The position numbers and the translations under genes are program-made. 64,000 bases of DNA. Source: Geosiphon pyriformis. Lineage: Eukaryota > Glomeromycota > Glomeromycetes > Archaeosporales > Geosiphonaceae. A model generated the notes under the pieces. That model was not told the DNA's origin. It ran no database searches and saw only the letters and a program-made list of their open reading frames with translations. The DNA lies in assembly GCA_016748015.1 (NCBI GenBank), contig JAAOMT010000134.1:198184-262183 (forward strand). Reading direction: 5' to 3'. Positions 1 to 64,000 of the stretch are shown here, one piece after another. Positions within the stretch are counted from its first letter, which is position 1. Every line of letters begins with the position of its first letter.

Positions 1-480
1 AAAAATTAAATTTTTGTTTTTTATACAAAAAATTTGACAACAAAAATTTTTTAAATTATATAATATTATTACTATTATAATAAAAATATTTTGTTATAAT
101 TATTATGTAGTTTTTTTTTAATTTTTGTTAATTTATATATAATATATTTTTTTTAAAAATTATACCAAATTTTATTTATTGTTGTTTAAATTTTTTCTAA
201 AACTATTTTTATAATTGTCTAAAGTAATTTTTAATCTAAAAATATAGAATGTTAATAAATTAGTAATAATATAAATTATTTAATAAATAAATTTTTTTTA
301 ATAAATTTAATTAAAAAATAATAATTTTATTTAAAAATAAATATTTTTTCTTAATATTAAAACTATTACATATATATATTTGTAGTTTTACAAGATAATA
401 TATTATTTTTAATATTTTTAAATAGTACTTATTATTATTATACAATGATATTTGTTTTTTTTTTTATTAGTGCTTAATGA
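1..480. repeat. AT-rich flank, inverted copy of 8086-8600
   Basis: No gene is visible. The stretch is almost pure A/T with homopolymer runs. Read on the minus strand it resembles 8086-8600 over most of its length, for example the segment around 340-420 and the one around 8105-8175, both containing TAATAGTTTTAATATTAA. Both copies lie directly downstream of a LINE 3' end, so this is part of a diverged inverted repeat rather than unique spacer. Confidence 0.6.
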
Positions 481-589
481 GTGAGATCCAAACACTACCT
501 AGTGCTATACATCAAAGAATTGATCTAAACTAGGCATGAATTATGCACTTTCTACACGTGACCAGTCACTTAGACTAATCAGAACAACA

Positions 590-1057
590 CTACACAGCTA
601 TATGAACTGATACCGAATCACTTAAACCTAAAAAGAACAAACAAGGCTTGTGAAAACCAAAATGAACACCTAAAGCATCAGTGATGCCAAGTAATCTAAC
701 CACTCCTGCAGAAAACCTTGAAGTCAAACCATGAATTGAGATGATGGCCAAACCATCCAGTGAGATCAATCCATTCTTTTCCATATAAGCACAATGCTTA
801 GCATGAACTGACCAGACACCCTCTCTGAAAGCAAGACCAAGAATGTACACAAACTTGACAATCTCTAAAACCACAATCTTGGGGTCACAAAAGATGCAAA
901 CAGCTTCACAAAACCAACTATTGAAAACAAAGCCCTTAAAAAGAGCCATAGACACAGAGGAATCAGAAACGTAGGATGACAACAATTGTAATATACCTGA
1001 GGAAGAAAGAGAGGAACCAGAAAGTGCCTTCCAGACTCCTACATAAGAATCCAGCAA
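590..1057 (-). pseudogene. LINE A ORF2 C-terminal domain
   Basis: An open stretch of 155 codons forms the C-terminus of ORF2 downstream of RNase H. It contains a run resembling AFREGVWSVHAKH and ends SDSVSVHIAV before the stop. I recognise this as the conserved end of Glomeromycotina LINE ORF2 proteins. Copies B and C carry the same end in decayed form (around 7780-7960 and 34440-34610). The function of this tail is not known. Between 1060 and 1660 the same protein continues in broken frames. Confidence 0.75.
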
Positions 1058-1663
1058 CTGATGTCAAGCGGATTTGTCAATCTTGCAGGAGAACGCATGA
1101 TCTGACACTTCTACCTCACCATAATATAAGTACAACACACTAGAATAATGTCTATTATAAAGGCACTTTCATACAGCAACTGGCAGCTAATGGTGCAAAG
1201 CCTTTATAAAGTAAGTACGCACACTGGCTAAAAGTCTACTGGTGAAATCTGCAGCCATGTGCAAATCAGGATGCCATACCAATGACAAACGGAGCCAATC
1301 AACCTCAAAAAACAAACTTCCCATCAAAACCTCAGAACCAAAACCAACCTTCTAGTGTGCATGACAAACAGAACAATAAATGTCATGAACAAAATGTCTT
1401 GAATTCCCAGAGACAATACCACTGTTAGCTGTCAAAAAATGTTCACTCAAGCGGGGGGAAAGAAAGATACCAATTGGAGAAAGAAGCAGCACCAGCAATC
1501 ATGTCAGCATGCTCATTTCTCAAAATGCCAGAATGATCTTTTACCTTGTGAAAACTGATCCCCAACTTCTTACTGCAAATCAAGTTGACAATATAACAAT
1601 ATTCGACCCAACATTAATTATGAAAATTGGAACACACCAGACCCAACTCTGACCTGCAAGCAT

Positions 1664-2356
1664 CTAAAGCTGATTGACTATTCGAAAACAATGAACAGAG
1701 CTTGAAGAGGGAACACACTCCAGAGCCAAGGCAATAGCCTGTAACTCCACCAAAGTAGACGACATCAAACCTGACACACTAATGCCCAAACCCAAGCTAA
1801 TGTCCTCAAAAAAAACAGCAGCACCAGCTCTACAGCCAACCGTGCCAAGATTACTAAGGGACCCATCCATATATACTGACAAACTATTAGCACCAGTTGC
1901 TAGGAGATGATCACAAACAGACACATATTCACCAAATTCAAGAATGTTCAAAGGACCACCATTACCCAAAACCATAGACTGAGCATAAGAAGATCCCACA
2001 TCATCGAGAAACAAAACAGAATGTTTGAACCACTCAGGAACAGGGCCACGAGGGTCCAATCTCTTCCATCACTTGAAGGTGTACCAATCATAAACAGCAT
2101 CATGATGGTCACAAAATTGATCCACAAAGGCAATATCATACTGCCAAAGGAAAGGGAGAAACCTGGAAAACCTTGACTCATCCAGAACTGTAGACATTAG
2201 TACTCCACCATGAAACCAAAAGAAATTGACCAAAGAGCCACCCAGAGACACATTGCAACCAAGAAGAACACAAATCATGCCTGCCAGAAAATTATTAGAT
2301 GCACTAACCCAAATACAGACAGAAAAACTCAATAGGTGAACAGGACGCCAACACAA
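1664..2356 (-). pseudogene. LINE A RNase H domain and RT-RNase H linker
   Basis: The residues SVYMDGSLSNLG carry the first RNase H Asp, and LVELQAIALALE carries the catalytic Glu. The third acidic motif, usually TDSQAALDA, is present in another frame just downstream and reads SNSQSALDA, so a 1-base frameshift and an Asp-to-Asn change are visible. RNase H degrades the RNA strand of the RNA-DNA hybrid during LINE replication. The linker ORF at 2069-2356 (NNFLAGMICVLLG and following) joins RT to RNase H in another frame. Inactive as it stands. Confidence 0.8.
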
Positions 2357-2359
2357 AAC

Positions 2360-4151
2360 TTACAAGTCATAAGATCTGTGGGAAAACAAATGACCCAAGA
2401 TACCACTAGAGTTCACAAAACTGACAAGAGAAGCAATTTTGCTCTCAGATTGAACTTGAAAAAATGACTTTAAACCATAAAATGAAGGGTGTTGAATTGC
2501 ATTATTAGGGAAATCGAGCAGCAAACCAGATTTGAGCTTTAAACCCTTATGAATTAGAGCATCCCATTTGCTGCACATGCCAACAGAAATAAAACTGAAC
2601 TGAGTTCTATAGCTGACTATTGGATGTAGAACTGCCAACACCAAATATAAGAACTGCTTATCCAAGACCACTTTCCTCAACACTAGATTGGTGAAAAAGT
2701 GAACATCCGAATACGCCTTAACCAAGCTAGGCTTCAGTCGAAAAAAAAATGCCCAGATATCAGTGAGATTCCCCCTTTTTGGCAATAGAAATGGGCAAAC
2801 TGCTGATAGAAAGAGAAGGATTGCTAACTCTGCTATTGATAGGAATGGCTACCATTTTGTTATTATTAATAGAGATGTCATTGACATGAAAAAATTCACT
2901 AGCAACATTAAGAATATGTTGAGTAGCTGTCTGACTGCTGCCAACTTAAATTGTATTATCAACAAAAGCACCAGCAGCAAAAAAAGAAGAAAACCCGGCC
3001 TGGGATTTGGAATGACCATTCTTGGAAACAAAGTGAGAATTCAATCTATACCCACATACATTCTCCTGTCTTTTGACTTCGCACAAAAGGAGATCATAAA
3101 ATATGTGCCAGAGAAGAGGAGAGAAGATCTTTCCCTGGTTCAAACCATCATGCACACTATAACCACTTGTCAACCCAAAATCTGTCATAACTTGGTTGGT
3201 ATGATCCCTATAAATACTGCCAAAAAACTGAATAAATTTGCTACACATCTTAATCCTAACCAGACTCTTCTCGAGATGCTCCCAGCTGACTGAGTCATAT
3301 GCTTTTCGCATGTCTTAAAGAACCAGCCAGAGCTTCCTGTTTTTTTCCAAAGCATCTTCGACTACCAATCCAATTGCAAAAATAGGAGACTGGATTGTTG
3401 TACCCTTCAGAACTGAAAAATTGTCCTTTCGAAGAACATCAAAAGTGCTGTATGCTAAAGAAATCCTGTTAGAGAGGATCTTGGAAAGAATCTTGCAAGC
3501 TGTCTCGATCAAGACAATAGGATGTGTATTTGTCAGAACACCTTCCCACTCATAAGGTTTGGAAATCATTGAGACCCATGCTTCCTTTCAAGGGCTAGGC
3601 ACCAATTCTCTGGACAAACAAGAGTTCAAAAGCACCAGCAACATATTCAGAACAGACCTATCACAGTGTTTCTAAAGCTTATTTGAAATACCCGACAAAC
3701 TAGCTGTTTTACCATTTGGAAGCTTAGAAACCACTCTGAAGAACTCATCATACCCAATTGAGCACATAATCCCAGAAAAAGCCTCATTAAAAACATACTC
3801 CAATAGTTGATATTGGCAATGCCAATCAACCGAAATATTATCAACCACCCAACACTTTCTAGTCCAACTCTTCATAATTGCATTCACCTTAGACTTAACC
3901 AGATCAGGTTCCAAAACCAACTCATCATCAACCACCAAATAATTCAACACAACCTTTTGAAATGGACGTTTCAATACACTTCTTATCATATGACCCTTAT
4001 TTATTTCAAAGCTTTCCATCTTCCTGCTTATGGCAGACCTGATGTTTGCCTCTTTAGCACTCTGAGACTCAACAAGTTTAGATGCCCAATAAGATTTTCT
4101 AACACCCAAAAGAGCAGAACAAACATGACCAGATTCCACACCAGAGTCCAC
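2360..4151 (-). pseudogene. LINE A reverse transcriptase, broken
   Basis: The domain runs over several frames: 3672-4151 (N-terminal fingers, including GYDEFFRVVSKLPNGKTA), 3315-3569 (PYEWEGVLTNTHPIVLIETA, then KILSKILSNRISLA), 2946-3311 (MRKAYDSVSWEHLEKSL, GLNQGKIFSPLLW, and AGAFVDNTI as the active-site motif) and 2360-2785 (thumb, including KAYSDVHFFTNLVLRK). The catalytic F/YxDD is FVDN, a D-to-N change matching a G-to-A transition. The RT would copy the element's RNA at a nicked target. Plus-strand ORFs over this region are shadows. Confidence 0.88.
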
Positions 4152-4382
4152 CAGATTCTAAACAATTAAAGCATTAACACTGTCCACAGAAGCCCAACAT
4201 TTCATAAGAGAAGCAAAATCCACAGCACACCCTACACAAGATGCCTTAATAATCTTCGAAACCAGAAGCTCCAATTTGTAAAACCTTGAGGAATCTTTAG
4301 TAAAGACATCATTAAATTCCTTGAACAATTTTTTCTTGAATACCTCACCAGCTGAAAGAACTATTATCTTGCAAACAATGCT

Positions 4383-5270
4383 TCACATCACATCCAAATC
4401 TGAAAGCTTCGCAGAGGCAGCAAACTCATCTGAGAACATTGTAGCATTGGCCGACATAGCATCTTTAAAACTGTTCCATTTAATCTTATCAGCACTCTTG
4501 AAATCAAATTTCCATTGGTCCCTATTTGCTTGCCTGTGAAGAAAGTTTAACTGCGTATCCAAAAGCCCACCCAAACCTACAGCCATTGAAACAGCCTGGT
4601 GATCTGTGTCAAAATGCTTACTGACATCCAAAACCTCACAATTCACTATTGCATCGACCAGATTTGGAGAAACAAACACATAATCAATTGTCTTCATGAC
4701 ACCCCTATAATTTGCCCAGGTGGGCAATTTTGAAGCTGGGCTTCCAGCCAAAGAATTCACCAGACCCAAGTCCAGACACTTTTTAAAACTTGCACACTTA
4801 CAAGAACCGTCTTCATTGAAATCACCACCGAGAACAATAAAAAAAGATTCATTAACAGCTTTTGCAATGAGAGAGTTGACTTCACCAGCTTGAAAAAACC
4901 ATACTGCTGAGGAAGCACCAGCATATAGTCCCAGAATAGACACCGAAAGTTTATTTTTGAAAAGTAACTTAATAGACAAGAGCCAACTAGGCACTTCTGA
5001 GACCCTGTACACATGTCTCGCCAAAGAAGAATTCATGATGACCACGACACCAGCACCCAAATAGCCAGATTCCAGGCCAGAGGTAAATACCCGCACACCA
5101 TTAAATTTGTTGACAATCCAGGGACGAATCTTCCCTTTTAACTTTGATTCTGTAAAAATAGAAATTAAATTGTTCCTTTCCATATGCCAATGAATAATAT
5201 CATCCTGTTTTGCAGGATTGTTCATTTCTCTGACATTGCAAGTAGCAATATTCCAAACCAGATTGTTCAT
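4383..5270 (-). pseudogene. LINE A ORF2 N-terminus: EEP endonuclease domain
   Basis: An open frame of 295 codons begins MNNLVWNIATCNVREMNNP. EEP catalytic motifs are visible: FTESKLKG (metal-binding Glu), VLGGDFNEDG (Asp and Asn) and FDTDHQAVS (Asp-His). The domain nicks target DNA to prime reverse transcription. The frame ends at a TGA where copies C and D read on, consistent with a TGG-to-TGA change. The start overlaps the ORF1 stop by four bases (ATGA at 5267-5270). This domain itself looks catalytically complete. Confidence 0.9.
5267..5270 (-). promoter_or_regulatory. ATGA stop-start overlap between LINE ORF1 and ORF2
   Basis: ORF1 ends ...SSQ-TGA and ORF2 starts ATG within the same ATGA. 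Such overlaps are known in other two-ORF LINEs, where ORF2 is translated by termination-reinitiation. In copy C the same site reads ATAA. Confidence 0.7.
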
Positions 5271-7060
5271 TGAGAAGAAAAAGAATTTAAACCTGCACTA
5301 AAACTGTCCACTTTGGCCAAAAGACCCAGAACTGTTTCCATCAGACATTTCATGCTGTCTTTCAACTTGGATACCAAAGATACATTAAAAGACATTGCTC
5401 CTGAAACAACTTCACCACTAGTGGCTGTACCTGAACTCTCACTTATCACTATATCTGCTTCTTGATTCTGTAATAAAGGGGTCACCAACGGCTGACATTC
5501 AGGACTTGGCTGGAAAACCATTGGCCCAAGTGCATCCAACCTTTTAGCCAGCTTACCCATCTGCTCTGCGAAGCTGGCAAGACTGTGCTCAAGAGCAACA
5601 AACATATCATTGACTTCTGTCAAAACTGGCAGAAATGGCTCCATCTCTGAAGAGGAACCAGATTTTGCCGAAACATTATGTCCAGAAAGAGGGGGAAAAG
5701 AAAACCCACTAGCAACCTTTGCCCAAGAGAGACCACCAAAAGAGACTGGATGAGCAACTGGAGCTAACCGTTTGGCATAGATGGCTGCCAATCTGCTCTT
5801 ATCTGTGTTAGACAGGACTCTATGCAAAAACAAACCTGAGGAAACTTTCCCACCAACCGCACAACCCAATGATATATGGCCTGATTTCTCACACTTGGCA
5901 CACTTAGCTGAGACAAGACGAAACCAGTATAGATTGGTGCCCCTTAACACTGGCGTGGTTTCCACGATGGCATTCAATGACTTAGCAGAATCAAAACAGA
6001 TGACAGTACACTTAGCCCTAACATATGTAACTGGATGACAATCGATGACACACGTCTTCCCATCCACTGAACCAATAAAATCCCAGATGTTATGAGCAGT
6101 CGTTCCCATTGGCAGAGTATAGAGCAGTGCCCTATGCTGGTTCCTTGCATCCCATGATTCTTTGTCCAAATCCGATCTAGCTACCCACACAGCATCCTTC
6201 CCAATTAAGATTGACCACTTTGTTGCGACCAAATCGGCATGACCTGATTGCTCAAACTCCACCACAGCTTTCTGCCACAGCCCCACCAATTACATCTTGA
6301 TCGACTTAATTATTCCAAACTCAGAGAGCGCAGCACGCACAGTCTCAGCTGATGTTCCAACTGGAATTTCTTTTAACACCACAGCCCAATCTAAGCGACC
6401 AGCAGATTTCTTAAGATCAATGTTTACCATAATTTTTGTGTCCTCAGCCTTTTTAGAAGTCTGCGCCAAGCTCGATTCGGACGTGAACATCCGCTCTGAT
6501 GATCCCAGCAAATTTTGAAGGGGTAGAGGTCTCCCCAAAACCATTGATACCTGAAAATAATTTCCTGACTGCAGAAAGTTTCTCTTGAAAAGATTTACCA
6601 GTTACTTTTTCCAACCCAATATTCAGAGCAAATAACTTATGTACAGGAATATTAACCAGATTTTTCAAAGAAGAAAGAAGTTCCAAATGGTCACCTGACA
6701 GAACATTACCATCATTATCATTACCCAGAAAATTAATTTTGCCCAGAGGTTTACCCAAAGCTTGCTTAGTAATTACCTTGGTATTTGGTTAATGTCTCTC
6801 CCTTCCAAAAGATCACCTTCTCCATAATCTACACTAGTTTTCTCAATCAAAAACTTTTTTTCCATGTTTACACTGTCGGACTTAGTGGTATTCCCAGCCT
6901 CAGACTCCCAAGAACCACCAACCACTTTATTAGACACAACCATTTTTTGAGCAGCACCATCCTTTAGAACACCACCTTTCCTCTTTTTCCTAGAAGCAAT
7001 GTCCTTACTAATAGTATCAGCACTAAAGCTCTTGGCAGACTCCTTCATTACAGCAACACT
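5267..7060 (-). pseudogene. LINE A ORF1: nucleic-acid-binding protein with CCHC knuckle
   Basis: ORF1 is spread over frames 6773-7048 (basic N-terminus with SRKKRKGG), 6453-6758, 6290-6544 (EIPVGTSAETVRAALSEFG, resembling an RRM-like fold) and 5267-6289. The last contains one zinc knuckle, CAKCEKSGHISLGC (C-x2-C-x4-H-x4-C, 5861-5902), and a C-terminal part with heptad-like helices (VNDMFVALEHSLASFAEQMG) likely to multimerise. LINE ORF1 proteins bind the element RNA. At least three frame changes break it. The homologous ORF1 of copy C at 8716-9669 is open over a longer stretch but much more AT-rich. Confidence 0.82.
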
Positions 7061-7190
7061 AGGACCAACAATGGTCTCATAATCAAGCAGAAAAAGTTTG
7101 GATTTATTGTACTGAATTGTAAAAAACTTCTTTTCAAAAAACTTTTGGCTCTTTTTCAGAAATTTGGGACAAAGGAAAGAAAGAAGTTTT

Positions 7191-7689
7191 TATATTTGTT
7201 GTTATGATAAAATAATATTTATTGTTAATAATATTTAATAATTATTATTATTATATAAATTATTATCTTTTTAAAATTATTATTATATTATATTATAATT
7301 AAATATATTATTTATAACTCTTATTAAATTTTTGAATTATAATATTATATATTTATTTATAATATTAATAATATTGCAAAATAAATAAAATAATTAAAAA
7401 CAATTGTATTTTAGTTATATATATATATAATATTTTTTAAAATAATTTTTTTTTGTAGAATTATTTAAATTTAGTTTAAATTAAACTTATATTTAATTAT
7501 ATATAAAAATACATAAATTATATTTAATTTTAAAACTTATAATAATTATATTATATTAATATAAGAATACTATAATAATAATTTTAAAAAAATAATAATT
7601 TACATAATAATTATCAAATAATATTAATAATAAACACTATTTTGTAATAATAACAAATATTATATTATAATAATAATAAGTTGATATAA
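7191..7689. other. AT-rich spacer without recognisable gene
   Basis: About 500 bases of nearly pure A/T with many TAATA/TTATA runs. It lies just upstream of LINE A. I see no ORF, repeat partner or LTR edge. Part could be decayed LINE 5' UTR. Confidence 0.5.
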
Positions 7690-8085
7690 AATTTGGAGAT
7701 AGTTTATTAGGTTAATGTGTAAATAATAAGAGTTAGATATAGAATATTTATAAAAAAAAAGGAGTTTGATTGATTGTAATGGTTTTGTGCTTCTTGATAT
7801 TCATGGTTTTTTGTCTTTAATTTTTGTTAATATTGTTATATTGCTTAAAATTGTTGATGCTTATGGCACTAGTTTTGGTTTTTATACATTCTGCAGTTTT
7901 TTTTCTGGTATTAATAGTATAATTTCTGTTATAATAGATTCATAGTGTTGTTTTGATTGACCCAAGTGGCTGGTTACATGTGTAAAATGCATAATTTGCA
8001 CTTAGTTTAAATTATTTAGCTTGATGTATTGTATTAGATAGTATTTGGGTTTTACTCATAAAATGTTAAAAAAAACAAAAAAAAT
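7690..8085 (+). mobile_element. LINE copy B, 3' fragment
   Basis: The plus strand encodes a decayed copy of the LINE ORF2 C-terminus (around GFVLLDIHGFLS and DAYGTSFGFYTFCSFFSG). The shared 3' UTR follows (GGCTGGTTACATGTGTAAAA, then GTATTTGGGTTTTACTCATA) and an A-rich tail. Only the last 400 bases are recognisable. It is in inverted orientation to copy A. Confidence 0.75.
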
Positions 8086-8600
8086 AGTAAGTATTATTTA
8101 AAAAAAATTAAAAATAATATATTATTTTATAAAATTATATATATATATATATAATAGTTTTAATATTAAAAAAAAACACCTATAATTTTAGTTATATTTT
8201 TGGTTTTATCTTTAAAAAACAATAAAAAAATATTTAATATCTAATAAATCTTTAATTAATTAAAAAAAATAAAAAAATAATATTAAGAATTAAATTATTA
8301 TTATAAATTTATTATAAAATTTACTTGTATTTATTCTTAAATAAAATTATTATTTATTAATTAAATTTTTTAAAAAATAATTTCAGATTAAAATTATTTT
8401 AATTATTATAAAATTATTGTTTTATTTAAAAAAAATGTTTGAAACTATTAATATTTTGTGTTTTTAAATTAAAAAAACATTTTAAACAATTGCAAAAATA
8501 ACTTTAAAAAAAATTTAATAATAGTAAATAAATTTTAGATTAGTTTTTAAAACAAAATATATTATATATAACAAAAATAAAACTTTTTTCTCTTGTTAAT
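8086..8600. repeat. AT-rich spacer between LINE B 3' end and LINE C 5' end
   Basis: No gene is visible. The stretch is the partner of 1-480 in inverted orientation. Since both copies follow a LINE 3' end, the sequence may be a common insertion target or part of a head-to-tail LINE arrangement. Confidence 0.5.
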
Positions 8601-8715
8601 CTCTTGACCATAATGAAAACAAAATATATACCAAAATTATAACTTTCTCTTTTTTTTCCCTGTTTTTTCCCTAGTTATTTCTTTAAATATATTTTTATTT
8701 ATTGTAATAAAACCA

Positions 8716-9860
8716 GTGGACTTGTCTACTGATGGTTCTAGCTTTGGCTTGGCTGGTTTAAAGACTTATTCTAATACTAAAAAGAAGCATGTAAAAAGTG
8801 TCTACTCTTATGGTATGTCATTTAAAAAGCCAAAAAAACTTGAAACTAGTAATATTGTAGTTGACTTATCTACTAATCCTATTAGTTTAGAGAATATTGT
8901 GAGCTCTAATATTAAACCTGTAGTGTCTTAAAAAAGCAATATTAATAGTATTACAAATAGTGTTAATGGTCTTTCAAATATTGAAAATATGAAAAATACA
9001 GTCATGAAAGAGACCAGTTATATTGATTTAGATGCTTTGGTGAATAACAAGATAGTAGATAACACTATGCCAAAAAAAACTTACACTCACACATATGTAT
9101 TAAGTTACCTGTCAGAAGTGCCAAAATTTGATGTAATGAATAATAATGATAACATATTAGAACTTTTATCTTCTAAATTTGTTGGCTCTAAGCAATTGCC
9201 AATTAATAAGTCATGGATTTTGGAAAAATGTAATTTTGTGCTAGTTAAGTTTTTCATATTAGATATTGAATTATCAGCTGTACTTAACAAAACTAATGAG
9301 GACAAATTGCTTTTTATTAAAAAAATTTTCTATTATATTGATGGTTTTGAAGAAGCTTTAATTCACTCAAAATTTTCTGGCATTATAAGATCTACTTTTA
9401 CTTTTGAATCAAGTTTAAGCAAAGCAAAAAATCTGGTTATTAGTAAAAAAATTTTGGTTAATAATAATATTAAGAAGATAAATAGTTGTTTAGATCAAGA
9501 AATAATTGTTAAAAAGATTTCAGTTAATTTTTCAAAGTCAGTTGTAAAGTTAGTTTTTTCTAAATTTGGTAAGATTGTATTAATCAAAATACAACTGATT
9601 GGTTTTTGGCAAAAGGCTCTAGTGGAGTATAAATCATCTAAGATAGCTGATTTGGTCACAACTAAATAATCTGTGCTTATAAAAAAGGATTCTGTTTATG
9701 TAGTGAAAGCAATTGGTAATAAACAAATATAGATGTTCAGAGATCAATATTGAGCTTTGTTGTACACTTTGTCTATTAGGACTACTGCTTATAATTTTTC
9801 TGATTTGTTGGATTTTTATGGTAGGAAAACCTATTTTATTGGTCATAACCTAAATTTATA
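8716..9860 (+). pseudogene. LINE C ORF1, N-terminal two thirds
   Basis: Two open pieces, 8716-8931 (starting MDLSTDGSSFGLAG) and 8989-9669 (226 codons), give the ORF1 N-terminus, followed by a decayed stretch to 9860. IQLIGFWQKALVEYKSSKIA aligns with MVGLWQKAVVEFEQSGHA of copy A, and GFEEALIHSKFSGIIRSTFT aligns with its GFGETSTPSKFAGIIRADV. Codons are strongly AT-biased, with Asn, Lys and Ile replacing other residues of copy A. A TAA at 8929-8931 and the G1 insertion at 9865 break the gene. Confidence 0.8.
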
Positions 9861-9864
9861 TGTA
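9860..9864. repeat. Target-site duplication, left flank of G1 (ATGTA)
   Basis: ATGTA precedes the LTR start TGTTAT; ATGTG follows the other LTR end at 27607-27611. One transition apart. Confidence 0.6.
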
Positions 9865-10715
9865 TGTTATTACAGTTGATTATTTGGGGTCTCGAATCAA
9901 ATAACAAACTCGTAACTTGGTGCTCAAAAGCTATTTCCATTGATGATGTTCTGAAAGTGTTGTATCTGAAGGTTTTGATGGAGTCTTTTGTATAATGAAC
10001 AGAGATTCAATAGTTGTTTTATCTATAGCTTCCCAGACTTACAAGTCTGTCAATTTTTTTCTCGGCTTAGTGGCCAGCAATCCTCTGGTAAGTAATCCAT
10101 ATCTTCTGTATGTGTCCTATTCTCTTGCAGAGGTCTTTTACCAGGCAATCCTTGATGTTAGTAATCAGTGCTTTTAATCAATTGGTTAGTGCACAATAAC
10201 AAAATCACAGAAAATAAAGAAAATAAAGAAATCTAAAGAAATAAGCCAAGGCGATTTGCAGATTAGTATCCCATCAATAACCATAATCAAGAGCTATTGT
10301 TCCAGCATGGTTAAGTATCAATTACTATCAACATGAAGTGTTAATAGTGGAGGGTGGATTGAGATATGGAATGATTATTTATTTGATAATTGTGTTTTTA
10401 GGCTAAGGATTCTGTAATATTGATTCTGTCTTTTTTGTTTTTAACATTACTGCTATATATACATATTTGAGATTCCTTAATTCCTCAATTCCTTGTGACA
10501 GAAATCTTGGAATTTTTGGAATCCTGCAATTCCTGATGAGAGGAATCTTGGAATTCTGGAATCCTGCGATTCCTCGTCAGAGAATCCTGAAATTCCTGGA
10601 ATTCTGCAATTTTTCTAAGAGGAATCCTGGAATTCCATATTTACTACATCTACCTCTGATTGACTAATATTTACTGACTAATAATACTATATTTTCCTAT
10701 ATTCTATATGTAACA
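9865..10715 (-). repeat. G1 3' LTR (851 bp)
   Basis: It runs from TGTTAT (plus-strand left end) to GTAACA at 10710-10715, giving the TG...CA termini of LTRs. It pairs with 26765-27606; every substitution in the ~230 bases I compared is a transition, plus a 3-base indel. On the element's strand the tandem array lies upstream of a TATATATAG motif (plus-strand CTATATATAC near 10450), as expected of U3. Confidence 0.9.
10488..10637. repeat. ~40-bp tandem repeat in G1 LTR
   Basis: About 3.6 units of 40-41 bases, each with GGAATCCTGCAATTCC-like and TCCTGGAATTCC-like half palindromes. The other LTR (27382-27528) has the same array. The ORF reading through it is an artefact of the repeat. Confidence 0.75.
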
Positions 10716-10730
10716 TTATTCTCTCCTTTT
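10716..10730 (-). other. G1 polypurine tract
   Basis: On the element strand AAAAGGAGAG followed by AATAA ends at the 3' LTR start, the expected position for priming plus-strand DNA. Confidence 0.7.
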
Positions 10731-10737
10731 AATATTA

Positions 10738-11358
10738 AGCTCCGTTGAAATCTAATTCCTTTAATTCTCCTTCTTGAATTATTTCTTGAACTTCTTTTTT
10801 GAGTATTACTTGTGTTATTTGAATTTGTAATTTTTCAAATTGGGCATTGGTTATTTTTCCCAATTGATTACTTGTAACTGTGTCCATTGCTGTGTTGAGT
10901 AAGATTTCTGGTCGGTCTTAAAATCCCATATATAGCCGGTAAATGGCTCGAGCTTGTGTGGTTAGATTGTTCTTTCTCACAAATTGTTCCAGTTGTCTCA
11001 GTATTGTTGTGTCAAATAATCATTTTGTTTTGTTGGTGTACAAATTTTGTATATTTACGTGTTGTTCCAAGTAGAAATAGCAATAGTTTTTTGGAAATTG
11101 TTGCATCCACCAAGTCCAATTTTTTCTAGTAAGTTCTTGGTGTAGTCAGACTATTTGTTGTTCTTTTATGGCCACTTTTATCTTGGTCATAATCTTGTCA
11201 ACAACATTTTCAAGTCTTTTCTGTACTTTGTGTTGTAGTATCTTTGCCGTATTTTTGTAATGAATAGTTTGTTGATTGATTGTAATTTCTATTTCCTGGT
11301 GTTGAATTAATTGAAAAATTTGTTGGGCTAGTGAATAGATATTGTCTGTAATTTCCAT
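10738..11358 (-). pseudogene. G1 ORF downstream of integrase, unknown function
   Basis: One reading frame from ATG at 11358 runs to a TAA near the polypurine tract, about 206 codons, interrupted by three stops. Those seen as TGA or TAA sit where Trp or Gln would fit. The predicted protein is helical and rich in Gln, Ile and Glu (QQLRQLEQ-like runs, then TQARAIYRLYMGF). G2 (15126-15818) and G3 (52782-53390) have ORFs in the same position, with a weakly similar 'aRaiyRLy.gf..' segment. No signal peptide or membrane segment is evident, so an envelope protein is unlikely. The function is unknown. Confidence 0.6.
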
Positions 11359-11457
11359 TTTTCTGATCTCTTCTGTTATGTCAACTATGTTTTTTATATA
11401 TTCTTTTGTCGATCAATTGGACATATTGTTGTTGATGATAATTATTGGTTCTAGATC

Positions 11458-12795
11458 TCATGGAATTTCATCTGGTTGGACTAGTATTTTCTGTACTCTC
11501 AATTGTGGAATATTATTGGTAGATGCTGATGCTATCTGGTGATATGGTTTCAGTTGATTATCATGTGCTGCTTTGGCTAAGATTCTGTTGTCTAGTCTTA
11601 ATTTGTAAGCTTCATTTCCTAGAATTTCTTTTATGTGAAATAGTTTATCCCATTTGGGGTCGAATTTTCCACTCCATTGTTTTTCCACTTTGGTACAATG
11701 TAGTAATACTTTGTCTTCAATCTTGAATTTAACTGGTTTGTCTGGTAGTTGACTATCGTGTCTTTCTTTCTGTTTTTTTTGTGACTTTTGAATATTATCA
11801 GCTGCTCTTTTTTGTTTGTTTTCCAATGTTTTCATTAAGTCATATGTTTTTCTTAGCAATGTTTCTTGAAAATTTTCTTCTGTTATTGGTTCAGCTAGAT
11901 ATGTATTAATTTCTCTCTTTACTGGTAATGTTGCTGTTCTACCATATACTAATTCAAATAGTATTGCTTGTGTAGTATCTTGCTTCATTGTCCAATAAGC
12001 AAATAATACTAATGGTATGAACAAATCCCATTCATCCTGGTTTTCTTGGCTGAGTTTGGCAATTGTTTCACACAATGTTCTATTAAATCTTTCAACTAGA
12101 CTATTTGTTTGTGGATGATATAATGATAATAGTGGTCTCTTAATTCCGAATCTCTGGCTTAATTCTGCTAATGTTCTATTCACAAAGTGGGTTTCTTGGT
12201 CTGATAATAGTTCTTTTGGACATCTATGTCGACAGATCAAATCTTGATGAATGAATTTGGCAACGGATTCTGCATCCACTCTTTGAATTGCTTTCGCCTC
12301 TGGCCATTTAGTGAGATAGTTCATGGCTACTGCTATATATCTGTTTCCTCTGCTGGTAATTGTTAATGGTTCGACTAAATCAATTCTAATCTGGTCAAAT
12401 GGTTGTCCCATTTTGATTGGTCTTAATGGTTTACTGGGTTTTGTTCCTCCTCTTTGCTGACAAGCATCACAATTTTGAACATATTGAATAATGTCTGGGT
12501 ACATTAATGGCCAATAATATCTCTTTCTGGTTCTTTTCATGATTGCTTTTTTGTGAAAATGTCCTGCTGTTGGATTTGAGTGCATGTTAAATAATATGGT
12601 ATCTTTTTCTGACTTTGTAATTACTTTGGTTGGTTGATCTGGATTCCTTCTATTTTTCCGATAAAGTATATTTTGGTAAGTGATAAAATATTTTGATTGT
12701 TGTTTGATACTCTTTTGTTCTGTTTGAAATAAATTCTCCTTGAACTGTTGAGTGGTTATATAATGTTGAAGTTGTTGATATTTTTGTATGTTCAT
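11458..12795 (-). CDS. G1 integrase
   Basis: An open frame of 445 codons. An HHCC zinc domain is visible (HSNPTAGHFHKK, then CDACQQRGG). The catalytic core has Asp in IRIDLVEPL, Asp in LLSDQETHF and Glu in NSLVERFNRTL, so the DDE triad is complete. The C-terminal part (FKIEDKVLLHCTKVEKQWSG, KLFHIKEILGNEAYKLRLDN) is the usual Gypsy integrase C-terminal SH3-like region; I see no chromodomain. It joins element cDNA to host DNA. It sits after RNase H, as in Ty3/Gypsy. Confidence 0.93.
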   Translation of the reverse strand: MNIQKYQQLQHYITTQQFKENLFQTEQKSIKQQSKYFITYQNILYRKNRRNPDQPTKVITKSEKDTILFNMHSNPTAGHFHKKAIMKRTRKRYYWPLMYPDIIQYVQNCDACQQRGGTKPSKPLRPIKMGQPFDQIRIDLVEPLTITSRGNRYIAVAMNYLTKWPEAKAIQRVDAESVAKFIHQDLICRHRCPKELLSDQETHFVNRTLAELSQRFGIKRPLLSLYHPQTNSLVERFNRTLCETIAKLSQENQDEWDLFIPLVLFAYWTMKQDTTQAILFELVYGRTATLPVKREINTYLAEPITEENFQETLLRKTYDLMKTLENKQKRAADNIQKSQKKQKERHDSQLPDKPVKFKIEDKVLLHCTKVEKQWSGKFDPKWDKLFHIKEILGNEAYKLRLDNRILAKAAHDNQLKPYHQIASASTNNIPQLRVQKILVQPDEIP

Positions 12796-12956
12796 CTTTT
12801 ATTGTATTTTTCATTGGTATTGTTCTGGTTTTTGTTATATTTTTGGGTTTTAAAATGTTTTTAGATTTGTTTTATTCATGACAAACCGTCAGCATTTCTG
12901 TTGTCTTTTTCTTTCTTATAGTGTATAGTATAAGTATATCATAATAGTGCCATTTT

Positions 12957-13289
12957 CTATCTGGATTGGTGGCCATCATCAAATTCTTGCTTTTGAAGCG
13001 ACGTTAACCCTTTATAATCCGTGTATATATCAAACTTTTGGCTCAAGTATTTGTTCCACTTCATGACTGCCCAATAGATTGCCAAATGTTCTAGTTCTGG
13101 TGTTCTATAGTTCTTTTCGGCTGGTGTTAGACCTTGGCTGGCATAAGCTACTGAATGTTCTCTGCCATCTGGTTCCTTCTGAGATAGTACTGCTCTCAAT
13201 GCTTGGCCTGAAGCATCGGTGGTAATAATAAATGGTTTGTTGTAATCTGGGTAGATCAGTACTGGAGCTTGAATGAGCTTTCTTTTCAA
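12957..13289 (-). pseudogene. G1 RNase H
   Basis: The frame begins KRKLIQAPVLIYPDYNKPF. ITTDASGQALRAVLSQKEP holds the first catalytic Asp, and TPELEHLAIYWAVMKWNKYL holds the Glu. The third motif is YTDYKGL where TDHKAL is usual. The frame stops at 12957 and about 160 bases to the integrase start are disrupted. It is the RNase H that follows RT in Gypsy pol. Confidence 0.88.
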
Positions 13290-13319
13290 AATATCAAAAG
13301 TTTCTTGTTGACTTTTTGT

Positions 13320-14290
13320 TCATTCATATTTGGTATTCTTGGTTTGCAGATTATTGAATGGTTGAGCTATCTTTGAAAAGTTCTTTATAAAGCATTGATA
13401 ATAACTTGCAAATTCCAAGAATGATTTCAATTCAGTCACATTGGTTAGTACTGGAAAGTTCTTTACTATCTCTATTTTCTCTGAATCCATTTTGATGCTG
13501 TCTTTACTGACTATATGTCCCAAGAATTTTAGTTCTGTCTTGCCAAAGAAGCACTTTGTTGCATTTAACTTTAGTCCTGCTCTTTTTAGTCTTTCAAACA
13601 CTTGTTGAAGATGATGAAGATGATCATCAAATGTTTTTGAGAATACATTGGTGTCATCCAAATATACAATTACTGATTTCCACAATAAGCCAGTATAAAC
13701 AATTTCTATTAGCTATTGGAAAGTGGCTGGGGTGTTGGTCAAGCCAAATGGCATCACTTCAAATTCGAAATTCCCTTCTCTAGTGGTGAATGCTGTCTTC
13801 TCTTTGTCAGCTGAATTTATGGCTACTTGCCAATAACCACTATCTAAGTCTAATGTTGAGAACCATTTGTTTCCGCCAAAAGCATCAAATAATTTCTGTA
13901 TTTGTGGAGTTGAATAGCTGTCTTTACGAGTTATACTGTTGAGTTTTCTGTAATCCACACAAAATTGGATTTTCTCATTCTTTTTATGGACAAGTACTAC
14001 TGGTGACAATCATGGACTCATTGATAGTTGAATTAGCCCATTGTCAAGCATTCAGTTTATTTCTTGACAAATAATCTTGTGGCTGGCTGGCAGCACTCTG
14101 TATGCTCTTTGTTTGATTGGCATTGCATCTCCAGTCTTGATCTGATGCTGGATGATGTTAGTTCGGCCAAACTCATTTTCACTGGCAAAAATGTCATTGA
14201 AATTGTTGAGCAACATCTTGAGCTACATACATTGGAGTGGATCTAAGTTTCCCATGTTCATTTGTTCTAATTGTTCTGGTTAGAACAAAT
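13320..14290 (-). pseudogene. G1 reverse transcriptase
   Basis: The RT core is in one frame with a few stops. Frame 13713-14009 gives VVLVHKKNEKIQFCVDYRKL, STLDLDSGYWQV and VMPFGLTNTPATFQ, followed by a stop. Frame 13320-13685 gives SVIVYLDDTNVFSKTFDDHL with intact YLDD, then FFGKTELKFLGHIVSKD and LEFASYYQCFIKNFSKIAQP. The fingers upstream (14010-14290) read IKTGDAMPIKQRAYRVLPASH in the same frame. The active site is intact; stops prevent full-length translation. Confidence 0.92.
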
Positions 14291-14478
14291 AACATTCATC
14301 TCGTCCATAGATTGTTTGTGATGTGATGTCAACATATCCACAAAGTTGTGGAAAGTCTGGAATGGGGTTTGGTGGTTGGTCTTCTATTTCTATGGTTAAA
14401 TATCTGATGGTAGTTCCTTTTGGTATGTTAATGATATTGCCAGTGTTGTTGTAGATAGGAATTTTTATGCAGCTATAG
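14291..14478 (-). pseudogene. G1 linker before RT, downstream of dUTPase
   Basis: The frame reads from the G2 edge toward RT (KIPIYNNTGNIINIPKGTT, then PQLCGYVDITSQTIYGRDE). It continues the sequence at 22099-22310 that follows the dUTPase, so the two are one coding stretch separated by G2. Family not recognised. G3 has an equivalent stretch around 49330-49720. Confidence 0.6.
14475..14478. repeat. Target-site duplication of G2, left (ATAG)
   Basis: ATAG directly precedes TGTTACGGG; ATAG directly follows the other LTR end TAACA at 22099-22102. Confidence 0.6.
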
Positions 14479-15156
14479 TGTTACGGGTTGAAGTAACAAG
14501 CTAACGGATAGCAAGAGAGAACAGTATTGTATGGTGATGGAAATAAACAAAGAAGAAATTACAATAAGGGAGCAAATTGAATAAGTAGGAATTCAATGTG
14601 CATGATCAGTCTCATAAAAATCACAGTCGCTAATCTTTTCTTAAATCTAAAGGTAGAAGAATAGTCCATAATTGTCAACAAGATAACACTGCTGCTATTA
14701 TTCTATGCCTCAACTCGGCGATTCTTAGAATCAATAACAGGTATCATTGTACTTTTTAATCATTTTTTTATTCAATAAATTACAAGAGCAAGCCAATTGC
14801 TTTTCAGGCTAATTCTAACAAATACAAATCAAGAAGGGGAAAAGATAAGATATGTGAATGCCAACAAGTAGATACTTGAAGATAAGAAAAGGAGAATAAG
14901 CAATTATGAGAGGAAGTAATTAATATTGTTTATTTTGTTACTTTGATCATGTCTTTCTACAGCTAAGGGAATCATCACTTATATAGCTATCTAAAATGGT
15001 CAATGACCAGGTCAATGATCAGGTCAATGATCAGATCAATGGTCAGGTCATTGATTAGGTCAATGATCACTATCTAAAAATAGGGTGGCTAATTATATGA
15101 CATCAGTGGCTAATACATGTGATAATTAATAAAAACTATGTGTTTCAACCATAACA
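14479..15156 (-). repeat. G2 3' LTR (678 bp)
   Basis: It runs from TGTTACGGG to ATAACA and pairs with 21457-22098. It has six 12-base minisatellite units against three in the partner. Confidence 0.92.
14998..15069. repeat. 12-bp minisatellite, six units
   Basis: The consensus is GGTCAATGATCA. Units 1, 4 and 5 carry mostly transition variants. The partner LTR has three units at 21976-22011, which accounts exactly for the 36-base LTR length difference. Confidence 0.85.
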
Positions 15157-15818
15157 TCATCCTCTCCAAAGAGATTGAGCTCTGGCGAAATCAAACTATT
15201 TATGGGATAGTCTATGTAAAGGGTTTTGTCTAACTCAAAACTAACTAGTCTGTTGAAGTCTTTTGTGGATAGAATATATAGTACTTGAGACAAAATAAGC
15301 TTTGTATCCAAGAGACCAAATCTTTGTATAAGAGTTCTGGCTCTTCTTGCAATGGTCAAAACTCTTGGGACATCTAAATGTATAATGCCCAAAATTTCCA
15401 CTTGTATCTCTGAAGTTGTTTTCTTCATGAGCTTCATGTCTTCTATGATTTCACCAAGACAACCATAGAGTTCTAGTTGTCTTCCATATGACAAGTTTTT
15501 GTCTATGGGCAAGATTTCTTGTATTGTTTTTCCAATTGTGCTGGAAGGTAAAAGTATCACTGCTGTTATGCTTTCCAGCAGGTATTTATCCATTTTGCCA
15601 CCAATTCTTTCTCTTCTGGTAGTTGTTTTCTTTGGTCTAATAACAGTGTGAGTTCCACTGTTGTCTGTTATAGTGGTTTGTTTTCCGATAGTCAGAGTAG
15701 CATTTGGATAGTTTTTAATCCAGTACTCATGGAGAGTATAGAAAGCATTTTGAATGTTTGATCCAGGAAATAATTGTTCATGTTGATTGAAGATACCTCT
15801 GTTTTGGGAATAGTGCAT
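15126..15818 (-). CDS. G2 3' ORF, unknown function
   Basis: An intact frame of 230 codons, starting MHYSQNRGIFNQHEQ, lies downstream of integrase. It runs through the purine tract and 31 bases into the 3' LTR. A basic Thr/Arg patch (PKKTTTRRERIGGKMDKYL) is followed by a long helical part (LSYGRQLELYGCLGEIIED, then ARRARTLIQRFGLLDTKLIL). I see no signal peptide, membrane helix or cleavage site, so it is not envelope-like. It may be a late gag-like or accessory protein. It is the best preserved of the 3' ORFs and its lack of stops amid decayed neighbours is notable. Family not recognised. Confidence 0.7.
   Translation of the reverse strand: MHYSQNRGIFNQHEQLFPGSNIQNAFYTLHEYWIKNYPNATLTIGKQTTITDNSGTHTVIRPKKTTTRRERIGGKMDKYLLESITAVILLPSSTIGKTIQEILPIDKNLSYGRQLELYGCLGEIIEDMKLMKKTTSEIQVEILGIIHLDVPRVLTIARRARTLIQRFGLLDTKLILSQVLYILSTKDFNRLVSFELDKTLYIDYPINSLISPELNLFGEDDVMVETHSFY
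15157..15170 (-). other. G2 polypurine tract
   Basis: TTTGGAGAGGATGA on the element strand sits directly before the 3' LTR start TGTTATGG. It lies inside the coding sequence of the 3' ORF. Confidence 0.65.
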
Positions 15819-15945
15819 TTATTTATATCTAATTTTTGCTGATCATTTGGGTCGGTATTATCACAACAAGTAACCAATCAGGTCGTTTGTGATATTTTTT
15901 GAGTCGCGTGCCATAAACAGGGCAATCACTGAATATTGTTCTATA

Positions 15946-17141
15946 TTAATCTTGTAAGATATAAGAACCATTGTTCAAAACTTTGTTGACTATAAAAGAT
16001 CTTTTCCACTGGCTAGAGAATTTATTACCATAGACATTGTCTCTGTCTGAATGGTATTCCAAAACTAAGTCACCAACACTTAAGAAAAGTGTTTTATAGG
16101 TCTTTTTCTTTTTGAGCTTCTCTTGGAACTGTTTTATCTTTTCAAAGGCAATTATCCGTGCTTCTACCAATGAGTCAAGAATGGTACCTAGTCTTCTTTG
16201 CAAATGTCCTTGTAATCTCCTATTGTTATTTCTTCAAAAGGTATTGTTTCTATATCCATTTCTATTGATAAAGTTGCCATTTGTCCATAGAGCAGATAAA
16301 AGGGTTCATAACTTGTTATGTCATGATTCACAGTTCTGTAAGCAAACAAGGCTGAAGGCAATACTTTGTCCCATAGGTTGGTTTCTTCACTGGTTTTGGC
16401 TAAGGTTTCACATAGTGTTCTATTAAAATGTTCCACTAGGTTATTTGTTTTGGGGTGATAAGGGGAAGAGAGTTTATGACATATTCCCATTTTTCTGCAA
16501 AGTTCTTCAACCAGTGTACTGAGAAAAGCTCTTCCTCTGTTAGATAAAAGTTTTTTGAAACAGCCATGGTGACAAATGATATCTTTATAAATAAAATTGG
16601 CAATTGAGACTGCTGTTTGATCTGGGGTGGCTTTTGCTTCTACCCACTTTGTAAGATAGTTGGTAGCTGTAATAATGTATCTGTTGCCATCAGGAGTTAC
16701 TGTTAAAGGTCTAACAATATCTATACCAATTCTATCAAATGGTTGACCAATAGAGATTGGATGGATATCTTCCTTGCGATTGGGTTTTTCTCTTCTTTGG
16801 CAGGTATTACAGATTTTGATGTATTCAGCAATGTCTTTTCCCAAGGTAGGCCAATAATAGCGAACTAAAGTTTTCTGAATTGTTTTTGTTTTTCCAAAGT
16901 GTCCAGCTAATGGATCAGTGTGCATATTGTAGATCACAATTTCTCTTTCTTCAAATCTAATGACTCTCTGGGGGCAGTCAGGATCTTTTCTATTTCTTTT
17001 ATATAATTGGTTCTGGCAAATCAAATAGAAATTTGATTGTTTGTGCAAATGTTCTCTTTGCTGTCGAGTATAGTCTGGCGGGTATTGTCCTTTACCCAAA
17101 AATTTCATTAAAGCAGAGTAGTTGTCCAAGTCCATTATCAT
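15946..17141 (-). pseudogene. G2 integrase
   Basis: The frame 16188-17141 (317 codons) gives the zinc domain (HTDPLAGHFGKTK, then CNTCQRRE) and catalytic core. The first Asp is in IGIDIVRPL and the Glu in NNLVEHFNRTL. The second catalytic Asp is changed: KLLSNRGRAF reads SNRG where SDRG is usual, a G-to-A change. A frameshift near 16195 moves the C-terminal part to 15946-16203 (KIKQFQEKLKKKKTYKTLFL, VGDLVLEYHSDRDNVYGNKF). It is probably inactive. Confidence 0.9.
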
Positions 17142-17602
17142 GTTTGTTTGTGGGGAAGTTACAAATAATTAAGTTGGTTTGGTTTGAGAGGGTTTTACTA
17201 TCACTGGATGGTAAGTCTGGAGAGAGCATTGGTGTTTTGATGATTAGCTCCTTTGTGGTGTTGAATGTCATAGTCGAATTCGTCCAAGTGGAGTATTCAG
17301 CGAGTTATCCGTTTATGTTCCAGGTTTCTTTTGTTGTGTAGCCAAACCAAAGCTTGGTGATCTGTTACCACCAAAAATTTCACACCCTTAAGATATTTGT
17401 CCCAGTAGCTGGTAGCCCAAACTACTGCTAAGCATTCCTGCTCAGTAACTGAGTAGTTCCTTTCTGCTGGTGTGAGAGTTCTACTGGCATATGCTACAGT
17501 GTGTTCTCTGTTATCTTCATCTTTTTGGGAAAGAACAGCACCAAGTCCATAGCCAGATGCATCAGTGTGGAGGATAAAAGGTTGATCCAAATTAGGTTGC
17601 AT
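17142..17602 (-). pseudogene. G2 RNase H and connection
   Basis: The open part 17297-17602 has FILHTDASGYGLGAVLSQKD (first Asp), VTEQECLAVVWATSYWDKYL (Glu) and FLVVTDHQALVWLHN (third Asp). All three acidic motifs are intact. The frame continues past a stop into FDYDIQHHKGANHQNTNALS, the usual connection to integrase in Gypsy pol. Confidence 0.92.
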
Positions 17603-17695
17603 GAGGATGGGTTCTGTAACCAGTTTTTCCTTCAGAATTTCAAATGCTTTTTGTTGATGAGTGCCCCAGTGATAATTGATGTTTTTCCTAAGTAG

Positions 17696-18480
17696 CTAAT
17701 TGAGAGGAGCAGCAATTTTGGAGAAATCCTTGACAAACTTGCGATAATAAGAGGCCAAACCAAGAAAAGAGCGTAGTTCATGAACATTCATTGATTGTCT
17801 AATGTTTTGAACTTTTTCAATTTTGGCTGGATCAGGGAAGATTCCATTTTTTGTAATAAGATGGCCAAGGAACTGGGTGGATTGACATCCAAAGAATGAT
17901 TTGATTGGATTGATCTTGAGACCAGCATTTCTAAGGAGGTCAAAAACCTTTTGCAAATGTTCAAGGTGTTCATCCCAGGTTTTTGAGTACACCATTATGT
18001 CGTCCAAGTAGACTAGAACAAAGTTTTTTTTTACTGATTCAAATACTTTGTCCATTAAGCGTTGAAATGTGGGAGGAGCATTTGTGAGACCAAAAAGCAT
18101 GACTGTAAATTCGTAGGTACCATACTTGGTGATGAAGGCAGTTTTCTTTCTGCTTTCTGGATCCATCTCTACTTGCTAAAATCCAGCAGTTAAGTCAATG
18201 GTTGAGAAGAAAGTGGCACCATGGAATTGGTCTAGCATTGCATCAATCTTGGGAAATGGGTACATGTCTCTTTCAGTAATGGCATTTAATTGGAGATAGT
18301 CAACACAAAAGCATAAGATTCTTTTTTTCTTGGATACCACTACAACTGGGAATGCCCATTCACTCTTGGTTTCCTGTATAAATCCAAGAGTTTTCATTCG
18401 GGTTATTTCTTTTTTGATAAACTCATCATTGTGCCAGTTGGATTAATAGGGCTTCAAATGGATGGGGCGAGTTTCTTTGG
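17696..18480 (-). pseudogene. G2 reverse transcriptase
   Basis: Frame 18176-18397 has VVVVSKKKRILCFCVDYLQL, PKIDAMLDQFHGATFFSTID and LTAGF, then a TAG where Trp is expected. Frame 17696-18166 continues with KKTAFITKYGTYEFTVMLFG, FVLVYLDDIMVYSKTWDEHL (YLDD intact) and SFLGLASYYRKFVKDFSKIA. The upstream fingers are between 18400 and 18480. One or two stops separate otherwise intact pieces. Confidence 0.93.
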
Positions 18481-18498
18481 TGATGATGGTGTGTTGTA

Positions 18499-19804
18499 TC
18501 ACATGTGATGTCTAGGAGGTTCACCTTCTTTTGAAATAACTGGGCTGTTTCTAGCCAGTAGATTTTCAATGTCTACTTTTCTTTTTTCTGGAGAGGGTTC
18601 TCTTTGTTTTACAACCAGTGATTGGATTTCAGGTGGTTCGTTTTCAAAGGACTTTTGGACTTCTTTTATTTCCTCTTGGGGTATCAAGCTGATTGGTTTC
18701 CAATCTTTGTAATAGATCAGACAGGACATGCATTCATCGCTAGGAGAATACAATGGTTTGTCGCACCAGCACCAGGCACAAGGACCATGCCACCAATAAC
18801 TGTATTTGGCTTTCTTGCCTGGCTTTCTGTTAAAAGTTCTTCTGAGCATGTCATAATAAGGCCAGCAGATCAGCTTGCCATTGACAATAATTCTTTCTTT
18901 ATCTGCCTTGACATTATCCAGTGGTTTGCCATTGCTAATAAAGATTGTATAAGCGAGTTTAGCAGTTTCTTTTTGTTCTTTTTGTTCTTCTTCTTCCTCA
19001 CTTTCTTCATCATCTGATTCATCTGATTCATTTTCTTCTGGGCTCTGCTTGGATACTAGGGGAGTTGTCCAATGGCGACACTTAACCACAATGAGTTTTT
19101 CACCACATCTGATAGTTAGTTTACAGAGTTCATAATTAAGTAAAGCCTTTGCTTTCTTGAGCCATTCATTGCCAACAATGATGGTGTATTCTTTTGCTTC
19201 AGACACTTCCATATCAGTTTCAATGCTGATACCATTGATGTGAACAGGAATAGCTTTGGCTATGCCAAGCCCTTTTTTCTTATTACCATGCACATTGGTC
19301 ATTGGTCATTGGTCATGTGGATGGTTCATCAATTTTTCTGCCAATTGCTTCAAGAAAGTGTTTGACAATAACACTAACAGATAATCTACTGTCTAGGATC
19401 AAATCAATGAAGTAGCCAGCCACTTGGACTTTACAAATTAGAGGAATGACATTGCTATTGTCAACAAGTTCAGCTTGGCGAGAGCATTTGTTGGTTTTGA
19501 GTGTCTTTTTCTTTGGAATCAGGGATTTGTGAAGATCTTTTCTGAATTGTGGATGGGTCATCAATTAGCCAAAGGTTATATGTGCTGGGGTTTCCATAAG
19601 GTCTTTGACAACAGAATAGAGACCGGATTTTTGTACTATTTCTGGGGGTTCCAACTTTGGAGGGTTCTTGAAAACTTTGGCTTTTGGGGGCTCATTGTTG
19701 TCAGCAATTGATGTAGAAGTTTTATTGGGGTTTAGAACAAAATCAACTTTGGCTTTCTTCTTCTTTCTTGTGGATTCAGAGGGGTTGATTGCTAATTCAT
19801 TCAT
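18499..19804 (-). pseudogene. G2 protease with acidic and Cys-rich insert
   Basis: Frames 19565-19804, 19313-19564 and 18499-19302 read as one polyprotein stretch. The retropepsin site is FIDLILDSRLSVSVI, with DSG changed to DSR. A second conserved part is YTIIVGNEWLKKAKALLNYE. It is followed by an acidic run (EENESDESDDEESEEEEEQ) and a Cys-rich element, CAWCWCDKPLYSPSDECMSC, that could bind zinc. This insert lies where the dUTPase-bearing families have their cassette, but it differs in sequence and no dUTPase motifs are seen. Confidence 0.8.
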
Positions 19805-19922
19805 GTCATGGTCATCATCAGTTAAGTTAAAAGTGTAAAAGGGGTTTTCTTCTGGTTGGCTTGCACTCTTACCCTTTGGAGGTGCGCCTACCAGTTTAAA
19901 GGCTGATAAACAGTGGCTTCAA

Positions 19923-21302
19923 CTAGGAGATTCTCTCCAAAAAATTGATGTTGGCATGATTGGGTCTTTGGTTGGACACATTGTTGTTGTTAATCCTGTT
20001 GTTCTGAGCATCATTGTTTCTGGGAACTGGTGGAGGCAGTAGAGAATTGTTGCAATCTCTTGAAAAGTGTCCAGTTAATCCACAGTGATAGTATACAGGT
20101 GGGCCACGATTTTGTTGTCTTTGATAAGGTGGTTGTTGGGGCTGATTGAAGCGTGGTTCAAATCTGGGTCTTTGTGGTTGCTGATTTTCTCTGACTGCTT
20201 GGGCTAAGGGTTCTAATAACCGAGCAAGATTTGCTGTGAGTCTGTCTATTAACTGTTTATTTGGATCTTGAGTGTGAGTGGCAAAAGAAGTAGCAGCCAT
20301 TTAAGAGACAGGAGCCATGACAGGAACAGGAGCAAAAACTGATAGTGTAGATCCCAAGTGCATCTTTTGGTTGTTTTCAATTCTTTGTGCTAATTCAATG
20401 GCCATATCTATGGTGGGATTATTTTTCAGGGCCAGGAGGGGCCAAAGAGCATATAATAGATCAGTTCTTAATCCTTTTGTGAAAGAGTGAATTTTCTGCT
20501 CTTCTGTCCAATTTCTTCCAGTGTCTACTTGTTTAATTAACTTTCTGATTGCTTTGGCGTATTTGGTTACAATTTCACTGGGACCTTGGGTTCTTTCCAA
20601 TTCCATATGCCATTTTGATATTAATATTGGGATTCTGAACTTGTTTTCAACATTTGCTGGTGTCCATCTAACGATTTTTTGCTGGGCATTGGCATCTGTT
20701 TCTTGTGAGAACCAAGTAGCAGGAGATCCTTGAAGGTAGCCACCGACAATTTGGAATTTGTACTCATCATTATATTGATTGGCTGTAGTGGCTCTTTTAA
20801 AGTCATCCAACCATTCAATTGGATCTTGTGCATCATTTCTAAATAATGGTATTGGGGTGTTGTTTCTTCACTCTAGAGCAGTTTGTATATCTTGGAGGAC
20901 GGCCAGAATGTTTGCTTGCATGGGGTCATTAGCCATTGGTTCAGGGGTAACTGTTTGTGTAGACGAGTCTGATTCGCTTGATAAAAGATCAAAAACAGGG
21001 GCAGTTTGGTAGCTTTCTTCTTCTGTTTCAAAGAAAGTTTCAGTTGCTTGATGGGCAGCAATCCAAATGTGGATTTGATGATTCAGATATTCGAAATCAA
21101 GAGGCTGTTGTTTAAAGGTTGCAGAATATAAGAGCTGATTAATACTGTTGTTTCTTTCTTCAAAGTCGTTTTCAAAATAAGCTTGGTCAAAGTAATAGGT
21201 TGTATAAGCTGTGTAGGTTTCAGCTGAATGCTCATTCAGGAACCAGTTCCAAAAGTCTTGGAATTGTCTACTGGATTGTTCTTCAAGGGGGAAGCAGATC
21301 AA
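19923..21302 (-). pseudogene. G2 gag with damaged zinc knuckle
   Basis: A single frame from ATG at 21302 runs to about 19923 with two in-frame stops near 20868 and 20301. The matrix-like N-terminus has acidic EETE and EESD runs. The capsid-like retrotransposon-gag region has IEWLDDFKRATTANQYNDEY, GGYLQGSPATWFSQETDANA and YAKAIRKLIKQVDTGRNWTE. The C-terminal part is Gln/Pro/Arg-rich. The nucleocapsid knuckle reads YYHCGLTGHFSRDC, so the first Cys of C-x2-C-x4-H-x4-C is Tyr (TGT to TAT). Confidence 0.9.
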
Positions 21303-21433
21303 GCAGAAGGGCAGAGAATTAAGTTCAATGAAACTTTGGTCGTTTCTGTTGTGTGCTGCAAAGTGTTCTTCTGATTACTGTGGCAGATATGAGTAATCAC
21401 CCATACAATAAGGGAATAAGTGAATTTTGACAA

Positions 21434-21450
21434 CCTCACAGGGAGCACTA
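21434..21450 (-). other. G2 primer-binding site
   Basis: TAGTGCTCCCTGTGAGG on the element strand, six bases from the 5' LTR, closely resembles the G1 site TGGTGCTTCCTGTGAAG. TAG for TGG is a G-to-A change of the part pairing with tRNA CCA. Confidence 0.65.
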
Positions 21451-21456
21451 CTTTTA

Positions 21457-22098
21457 TGTTATGGGTTGGAGTAACAAGCTAATGGATAGCAAGGGAGAAC
21501 AGTATTGTATGGTGATGGAAATAAACAAAGAAGAAATTACAATAAGGGAGCAAATTGAATAAGTAGAAATTCAATGTGTGTGATCAGTTTCATAAAAATC
21601 ACAGTCGCTAATCTTTTCTTAAATCTGAAGGCAGAGGAATAGTCCGTGATTGTCAACAAGATAACATTGCTGCTATTATTCTATGTCTCAACTCGGCGAT
21701 TCTTAGAATCAATAACAGGTATCGTTGTACTTTTCAATTGTTTCTTTATTCAATGAATTACAAGAGCAAGCCAATTGCTTCTTAGGCTAATTCTAACAAA
21801 TACAAATCAAGAAGGGGAAAAAATAAGGTATGTGAATGCCAACAAGTAGATACTTGAAGATAAGGAAAGGGAAATAAGCAATTATGAGAAGAAGTAATTA
21901 ATATTGTTTATTTCATTACTTTGATCATGTCTTTCTACAGCTAAGGAAATTATCGCTTATATAGCTATCTAAAATGGTCAATAACCAGGTCAATGATCAG
22001 GTCAATGATCACTATCTAAAAATAGGATGGCTAATTATATGATATCAGTGGCTAATACATGTGATAATTAATAAAAACTATGTGTTTCAACCATAACA
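21457..22098 (-). repeat. G2 5' LTR (642 bp)
   Basis: It runs from TGTTATGGG to CCATAACA, with the minisatellite of three units at 21976-22011. Next to it on the element strand are the primer-binding site and gag. Confidence 0.92.
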
Positions 22099-22310
22099 AT
22101 AGCTTTTGGCTAATATGTGGAGATTGATCAGCCCAATCTTTTCTGATTTACAAAGGTTTGCTTCCGCTTCAAAAATATGTTCTTGCTCCTTTTCTTTCTT
22201 TTCTATTGCTAGTATGTACTGACTATATGGTGGAATAGAAATAACTTGACTGGTTGAGATAATTTCTCCTTGGCCAACAATTTTTTCCTTTGCCATATTA
22301 ACTGGTACAT
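22099..22310 (-). pseudogene. G1 segment between dUTPase and G2 insertion
   Basis: The frame MAKEKIVGQGEIISTSQVIS continues with the Glu/Lys run EKKEKEQEHIFEAEANLC. It follows the dUTPase domain and, across G2, joins 14291-14478. Family not recognised. Confidence 0.6.
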
Positions 22311-22700
22311 CTATTCTACTGTTGACCCAAATTCCTGTATCCCTCTTGCTGTTATTCCCAATTCCTTCCTTGTTCCCATTTCCACTAAGCTGGCTATTTT
22401 GACTAATGGCAGGAATATGGCATATGCTATCTTTTCATTTGGCTCAATTGTATAGGCTTTTTCTGAGTCATTTTGTAGCATGGCACTAATATTTCTTGTA
22501 TATCTTGCATCTACTATTTCCCCTCTAATATTAATCTCCTTCTTTGCTAAACTACTCCTAGATGCTAAAAGAACCATGGTTGTTGCTGAAATCTCTAGAG
22601 CTATTTTCAAATCAATGCATACTCATGCATTTGGTTCCAATTTGATGGCATCTTTTCCTGGATATCTTAGATCAAACTCTGCATCAGTATCATGCGCTCA
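22311..22700 (-). pseudogene. G1 dUTPase domain in pol
   Basis: A trimeric-type dUTPase fold is recognisable from all five motifs in order: DTDAEFDLRY (1), ASRSSLAKKEINI (2), GEIVDARYTRNISAMLQN (3), YTIEPNEKIAYAIFLPL (4) and ARGIQEFGSTVE (5). The family hydrolyses dUTP to dUMP and keeps uracil out of DNA. Conserved Gly residues are Glu or Arg at four places (GFD to EFD, KGI to KEI, AGY to ARY, GFG to EFG), all single G-to-A changes, so this copy is probably dead. A stop precedes it and another lies inside (near 22625). It lies between protease and RT. Confidence 0.88.
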
Positions 22701-23237
22701 TTCTGGCCTGATGCTTTTGCTATTGTCATTGTACCATTTCAACTCCTGTTCTTTGGAGAGGTTTGGTAAAGCGATGTATTGTTTATAGTTAGGATTGGAG
22801 TCTGAATTGTTAATATTTTTATTGCCACATTGCGTGGAACTGGAACCAGTGTTTTCATTGTTATTGTTGTTGGAGTTTGAATCGGAATTGTAAACTAATT
22901 CTGATTCTGATGTGCAGCTGTTGATTGGTTCCTCTTCCTTAGGAATCATGTAGATTATGTGTGGTGGTGGATTGTAGATAAGATCACACTTATCACAATA
23001 TTGGAAGTCACATGGAATTAAACAGTGATCACATAATCTGGTGTTTATTTCTTCTAAGCATTGCACCTGTTCCTCCCTTGTGGGTGCTAATTCCTGGTAA
23101 TATTTGTGGAATTGCTCTGGATCTAGAAGATTTATGACTAGTTCTGGGTCCCAGTCAAGTTCTATGGGCTCTAAAGAATTGTTCTTGATTTCTCTAATCT
23201 CTTCGGGTGTTGCTCCTTCTATTTTGGCAATTGCCAT
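22698..23237 (-). CDS. G1 zinc-ribbon-like segment with Asn/Ser linker
   Basis: An open frame of 179 codons. The first third is acidic (ELDWDPELVINLLDPEQFHK). It is followed by a Cys pair arrangement, LCDHCLIPCDFQYCDKC (C-x2-C-x4-C-x5-C-x2-C), that could hold zinc. A low-complexity Asn/Ser linker leads to KQYIALPNLSKEQELKWYND, directly before the dUTPase. G1b has the same arrangement at 62097-62513 and G3 a shorter form (LCKECIMPCNDK) near 48690. Family not recognised. Confidence 0.7.
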   Translation of the reverse strand: MAIAKIEGATPEEIREIKNNSLEPIELDWDPELVINLLDPEQFHKYYQELAPTREEQVQCLEEINTRLCDHCLIPCDFQYCDKCDLIYNPPPHIIYMIPKEEEPINSCTSESELVYNSDSNSNNNNNENTGSSSTQCGNKNINNSDSNPNYKQYIALPNLSKEQELKWYNDNSKSIRPE

Positions 23238-23605
23238 TCTCCAAATTTCATTATTGTCATGTGGACAACTGTCCAGTTACTGCACAGCTCTTCTCCAGAC
23301 TGCTTCTATTAGGGTTTCTTTCCTTACCCAGTCGCTTATTAAAATTGTGTATTGACATAACACGTTGCATGTTCCTCCACATCCTAGGATGTTGTTCCAC
23401 ATCCCTTCATCTAGTAGGGTCTTCCCACAAGTGAGACAAGGTTGGTTATCTCATTTTTCTTGCCTCTTTGGTCGTCCAAAGCATTTGAGTAAGCATGGAT
23501 GACAGTAGAACTTTGTTGTAGCATGGTATTCCTCATCGTCATCACAACATGCACCCATTGACAACAGTTTCTTGCCACAATTAATGCATACAAGTCTTGG
23601 CCATC
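23238..23605 (-). pseudogene. G1 Cys-rich module after protease
   Basis: One frame with two stops carries at least twelve Cys in about 90 residues: CINCGKKLLSMGACC, FYCHPCLLKCFGRPKR, then CLTCGKTLLDEGMW, LGCGGTCNVLCQYTILISDW and VRKETLIEAVWRR. Spacing suggests two or more zinc-binding loops. Homologous modules occur in G3 (48160-48440) and G1b (61660-61900) at the same place between protease and dUTPase. The stops sit where Trp and Tyr or Gln would fit. No named domain recognised. Confidence 0.65.
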
Positions 23606-23765
23606 AATAATTAGATTGTTGTGGAGTGTGGTGAGTGTAGAAATTATAAATGGCAGCAGTTGGTGGCATTCCTTCTTCCTTTTTTTTTCCTTTTCCCTTA
23701 TCTTTGTTCCATTCCCAACTTGAGACTTCTTCTTGTTTGTTGTTGGTCCAAGTCAGATTATTGGT

Positions 23766-24300
23766 TTACCAAGTAAGTTTGTTTGTTTGCTTTCCTTTCC
23801 CATTGTCATCCCAAGAGAGTATTGGTGGCAGCTCATTGTGCTCTTCGTCAGCCCATAACACTTGGTAGGCTTCCCAGGTAGGTTTTGGTTTCTCTTCCTC
23901 AAAGTCAATTAGTGGTGCCATGGTGTTGGTAGCCTTGAAGTGGCCACACATTGCTGGTACTCGCATGTGTTGCCTGTTTTGGCTGAGTTGAAGCTCTTGT
24001 GTATTCCAGTCCAGAGTAGTGTTTGTCTTGGACAGCCAGTCATTACCAACTAGAGCTTGGTATTGGGTGGCTTCTATGACGAATACTTTGATTGGTACTA
24101 TGATACTGTTAATTTCGATTAGTAAGTCATTGATTTTGCCGATTGGAGTCTTGGTCACTCCATTAGCCATGATGATTCTGGCACTAGCAGTTTGATCAAC
24201 TTGGCGACCTAATTGATCCATGAGTTGTTATGTAATAATGCTGCCTGCTGAACCACTGTCAAGAATTAGTTTGATAGGATGGCCATCAATTTTCACATCA
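23766..24300 (-). pseudogene. G1 aspartic protease
   Basis: The active site IKLILDSGSAGSIIT holds DSG and is followed by a stop. The same domain continues in frame with GRQVDQTASARIIMANGVTK, FVIEATQYQALVGNDWLSK and TTLDWNTQELQLSQNRQHMR. This is the retropepsin that cleaves Gag-Pol. It follows the zinc knuckle directly, and the Cys-rich module follows it. The active site is intact. Confidence 0.88.
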
Positions 24301-25940
24301 GTATATATGGTGGTAATTGGCTTTTCTTCCAGTGCAGCTCCACTGAATAATGACATGATTGATGATTCCTCGAGTTTGAATGGAAAAATGGCATCCAGAG
24401 ATTTGTTTTCTGTGATTGTGGCAGGTAAAATATTGCTGGTAAGTATTTGTTTGAGTTCCTGGTTGTTGGGTATGGCATTTTCTGGAGTAACCAGAAGACT
24501 TAAATAGTTTTGGGAATTCAGGTTTTGGGTGGCGCCTGTACTCAAATTCCGAGAATGGGATCCTGAGCTTTGGTGAGAGGAGCTGAGGATTGGTTGATGA
24601 ACAACCATCGCCGATCTCCAATTTTGAGCAATTCTGGGTTTCGGGTTTCCTGATGTCATTGTAGCTGAGTTTTGGAGTGGTGTTTGGATTGATGGTTGAG
24701 ACTGATAAATTATTTGGGGCTGTGGCTGATAAATTACTGGAGGCTGCTGTTGATAAATTGCTGGTGGCTGTGGTTGATAAACTGGAGATTGATATACTGA
24801 TGGTTGATAGATTGGTTGCTGCATCATTGGCAGGTAAGTATTTTGATATTGGTCTTGATTTGGATAATAATTTGGAGTTTGGAACCAGCAATCGGGGTTT
24901 CTGTATTGATTTCTTGATTGTTGGTTGCTATAAATATGACAATTAACTCGAATATGGTCTTGTTTACCACAGTTATGGCAGACATGCATTTCTGGCTGTC
25001 ATGGCAGACTAGGTGCTATTGAGGATGATGGACGTGATTGATTTTGGAAATGATTCACGTTTCCTGAATTATTGTGTTATTGTGATAATTGATATATAGT
25101 GCAATTGTCAGCTAAGTATTTCTCTAATTTTTGATTAATTGACTTACTGAATTGTTTTAATTTAGAATCCAATTTAGATGATTCATTCATTACTAGGTTT
25201 ACTGCTTGGGCGTGGTTGGCTTCTAACTCAGCTGCTTCAAAATCTCTGGCATGTGTAATTGTGGTAGAGAGGTCAACTGGATGCATTAGGCGTACTTGCT
25301 GAAGGAGGTTACTGTGCAAACCTCTAATAAATTAGTTCAAAATCTGTGGCACTGTAAAATAGTCAGCTTGAATTGCTTGAATCTGGTGCAGATTTCTATG
25401 AAAGCATCCCAAGTAAGTAGTGACTGCTTCAGTATCTCCTTGTTTGATGGTGGTGAAGAGGTTGGCTAACTTGTTGATACTATTATTGTTGCTAAAATAT
25501 CTTACAAATTCCGTCTTGAAGTTATTAAAGATTTGGGGTTTGACAGCTAGACTTTGATATCATGCATCTGCAGTGTCCCTTAGAAAGTATGGGATGGCTT
25601 GAAGTGCTCAGGTGTCATTCCATTCATTTGTAGTAATGGCTTTCTCTACGTCATTCAGCCATACTTGTGCGTCATCTTCTTCACCGGTAAAGTTGTCAAG
25701 TTTTGTGATTGGTACGTAGGCCATTGGATCTAAGTTGGATTGTTGTGGTGGCTGTTGAAGCAGTTGTTGTTGTATTGGTTGTTGGGGTGGTAGTTGAAAT
25801 GGCTGTTGTAGAGGTTCAGCTACTGGATTAATTGGTGGTTGATTGATAACGATTACTGGAGGTAAGTTTTGTTGATTAATTAATTTGGGGTTTGGATTGT
25901 TCTGCCTTTGATGATTTGGAGTTTTGATTTCTGAATTTTT
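24228..25940 (-). pseudogene. G1 gag: capsid and nucleocapsid
   Basis: The capsid-like part reads YVPITKLDNFTGEEDDAQVW, then QVWLNDVEKAITTNEW and YLGCFHRNLHQIQAIQADYF, with several stops at Trp or Gln positions. Frame 25077-25319 has the helix QVRLMHPVDLSTTITHARDF. The nucleocapsid knuckle CHNCGKQDHIRVNC (24939-24980) is intact. It is followed by Tyr/Pro/Gln-rich repeats (IYQPSVYQSPVYQPQ) before the protease. Gag packages element RNA into particles. Confidence 0.85.
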
Positions 25941-26702
25941 TAGATTTAGATTTTGCTAAGCTTAAAGATTCAGGGTTCCAACTTCCAGGTTTTCAGTAAT
26001 TGGGTTTTGGTAAGTAAATTCTTGATCTTCTGATTCTTCTTCCTCTTCTTCTTCAAATAATTCTCATAGAATAGCAGTTCCAAAGTCTGGTTAAGACGGT
26101 GGTGATCGAATTTCTGATGGGGTTGGTGATCACAATTTAAATCTGTTGAAATATTTGCCGTATGGTTCTAATAGATCTGTTTTCTTTTGTTTACTTTGAG
26201 ATGGGAATTGTCTGAATGTTGATATCACATTTGATGTGGATGTGCTTGCTGATGTTATATTGATGATGCTTCTCGGTATGTAGTGATAGGATGGGGCAGT
26301 TGGTAATTCAACTTTTGTTTTCTTTCAAGTAGGTGGTTGTATCTTTTTGGGTGTTACTGCTGGTGTTTGTAGTTTTCTTTTGCCTTTATTGGCGTAAGTA
26401 ATTGGATATTTTTGTTGGGTGTGATGTTCAATTTCTTTGTTGATCTCAGTAATGATGGAGACAAAATTGTGATTTGTTGGCAAGTTGGTATTTTGAATTA
26501 ATTCTCTGTAGAAAGTTTCCCTGGCTGATTCAGTATTCACTGGTGTTCTTAACAAAAAGGAAATTTTTTCATTGACATAGAAATTAAAGACTGATTTGGC
26601 GGATATATGATTGTGGTTTAATTCCAAGTGTTGACAATAGTGTTGAAATAGGGATTTCACAAATCCTAAATGGTTTGCTCCTATGTTTTCTGATTCTGCC
26701 AC
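25941..26702 (-). pseudogene. G1 gag N-terminal region
   Basis: An open frame of 125 codons at 26325-26702 starts at a GTG (VAESENIGANHLGFVKSLFQ); no ATG is seen between it and the primer-binding site, so the ATG may be lost. It includes ISAKSVFNFYVNEKISFLL and ends in a basic tail. 25941-26324 continues in a broken frame with a Glu-rich stretch. G1b has the homologous N-terminus at 58760-59280 (ESAFSFYINKKIKFYLR). Confidence 0.7.
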
Positions 26703-26745
26703 TTTTGGTTTGGTGTTATCAGTGCTGGTTTTCTGTAGGATTAAA

Positions 26746-26762
26746 CTTCACAGGAAGCACCA
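26746..26762 (-). other. G1 primer-binding site
   Basis: TGGTGCTTCCTGTGAAG on the element strand, two bases inside the 5' LTR. It begins TGG, complementary to a tRNA 3' CCA end. The matching tRNA was not determined. Confidence 0.75.
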
Positions 26763-26764
26763 AA

Positions 26765-27606
26765 TGTTATAGTTGATTATTTGGAGTCTTGAATCAAATA
26801 ACAAATTCGTAACTTGGTGCTCAAAAGCTATTTCCATTGATGATGTTCTGAAAGTGTTGTATCTGAAGGTTTTAATGGAGTCCTTTGTATAATGGACAAA
26901 GATTCAATAGTTGTTTTATCCATAGCTTCCCAGACTCACAAGTCTGTCAATTCTTTTCTCGGCTTAGTGGCTGGCAATCCTCTGGTAAGTAATCCATATC
27001 TTCTGTATATGTCCTACCCTCTTGCAAGGGTCTTTTACTAGGCAATTCTTGACATCAGTAATTAGTGCTTTCAATCAATTGGTTAGTGCACAATAACAAA
27101 ATCACAGAAAATAAAGAAAATAAAGAAATCTAAAGAAATAAGCCAAGGTGATTTGCAGATTAGTATTCTGTCAATAGCCATAATTAAGAGCTATTGTTTC
27201 AGCGTGGTTAAGTATCAATTACTATTAACATGAAGTGTTGATAGTAAAGGGTGAATTGAGATATGGAATGATTATTTATTTAATGGTTGTGTTTCTAGGC
27301 TAAGGATTCTGTGGTATTGATTCTGTTTTTTCTGTTTCTACTGCTATATATACATATTTGAGATTCCTCAATTCCTTAATTACTTGTGACAGAAATCCTG
27401 AAATTCCTGGAATCCTGCGATTCCTGATGAGAGGAATTCTGAAATTCTGGAATCCTGCAATTCCTTGTCAGGGAATCCTGAAATTCTTGGAATCCTGCAA
27501 TTCCTCTAAGAGGAATTCTGGAATTCCACATTTACTACATCTACCTTTGATTGGCTAATATTTACTGACTAATAATACTATATTTTCTTATATTCTATGA
27601 GTAACA
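26765..27606 (-). repeat. G1 5' LTR (842 bp)
   Basis: It runs from TGTTATAG to GTAACA, partner of 9865-10715. A ~40-bp tandem array lies at 27382-27528. Confidence 0.92.
27382..27528. repeat. ~40-bp tandem repeat in G1 5' LTR
   Basis: Units of 41, 40, 40 and about 25 bases, each with GGAATCCTGCRATTCC, correspond to the array at 10488-10637. Confidence 0.75.
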
Positions 27607-27611
27607 ATGTG
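27607..27611. repeat. Target-site duplication, right flank of G1 (ATGTG)
   Basis: It matches ATGTA at 9860-9864 with one transition. LINE C ORF1 resumes directly after it. Confidence 0.6.
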
Positions 27612-29658
27612 ATAGATGTGCAATAATTTGTTTTTCCAATAAAGCATCCAAATTGGCTGTTATTAGTTCTGTTTCAGTTTTTAAGAGTGTAAATTTGTGT
27701 TAAGCTGGTCTGTTTTTGGCTTGCTATGCATGATGCAAACAATTTGGTTATGTTTTTAGTATATATTCTGTAAATGAGAATTCTGGTGTTCATGATAAAT
27801 GTGTGATAACTCTTCAAAATTGGACATATTTAGCCAATATATATAAGAAAAAACAGGTGCCAATTGTTCATTTAGTGTTTTTTGGTAGTAAAACATGGAT
27901 TTAAGTTGCTAGTGATTCTACTTTTTGTGTGATGTCTTTGATTTCTCTTAGTACTGGTTTATCTTTAAATAATAAAATTCTTCTGCTGGTTTTTTTGGAA
28001 ATAAATAATAGGTTTGCCACTTTTGAGCACAGTTTTGTTAGTTTTGTAGAGAAAATAAACAAGCTAACTAAGAGGTTAAATACACTCATGTCAATAGTTT
28101 TCTAGCTTAGCCCTAAATATCAGCCATTGGTGATTTTTTCATCACAAAATCAAGAGATAGATACAATAATAAGTGAAAGTTCAAGTGTGATTACTAGTAG
28201 TAAAACTATTGCAGAAATGGTAAGTATTAATATTTTGGTTGTTTCAAGACTAGAAAAGACTTTGAACAGCTTATCAAATATAATTATAAATCTAATAGCC
28301 AAAATAAACAATGTTGACTTGAGTGTAAAAGATCTCTCCTTTCAATAACATATTTAGTTTGGAAATTTGCTATATGTAATGTTCAGAATATCAATGTTAC
28401 TGTCAAACAGAAAAACATTGTTTATTGACATGTGAATTCAGAAAATATGGTTTCAATTATCACAGAAACTAAGTTAAAACCTGGCATTAAGCCATGAATT
28501 ATGAATAAGTTTAATACAGTTAGGATTTTTTCATTTGGTTTGAACATGGGGTTTCTTGATGCTAGAGTGGTCGTTATTATGAATAATTTTCTGGCATATC
28601 ATGTATCTAAGATTGAAGAGATTTCTGGTTGGGTTATTTTAGTGCAGTTTTTTTTTTAAAACAAGCTCTTGGTCATGTTTTTGGGTCTGTATACTGGTAT
28701 TTTAGCTAAGATCAGATTCGATCAGACTGCAAAAATCAACTTCTTTATTATTAAGGCCATTAATTCTAGTATTTTTGTAGTTCTGAATGGGGATTTCAAT
28801 GAAAATAGGTTTAAGAAAAGTATAAGTTTCAAATTCTGCTCAAATTTGAATTTGGTTAATTCTTTTGATAAGCATTTACTGATCAAAGCTCCTACTTGAA
28901 GCAATTTGAGAGACACTAAAAAAGTTATTAATTACATTTTTATGAGTAAAAATTTGTCATCTATGGTGGCCAATCATATGGTTAATCCTGTTTCTGAGTT
29001 TTTTAATACAGATTACAAGACTGTTTTGGTTTTGATCAGTTTGAGTAGTTTTTTAGATGTTTAGTTAAATAGCTTATGCAAACAGGCCAACAAAAATTAT
29101 TGAAAGTTTAAAATTAAAGATGTTAATAATACTAAATAAAAAAAGTTTAAAGATTGTGCTTTAGCCAAATTTTTAGTAGTAGAGATTAGATTTTTTGTAG
29201 CTGGAACTTGTGGTAACTTGGATACTATGTGGAAGTTATTAAAGAAGATAATGGTGGAGTCAACTAATAAGATGTTTTCTAAACATTGGTTTAATAAATT
29301 TAAGTGTTTTAAAAACAGACACTCTTCAAAATTTTTTGGGTTGAAATTGTTAGTTACCAAAATTATTAAAAAGTTGAGCTCAAGTAACATGCTTGGATTT
29401 GATTGTCTTGTTAAGAAATAATCAACTTTGGATGACAATAAGACTCTTAAGATTATAGATGTGGTTTAGAATAGTGAAAATTTAATGGTTATTCTCAAGT
29501 ATTTGTTAATATTTTATAAAAAGTACAGAAAGTTCAAGCTTTATGAATTAAAATTAACTAAAAAAATGTCTATTAGAAAGACAATTAAGAAACACATAAA
29601 AAGTTTTTGTTTTAATAAAAAGAGCATGATCAAAAGTATTCTGAATTGGCTCTTTTAC
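27612..29658 (+). mobile_element. LINE copy C, second part: ORF1 end and ORF2 start
   Basis: ORF1 continues to about 28347, including the decayed knuckle region near 27710 and the open C-terminal piece 28127-28348 (TIISESSSVITSSKTIAEMV). ORF2 follows. EEP motifs are recognisable in 28440-29050, for example ITETKLKPG, VVLNGDFNENRF in frame 28669-28899, and a decayed FNTDYK where DTDHQ is usual. Stops are frequent. F1 cuts the LINE at 29658, just upstream of RT (HIKSFCFNKKSMIKSILNW corresponds to EINKGHMIRSVLKRPF in copy A). Confidence 0.85.
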
Positions 29659-30563
29659 TGTTACAGATAATTATTTGAGATCTGAAAACAAATAACAAAT
29701 CTGTAACTTGGTGCTTAATATGTAATATGGTAAGTAATATCTAAAGATTTTTGTATTTGAAGGTTTTAGTTAAGTCCTTTGTATAATAAACAAAGATTCA
29801 ATGTTAATATTTTGGTGTAATTGTTTTTAGTTTTTTCTCCAACCCTCAAGTTAGTATGCATTGTTATTCATAGTTATTTAAAATAATTATTTTGTCAATT
29901 TTTTTTTCAGCTTAATGACCAGTTCTCTAATAAGTTATTCCTTAATTTCAAGTGTTTACCCTTATTTCTGGGTCTTTTACCAATTTTTTTTAATGTCAAT
30001 AATTTCTCATATTTTAATTTTTCAATCAATTAGTAAACAACACAACAAAAAAAAATAAAATAAAAAATAAAATAAAATAAATGAAAATAAAATTAATATC
30101 TCATTAATAGCCATGATTAAGAGTTATTGTTTTAGTATAGTTAAGTGTTAGAGTCTATTAATATGAAGTGTTGATAGAATAGAAAGGATTAATATTCTTT
30201 AATCAAATGATAATAACATAGATTCAAGTAATAATTAATAATTTATTAATATGTGATATGGATTTGAATTGCTTCTAACTGGATGTTTTTACTATAAATT
30301 TTAGCTGAAGATCCTGTCTTTTCTGCTTTTAATACTCTTACTATATATATATAATTGATGTTTTACAAAATTTTACACATTTGTGAACAATGTGTTATAA
30401 TTTCTTAAGCAATGTGCCATAATTTACTAATATTGCTTATATTGTTAAACAATGTGCCATAATTTACTAGCAATGTACTCATGTGTTCAATACTATTCTT
30501 TTATTGATCTATTTTTCTTATTTGTTTTTTTACTATTCTCTTGTGCTTTTTCTATAAGTAATA
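29659..30563 (-). repeat. G1-like LTR F1
   Basis: TGTTACAG to GTAATA; it aligns with the G1 LTRs at both ends and in the middle (GTAACTTGGTGCTTAAT). Strongly AT-enriched. It carries a tandem array of its own near 30368-30475. Confidence 0.82.
30041..30085. repeat. (AAAAT)n-like microsatellite in F1 LTR
   Basis: It sits at the place of the GAAAATAAAGAAAATAAAG stretch of the G1 LTRs, so it grew inside the LTR. Confidence 0.7.
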
Positions 30564-31243
30564 TTATCTTATCTTTTTTTAATATTAAGCTTTGTTAAAA
30601 TCTTCATTTTGAATAAATTCTACTACTTTTTTTTCTAACACTATTTGTTCAACTCTGTTTTTTATTTTTTCAACTTGTAAGTTGTTTATTCTTTTTTATT
30701 GTTTAATGGTTATTGTTTCCATTTTTGGGTGTAGTAATATTTTTGGATAATTTTGGAATATGGTGTATAGCCAATAGATTGTTTTAATATCAAGTAATAA
30801 GTTTGTTTTCTTTTCAATAAAGTCTTTAATTTGCTGTATTATTTCTTGATTGAATATTTTTTTGGATTTTTTGGTATATAGTTCTTGAATATTTAGCTTT
30901 TGTCCTAATTAATAGTAACAATATGGTATTGAAAGTTGTTTTGTTCAGTGTTTTCAACTTTTTTTCATTAGCTTTTCTGTTGAAATAATAATAAATATTT
31001 TTCCAAAAGTATTTTTTATTTTTTTATTATTATATCTGACCAATGTTTTATTAAGTTTAGTGGTTGCTAATATGGTGTATTTCTTGCTTTTTTTCTTTTT
31101 TTGGTGTTTCAATAACAGATTGTTTGGTAGTTAATAACAATTTTTATATCCAATTGTTGTTAATTTACAGCTTGGAATAATTGTTAAGCCATTGAGTGGA
31201 TGTATCTGAGATTTCTATTTTCTGTTTGTTGCTTTTGTTGTAT
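30564..31243 (-). pseudogene. F1 3' ORF remnant
   Basis: The minus strand matches the G1 region 10716-11370 (polypurine tract and 3' ORF) with heavy AT drift. No RT or integrase is left. It is cut at 31243 by F2. Confidence 0.7.
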
Positions 31244-31572
31244 TATTACAGATGATTATTTGGGTGGTTAGAATAAATAACAAACTTGTAACTGGTGCTC
31301 AATAGCTAATATGGTTGATAATTCTGAAGGTTTTGGTTAAATTCTTTGTATAATAGACAAAAATTCAATAATTGTGTTAGTAGTCTTTTGAAATTGCAAT
31401 TTCATCAAATTTTTTTCTTTAATGTAGTAGCTAGTTTATTTTAATAGTTATGTCCTTCTGGTAAGCTATCTGTAATTTTTTAAACTCTATACTCTTCTTT
31501 TGGAATTTTTTATCAGGCTATTCTTGATGTCAATTACTCAATGCTTAATTTTTTTAATCAATTAGTAAATTA

Positions 31573-31637
31573 ACAAACAACAAAAAAATAAAAAAAATAA
31601 AAAAAAATAAAAAAAATAAAAAAATAAAAATAAAAAT
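31573..31637. repeat. A-rich microsatellite in F2 LTR
   Basis: Runs of A7-A9 separated by single T, at the same LTR position as the one in F1. Confidence 0.7.
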
Positions 31638-31920
31638 TAGTATCTTATTAATAACCATGATCAAAAGCTATTGTTCCAGTGTAGTTAAGTATTGACTTCT
31701 ATTAACATAGAATATTGATAAAGTAGAGATGATTTAATATTCTTTAATTAAGTAATAATAACATGGATTCAAGTAGTAATAGATAATTTATTGATATGTA
31801 ATATAGATTTAAACTGCTTCTAACTGAGTGTTCTTGCTATAGATTTTAGCTTGGAAATTCTGTTTTTTTTGCTTCTAACATTCTTGCCATATATACATAA
31901 TTAATGTTCTATGAGATCTT

Positions 31921-32125
31921 ACACATTTGTAAGCAATATGCTATAGTTTTTTGAACAATGCTTATATTGCTAAGTGATGTGCTCTAATCTACTGACATTG
32001 TTTACATTGCTGAACAATGTGTTATAATTTACTAACATTGTTTACATTGCTGAGCAATATGCTATAATTTGCTGATATTGCTCACATTGTTAAGCAATAT
32101 ACCATAATTTACCAGTAATATGCTT
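31921..32125. repeat. ~40-bp tandem array in F2 LTR
   Basis: Four to five units around ACATTGCTGAACAATGTG and TTATAATTTACTA. The sequence is unrelated to the GGAATTCC array of the G1 LTRs but lies at the same place upstream of the ATATATA promoter motif. Confidence 0.7.
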
Positions 32126-32198
32126 ATGTGCTCAATACTTTTCTTTTATTGGTTTATTTTTCCTATTATTTCTTTTGTGTTCTTTTTTATAAGTAATA

Positions 32199-33035
32199 TT
32201 ATTTTCTCTTTTTTAATATTAAACTTCATTAAAATTTTTATTTTGAATTAATTCTACTATTTTTTTTTCTAATACTGTTTATTTAACTTTAGTTCTTATG
32301 TTGTCTACTTGTAAGTTATTCATTTTTTCTCATTAGTTAATAGTTATTGTTTTCATTTTTGAATGTAGTAGTATTTTTGGATAATTTTGAAATATAATAT
32401 ATAGCCAATAGATTGTTTTAATGTAAAGTAATAAGTTTGTCTTCTTTCCAATAAAGTCTTCAATTTGTTGTATTATTTTTTAATTGGATATTTTTTTAGA
32501 TTTGTCAATATATAGTTTTTAAATATTCAGCTTTTGTTTTAACTAATAGTAACAGTATAATATTGAAAATTGTTTTGTTTAGTGTTTCTAACTTTCATTT
32601 GTTAGCTTTTCTATTGGCACAATTATAGGTATTTTTCCAAAAAGTATTCTTTACTTTTTCTATTATTTTATCTAATCAATGTTTTATTAAGTTCAGTGAT
32701 TATTAATATGGTGTATTTTTTGTTTTTCTTCTTCTTTTGGTGTTCCAATAGCAGATTGTTTGGTAGTTAATAACAATTTTTATATCCAATTGTTATTAAT
32801 TTACAGCTTGAAATAATTGTTGAACTATTGAGTAAATGTGATCTGGAATTTCTATTTTTCTGTTGTTGCTTTTGTTACATATACTGTGTTTTTTTTATAT
32901 TGTTTTGGTTAATTACTTTGACATATTTATATCAATAATTATAATTGGTTCTAAATCTCATAGAATCTTATTTGGTTGGACTAATATTTGTTGTATTCTC
33001 AGTTGTGAAATATTACTGGTGAATAATAAGCAGAA
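32199..33035 (-). pseudogene. F2 3' ORF and integrase end remnant
   Basis: The minus strand matches G1 10716-11530, including the integrase C-terminal end: plus-strand TTCTAAATCTCATAGAATCT corresponds to 11450-11468. It stops abruptly near 33035, after which LINE-like or unassigned AT-rich sequence follows. The rest of pol is missing. Confidence 0.7.
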
Positions 33036-33960
33036 TCAAATTTAGATATAATGGTTTTTAATTTTTTTTATTCTTTTAGTAAACTTTTAATTAATATATT
33101 TTTTGCTTTATCATAAAATTAGTAAACACATAACTGGTTTCATTTTTTGAATTTTTGAACTTATCTATTTGAAAATTACATTTTATTTTCATGTATATTA
33201 AGAAGTTTGGCAAATTTTTTTCTTTTTTTTTTAATTAGTTAATCATTAAATTTAATAGTAATTGCAATTATTTATTCTATCTTATAACTTAAAACTTGGT
33301 TTAATAATAAAAATTTAATGCTTTTATGTTAAATAAATTTTTCTGAAATTTCATTAATTTCAATATTCAACTACTTTATATGTTTTTTAATTATCTTGGA
33401 AATAATTGAATATTTATGATTAAAGTAAGCTACAATATTATTATGTTTTATGTTATAATAGTTTTTGAAATATTGATAATTTTTTTTATGAAAAACATTA
33501 TTAACTGTTGTTCATTTTTGTTTTTTAAATAAAAATTCTAATATTGTAATAATTTAGCAAGTCTGTTAGAAAATATGTTTATAATAATAATATTAGATTT
33601 GGTTTAAATAAGTGTAAATTAAAACATAATAGAAAATAAATAACCATATATAAAAACAGACAAAATTAAAAAGAATAAGTCTAATATAAATTAATTTAAA
33701 CAAAAATTAGAATAAAATTACTTTAATATATTTTAAATTTTTTTCCAATTATTAATTAACATCTAGTATATAATATTTGTTTTATATAAAGATAAATTTC
33801 GAATAAATATTTGATAAAATTATGTTTTTGTTTCTTTATATATTGTTTTTATATAAAAAAAAAATTGGTAATTAATTAATTAGCTCTATAAAAAATGTTT
33901 TTTATAAGAGATTATTTTTTTATCAAAGATTTTTTATGAAAGTCTAACTATATTAGATAT
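33036..33960. other. AT-rich sequence, probably decayed LINE C
   Basis: About 80-85% A/T by eye with no ORF. By position it should be the RT to RNase H part of LINE C or a deletion scar, but I cannot align it with confidence. Confidence 0.4.
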
Positions 33961-34735
33961 ATAAGTAAAATTATAATTAATTTACATTCTTATTTTATGA
34001 TATTTTTGTATTATTGTTTGCCTATTGCTATTTATAAATACTTATATAATAAGAAATACTTTAGTGTTTTGTGTTTATATTATAGAAAAATTGAGTTTTT
34101 AAATTATTTTTTTCTTATAGAATAAATTTTGGCTTTTATAAAAGTTTACTAAAATTATATACTGCTTTATGAAAATTTATGTTCAATCTAATCTGGTTTT
34201 TATTATGAATTTTATAATTGTTGTTGTTATATAAGTTTAATAATACTATTTATATTGTTTTAAACAAAGATTATATATTTAAAAATTAATATGCAAAAGC
34301 TTTTTTAATTATTAAAAATTCAAAATTAGCTATTACTAAAATAATGAATTTTGTGTATGATTTAAATACTTTTTATTATAATAAAATTTAACTAGTTTAA
34401 TTTAAGTATAAAACAATTATAAAAAAAAATAGTTTAATATTCTATAGTTTTATATTTTTTATGGTTTATGGTTTTTTGTTAAAACTCTCTAATAATATTG
34501 TTTAATTTTTGAAAATTGCTAAATCTTTTAGTATTTGTTTTGAATTATATAAGCTATTTTTTTTATAAGTATTAATAATTTTATTAGTGTTATAATAAGT
34601 ATATAATATTGTCTTAATTGACTTAAATAGTTGATTACATATAAAAAGTACATAATTTACACTTAATTTAGATCAATTAATTTAATGTATTGTATTAAAT
34701 ATGTTTAAATCTTACTTATTAAATAAAATAAAAAT
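33961..34735 (+). mobile_element. LINE copy C, 3' end
   Basis: Decayed ORF2 C-terminus on the plus strand: around 34017-34100 it reads LPIAIYKYLYNKKYFSVLCL, matching the LPVAVRKRLYDRRYPSVVCL type of the family. The last residues and the 3' UTR follow (GTTGATTACATATAAAAAGT, then ATCTTACTTATTAAA). The 3' end lies at about 34735. Confidence 0.75.
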
Positions 34736-34982
34736 ATTATTAAGCAATTTTAATAATTGTAAATAAAAATATTACTAATTGTTTTAAAAAACAAAAAAGT
34801 TACAACTTTTTTACTTTTTGCTTTAATTGTGATTATAAAAATATAAAAGAAAATTTTTTTTTACTTTAATTTAAAAATAAGAATAAATTTGTTAAATTTG
34901 TATTTTTTTATTTTATTTTTAATAAGTATTATCTATTACAATACAACATAAATATTTTAAACTAAATGTAACTTATGTTATT
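34736..34982. other. AT-rich spacer
   Basis: No ORF, repeat partner or motif was recognised. Confidence 0.5.
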
Positions 34983-35165
34983 ACAACATATAACCAGCTA
35001 TTTGGACTAATCAAAACTACACTATGTATTCAAAACAACTGAAAGATTATTTAAATCTAAGAAAAACAAACATTCTTCTTAAAACCAAAACTGATTATAT
35101 GTTCTTTAACAACACTTGATCGAGTGGCTGGTCATGTGTAGAAAAAGCATGAGCCACACTTATTT
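34983..35165. repeat. LINE 3' end fragments in fold-back arrangement
   Basis: 34983-35105 matches 546-670 of LINE A in minus orientation (ACCAGCTATTTGGACTAATC). 35120-35165 matches the adjoining 3' UTR in plus orientation (GTGGCTGGTCATGTGTAGAA). Together they form a small inverted LINE remnant at the left edge of the gene island. Confidence 0.65.
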
Positions 35166-35310
35166 TGGAATCTTTCGTGGTTACAATTTTGGATAAATAA
35201 TTAGTGTATAAGAATAAATAACAATTGCCAATAATTGCAACAAATTGTATATTGGTTTAAATTTTAATCATAGTTCAAATTGTTCAATAAGTTGCTTAAT
35301 TATTACTTCT

Positions 35311-35990
35311 GAATCAGGACATCAAAAAGAAAGTAGAGATGCGGGATCGGTTGGCCTTGATGTTCATGATTACCCGTCCATCCGACAATTGTCGAGCAAG
35401 GATATCGATCTTCGGTAGTCTGAGCTTGAACATGTTGATATCCTTAATTGAATCCACGTCTTTTTTGATTTATTCCTAGTGGATATTCGAAAGACTGAAG
35501 AAAAACATTCAATAATCAGGAACCATCACAACATATCCAAGCGTTGCGCAAATAATGTGTCGCATATATGTTGTACATCGACTTGGACACGGTCGGCTTA
35601 TTACGAGCTGACCGTAAGGCAAATTGGTCGTCCTTGCCGTAGTCACGGGAGTATATTCCCCTTTTCGAGATTTCAACAGGCTTTATACTGACAGCAACAA
35701 CTGGGAAAATTTTACTTTTTGCAGCCTGTTTGATTCCGTCAGAACTATTCTTTTCCAGTAATCCCAAACGCCAGAGCCGTGCCGTCTTTACCTGAAAGAG
35801 TGGAAGCGACAACACCTGAAGGTGAAAGCTGTAAAAAAAAGTCGAAATGTCAATGGCGATCATGAGATATAGATTCCAGTTGGTTACCTCAAATATGTTA
35901 GCTAACACATTTTGGGTAAGACCTTTTAATTTGATTAGAATAACGTAATAAACGCGTCTTAAAATTCCACTATTCTTTTGCACTTTCAAA
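35311..35990 (-). CDS. Uncharacterised host gene candidate, intron-containing
   Basis: A minus-strand stretch at gene-island base composition. The main open part (35516-35860) includes KTARLWRLGLLEKNSSDGIK, RGIYSRDYGKDDQFALRSAR and SKSMYNIYATHYLRNAWICC. A second part at 35311-35460 reads KDINMFKLRLPKIDILARQL and SDGRVIMNIKANRSRI before a stop; a weak intron (donor GTTCCT) would join them in frame. Upstream, GAG|GTAACC and TTTCAG|GTAAAG look like splice sites. No clear ATG lies in the first open part, and the start is uncertain (ATG near 35859 is one option). I do not recognise the family. Exon structure is tentative. Confidence 0.4.
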
Positions 35991-36053
35991 ATTTATTACC
36001 AAAAGCCAAATACAATTCGTCCTCTTATTTACAAAATTAGTGATATTCTCAAA
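35991..36053. promoter_or_regulatory. Short divergent intergenic region
   Basis: Only about 63 bases separate the first open part of the minus-strand candidate from the AP endonuclease ATG, so the two would share one promoter if the candidate is real. No TATA box is clear. Confidence 0.35.
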
Positions 36054-37390
36054 ATGTCAACTAAAGTGAGCTCAAAACGCGAAAAACCTACGTCTCAAGT
36101 ATCTGATGATAACGAAAGTCCCAACCCAACCAAACGTCAAAAAACTGACATCCCCACAAACAAAAGTTTACCAGATCCCTTAAATCTTCCTGCAAAATCT
36201 CCTAGAACGTGGAAGCTTGCAAGTTTCAACGTTTCCGGGTTAAACGCAGCCATGAAAAAGGTAATAATAATCTTGATATGTTTTGAAGAAGATTCATCGT
36301 GAAAAACGCGTCTATCCAGTACAATGTTGAGGCATATCGCATTTGTTCAGGGCTTAAAAACTTATCTTGAGGCTGAAGACGCCGACATCATTACCTTACA
36401 AGAGACAAAGGTCAACGAACCGGTAAATGGCGTGGTTGATGTCGGGAAATATATATGTCGTGAATGGGCATTTGAAGAAAAAAAAGGATATGGTGTGTTG
36501 TCTCTAAAGTTTCTGTGCCATTTTATGAGATCTGCCGATATTCGTTGGATAATAGGGAAAAAATATATCTAGGAGGAGTGGTTGTATTTTCCAAGATCCG
36601 ACCGATTTCAATTAAACGTGGTCTGCCGACCCACCCAAAACCAAACTCGACAAGGGGTCGAATCATCACCCTGGAGTTCTCTACCATATACTATATCGCC
36701 GTTTATGTCCCTAATGCTGGGGCCAAATTGGTTAGATTGAAGGAACGTGTCGAATGGGATAAGGCTATGCGCGAGTATTTGTGGCAATTGGATCAACAAA
36801 AACCGATCATTTTGGCAGGGTAATAAATCTGTCGGTCATTCGAAACCTTGATAATTGTACATGGGGTTTTGTGATTTTATTGATCATTCTATCATTACGT
36901 TCTTCATATTCATAAGTGATTTAAATGTAGCGCACAAAGAAATTGACCTGGCACGTCCAAAGGGAAATCACAAGTAACTTTGAATGAATTTGACCATCTC
37001 TTTCTTGCACTTCCTTCATAGTTTTTCATAATTTCAGAACCCCCGGGTTTACACCTGAAGAACGTAAAGGGTTTGAAACTTTATTGAATGATGGTCAGAC
37101 CAAATTCATAGATACTTGGCGTCATTTAAATCCGGGCATAACGGGGATTTACACATATTACTCTTATAAATTTCAATGTCGCACTAAAGGAATTGGATGG
37201 CGTTTGGATTATCATGTAGTTAGTGAGCGACTTTTGGAACGAGTTGTTGCTAGCGAAATAAGGTACAAAATGCGTCTCATTTCTCATCTTTGATCAATCT
37301 AGTTTCTGATGAGAAATCAATTATAGAAGCGAATGTTACGGCCCAAGTGATCACGTGCCAATTGTACTTTTGATTAAGGATGATTTGTAG
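36054..37390 (+). CDS. AP endonuclease, APE1/ExoIII family (six exons)
   Basis: Exons: 36054-36260, 36351-36492, 36573-36819, 36917-36973, 37038-37262, 37327-37390. Spliced length is 942 bases, 313 aa, close to human APE1 (318). All introns are GT-AG and the frame holds throughout. The N-terminus is basic and Ser/Pro-rich with a KRQK-like nuclear signal. Catalytic motifs in order: SFNVSGL (Asn), LQETK (Glu), AVYVPNAG (Tyr), GDLNVAH (Asp, Asn), GIGWRLDYHV (Asp) and GPSDHVPIV (His). The enzyme cuts DNA 5' of abasic sites in base-excision repair. It is convergent with the carrier gene. Complete and probably functional. Confidence 0.96.
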
Positions 37391-37696
37391 AAAATCGTAG
37401 TGGGTGCACATTTCATTTTACCGTATTATAATTTCGGATGAGTAAACCAAGCACCTTTAAAATAATTTCCATTTTTCCATGACTAAAATTATGCATGAAT
37501 AGCCAATTTAAATAGTACTGATAATTGTTTGTTGAAATAATCAAAGCAGTCAAGTACAACATCAGACCATTTATAAACTTTCCAACGTTTCCATATTATT
37601 ATCGAGCAACAGGAAGATCCAAGCGTAGCCCCTGAAAGCATTAGGATCTGTTATCTGTGTTGGCTACTTTATGTTGAGTCCTCCGATTTTAAACAT
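37391..37696. other. Convergent 3' intergenic region
   Basis: It holds the 3' UTRs of the AP endonuclease (+) and carrier (-) genes. AT-rich with several AATAAT/TATAAT-type runs that could serve polyadenylation. No ORF of note. Confidence 0.5.
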
Positions 37697-39299
37697 TTAA
37701 ATATCCTCAAAATCATCCTCTACCCCGTTAATGGCGGTAAAAAAGAACATCAGAAGGTTACTTGTAAAATGCATTTCGAAACCTCCATACAAGCTTCCAA
37801 TTCCATAATTGTCGAACCAGCTTCTCTGTCGTCTTCTGTTCTGATTTGGCAAATACTGTTGACTGATGCCCTCTTCCAGAATTATCCTATAGAGGCAATC
37901 AATCATACCTACGTACGGAGCTTGACGCGTCTGTACAATCGTTTCGAAGCGCTTCCCTGGAGTACGTGAGCGAATTTGACATTGCAAGCGTTTACGAACT
38001 GTTTCCAAAGGTAACGTGATAAGTAATTGTAAAGTGTGCAATCCTAATCGCGCAAGTCCATATAAAATTGGAGAATCAGCAGGAGAGATGTGAAAGACTC
38101 GGTCAATTATCAACGGAATGACGCACTCTAAGAGCGGAGATACAGCGTGATAAACAATTGAAGGTAACAGATTGTGAGACCAATACAGAGAAGAAAATCC
38201 TTCTTCAGATATAATTTTATAAAGACAATCCCATGGCCCGGCGTATTTTTTGTGAAGAGGGGAGGACGTCTGAACGATCAGTCTAACTCGTCAAAGCAAG
38301 AGAAATTTGTGAACTTGAATTGAGCAGTTGGAAAAGGTGGGGTTCTACAATCCTGTTTTACCTCGTCTTTACCAATTCCAGAGGGCTAAGAAGTACACCG
38401 GCTATCACATGGCTTGCCACAAGAGTGGCAATATTAGGTCCGACATGATCCAAATAAACCAAAGGAATTGTATCATCATACAAATCAAATGTATCATTTA
38501 ATACTCCCTCGATAGTTGGTTGAAGAAATAGGTGTGACATCTCATAAACCCAATTGGTGAATTGGCCTTTATTAAATCAATGTACAAGCAAATGAGAATT
38601 TCAAACTATTGTCTCAAAAAACTCAAAGTGGCTGACCTTTCCAAAGTGATTTGTATCCCTCTGTTTTGTGCTTTGTTAACAAAGTTAAGGTGTTCAACAC
38701 GCCTTTTTCTAAGGGAGGTAACATATAAATTGGTCGCGTTGATTCATCATAAACGTTAGTGTTCACAAGGTAGCCTTGATTGTCAGATGATCTATTCCTA
38801 TGAGCTTCAGGGCTAATAGAAGAGTTAGATCGTCTGCTAAATATTTCGGCCTCATCATCAGACAACTAGGGAAAAGATATGAAAAACAAATTTAGGATTC
38901 TTTCCAAGATCAAAAATCGAAATACGGTCAGCTTACTTCGTCCTCCGACTCTACAACACCTCCCTCAGGTGGGACCTGTACAACATCTTCGTTGGGCAGA
39001 TATTGAACTTGTAAAAGAGTTTTAGCAACATCAAAAGGTTCGACAAACGCTGTGCTAAAGAATTTGAGAAAAGCAAAAGAGGCAAGCTCTTTTGCCGGAT
39101 TGCTAGATTCTTCTATAGCTCCAAGTTTTCGGTCCGTGCCAGTCTTGTCTTCCAAATTGGTGTTGGACGTACCATGAGACAGCGTATAGTAGTGGCTGGT
39201 ATCGGTAGGAATATAGTACGGTCGAAGTGGGTGCACAGTAGTTGACTGTGGAAAGGGAGTGTATGTATACTTTGGGTTTGTTTTCGTTTCAACAGGCAT
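37697..39299 (-). CDS. Ugo1/SLC25A46-like mitochondrial carrier (four exons)
   Basis: Exons on the minus strand: 39299-38937, 38865-38637, 38566-38362, 38282-37697; 1383 spliced bases, 460 aa, frame kept and all introns GT-AG. Three carrier signatures are present: VEPFDVAKTLLQVQY, LSPLELVKTRLIVQT and ITLPLETVRKRLQCQ. A Tyr/Pro/Thr-rich N-terminus and an acidic insert (SDDEAEIFSRRSNSS) precede the second repeat. This is the Ugo1 type, which in yeast sits in the mitochondrial outer membrane and links fusion GTPases Fzo1 and Mgm1. The C-terminus VEDDFEDI is acidic. Divergent from the kinase gene. Function is inferred from family. Confidence 0.88.
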
Positions 39300-39457
39300 C
39301 TTTCTATTAAACGAAATAAATTCAGTTATTCTGATAAAGTAATTTTTAAATCTCCTAGTTCATCATATCCATGAATCACGTGCATTTACACGAGATATTT
39401 TATCGATCGACTGTCTAATAACAATTTCGCCCGTCAAATTGAAAGAATCAAAAGATT
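39300..39457. promoter_or_regulatory. Bidirectional promoter region, carrier and kinase genes
   Basis: 158 bases lie between two divergent start codons. A palindromic CACGTG (39377-39382) could be an E-box for a bHLH factor. No strong TATA box. Confidence 0.45.
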
Positions 39458-41074
39458 ATGAATAAATCGGATAACGCCCAAGAAGCCTCAGAAGTAAGGT
39501 AATGGACGACTAATGTTTATTAAATTTTTTATGCATTGAGAATTACTTTTTAACTTATTTAAGGCTTCATATTGATGTTGTCCAACTGGAAGGATACCTT
39601 ACTTCAAAAATCGCTGATTTCAAAGTACCATTGGAAATAAAACAATTCAGTCATGGCCTTAGTAATCCAACTTATTTGCTGATTGATGCAAGGTATGAGA
39701 ATTTATTTATTTTGTGCTGAAGATTGAGAACGATTTTACTTAATTCGTGCGCTTTTGTTTGAAGTAAAAAGCGATATGTGCTTCGAAAGAAACCCCCGGG
39801 TTCACTTCTTTCTATTACCGCACACGCTGTTGAACGTGAATTCAGGGTGCTTGATGCCTTGGGTCGACGTACTGACGTTCCAGTCCCGAAAGTTTACCTT
39901 CTTTGTGAGGATTCCACAATTATCGGGACACCGTTTTATGCAAGAAGTTAACATTTTATTAAACTAGTAATTGGGAAATACACAAAACGCCTAAAGGCAT
40001 TTTGAAAATGTAGGTGATGGAGTTTCTTGAGGGACGGATTTTTAAAGATATGCGATTACTTTCACTTTCAACAAACGATCGCAAATTATGGTATTTGAAA
40101 AATTTTCAAGGACATGCTTGTTTGGGTTCCTGGAAATTCCTTTTAATTGAACTAATAACTTCGGGTTTTTTAATTGGGAGTTGGTATTCACTTGTAGAGA
40201 CCCTGGCCAAAATTCACTCTGTTAAATATAAAGCTATTGACCTTGAAAGTTTTGGTAAACCTTCAGGATTTTATTCACGTCAAATTCGTTCTTTGTCAAA
40301 AGTCTCGGCTGCTCAGGCAGCTGCAAAAGACGATGACAATATCGAAGTCGGGGCAATTCCTAGAGTTGACGAGATAATTGAGTGGCTACAAAGGAATCAA
40401 GTACCTGATGAAACGACACTTGTGCATGGGGACTATAAGGTATTCAATACGAAATTTTCGTCTGATAATGGGAAACCTGATATATATAGAATTTTTTTAT
40501 TTTCAGATGGATAATGTGGTGAGCCCATAATTCGATTACCGAAATATTGGCACATAGCATATATCATGAAAATTTGTTTCTTGATAGATTTTCCACCCCA
40601 CTGAACCACGAGTTATTGGAGTGCTTGATTGGGAATTGTCCACAATTGGTCATCCATTTTCGGATCTTGCCAATCTTCTTATGCCTTACTATGTTCCAAG
40701 CAATGAGCTTGGACCTCTTGGGGGTTTTATTAATGAATCAAATCTCGAAGTTCCCTCGTTAGAAGAGTTGATGCGTCTATATTGTATAAAAACAAATAGG
40801 GAATACCCAATACCCAACTTTGATTTCGCTACAGTGTTTTCTTTTTTTAGGGTAAGAAGTCACTATTTAATGCTGACTCCTTATCTTTCTTTTAATCCAA
40901 TCTATTTCGTCCTTTTAGTTATGTGTTATCACACAAGGAATCGCTGCTCGTGTGGCACGAAAACAGGCTAGCTCAGTTAGAGCCACGGAATTCGGTGGCT
41001 TGTTTCGAAAAGTGGCCAATTTAGCACTGAAAATTGTGGATCGTGGTGATTTAACCAACCCGAGCAAACTTTGA
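39458..41074 (+). CDS. APH-fold kinase, ACAD10/ACAD11 N-terminal type (eight exons)
   Basis: Exons: 39458-39498, 39564-39692, 39765-39939, 40014-40090, 40181-40439, 40507-40518, 40588-40851, 40919-41074; 1113 spliced bases, 370 aa, frame kept. It has [18 protein letters not shown] (glycine-loop region), [31 protein letters not shown] (catalytic loop HGDxxxDN) and [17 protein letters not shown] (metal-binding DWE). This is the phosphotransferase domain found fused to acyl-CoA dehydrogenase in ACAD10/11, here free-standing. The family acts on 4-hydroxy fatty acyl-CoA; substrate here is inferred. Exon 3 ends at a GC donor, and exon 6 is 12 bases. Confidence 0.93.
40507..40518 (+). other. 12-base microexon of the kinase gene
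   Basis: ATGGATAATGTG encodes Met-Asp-Asn-Val, completing the catalytic loop HGDYKMDN. It has TTTCAG before it and GTGAGC after it. Without it the metal-binding Asn is lost. Confidence 0.85.
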
Positions 41075-41535
41075 ATGAAATATGTATGTAAAGGAATCAA
41101 CTATGACTGCCGTTACACTGTTATTAAAGCTCTTGAAAATTTTCAGTTTAGAATGAATTGTTCAGCCAGCTTAATAAGCCCTATCGATAAAGGTATCTAG
41201 ACCTTCTGAACCATTCTTTTTGGAAATTTCACATTATAAGCATCATGAGTTGAAAGTAATTGAACTTTCAGGTTGATGGTTTCTTAGGGCATGTGAATCT
41301 TGAAGGGCTCTTAATAAAAATCCCTTAACATCATTTTGCTCATAGATCATAGCAAAGGCTTTCATAAGCACATTTAAAGGGGTTATATTTTAACATCAAA
41401 GAAATTTTTGGGAAAAAAAAATAAAGCAAATTTTTTTAGATAATTAAGTTTAATTATTACTTGTTTATATAATATATATTGTTTATAAAATAAACTTAAA
41501 TGTTTCAAGATTTTAAAAATATATATTTTTTTAAT
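41075..41535. other. 3' flank of kinase gene and island edge
   Basis: The kinase 3' UTR and spacer. No ORF, RNA gene or repeat was recognised. A/T content rises sharply after about 41380, marking the edge of the island. Confidence 0.5.
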
Positions 41536-42354
41536 TATTTTACGAGTGAGGCCCAAATGCCACCTAGCACAATACATCAAACTAAGTGATCTCTACTAGG
41601 CGCAAATCATGCATTTTCTACACGTGACCAGCCATTCAGGCCAATTAGAGCAACACTATAAATCTATCTTAACAGAAACCACACAATCAGTACCAAAAAA
41701 AAACTGCAAAGCTTACAAAAACCAAAACTAATACTGTGTGCTTTTATAATTCCAAGCAATTTAACCATTAAAAAGCAAAAACATAGAACTAAGAATCTTA
41801 GAAAGCATAGATTTATTATGTATAATTAAATCTTTTTTCTTTATTAATACTTTATACTTAGTTCTTATCAACTATATATCAATTTGATAAGCCATTTTCA
41901 AATCTTGTACCAACTCAATGACCTTCTTGCTAACAGTCTTGGCACAGCCAAAAACAGAAACAGCTTTTAAATACCATTCTTTGAACACAAAATCTTTGCA
42001 TAATATAGTATATATAGTATTGTCAAAAGCACACAAAGAAAGCAATTATAAAATATAAAATGACAACAAATTTAAGTTCAATACAAAACTCTACTGGGCC
42101 AAATGTGAATCAAGTAATTCTTTGTGAATATTAGAGTTTATTATACATGTAAAAAAATAATTAAAAAACTCAATTTTTTCACAATATAAACATAATATAC
42201 TGGAATATTTCTTATTATATAAGTATTTTCAAATAGCAACTAGCAAACAATAATATAAAACTTTTATAAAGTATGAGCATAAATCAATAATAAACTTACT
42301 CATAAAGTTAAATGCCATATGTAAGTCAAGATGTTAAACCAATAAAGTTCAAAT

Positions 42355-42900
42355 TTAATCTATATTTCTAATTATATTTTTATAAATAACATTAGAACCA
42401 GGCCTAACTTTCCAATAAACATAATAAAATGCTCTAAACACATTATAAATAAAATACCAAACATTTTCAGACATTGCTATCTCACCAGTTTTAATGTATT
42501 TTTTCTTAATAAGAACAAAAAGTAATAAATTCGAAAATAAAGCCAAGTTAGTCAACATATCAGTATGTTTATTATTCAAAACATCTGAATGGTTTTTAAT
42601 TTTGGTCCAAAAAACAGTAAGCATCTTATATTTAATAGAGTTTATAACACTACATTTTTTAAGCCAACAGTGATTATGGAAGTCAAGTAAAGTCATATCT
42701 AATTTTATAATACATGTATCCAAAGCAGCTTGATTATCTAAATACATCATAACATTATTAAAAGCTGAAACACACTTCAAGACCAGAGCAATTGCCTGTA
42801 ATTCTGCTATTATAAAAAATACCAAACTATTAACTTCAATTCTAATACTTAGATTCAGATTAGCAAAAAATGCAGCTGTATTATATCTTATCTTATACAT
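42355..42900 (-). pseudogene. LINE D RNase H region
   Basis: An open frame of 181 codons has AELQAIALVLKCVSAFNNVM (Glu motif), MMYLDNQAALDTCIIKLDM (third motif, TDSQ read as LDNQ) and FWTKIKNHSDVLNNKHTDML, where the usual form is VKVKGHSGVLGNERAD. It extends into EIAMSENVWYFIYNVFRAFY. Residue changes relative to copy A are mostly to Asn, Lys, Ile and Tyr, in line with AT drift. No start codon of its own. Confidence 0.8.
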
Positions 42901-43383
42901 ATTTAAGTTCTTTAAAAATCTATCTATGTAAACATTAATAATATTTAAATCAATACCAAAAAAACATTGTCTTACTGTGGAAAAATTACTAGTACTAAAA
43001 ACATTTAAAAGCTGGAATTTATTGATAAGTAGTTAAACTACAAAATAAGAAGTAAAATTGATTAAGTAATTATATGCCAACTTAAACCAAATAAAGACCA
43101 AACCTCTAGAATCAAGTCTTTTTTAATGATAAAAACTTTTTTAATCAAAAACTAATCTCTTTTTATCATATAATTATTCAATAAAGACAATATTAAATCT
43201 TTTAAGTAAGTAAAAAACATTATAAAACATTTTATCTTCCAAAACAAAAGACATAGAAGTGCTACCAAAAAACTGAAATATGGAGAACAAAATATTAGTA
43301 AAAAAAACATTATAATCCAAAAAAAAATTTATCATACCAGCTAAAAAATTGTTAACTGAACTGATCTTTAACTTTACAGAAAT

Positions 43384-44490
43384 TTACAAAAAATAAATAA
43401 GAAACCAACTCAAAATTTGCAAATCTAAAAATTTATAATCAAACAAATGACTGTAAACATTAGCAACATTTAAAAAACTTAATACAGAAGCTAATTTACT
43501 TTTTGTTTGGACTTGCTTAAATAATTTAAAGCCATACAAATATGAATGATAAAAAACCTCATTGGAAAAATCTTTTAACAAGCTAGTTTTTATTCTTAAA
43601 CTCATCTTAATCAGTGTATCTCATTTGTTGTACACACTTTTAAAAACAAAACTAAACTAAATCTTATAATTAACAATAGATTGAAGCACAATTGAAACCA
43701 GATAAAAAAACTACTTGTCCAAAATAGCTTTTTTTAAAATTATGTTGGCAAAAAACCTGATATCTGAATGAGCTTTTTTCAAACTAAATTTGAATAAATC
43801 TTCAGAAGACAAAAAAATACCAAGACATCTATAGAATTTTCCACTTTGTGTTATAAATATTGGCAGGTCACTTATTGATAATAAGGTATCTTTAACTCTT
43901 TGGTTGATAAAAATGACTACCATTTTTTCATTGTTAATTAAAATATTATTAATAATAAAAAACTTACTTATAATATCTAAAATATATTAAATAGCAGTTT
44001 AACTACTTCTTATTTAAATTGTGTTATTAATAAAAGCTCTAGCTGTCAGATATGAAGTTAATTCACTTTGGAATTTTATTCTGCCAGTTTTGACTACAAA
44101 CTTAATATTAATATAATAGTCACATAAGTTTTTATGTCTTTTAATCTCATACAGAAAAAGATTATAAAAAATTCTTTAGAGCAAAGAGAAAAAAATTTTA
44201 CTTTAGTCCAGATTATTATGCACTTGGTACTTATTAGTTAACTTATAATCAGTCATAATCTAATTAATTCTACTATTGTAAATACTACCAAAAAACCTAA
44301 TAAATTGTTTACACATTTTTATTTAATTAAACTATTTTTTAAATAATGTTAACTAACAAAGTCATATGTTTTTTGCATATCTTGCAAAATCAGCCAAATT
44401 TTATGATCTTTTTTTAAAGCATTTTCAATTATTAAGTTAATTGTAAAGATAGAAGACTAAATACTAGTGTCGTTTAATACAGAAAAGTTG
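43384..44490 (-). pseudogene. LINE D reverse transcriptase, C-terminal half
   Basis: Pieces at 43384-43605 (LFDYKFLDLQILSW and YSYLYGFKLFKQV) and 43711-43923 (FYRCLGIFLSSEDLFKFSLK, KAHSDIRFFANIILKKAIL) match the RT thumb of copy A. Around 44025 the active-site region reads AFINNTI-like where FVDD is expected. The palm N-terminal of this lies beyond the G3 insertion. Confidence 0.8.
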
Positions 44491-44497
44491 TTATTAT

Positions 44498-45471
44498 TAT
44501 TACCAGTAGAATTTTAGCTATTAATTAGCATGAAATTATCCTTATAATTCTTATTATTAATTAGCATATATTATTATCATTTCAATTATTACTTATTATT
44601 TAATCAAATTATCAAATATCATTATTCAATTAATAATCTGATTTGTACCATAGAAATTAAGATAATCAAATTACACAATATCCTGAACCATTTAATATAG
44701 TCAAAATTCGCCGAAATTAATAAAAATTGGTCGAAATAATCAATAATTTGTAGAAATAACTTGTAGTTCACTAAAATGTATCTTTAATTTACCAAAATTA
44801 GAACAAAAAAAAAAGTGCAAGTTCAAAGATTAGTACTACAACAAATTGTAAAAAAAAGAGCTTCTCTCTTCAAGAAAATATATAATTTTCTCATAGTATC
44901 TTATCATAGTATTTTATTTTAGATATCTTAATTAGAACAAATTACCTTTTACATATTCAAATAAAAATTATATATTCGAAAACCAAATTCTTTAATTATT
45001 GTACTTGAAATTCTCTCAACACAATTAACATTTTAAAATTGAGTAGCTACCAATTTCAGTAATCTGTTAGTGACTTCAGACCTGGATAGAAAATGTTTTC
45101 TTTGTTAGAATTCTATTTTTTTTACATTTCTTTTATTTTTCCTTTTTTTTCTTATTATAATCATTAAGATAGCCTACAGACAAAATTCTTGTAAAAAAGT
45201 TGACTTTCACAGCAAAATAACTGCACATTTTTAGTGAGCTTTCAGACAAGCAATTCCTGGGAAAGAGTTGATGTTTACTACAATGTAATTATATAAAATA
45301 ACTGACAAGGAATTAGTCATTTTACTTATAAGCCTAGCAGTTCAAATTATAGAAGATAATTTGAAGATAAATTCAGTTATTGGAAATTCAACTGCTTTCA
45401 GAAAACGTAAAATTAGCAACAGACAAACATTAACAACATTCAAGAAAAGAGACCAAAAACCTCTGGTAACA
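44498..45471 (+). repeat. G3 5' LTR (974 bp)
   Basis: TATTACC (TGTTACC in the partner) to GGTAACA. It pairs with 53427-54401; differences are mostly transitions with a few A/C changes. Confidence 0.9.
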
Positions 45472-45473
45472 TT

Positions 45474-45490
45474 TAGTGCTTTTCTATAAA
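45474..45490 (+). other. G3 primer-binding site, decayed
   Basis: TAGTGCTTTTCTATAAA lies two bases inside the LTR. It is the G1 site TGGTGCTTCCTGTGAAG with only C-to-T and G-to-A changes, apart from the edge. Confidence 0.65.
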
Positions 45491-45516
45491 AATAACAGAG
45501 CAACAACAAATTCAAA

Positions 45517-47450
45517 GTGGTAACCACATTAGACACAACAACTCTAGAGTATTATCAGTCAATTTACACTCAATTTACACTCACTGCAAACAAAGATTCA
45601 ACATTCAAGACAGAATTGAAATTTTCAAGAAATCACTATACTAATATATTGAAAACTGCATCAACAATTATATTTTTGAAAACTACAACATTTCAGAAGT
45701 CAGAAACAATCTCTACAATAATTTATTGCACTATTTACAATTGAAAACTAAAGATTTTAACAGTGAAACACTTGCCATTTACTTCCAAAAACTTAATTTT
45801 AACATTATTCAGTATTATAAAGAAAAATACTCAGTACAATCTAAATACTTTGTTGACTTTGAATCAGAACCAAAAAACAGCAACAACAGAAACAGAAAAA
45901 GAAAATTCGAGTTAACTATACAACTGACAACACACCAAAAACAACTGCCAAACACTTGTAAACACCTAAACAAGAAACCAGTGTCAAATTATCACTTTCT
46001 ATTATACCATTTTTAATTTTACTTGCTTAACTACAAACACCAAATTTACCACTTATCTATTTCTCAAAACTAGAAGATTTTTAGTCACTTAAAAGTCCTA
46101 CTCAACAACAGGAACTTATATCAATTAGCACTAATATTATTGATTATTTGTAGGAAAATGAAAGTAATCATTTAAAGAACTTGAAAAGTGAAAAAACTGA
46201 ATCAAAACAAGAAGAAATCACAGAAAATAAAGAAGAAATAGCAACTGCTTATATTGCAAAGATTTCAGAATTTACTGATAAAGATAATGATACCAGTCTA
46301 CAAGAATGGCTTAACAAAGCTCAGAAAACAGGAAATGCAAATGGATGGAATGCAGCAAAAATGCTTAAAGCAATCCCATACTTTCTCCAAGAAATAGCAG
46401 AAAAATGGTTTGAAAACTTAGATGCATTTTTTGGAAACTGACAAGCATTCAAAAATGCTTTCTTATAACAATTCACTAACAACAATACATCTATTACTTT
46501 CTGAAATTGGTTCTGAAATATAAAACAAGAACTAAGTAAATCAGTCATGGCCTATCTAGAAAAGTTCAACAAACTTCTCAGAAGAATTTGCCAGTTAGAA
46601 ACCAATGAATATTACTCTAATGCCCAAATTTTGAATCAATTTATCACTGAATTAAAAGATAAACTCATAAAAAAAGTGTGTTTATATTCATCTAAAGATT
46701 TGGCTACTGCTATCTAACATGCAAAGAATTATAAAATAGCTATAAAAGAAGTTAATCATACAAAACTTGTGAATTTTGCTATTGGAAAAACCAATACAAT
46801 AGCTGAAAAAAAAATTGACCAATTCACAAAGAAGATTGAAAATTATTTTACCAATCAACAACAACCACAATAACTCCAAAGATATTAATCATCTTAACAA
46901 CACAATCAAAACAATTACTCTTCATCATTCAACAATCAACCACAAAGCTGTTATTATTGTGAAATTCCAAGACATTGGAAACAAGACTGCAGAAAGCTAC
47001 AAAAAGACCAACAAAACAGGAGCAATCAATTTTATTCTTCAATACAGCAATCTTATTATTAGTTACTACTACCAGTCTACTATTTTTCAAGACTCCAATA
47101 GCAAAACAATTATTATCAACCTGCTTCACAACAGTAATATCAACAACTTTTACCAATTCAGCAATATCAAGCACCATTTACACAACAATATCAAATATCT
47201 GCTCAAAGATTGGTTCACCAAAACCAATTTACACCTCAAAATTGATTTCAGAATAATAATAATAGAACCAACTCAAACAATCAATTGGTTCCCCAAAATT
47301 CTGGTCAGCAAAGACCCAATCACTACCACACTCAACCCAGTTATCTCACAATGCCTGAAGAACAGGATTTTTAACAAACTGCACTTTTTGAAGATAAAAT
47401 TACAACACCAAAAACAAATCCTTCCAATAATATTATTCTACTAGCTCAAA
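45517..47450 (+). pseudogene. G3 gag
   Basis: Open pieces are 45517-45744, 45726-46016 and 46181-46441. The last holds the capsid-like part, ISEFTDKDNDTSLQEWLNKA and KAIPYFLQEIAEKWFENLDA. It continues past a TGA with FNKLLRRICQLETNEYYSNA. The zinc knuckle CYYCEIPRHWKQDC (46949-46990) is intact. A Gln/Asn-rich tail runs on toward the protease. Confidence 0.85.
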
Positions 47451-47559
47451 TTACCCAAAATGTCAATCTCTTAAACATATTTCTATTTGAATTTGAAGCA
47501 AATGAATTACCATTCTTGCTTAGCAATGCAGCAGTCAATGAACAAAAAACAATTACAGC

Positions 47560-47930
47560 AATATATATTAAAGCTAAAGTGGAAGGAAAATCAATTTAGT
47601 TAATCTTGAACAGTAGATCAGCTAGAAGTATTATCACCTACCAATTAATACAACAGCTTTAAAAAACTGTTGACAGACCAGCCCAAACTGTAATTGTTAC
47701 AGCTAATAGCATGAAAAAAATCCCAATAGGAGAAATTAACAACTTTCTATTTACTATTAATGGAATTATCATTCCAGTTAAAGTTTTAGTTATAGATATA
47801 CCTTAATACCAAGCTTTTGTTAGAAATGATTGGCTTCTTAAGGCCAATGCAAATTTAGATTGGGAAACCCAGGAATTAAAAATTTCATATTAAAGACAAT
47901 ACATCAGAGTATCTGCCACTTATGGTACTT
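47560..47930 (+). pseudogene. G3 aspartic protease
   Basis: The reading frame has LILNSRSARSIITYQLIQQL, in which the active-site DSG has become NSR by two G-to-A changes. It continues TVIVTANSMKKIPIGEINNF, VKVLVIDIP and RNDWLLKANANLDWETQELK. Several stops interrupt it. It is inactive. Confidence 0.82.
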
Positions 47931-48159
47931 TTAATAAAAAATCCGAAAAAGCCCTAGTATTCAAATTTAAAGAGGAGAAAGAATTACTAATTACTGAAAC
48001 TTTTATGGCTCTTGGATCAATATCTAATTGGACTGAAGAAACAAAACAAGAAATCTTTAAGAAAACCAGAGGATAGAATATTGTTTGATACTCTATACCA
48101 GAACCACAGAAACAATTATTTTATATTCTATTTAAATACAAAGATTACAAAAAAAAACT

Positions 48160-48440
48160 TTTATCAATGAGAGCATGTATTTTTCCAAAAAAAGAATATG
48201 AAACTTGCATCTGTTACTATTGTAAAGCATGCCATAGAGAATGATTTGGATATTTCAAATGAAGTAGAAAATGGGACAACACTTCTTGTTTTATATGTGA
48301 AGATATACTACCAAAAGAATACAACTGAATTGATGTTAGAATAAGAAGAGGAATATGTGATCAAACTTGCCAATATGCTTTATCAATCTCGGAAAAAGTC
48401 AGAAGAGAAACCTCTTTTAATGCAGCATACAACAGTGCTT
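48160..48440 (+). pseudogene. G3 Cys-rich module
   Basis: LLSMRACIFPKKEYETCICY, YCKACHRE, WDNTSCFICEDILPKEYN and GICDQTCQYALSISEKVRRE align with the G1 module at 23238-23605, including LLSMxAC, the CxxC pairs and the CQY..LIS tail. Some Cys are replaced and stops occur where G1 has Trp. Confidence 0.6.
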
Positions 48441-48750
48441 TTAACAAACTCTACTATTATTCTTATAATACTGAAATAATCTTTGATTTAGCAATGGCTT
48501 TAATTAATAAAGCCACACAAGAAGATGTCCACCAAATAAAAGAAGCTAAATACATTGAATATACAATAAAATTAGCTGAATTCAACTATAAAAATAAAGT
48601 AGAAACATATCACCAAATTGCAAGCTACACTTATCTAACCCAAGAAGCTCAAATTTAATAATTAGAGCAAATGAATATTCAATTGTGTAAAGAATGCATC
48701 ATGCCTTGTAATGACAAATAGTGTTTAGAATACTATGCTTTTAGCATTCT
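48441..48750 (+). pseudogene. G3 helical and zinc-ribbon-like segment
   Basis: A helical stretch (FDLAMALINKATQEDVHQIK) leads to LEQMNIQLCKECIMPCNDK, the counterpart of LEEINTRLCDHCLIPCDFQY in G1. The Asn/Ser linker of G1 is missing here. Confidence 0.55.
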
Positions 48751-48751
48751 C

Positions 48752-49320
48752 TTGCCCAGTAAAAATGACCAAAAGGAAATTGAATTTGGAAAACCTGAAA
48801 CAAAAGAAAAAATTACAACAATACCAATCTATCTTACTGAAAATCAGTCTGCTATACAATTCAAATACTTTGACAACAATAAACAAAGAATAAAACCAGA
48901 AAAAGTCCATAAAATTAATACAGAATATAATTTAAGATATCTTGGCAAAGACACCTTAGTTCTCCAACCAAAATTCTTAAACAAAATCAACCTTAGAATT
49001 GCTCTTGAAATACCACCAGAAGTAATGGTACAAATTGCTTTCTGATCATCATTGGCAAGCAAAAGATTTAATGTCAGAAGAAGAATTATAGATACAGGAT
49101 ACACTGAAGATATTATCATCATGTTACAGAATGAAACAGACAAACCATTCAAGATTGAATATGCTGAAAAAATTGCTTAAGCAATTTACCTACCTTTAAT
49201 CAACATTTCAAGTTTACAATCAATTAATAACAGAGAACAATTAGGAAAAAATAAAAGAGAAACTCAAGGTTTTGGCTCAACTGGACGATTTACAGTCCCA
49301 GTAAACATAGTTCTTAATGC
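48752..49320 (+). pseudogene. G3 dUTPase domain
   Basis: dUTPase motifs in order: TEYNLRYLGKD (1, weak), SSLASKRFNVR (2, after a TGA), RIIDTGYTEDIIIMLQN (3), FKIEYAEKIA then AIYLPL (4), and QGFGSTGRFTVP (5, fully conserved GFGSTG). The 5' part is open at 48752-49045. It lies between the zinc-ribbon-like segment and RT, as in G1. Motif 5 and the GY of motif 3 are better kept than in G1, although the rest is more decayed. Confidence 0.82.
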
Positions 49321-49720
49321 ACAAAGTAAATCTCACCAGATTCTTCAACTTCTTCAACCAATTACCATTTCACTTTTTGGAGAACATCATGAAATTTATA
49401 CTTGTTTAAAACTTACTACTACTCAACAAATCTTTGAATCCAATGAAAAAATCTGTTTGAAGCATGAAATTTCAATTCCAAATATCTATATACCAAAAAA
49501 AATAAAGAAATTTTGAGTTATATTTTACAAACCCAACAATTACCCCATTGTTCTATTAAATAAATTAGAAATTGGAATTATACATAACAATATCTTTCAA
49601 GATGAAAATCCTTAAATTGTCTCTAATTTCATTGAAATTATAAGACATACCCTATTTCTTAACTCAAACATCATCTATACTACTAAAAACTATCATCTTT
49701 TAAAAGAAAAACTTGTTCAA
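49321..49720 (+). pseudogene. G3 linker between dUTPase and RT
   Basis: A broken frame with VPVNIVLNAQSKSHQILQLL, EKICLKHEISIPNIYIPKKI and LNKLEIGIIHNNIFQDE. It corresponds in place to the split G1 linker. Family not recognised. Confidence 0.5.
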
Positions 49721-49726
49721 ATTAAC

Positions 49727-50660
49727 ATGGGTCACTTGGAATCCCAACAACAAAAACAATTGAAACAGCTAATAGCTGAATTTGCAGATATATTTGCAAA
49801 AAACAACAATAACCTTAGAAAAACCAATATTGTTCAACATCAAATCCACATAGGAGATACTCTACCAAAAAGACAACAAGCTTACCAAGTTCTATCTGTT
49901 AGTCACCAATTTATTAGAGAAGAGATCCAAAGAATGCTTAATAATAGATTGATTCAGTCATTAAAAAGTTTATGGGCCTTACCAATAGTTTTTGTTAAAA
50001 AAAAAAACGAAAAAATCAGATTTTGTGTTGATTATTGACAATTGAATAGTGTCACAATTAAAGATACATACCTTTTTCCAAAAATTAATAATATGTTAGA
50101 TGCTTTAGGAAAAGCCAAGTTCTTCTCAACTTTAGACTTAAAAAGTGAATACTGACAAGTCGAAATAAACCCAAAAGATTAACCCAAAACAGCATTTACC
50201 ATTCAAGAAGGAAACTATAAGTTCAATGTTATGCTTTTTAAACTTTGCAATACACCAGCAACATTCTAGCAACTCATAAATGTTGTATATAAAAGACTAT
50301 TATGACAATTAGTAGTTGTCTATCTTAATAACACTAATATGTACTCACCAAGTTTTGAAACTTATCTTATTTATTTGTGAGAAGTTTTTCAATGATTACA
50401 GAAAGCAAAATTAAAATTGAATATTGAAAAATATCACTTTGAAAAAACAAGTTTAATTTTTCTTGAACACATTGTTAACAAAGATAGAATCAAACCAAAT
50501 CCTAGAACAATTAATGCTGTCAAAAACTTTCAAACTTCTAAAAATACCACAGAACTATGAAAATTTGTAGAATTAGCCTCCTACTATTGAAAATTCATAA
50601 AAAAATTCTTAGAAATTGCCAAATTACTTAATTATCTTACCAATAAAAATATGCCATATT
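49727..50660 (+). pseudogene. G3 reverse transcriptase
   Basis: The open part 49727-50038 has MGHLESQQQKQLKQLIAEFA, LPKRQQAYQVLSVSHQFIRE and VFVKKKNEKIRFCVDY, then TGA. The same frame continues with FFSTLDLKSEY, YKFNVMLFKLCNTPATF and LVVVYLNNTNMYSPSFE, where YLDD is YLNN. It ends with FVELASYY and IKKFLEIAKLLNYL. Many stops replace Trp and Gln. Confidence 0.92.
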
Positions 50661-50689
50661 AATAGACTGAAAAACAGCAGAAACCCTTT

Positions 50690-51133
50690 AAAATTCTCAA
50701 AACAAAATTAACAACAGCCCTAATTCTTGCTTATCCAAACTTTAACAAATGGTTCCAACTAGTCATTGATGCTTTACACATAGCATTTGGTGCCATTCTA
50801 TCACAATTAGATAAAAATAGTCAGAAACAAGTCATTGTTTATATCAGTAGAACACTCAAACCAACAAAACTCAAGTATGGCTCAACTGAATTAAAAGCTG
50901 CTGCAGTCATTTGGGCTCTTAAACACTTTCAACAATACTTGAAGAATAGGAAAGAATTTGATATTATAATTGACAATATTGGTCTTAAATGGCTCAATAA
51001 AAAAAAAACAAAACAAAGTGCCAAACAGTCTCAATGGAATAACTTTCTAGCAAACTACAAATATATTGTACACCACAAACCAAGAAAACTACACACCAAT
51101 GTTGATAGTTTTTCAAGAATGAAACAAGATTAA
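50690..51133 (+). pseudogene. G3 RNase H
   Basis: FQLVIDALHIAFGAILSQLD carries the first Asp. STELKAAAVIWALKHFQQYL holds the Glu position. FDIIIDNIGLKWLNKKKTKQ has IDN where TDH is usual. The connection YKYIVHHKPRKLHTNVDSFS follows. The last piece is open from 50939 to 51133. Confidence 0.88.
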
Positions 51134-51239
51134 CACCAACAACAATTCCACCACAACTTACCACTATTAACAAAATAACAAAACAACAATAAATTCCAGA
51201 AATTACAACAATCTTAAAAACTATTTAGAGACTTTTACC

Positions 51240-52570
51240 ATGCCAGAAAATTGGTCTTCAAGTGAAAAACACTGATTACAACACCAATCAAAACAATATT
51301 TCATACATCACAACAAAATTTATTATAAAAATTGCACAAATTTAAACCAATCATTCAGATTAGTACAAGAAAATGAAAAAGAAACAATTCTATACAACAT
51401 GCATACAGATCCTTCTTTAGCATACTTGGGAAGAAATAGAACAATTCAAAGAACTCTTGAACATTATTTTTGGTTTCACATGCAAAAAAACATTTAACAA
51501 TATATAAAATCTTGTAATAATTGTCAAAAAAGAGGAGGAATTTGCCCTACAGAATCTTTAAATCCAATCAAAGTTGGACAACCTTTTAACAGAGTTAAAA
51601 TTGATTTAGTTGAACCATTACCTATTACAACCCAAGAAAATTGTTATATTGTAGTTGCAGTAGATTATCTTACCAAATGGCCTAAAGCTAGAGCCATCTA
51701 AAGAGCAGATGTAAAATCAGTAGCAAATTTCATCTATGAAAATATTATTTGTAGACATAAATGCTTAATTGAACTTTTATTTAATCAAGGAATACATTTT
51801 GTAAACAACTTGATACAAGAAATTTGTGAACAATTCAATGTTAAAAGACTTCTATTATTATCTTATTATCTCTAAACAAATGAACTTATAGAACATTTCA
51901 ATAGAACATTGTGTAAATCTTTAACCAAAGTCTCAACAAATTTTGAGCAAAAATGAGATATATTTATTCCATCAATATTACTAACCTATAGAACACTAAA
52001 ACAAGATACTATAAAACACACACCATTTGATCTTACTTATAGAAGGCCAGCAATATTACCAATTAATTTTACAGTAGAAACATATCCAGTACAACCAATT
52101 AATAAAAAAAACTTTCAAGAAACATTTCAGAGAAGAGCCTATACTCTTCTTAGTACACTGGAAGAAAAAAAACAAATAGCAGCCACTTATATTGAACACT
52201 CCCAAGCTCAACAAAAAAAAAGACATAATAACAAACTGCTACCAGTTATCAATAAATTTAAAGTTGGAAATAAAGTTCTCTTACACAGAACTAAGGCTAA
52301 AAAACAATGGAGTGAAAAATTTGAACATAAATAAAATAGACTATTTTATATTTATGAAATTCTAGACAATAAATCATACAAGTTAAAACTTAATAACAAA
52401 GTACTAGCAAAAGTTGTATATAGAAATTAATTAAAACACTATTATTCTAGAAACAATCTTGAACCATTAATTTCACAAATTGGTATACATTTTCCTTTAA
52501 TTAATCCTGAAGATATTCCCCAAAATTTAGAACCAATAGTTATAATAGAACAACAATCAAACTTGAATAC
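51240..52570 (+). pseudogene. G3 integrase
   Basis: The zinc domain shows NMHTDPSLAYLGRNRTIQRT and CNNCQKRGG; the second His is Tyr. The core has VKIDLVEPLPITTQENCYIV (Asp), ELLFNQGIHFVNNL (second Asp read as Asn) and NELIEHFNRTLCKSLTK (Glu). The C-terminus has FKVGNKVLLHRTKAKKQWSE and LFYIYEILDNKSYKLKLNNK. It is close to the G1 integrase in sequence and inactive. Confidence 0.9.
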
Positions 52571-52781
52571 TTAATTTAATATTTTTATAATAATTCCTTT
52601 AAAAATACACAAACATAAAAACAAAAATAGTAAATAATTACAAAAAACACTCAAACCCAAAAACAAATAAAAATCCTATACCCAAAAATAATTTTCTTTA
52701 TTTCTTGTTAAATTTTACTTATTAATTAGTTATTTTATCATGATTATTCCTCGAAATATTTAACAAATATCCCAAAAATTA
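52571..52781. other. G3 spacer between integrase and 3' ORF
   Basis: A-rich sequence with no ORF. Confidence 0.4.
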
Positions 52782-53390
52782 ATGTTAGCCTTAAAAACAC
52801 TTTTTAACTTAACTATAATGATTAATAAAAATCAAATTAATTACACTCAAAAAAAAACCACAACACCAATAGTAAATAATTCTCAGAATTATTATCTTTA
52901 TAGAAAAAAAACAAGAAATTATTCTGTAAATCAATTACTAGAACTTTTGAAGCAAGCACTAAAAGAAAACTTTTTATTTGCTCCTATTAACATTCTACCA
53001 AATACCACAATTCAACAAAAACTTCTACTACTTTTTAATGAACAGAACAATAAACATACTCTTATCTATAGATATTTTTATATTAGAAAAACACTTTATG
53101 AATAAAAACTAAAACTTGAAACAAAACACATCACTTCTAAAGCTATACAAAAACAAATTCACAATGAATTTAAGACAACAGCTGGATTAACAAACACTTG
53201 CTACAAACTTAGAGCAGTATTTAGACTTTATAATCTATTTAATACTTGTGGAAATGTCCTACAAAATCCAATACTTATTCAATGAAGATTCAATATATTA
53301 GAAAGCTTACAGAACTGAAATTTTAACAATTTTCAGATCAGATCACTTCAATTATCTTGGATCACTATCTTAACATTACAGATAGTATTT
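52782..53390 (+). pseudogene. G3 3' ORF, unknown function
   Basis: An open frame of 107 codons (MLALKTLFNLTIMINKNQIN, NYSVNQLLELLKQALKENFL) runs to a stop at 53105. The same frame continues with HNEFKTTAGLTNTCYKLRAV and FRLYNLFNTCGNVLQNPILI. It has the same place after integrase as in G1 and G2, and a weak match in the 'R..fRLYnlf.t...iL.n' part. No signal peptide or membrane helix. Confidence 0.55.
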
Positions 53391-53413
53391 GAACTTCGAT
53401 GGAGCTTATTCTT

Positions 53414-53426
53414 GAGGAGGAAATTA
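53414..53426 (+). other. G3 polypurine tract
   Basis: GAGGAGGAAATTA sits directly before the 3' LTR start TGTTACC. Confidence 0.7.
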
Positions 53427-54401
53427 TGTTACCAGTAGAATTTAGCTATTAATTAGCATGAAATTACCCTCATAATTCCTATTATTAATTAACATATATT
53501 ATTATTATTTCGATTATCACTTATTATTTAATCAAATTATTAAATATCCTTATTTAATTAATAATCCGATTTGTACTCTAGAAATTAAGATGATCAAATT
53601 ACACAATACCCTGAACCATTTAATATAGTCAAAATTCACTGAAATTAATGAAAATTGGCCGAAATAATCAAATAGTTCAGTGAAATAACTTGTAGTTCAC
53701 TAAAATGTATCTTTAGTTCACCCAAATTATAGCAAAGAGAAAAGTGCAAGTTCAAAGACTAGTATTACAACAAGTTGTATAAAAGAAAAGCTTCTCTCTT
53801 CAAGAAAATGTATCTTCTTATAGTAGCTTACTATAGCATCCTACTTTAGATATCTTAATTGAAACAAATCATCTTTTATACATCTTAAATAAAAATTAAA
53901 ATATTCAAAAACCAAATTCTTAAATTATTGCACTTGAAATTTTCTTAACACAACTAACGTTTTGAAATTGATTAGCTACCAATTTCAGTAAACTGTTAGT
54001 GACTCCAGACCTGAATAGAAAACGTTTTCCCTTGACAAAATTCTATTTCATTTACATTTTTTTTATTTTTCTTTTCTTTTTTTATTACAATCATTAAGGT
54101 AGCCTACAGATAAGATTCTTGTAGAAGAGTTAACTTTTACAGCAAAGTAACTACACATTTTTTAGTAAGCTTCCAGATGAGCAATTCCTGAGAAAGAGTT
54201 GACATTTATTACAACATAACTACACAAAATAACTGACAAAGAATTGGCTATTTCATTTATAAGCCTAGCAGTTCAAATTATAAAAGATAATTTGAAGATA
54301 AATTCAGTTATTGAAGATTTAACTGCTTTTAGAAAATGTGAAATTAGCAACAAACAAACATTAACAACATTCAAAAAAAGAGACCAAAAACCTCTAGTAA
54401 T
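53427..54401 (+). repeat. G3 3' LTR
   Basis: TGTTACCAG to AGTAAT; LINE D resumes directly after it. Confidence 0.9.
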
Positions 54402-55256
54402 ATTATAAAAAATATTAAATCTACTACAGACCAAAAAAATCTTATTGGAAAGAATCTTAGAAAAAATTTTACAAGTAGTTTCAATTAAAACAATTAGTCT
54501 AATATTGATCAAAATACTTTTCTACTTATAAGGTTTAAGAATTATTAACATTCAAGCTTTTTTTCAAGATTAAAATACAGATTTACACACCAAATAAAAA
54601 TTTAAAAAATCCAAAAACATGACAAAAATTAAATCATTACAATGTTTTCAAAGCTTATTTGTAATTCTAGACAACCAATGGCTTTTCCATCAAACAAATC
54701 TTTAATTACACATATTAAATTATCATAATTAATAACACTTATAATATTAAAAAAAGCAATGTTATCAAAATAAGCCAGCAACAAATATTGACAATGCCAC
54801 AGATCAAAAATACTGTTCATTACCAATCTTTTTTTTTGTTTAATTTTCCATAATTGTATCTATTTTAACTTTAATCTCACTAGAATTCAGAATTAATTTA
54901 TTATTAATAACCAAATAATTTAATACAACTTTTGAAAAAAGACACTTCAATACACTCTTAATTGTGTAATTTTTATTTACAGCAAAGCTTTTTATTTATT
55001 TATCAATAACAAATCTAATAAGTAACTTTTTAGTTCTTAGAGATTCAGCAAGTTTAGAGACATAATATGATTTTTTCACTTTAAAAAAAGAGAATTTTAT
55101 ACTATTAAAATTAAAACCAGAGTCCAACAAAACTTGAATACTAGAAGCATTATTACTGTTCAAAAACATCTAGTAGCTTATCAAAGAATTAAACTTATCA
55201 TTAGTATTATTATATAAAGATCTGACAATTTTCAACACCAACAATTCCAGTAAATT
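54402..55256 (-). pseudogene. LINE D RT N-terminal half
   Basis: The minus frame at 54273-54512 reads MINIRLIVLIETTCKIFSKI then LSNKIFLVCSRFNIF, matching copy A TNTHPIVLIETACKILSKIL. 54629-54826 has VINYDNLICVIKDLFDGKAI, matching IGYDEFFRVVSKLPNGKTA. It runs with stops to about 55256, where the orientation changes. Confidence 0.82.
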
Positions 55257-55622
55257 ATAATGTTCTAGATATTGAAGAGCACTTTAATACTAATCATTGA
55301 GTGGTTTTTGTTTTCATAGATTTAGGTGGTTTGTTGGATATATGTTTGAACTTTCTTTATAAGCTGGCAAATAAGGACTACTAGAAATTTGATTTTAAAA
55401 ATACTAATAATACAAAATAGAATAAATTCAAAGAGACTATAATGACCAATACTACTATGTTTTTTAATGAGTTTGCTGCATCTAGAAATCTTTCAGACAT
55501 AGATGCAATATGAAATGTTATTTGTAAAATAGTGAGTTTATTAGCCAATAAAATGTTTAAAAAAAATGGTTCAAAAATTTTAATAATGTCTTTACCAAGA
55601 AATTTTTTAAGTTTTATAAATT
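55257..55622 (+). pseudogene. Inverted segment inside LINE D ORF2
   Basis: The plus strand here reads VLDIEEHFNTNH, VFVFIDLGGLLDICLNFLYK, KFDFKNTNNTK and FFNEFAASRNLSDIDAI. This matches copy A ORF2 (VLDVSKHFDTDHQAVSM, VGLGGLLDTQLNFLHRQANR, FSDEFAASAKLSDLDVM), which in LINE D should be on the minus strand. Left and right neighbours stay in minus orientation and abut the expected points, so about 365 bases have been flipped in place. Confidence 0.8.
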
Positions 55623-56240
55623 ATCATATTAATTAAATTTGAGGAGACAAATATAAAATCAATTGTTTTTTCAGCACTTTTAAAATTATTTTATGTTAAG
55701 ATTTTTGCAGCTGAGCTTTCCACCAAAAAATTAACCAGTCCTAAATTAGATATTTTTTGAAGTTAGCATATTTGTAAGAACTATTTTTATTGAAATTATC
55801 TTCTAAAATTACAAATAAAGTTTTGTTTACAGTTTTAGCAATTAGTAAATTGATCTCTACAGCTTGAGCCAAGTGTGTTGCCAGAGCAATACCAATATAC
55901 AGCACCAAAATTAACATAAAGAGTTTATTCTTAAAAAGCAGCTTAATAAACAAAAGCCTATTAGTAATCTTTGAAATCTTGTATATATGTCTCACCAAAC
56001 CAACATTCATAATAATTACAACACCAAAACTCAAGTAGCCAGATTTCAAACCAGATGTAAACACTTAAATATCATTAAATTTGTTTATAAACTATGGACA
56101 AATCTTATCTTTTAATTTTGTTTCAATAATAATAGAAATCAAATTGTTTATTTTTTTATGTCAACAAATAATATTCTCTTGTTTAGCAGAGTTGTTCATA
56201 TCTTTAACATTGTACATGGCAATTTTCCAGATCAAATCAA
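55623..56240 (-). pseudogene. LINE D EEP endonuclease domain
   Basis: The open frame 55741-56064 has VFTSGLKSGYL-like MFTSGLKSGYLSFGVVIIMN, LVRHIYKISKITNRLLFIKL and VILEDNFNKNSSYKYANFKK, where copy A has LGGDFNEDGSCKCASFKK. The catalytic Asp/Asn site thus reads EDNFNKN and is damaged. The domain start near 56230 follows the decayed ORF1 end. Confidence 0.8.
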
Positions 56241-57831
56241 TTATTATTAAAGAATAATGTCTAAATCTAAACTTTTATTATCTACTTTGACTAGTAAATT
56301 CATAATTATATCTGATAAATTGTCTATTTTTTTTTCAAATTTTTTGATAACTAATAAATTCAAATTTTCTATTTAAGCAATAGTCTTATTATTAGTGGTT
56401 GCACTCAAACTTTCACTTATTACTATATCTGCTCTTTAATTTTATAATAAAAAAATTACCAATAGCTAACATTCAGGGTTAGGCTAAGGAATTATTGGTC
56501 TAAGTGTATTCAATCTCTTAGCCAGCTTATCAACTTGCTTTACAAGACTGTTAAAACTATATTCAAAAGCAGCAAATCTATTACTCACTTTCAAAAAAAC
56601 CAGCAAAAAAGGTTTAATATCTAAAAATGAATCAATAGTAAAAAAAACCAAAGATATTTTACAAAAAACAGACTTATCAGCAATTTGGCCCAAGTTTTTT
56701 TTACCAAATAAGACTGGTTAAGCAATTGGTACCTGGTTCTTTTTATATATATTTTCCAAGCAAATTTTATTTTAAGAATTAATTACTCTTTTAATGTGAC
56801 TACCCAAATTTTTACTTTTTAAATAAGTATTAGAAACATAACCAAATTGTTTACACTAAGCACACAAGCCAAAAAAAGACCAGTTCAATACAAATTTACA
56901 CTTTTAAAAACTGAAATAGAGCCAATTGCAGTCTTTTTTAATGCTTTATCAACAAAACAAATCACAACATATTTATTACAAACATAAAAAACTAGATTAT
57001 GGCCAATAGAATAAGTTTTTTACTATATAATTTCAACAAACCAGAAAGATTATGAACAGTAATACTAATTGACAAAATATATAGTAAAATCTGATGTAGA
57101 TTTTTAGATACTTACATTTGTTTATTATCAACAGTTTTAGCCACATAAACAGAATTATTTTTTATAAAACTGATCATTTAATTGTAACCAAATTAGCAAT
57201 ATTAACAGATTTAAATTCAATTAAGACTTTTTATCAAAAACCAATAAGCTGTATTTTGATTAATACAACTTTACTGAATTTGGAAAAAACTAATTTTACA
57301 GCTAATTTGAAAAGATTAACTGAAATTTTTTTAATTATTATTTCTCAATCTGAACATCTGTTTATCTTCTTAATATTATTGTTTACCAAAAAATTTTTAT
57401 AGATTGTTATCTTCTTAGTTTCTTTTAAACTTAATTTTGATGTAAAAGTTGATTTAATAATCTTTGGAAATTTTAAAAGAATTAATGCTTTCTCAAAATC
57501 ATCAACATAATAAAATTTTTTTTTCACATTTAATAACTTATTACCAGTAGATTTTTCAAATATAGCAAATAACTTAATATTAAGTGCAAAAAATTTTGTC
57601 AAATTAAAACTCTGTTTTTTTAAGGCACATGACTCAGTTGGTAACAAACAATTAAATTCAGAGAACTTAAAAGCTGGAAGTATCAGAATTTTGTTATTAT
57701 TGTTGTTTAGATTGTCAAAAAAATTTTCTTAGACTGGCTGTCTAAAACATAAGTCCTAATATATGTCTTTTTAAATATAACTTTGTTTATTGTGTTGTCT
57801 ATTTCTAAAGCATTCGAATTAACATAGCTGG
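56241..57831 (-). pseudogene. LINE D ORF1
   Basis: Pieces at 56484-56693 (VSNRFAAFEYSFNSLVKQVD, matching VNDMFVALEHSLASFAEQMG) and 57345-57647 (FEKALILLKFPKIIKSTFTS, matching the same part of copy C). The ORF1 is cut at 57831 by the LTR of G1b; its 5' end lies outside the window or is lost. Heavy AT drift and many stops. Confidence 0.8.
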
Positions 57832-58657
57832 TATTACTTATAGAAATTAGAAATTATAATAATAAGTAAAATAACCAATCAAAAATAAGCATAGTAAAAA
57901 AAAAAATTTCAGGATTCCAGAATTCCAAAATTTTAGGATTCTTTTTAAAAAAATTGAAAAATTTCAAAAAATCTCATATAACATAAATTATATATATATA
58001 GTAAGAATATTAGAAACAAAAAAAATATTTAAGACTCAGACAAAATAGTAGTTAGCAATCATTACTTATTTTATACCTTTTCCTTTAAAAGATAGTTTTC
58101 AATAACTTAAAGCAAAATTACATTAATATTATTAAAATATTTTATTATCATTCAATTCATGTTATTGTTGCTTGATTAAAAATATTAATAATTTCTCTAT
58201 TATTAACAATTTATGTTAATAAACTTCAATACTTAATTATACTAAGCTAATAGCTCTTAATTATGACTATTAACAAAATACTAATTTTTTATTTTATTTT
58301 ATTTTATTTTATTTTTTTATTTTGTTTTGTTTTGTTTCTTTGTTGTTTATTAATTAATTAAAAAAATTAAACACTGAGTATTTGACATCAAAAATAGCTT
58401 AATAAAAAACCTGGGAACAAAAGTAAAAATTTAAGAATAGCTTACTAAAAGAATATGACTGTTAAAATAAACTGACCACTATGCTAAAAAAAAAATTCAC
58501 AAAAAAACTATTAATTGAATTTTTGTCTATTATACAAAAAACTTAACAAAAACTTTCAAACTTCAAAATTTTTAAAAATTATTAATATTAACAGTTATTA
58601 AGCACCAAATTATGGATTTGTTATTTGTTTTAACACTTTAAATAATTATTTGTAATA
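57832..58657 (+). repeat. G1b 5' LTR (826 bp)
   Basis: TATTACTTATAG aligns with the G1 LTR start TGTTACATATAG (element strand). The end is GTAATA. It includes a short remnant of the GGATTCC array (57908-57945) and a TTTTA microsatellite (58283-58340). Confidence 0.85.
58283..58340. repeat. (ATTTT)n microsatellite in G1b LTR
   Basis: It is the complement of the A-rich arrays in F1 and F2, at the same LTR position. Confidence 0.7.
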
Positions 58658-58659
58658 TT

Positions 58660-58676
58660 TGGTGCTCTTTGTAAGG
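58660..58676 (+). other. G1b primer-binding site
   Basis: TGGTGCTCTTTGTAAGG, two bases from the LTR as in G1, with the TGG intact. Confidence 0.72.
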
Positions 58677-58699
58677 TATAATTTAACAGAGAATCAATA

Positions 58700-60660
58700 C
58701 CAATATCAATTATCCAGAAAAGTAACAAATCAAAAAATTATAAAAAAAAAATTATTTGGAATTTATGAAATTTTTATTTTAACATTATCAAACTTATTTC
58801 AGACTAAAAAATAACTATTGGTTAACAGAATCAGCTTTTAGTTTCTATATCAATAAAAAAATTAAATTTTATTTAAGAAACCAAGAAAATCCAGAAGCTG
58901 CCTTTAGTAATTTTTACAGTAAACTATTACAAAGTATTACACTTTTACCAAATCATCTGTTTGTATTATTAATCACAGAAATAAACAGAAAAATTAAAAA
59001 ATACACTCAATAAAGATTTTTTATTACCTTTGCAAACAAAGAAAAATTACAAACTTTAGCAAAAACACCAAAAAAAATACAATCACCTATTTGGAATAAA
59101 CCAAAAGTTATTTTATTTATTTATTTGTCATATTATTATACACTAGGAAGTACAATCTACATATCATTCAGATTAATATTACTATCAACTACAAAAACAC
59201 TATTATCTAGAGTACTGTTTCAAAATAATCAAAAGAAAGCCAAATTATTAAGAATCTATGACAATTTTTTTAAAAGATTTAAATCATAATTAACAATACT
59301 ATCAGGACTTTAATTACTGCCATCTTAACCAAATTTCAGATCTATTAGTCATTAGAAAAATACTGAATTAGAAGAAAAAGAAGACAGAAATCAGAAAAAT
59401 AATAATCAAAACCTAATCTTAATTAATCTGGAAATTATAACTCTGATTGTTTAAACTTAGCTAAATTTAAACAATTCAAATCTCATTTTTATTTTTTAGC
59501 AAAACTTGTCTCCAGTTATTATAATTAATCTACCAGTTGTACCAATTACTGCACAACAACTTTAACAACAATTGCAACAACAACAATTTGTATCAATAGC
59601 ATATGTATCTATTGCCAAATTTAAGAAATTTACCAGCAAAAAGGACAATATTTAAGCATAGCTAAACAATATAGCAAAAGCCATTACAGCCAATAGATAA
59701 GATAATACTAGAGCCCTTCAAGCTATTTTTTATTTCTTATAGAACACAATCAACTCATAGTATTAGAATTTTGTAAACAAATTTCAAGATTTTAATGCAT
59801 TCAAAACTGCATTTTTATGGTATTTTAGCAATAATAATAGCATTAATTGCTTGTTAACTAGTTTTACTACAATTAAACAAGATAATATTAAAGCAGTCAC
59901 TACTTACTTGAAATGTTTTTTCAGAAATCTGTGCCAAATTTAAGCAATTAACACTGACTATTTTACAATATTACAGATTTTAAATTAATTTATTTATAGA
60001 TTATACAGCAATTTGTTATAATAAGTATGTCCAATACACTTAAATATTTTTTAAGGTATAGTTATACACATCCAAGATTTTAAATTGGCCAAACTTAAAG
60101 CCAATTATGCTCAAGTCATAAATTTAATGATAAATAAATTATCTAAATTAAATACCAAATTAAAGCAATTTGGCAAAGTTATTAATTACAAAATTAAGGA
60201 ATATTTAGCTAATAATCAAACCATTTATTAGTCTCTACAATATTGTAACAATTAAAAAAACTTTAATTGTTTCCAAAATTTATTGCATTTATTACATTTA
60301 TTATTGTCTTCATCAAATCAACTATAATAATAAAAAATACATAATTGTCATTATTGTAGTAAACAAAGTCATTTAAAAGCAAATTGTTATTTCAGATTTA
60401 ATAATCAACAATTGAAAAATTAATATTGAAACTCTAATTACAGGTTTCAAACTTAGAACTATACCAACAATTTGTTATTAAAATCATATTTATATTAGTT
60501 TTATTACATCTCAATAATACAACAACCAATATATTTATCTTTAGTATATTAAATTCTAGTATTGGTAATATATTAGCTACAGTCATAAATAATTTATTAA
60601 CCCCAATTAATTCAAATACTGCCACAAAACTTAGCTTAAATAACAATTAGAAACCAAAAA
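58700..60660 (+). pseudogene. G1b gag
   Basis: The N-terminus (58820-59280) reads ESAFSFYINKKIKFYLRNQE and FVLLITEINRKIKKYTQ, homologous to the G1 gag N-terminus. A Gln-rich stretch at 59540-59600 precedes the capsid-like part (VYVSIAKFKKFTSKKDNI-like). The knuckle CHYCSKQSHLKANC (60346-60387) is complete. Stops are frequent throughout. Confidence 0.82.
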
Positions 60661-60939
60661 CTAAGAATTATATACACACAACAAAGCTGAAGATTGGCAA
60701 TCGTTATGTACTAATTAATTTCTAATTCTTTAAACCAGCCATTAAAATCATGCCAGTGAAGTTTGAGAAGTGGATACATTCAAAATCTAAATTTTTAAAA
60801 CTATTTAAGCCTTTTGATTATCCCAGAAAACAACTTATCCAACAACTTAGAAACCAATTTAATACCACTTACCAACAATATTTTACTAGCAACAATTATT
60901 AAAGATGAGTTATTTACAGTTATTTTTTTTTTAAATTAG

Positions 60940-61340
60940 AAGAATTAGTAATGACACCTCTATTTAGTAGAGCAATTCTCAATACTAAACCAATTACTGC
61001 AATATACACAGATGCCAAAGTTAATGGCCAATCTATCAAACTAATTTTTGATAGTGGATTAGCAAACAGTATGATCACATAACAACTTATAAACCAATTA
61101 GATTGTCAAGTTGATTGTGCTGTTAGCATCAAAATAATTATAGTTAATAAAACAACCAAGCTTTTTATTAACAAAATTGATAACTTTCTATTTGAAGTCA
61201 ATAGCATTATGGGATTAATCAAAGTTCAAGTTATAAAAGCCACGTAATATTAAGCTTTTATTAATAATAACTGGCTGTTTAAGACCAATACTATATTCAA
61301 CTAGACTATATAAAAGCTATAGCTTAGTCAAAATAGTCAG
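60940..61340 (+). pseudogene. G1b aspartic protease
   Basis: SIKLIFDSGLANSMIT keeps the DSG active site (Asp codon at 61050) and is followed by a stop, as in G1. It continues QLINQLDCQVDCAVSIKIII, NKIDNFLFEVNSIMGLIKVQ and NNNWLFKTNTIFN. Confidence 0.82.
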
Positions 61341-61619
61341 CAAACTTAGGTACCAGCTATCTGTGACCACTTCAAAACAAATATTATTACTTAATTACTA
61401 TTAATTAAGTTCAAAGAAGAAGAAAAAAACCTATTTAAAAAGCCTATTAAGTTTTATAGGCTGAAAATAAATACAATAAACTGTTATCAATACTTTCTTG
61501 AAACAACAAAGAAAAAAAAAGAGAAAGAAGACTCTTAAAATACCACCATTACTAAAGAAACAGCCAATAATTGGCATATATTCTACTTATTAAAACAAAA
61601 AAAAGAACCATCTTATATT

Positions 61620-61910
61620 TATCTTAAATACATCAATTATAAGAAGAAGCTTTTCTCTATAAAAGCTTAGATATTATTTGAAAAAGACTACTAAACATAT
61701 ACTCACTATTATTGCAAACTGTGCTACAAAGAATATTATGAATATTTAAAATAACAAAAAAAGTAAAACAACAAACCATGTTTCACTTGTAGAGAAATTT
61801 TACTTGACAAAAAAATATAGAATAACATTTCTGAATAAGGAAAAACATATAATATATTATGCTAATACACAATTCTTATAAGTAATTAGGTGAGCTAAAA
61901 AACATTTTTT
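61620..61910 (+). pseudogene. G1b Cys-rich module
   Basis: YTHYYCKLCYKEYYEYLK, NNKPCFTCREILLDKK and TYNILC then YTILISN align with the G1 module (FYCHPCLLKCFG, DNQPCLTCGKTLLDEG, CNVLCQYTILISDW). Several Cys are replaced by Tyr, matching G-to-A changes. Confidence 0.6.
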
Positions 61911-62096
61911 AATGCTGTATAGAACTAAATACTCTCATACTTAGATGGTTATCTATACAATAAAAACAAAATCTGGCAAATAACAAGTATCAAAATTAAA
62001 GATGCTTTACTTAGTAAAATATTTCTCATCAAAAATAATTCACCAAAACCTATCAAAACTGTTTTTATTCCCAATTCAGACATTTTTGTTAATATT

Positions 62097-62513
62097 TTGA
62101 GCAATTTAAAACAATTCTATGAACATTACCAAGATTTAACATTTACTAAAGAAAAGCAAAAGCAATATTTAGAACAATTAAATACAAAACTTTATAAACA
62201 TTGTCTAATTTTCAGTGACTTTAAATATTGTGACAATTGTAATCTCATCTACAATTCATTACTATACATAATTTATTTAATTTCTGAAGAAAAAAAACCA
62301 ATTAGCAAGTGCACTTTAGAATTAAAATCAAAATTCAATTGCAATTTAGACTTTAATAATAACAACAATAACAGTTTTAATACTGTTCACTATGACAACA
62401 ACAACAATAACAATTCAAACTCCAACAAAAATTCCAATATATTATACTCCCAAATCTCTCAAAAAAGCAGAAACTTAAATAGTTCAGCAATAATAAAGAA
62501 AATATTATGTTAG
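62097..62513 (+). pseudogene. G1b zinc-ribbon-like segment with Asn linker
   Basis: The open frame of 138 codons has LEQLNTKLYKHCLIFSDFKY then CDNCNLIYNSLLYIIYLISE, followed by an Asn-rich linker. It matches G1 22698-23237. One or two Cys of the first pair are lost (Tyr, Ser), so zinc binding is doubtful. Confidence 0.65.
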
Positions 62514-62935
62514 AACACATGCATAATACTAATGCAGAGTTTGATTTTAGATATTTAAAAAAAACTGTCATTATATTGGAATCTTATTTGTACACTAGTA
62601 TAGATCTAAAAATAGCACTGGAAATTCCAGCAACAATAATAGTCCAATTAACATCTAGATCTAGTTTAGTAAAAAAAGAAATTAATATTAGAAAAAAAAT
62701 AATTAATGCAAAATATATAAAAAATATTATTGCAATACTACAAAATAACTCAAAAAAAGGATATACTATTAAACTAAATAAAAAAATAGCATAGACAATA
62801 TTTCTGTCTTTGGTTAAAATAGTTCAATTAGTATTAATAAGACTTAGAAAAAAGTTAAAAATTACAATAAGAAAGATAAAAATATTCAGATCTATAAATA
62901 AAGTAGAAATACCAGTTAATATGATAGAAAAAAAA
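62507..62935 (+). pseudogene. G1b dUTPase domain
   Basis: Frame 62507-62794 has TNAEFDFRYLKK (motif 1), TSRSSLVKKEINIRKK (motif 2), IINAKYIKNIIAILQN (motif 3, DAGY read as NAKY) and YTIKLNKKIA (motif 4, followed by TAG where Gln is expected). Beyond it, IRKIKIFRSINKVEIPVNM is the place of motif 5 with all its Gly lost. The domain is clearly homologous to G1 but dead. Confidence 0.8.
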
Positions 62936-63379
62936 TAATTAATAAGAGAAAAATTATTTCTATTAATCAATCAATTTTTATTTTACCATATAATTAACAT
63001 ATGTTAACTATAGAAAAGAAAGTAAAGGATTAATTCCAAATTTTTGAAATAGAACCAAATATTTATAAGTTAGAAAAAATTGGTATTACCAATTTTTACA
63101 TACTAGTCAAAAACCACAAACACATTAAGATCTCAATACATAACACAACTAAAAACCTTATAGAAATATTAAGTAAAACTATTATTAGATATTTAAACAC
63201 TGAAGTTGAAAACCAATTACCAACTACTATTTTAGACTTTCCACAATTGTATAAATATATAGATATTATATTACAAACAATTTACAAATAAAAAGAGTGT
63301 TATTTGCTATAATCAAAACAGTTAAAGCAAATAAACTTAAAAAATTTAGACTCATTTTAATATATGCAGCTTAAGATGC

Positions 63380-64000
63380 TACTTAACAATTTCATTAACA
63401 TCTTTGCCAGTAAAAACAAATTTAGCAGAACTGATATTCAATATTAAATTAAAACTGAAAATATGATGTCAATTAAACAAAAAATATATAGAGTACTACT
63501 TGCTAGTTATGAGATTATTTGACAAGAAATTAATCAAATATTAGACAACAAATTAATTCAATTATTAATAAGTCTATAATTATTACTAGTAGTACTTATC
63601 CAGAAGAAAAATGAGAAAATCTGCTTTTGTGTAAATTATAGAAAACTCAATAGTATTATTTATTAAAACAAGAGTTATTTAATGCTTTTGAAGAGAAAAA
63701 ATAGTTTTTAACATTAAACTTAGATAGTAATTATTAATAAGTAGTCATAAATTCAGTTAACAAAAAAAAATAGCATTTACTTCTAGAGAAAAGAATTTTG
63801 AATTTGACATTATATCATTCAGTTTAACCAATACTTTAGCAATCTTCTAATGATTCATGGAAATTGTTTACACTAGATTATTATAGAAATCCATAGTGGT
63901 CTACTTAAATAACACTAATGTGTTTTTTAAAACATTTAATGACTATTTCTACTATCTTAAACAAGTGTTTTAAAGATTAAGAAAAGCTAAATTAAAGTTG
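63380..64000 (+). pseudogene. G1b reverse transcriptase, start
   Basis: The frame reads TDIQYIKTENMMSIKQ-like fingers, LVVLIQKKNEKICFCVNYRK (CVDYRKL read as CVNYRKL) and, near 63897, VVYLNNTNVF, where YLDD has become YLNN as in G3. The element continues past the window edge. Confidence 0.82.

Follow-up and report, generated by a model that had tools for sequence, protein, structure and literature searches.

Trimeric-type dUTPase domains in the pol region of Ty3/Gypsy retrotransposons of Geosiphon pyriformis

Does a decayed Ty3/Gypsy element of the fungus Geosiphon pyriformis carry a genuine dUTPase between its protease and its reverse transcriptase (RT), and if so, where did the domain come from and what did it do? 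We studied this locus in a 64,000-nt stretch of contig JAAOMT010000134.1 (hereafter the window, to which all unprefixed coordinates refer). A sequence-only reading had placed a dUTPase domain at 22311–22700 in the pol of an element, G1, and had named a profile search, a structure prediction and a tree with host, viral and element dUTPases as ways of checking it. Translation of 22200–22850 confirmed the five dUTPase motifs, in order, on the minus strand, and the profile search returned a significant match, with PF00692 (Pfam dUTPase) hitting the 103-aa ORF at 22311–22622 at E 3.9e-11. NCBIfam TIGR00576 matched the same ORF at E 5e-14 and 52.2 bits, under its cut-off of 102.55; the ORF spans only positions 42–141 of the 143 in that profile. 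We also built a wider profile from 70 dUTPases, leaving out the window copy, and searched the window in six frames with shuffled frames as a chance control. The stretch scored 138.5 bits and the best shuffled frame 2.7 bits. By this profile the domain runs from 22320 to 22724 (minus strand), so that the interval first given clips its N-terminal end.

The window dUTPase is a real trimeric-type (PF00692) domain, but a broken one. Two in-frame TGA stops interrupt it (22700–22698 and 22625–22623), and the frame shifts at its end, near the TAG at 22313–22311. Its tail continues in a second frame at 22099–22395 (minus strand; tblastn with residues 392–490 of P0003, a protein of family C, the family to which G1 belongs; see below), together with the start of a conserved linker domain of ~110 aa. 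The catalytic-type Asp and Tyr of motif 3 are retained. Motifs 1 (AEFDL) and 5 (QEFGST) have Glu at columns where glycine is invariant in A4, a 10-row dUTPase alignment without the window copy, and the same Glu changes are present in some other family C copies.

G1 was delimited by its LTR pair and domain matches to 9864–27606, all of its parts lying on the minus strand. The 3′ LTR (9864–10715, TG...CA) and the 5′ LTR (26765–27606) are 90.9% identical over 9870–10715 and 26767–27606 (K2P 0.102; 73 transitions vs 6 transversions), and the outer flanks ATGTA and ATGTG form a 5-bp target duplication that differs at one base. The aspartic protease lies at 23946–24329 (tblastn with P0139 residues 6–133, E 2.1e-26); the gag-asp_proteas profile hit the ORF at 23766–24227 below cut-off (E 0.0027). 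A Cys-rich region with CxxC pairs and a QYTIL segment was found by translation in the protease–dUTPase interval, at approximately 22950–23645, and similar stretches occur in families A and C. A Pfam scan of this region gave nothing above cut-off; zf-HC5HC2H reached a sub-threshold E of 0.031 in family A. The rest of the linker, the RT and the RNase H occupy 12879–14477 (RVT_1 in ORF 13320–13712, E 5.4e-13; matches to L015 and P0139 extend to 12879), followed by the integrase at 11458–12798 (Integrase_H2C2, E 6.9e-18; rve, E 2.8e-08). The RT–RNase H match (14258–12879) is thus downstream of the dUTPase and the protease match (24329–23946) upstream, in agreement with the placement in pol proposed from the letters alone. 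With its LTR pair, its protease–RT–RNase H–integrase order and its short, once-mismatched target duplication, G1 is a Ty3/Gypsy element. No profile matched a gag in G1 itself. The end of the G1 integrase resembles SH3_Tf2-1 at a sub-threshold level, and a chromodomain was found in 0 of 5 integrase ORFs scanned at E ≤ 1 (G1, L021, L014, L023 and L025, two of these ORFs being short), so these five do not show the chromodomain after the integrase that marks chromoviruses. Between the G1 integrase and the 3′ LTR, which it almost reaches, we observed a further frame with several stops (10755–11455, minus strand).

A second Gypsy element, G2, without a dUTPase, is nested in G1 at 14479–22098 (7.6 kb, minus strand), with ATAG on both flanks and LTRs at 14479–15156 and 21457–22098 (K2P 0.066). 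The match to P0003 stops at residue 490 immediately ahead of G2 and resumes with residues 490–547 at 14477–14304, from which we conclude that G2 inserted between the dUTPase and the RT of G1. G2 gave matches for gag, RT, RNase H and integrase, as well as RVP_2 (protease) below cut-off; a six-frame profile search detected no dUTPase in it. Two in-frame TGA codons, the terminal frame change and the G2 insertion mark the G1 copy as inactive, a nested remnant left by a large lineage. Two more dUTPases are present in the window, both on the plus strand and each with a protease before it and an RT after it. One belongs to family B (48878–49288, 111.0 bits), in a Gypsy element matched from protease to RNase H over 47435–51124 and with an RT inside the family B clade. 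The other is decayed and falls in family C by best match (62486–62896, 86.9 bits), in an element whose match starts at 60924 and is cut off by the end of the window, past which the element runs. Elsewhere in the window, an endonuclease-like ORF of a possible LINE was seen at 4383–5297 (minus strand; Exo_endo_phos_2, E 0.00082, below cut-off).

Genome-wide, we found at least 300 dUTPase loci on 128 contigs. This count combines the 150 best matches for PF00692 with as many for the window protein, two sets that do not overlap, and is a lower bound, since scoring covered 150 of 3181 and 150 of 3843 candidates, respectively. The fetched copies, to which the classification applies, sort into three families, A, B and C. 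PF00692 matched a family A copy, L010, at 2.5e-27, and 29 of 150 scored loci reached the TIGR00576 cut-off. RT lay downstream of the dUTPase in 13 of 15 examined 10-kb contexts (20 were taken, and the remaining five contain N stretches), and one protein, P0125, unites gag, protease and dUTPase. The ~110-aa linker domain after the dUTPase aligns across families A, B and C (window parts 22099–22313 and 14304–14477); three of its sequences had no Pfam match. The ORF of L031, a family C copy on another contig, is 100% identical to a protein of Geosiphon pyriformis, a member of Glomeromycotina, with 95% of the query covered. In protein searches, all of the 120 matches listed out of 551 were from Geosiphon, as were 31 of 33 in a second search; P0148 as query gave 4 matches. 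Downstream of the family A dUTPase of L010, a LINE-type endonuclease–RT frame at 6531–8738 of that locus is probably another nested insertion.

To avoid choosing copies by their dUTPase, we sampled family C by its RT, taking 18 of 150 RT matches (about every seventh of the first ~121) and reading 901 bases upstream. A complete dUTPase was present in 15 of the 18 (among them L224, L224 and L046 being one and the same copy); one had a fragment, only the C-terminal end (L214), and two had none within the 901 bases (L217 and L230). For 14 of these copies (the two without dUTPase, the fragment and one with gaps were dropped), in-frame dN/dS was 0.274 (bootstrap 0.20–0.35), compared with 0.470 (0.33–0.61) and 0.597 (0.44–0.79) in the other two frames, the in-frame range overlapping slightly with that of the +1 frame. 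A second sample of 20 copies, consisting of 19 picked by protein similarity (one more was dropped for a gap) and the window copy, and hence biased to conserved copies, gave 0.230 in frame vs 0.524 and 0.691. Stops interrupted the dUTPase in 4 of the 14 and 6 of the 20 copies, respectively. The lower in-frame values point to past purifying selection on the dUTPase: selection probably preserved it in the lineages that replicated, whereas some of the copies are now decaying.

Is the conserved domain likely to fold and work as a dUTPase? For P0106, a relative of the window copy, an AlphaFold2 model had mean pLDDT values of 71–98 across 10-residue blocks of residues 71–200 and was poor outside the dUTPase (mean 59.1). 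All 50 PDB matches listed by Foldseek for this model were dUTPase entries (best E 1.8e-09), and matches in a viral structure library included badnavirus (Dioscorea bacilliform virus) and lentivirus proteins. The structure prediction thus gives a jelly-roll dUTPase fold for this relative. A model of P0003, made with alignment A3, reached a mean pLDDT of 47. Invariant across the 10 rows of A4 were the residues at the positions of the catalytic motif 3 Asp and Tyr, the motif 2 Ser, the motif 4 Gln and the motif 5 Phe. Motif 3 of the elements is Asp-x-Gly-Tyr instead of the canonical Asp-x-Asp-Tyr-Arg, and in L031 and L044, 2 of the 20 family C copies, Asn replaces the catalytic Asp. Enzymatic activity is a prediction from conserved residues, and the element dUTPase would presumably form trimers and act at the level of the particle. 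We also considered a tandem dUTPase, as the ~110-aa linker aligned with motifs 3–4 over 42 columns (hhalign E 0.02, probability 2.4%). We do not claim one, because this match is weak, the linker has no Pfam match and its model is of low confidence.

To place the element domains, we searched for the dUTPase gene of Geosiphon itself. Searches by profile and by protein (scoring 150 of 3371 and 150 of 3032 candidates) brought up element copies, and a strict motif-3 pattern had no match; a looser motif-3 pattern revealed the host gene (L053, G000:C262 near 402680). It has canonical motifs, five exons and four GT-AG introns, with the reading frame open over the domain, and scored 181.1 bits against TIGR00576. 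In a tree of 71 dUTPases, whose bootstrap was not fully settled and which took in 27 of 80 bacterial and 20 of 80 viral loci kept, L053 paired with PDB 4oop (100/88); 3so2, P0151 and P0152 fell in the same wider group (99/90). The three other cellular eukaryotic rows were PDB stretches, 3lqw, 3so2 and 4oop. Families A–C made up a single clade (93/91), with the metagenomic P0139 next to it (98/98) and apart from the host and other eukaryotic enzymes. L053 is therefore excluded as the donor of the element dUTPase; the tree singles out no other donor. Bacterial matches had 34–45% identity, a likeness that is partly selected, as they were retrieved by a pattern from the query alignment.

An 18-row RT tree, rooted on the single long branch of P0148 and with G1 alone representing family C (two of the 15 loci tried lacked a usable RT), likewise recovered an A–C clade (98/97), with G2 outside it and P0139 further out (98/94). 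Taken together, the simplest history compatible with both trees is one gain before P0139 and one loss in G2. The dUTPase was thus probably acquired a single time, in an ancestor shared by A, B, C and P0139, and G2 probably lost it. P0150–P0152, copia-like or LINE-like proteins, grouped with the eukaryotic enzymes and P0148 stood alone, indicating that retroelements gained dUTPases more than once. These three ENA proteins combine PF00692 with PF07727 (copia-type RT) or, in a LINE-like protein, with RVT_1.

We consider it most likely, with a probability of about 0.7, that the pol of these Geosiphon Ty3/Gypsy elements includes a trimeric-type dUTPase, gained once from a non-host donor, which hydrolysed dUTP in the particle of working ancestors. 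Their pol would have read gag – protease – Cys-rich region – dUTPase – linker – RT – RNase H – integrase, and the domain would most likely have been freed from the polyprotein, or active inside it, within the particle. There, or wherever reverse transcription took place, it could have converted dUTP to dUMP, so that the RT put no uracil into the cDNA at times when the host dUTPase was scarce or in another place. Excerpts of PMC2427051 describe dUTP misincorporation as affecting reverse-transcribing viruses, and retroviral dUTPases as thought to block dUTP incorporation where the cellular enzyme is low. The intact host gene is a point against this explanation. In addition, G2 and the two dUTPase-less copies among the 18, which may be truncations, suggest that the domain is dispensable in this host.

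The domain might instead have been kept for a non-catalytic role, in particle architecture, as a partner of RT or integrase, or as a dUTP-sensing switch. The non-canonical motif 3 would fit such a role, as would the bovine immunodeficiency virus, whose dUTPase-related gene is critical without dUTPase activity according to the title of PMC4261571; the best Foldseek PDB matches also include phage dUTPases titled signalling proteins, a similarity of fold only. We regard this as unlikely, given that the catalytic-type residues are invariant in A4 and that the 29 of 150 loci mentioned above exceed a dUTP diphosphatase cut-off. That the dUTPase is selfish baggage, gained once and carried without benefit, appears less probable still: the domain is missing from G2 and from 2 of 18 sampled copies, but in-frame dN/dS was lower in two samples, a result that disfavours idle carriage, and the clade is as old as the split of the three families. 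The sequence-only reading had itself raised the case of a host gene captured once, in the window copy only. Nothing in its favour was found in the searches made, and it is refuted to near certainty by the at least 300 loci, by the complete dUTPase in 15 of 18 RT-sampled copies, and by the five-exon L053, whose motifs are canonical and which groups with the eukaryotic PDB sequences, away from the elements.

The same reading had explained the domain as an adaptation to an AT-rich, deamination-prone genome. C-to-T decay is indeed strong here, and much of it lies outside CpG. CpG observed/expected in the window is 0.30. Differences per conserved C among copies were 0.605 before G and 0.10–0.14 before A, C or T, 20101 of 29263 transitions among copies fell outside CpG context, and ts/tv was 7.8. 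LTR differences were almost exclusively transitions (73:6 in G1 and 38:2 in G2), of which only 12 and 11 were in CpG-type context by simple count. Such decay, however, acts on integrated DNA and is no dUTP process, whereas a dUTPase acts on dUTP. The elements are also GC-richer than their surroundings (G1 0.357 and its dUTPase 0.375, against 0.291 and 0.246 in the 5-kb flanks), and G2, in the same genome and with a similar GC content of 0.370, does without the domain. The evidence weakens the proposed adaptive role, which we consider highly improbable. RIP was rejected as the cause of the stops, as per-site differences were lowest before A and highest before G. The RIP indices of element parts were 0.71 and 1.5, values that are not RIP-like by the usual thresholds. 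For Gigaspora margarita, the excerpted text of PMC8647823 states that RIP signatures were not detected.

LTR elements with a dUTPase between protease and RT have already been described from fungi, rotifers and planarians, and we compare these descriptions here as excerpted from the papers cited. PosPlaTy3-5, like G1, is a fungal LTR element with this arrangement, and dUTPase-bearing Gypsy elements occur in Postia, Phanerochaete and Tuber (PMC2864245). The dUTPase tree of that study covers chromodomain Gypsy elements, whereas none of the five Geosiphon integrases had a chromodomain, a comparison made by description only. The bdelloid rotifer elements Juno, Vesta and TelKA have a family-wide dUTPase at the same position (PMC5408684), and here too one family of the same host, Mag, lacks it. 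As a further likeness, Juno has an extra Zn knuckle near the dUTPase; in Geosiphon, it is a Cys-rich region that precedes the domain. Unlike the Geosiphon elements, three of the rotifer lineages are called rotifer-specific and have varied ORF3s. In planarians, Gypsy-like elements with a dUTPase-like PF00692 domain between protease and RT differ in being giant and in having further added domains (PMC6431247). PF00692 is enriched in Entomophthora muscae (PMC11105155), and a 2025 paper lists it among transposon-derived domains of Glomeromycotina (PMC11878562); both concern early-diverging fungi with transposon-linked PF00692 and, in the excerpted text, give domain counts with no element anatomy, tree or selection test. 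Thus, the domain is known from only some retroelements, as had been supposed, but "a few fungal elements" understates its range, which includes rotifers, planarians and Glomeromycotina. The badnavirus CYVBV has its dUTPase between a zinc finger and the protease, with a PHD finger near the protease (PMC5649073). Badnaviruses resemble G1 in being reverse-transcribing and in having a dUTPase near a zinc finger and protease, while CYVBV differs as a plant DNA virus whose dUTPase is not between protease and RT. Badnaviruses are also not known to encode an integrase. P0139, a metagenomic polyprotein (JGI), shares protease – dUTPase – RT – RNase H with families A–C and differs in having, as read from its sequence, no stretch like the ~110-aa linker between dUTPase and RT.

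Among the literature matches listed, a scope outside which the genome paper (Curr Biol 2021) falls, no paper described dUTPase elements of Geosiphon. Added here are their anatomy, copy number, selection test and ancestry, as well as the five integrases without chromodomain; they bring Glomeromycotina elements into the small set of retrotransposons that encode a dUTPase themselves and are no new kind of system. A bolder history is possible, though we hold it tentatively and rather doubt it: a dUTPase from outside the host, perhaps of bacterial or phage type and with Asp-x-Gly-Tyr, could have been acquired once in the distant past, have founded a very abundant Gypsy lineage and been selected through a split into at least three families despite the host dUTPase. 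If true, it would imply local, particle-level control of dUTP in a fungus that is multinucleate and goes through long periods without dividing; the neighbouring G2 lineage would then manage without the domain. As it stands, dUTPase-bearing and dUTPase-less related Gypsy lineages coexist in one host, which offers a natural comparison for the use of this enzyme to a retroelement.
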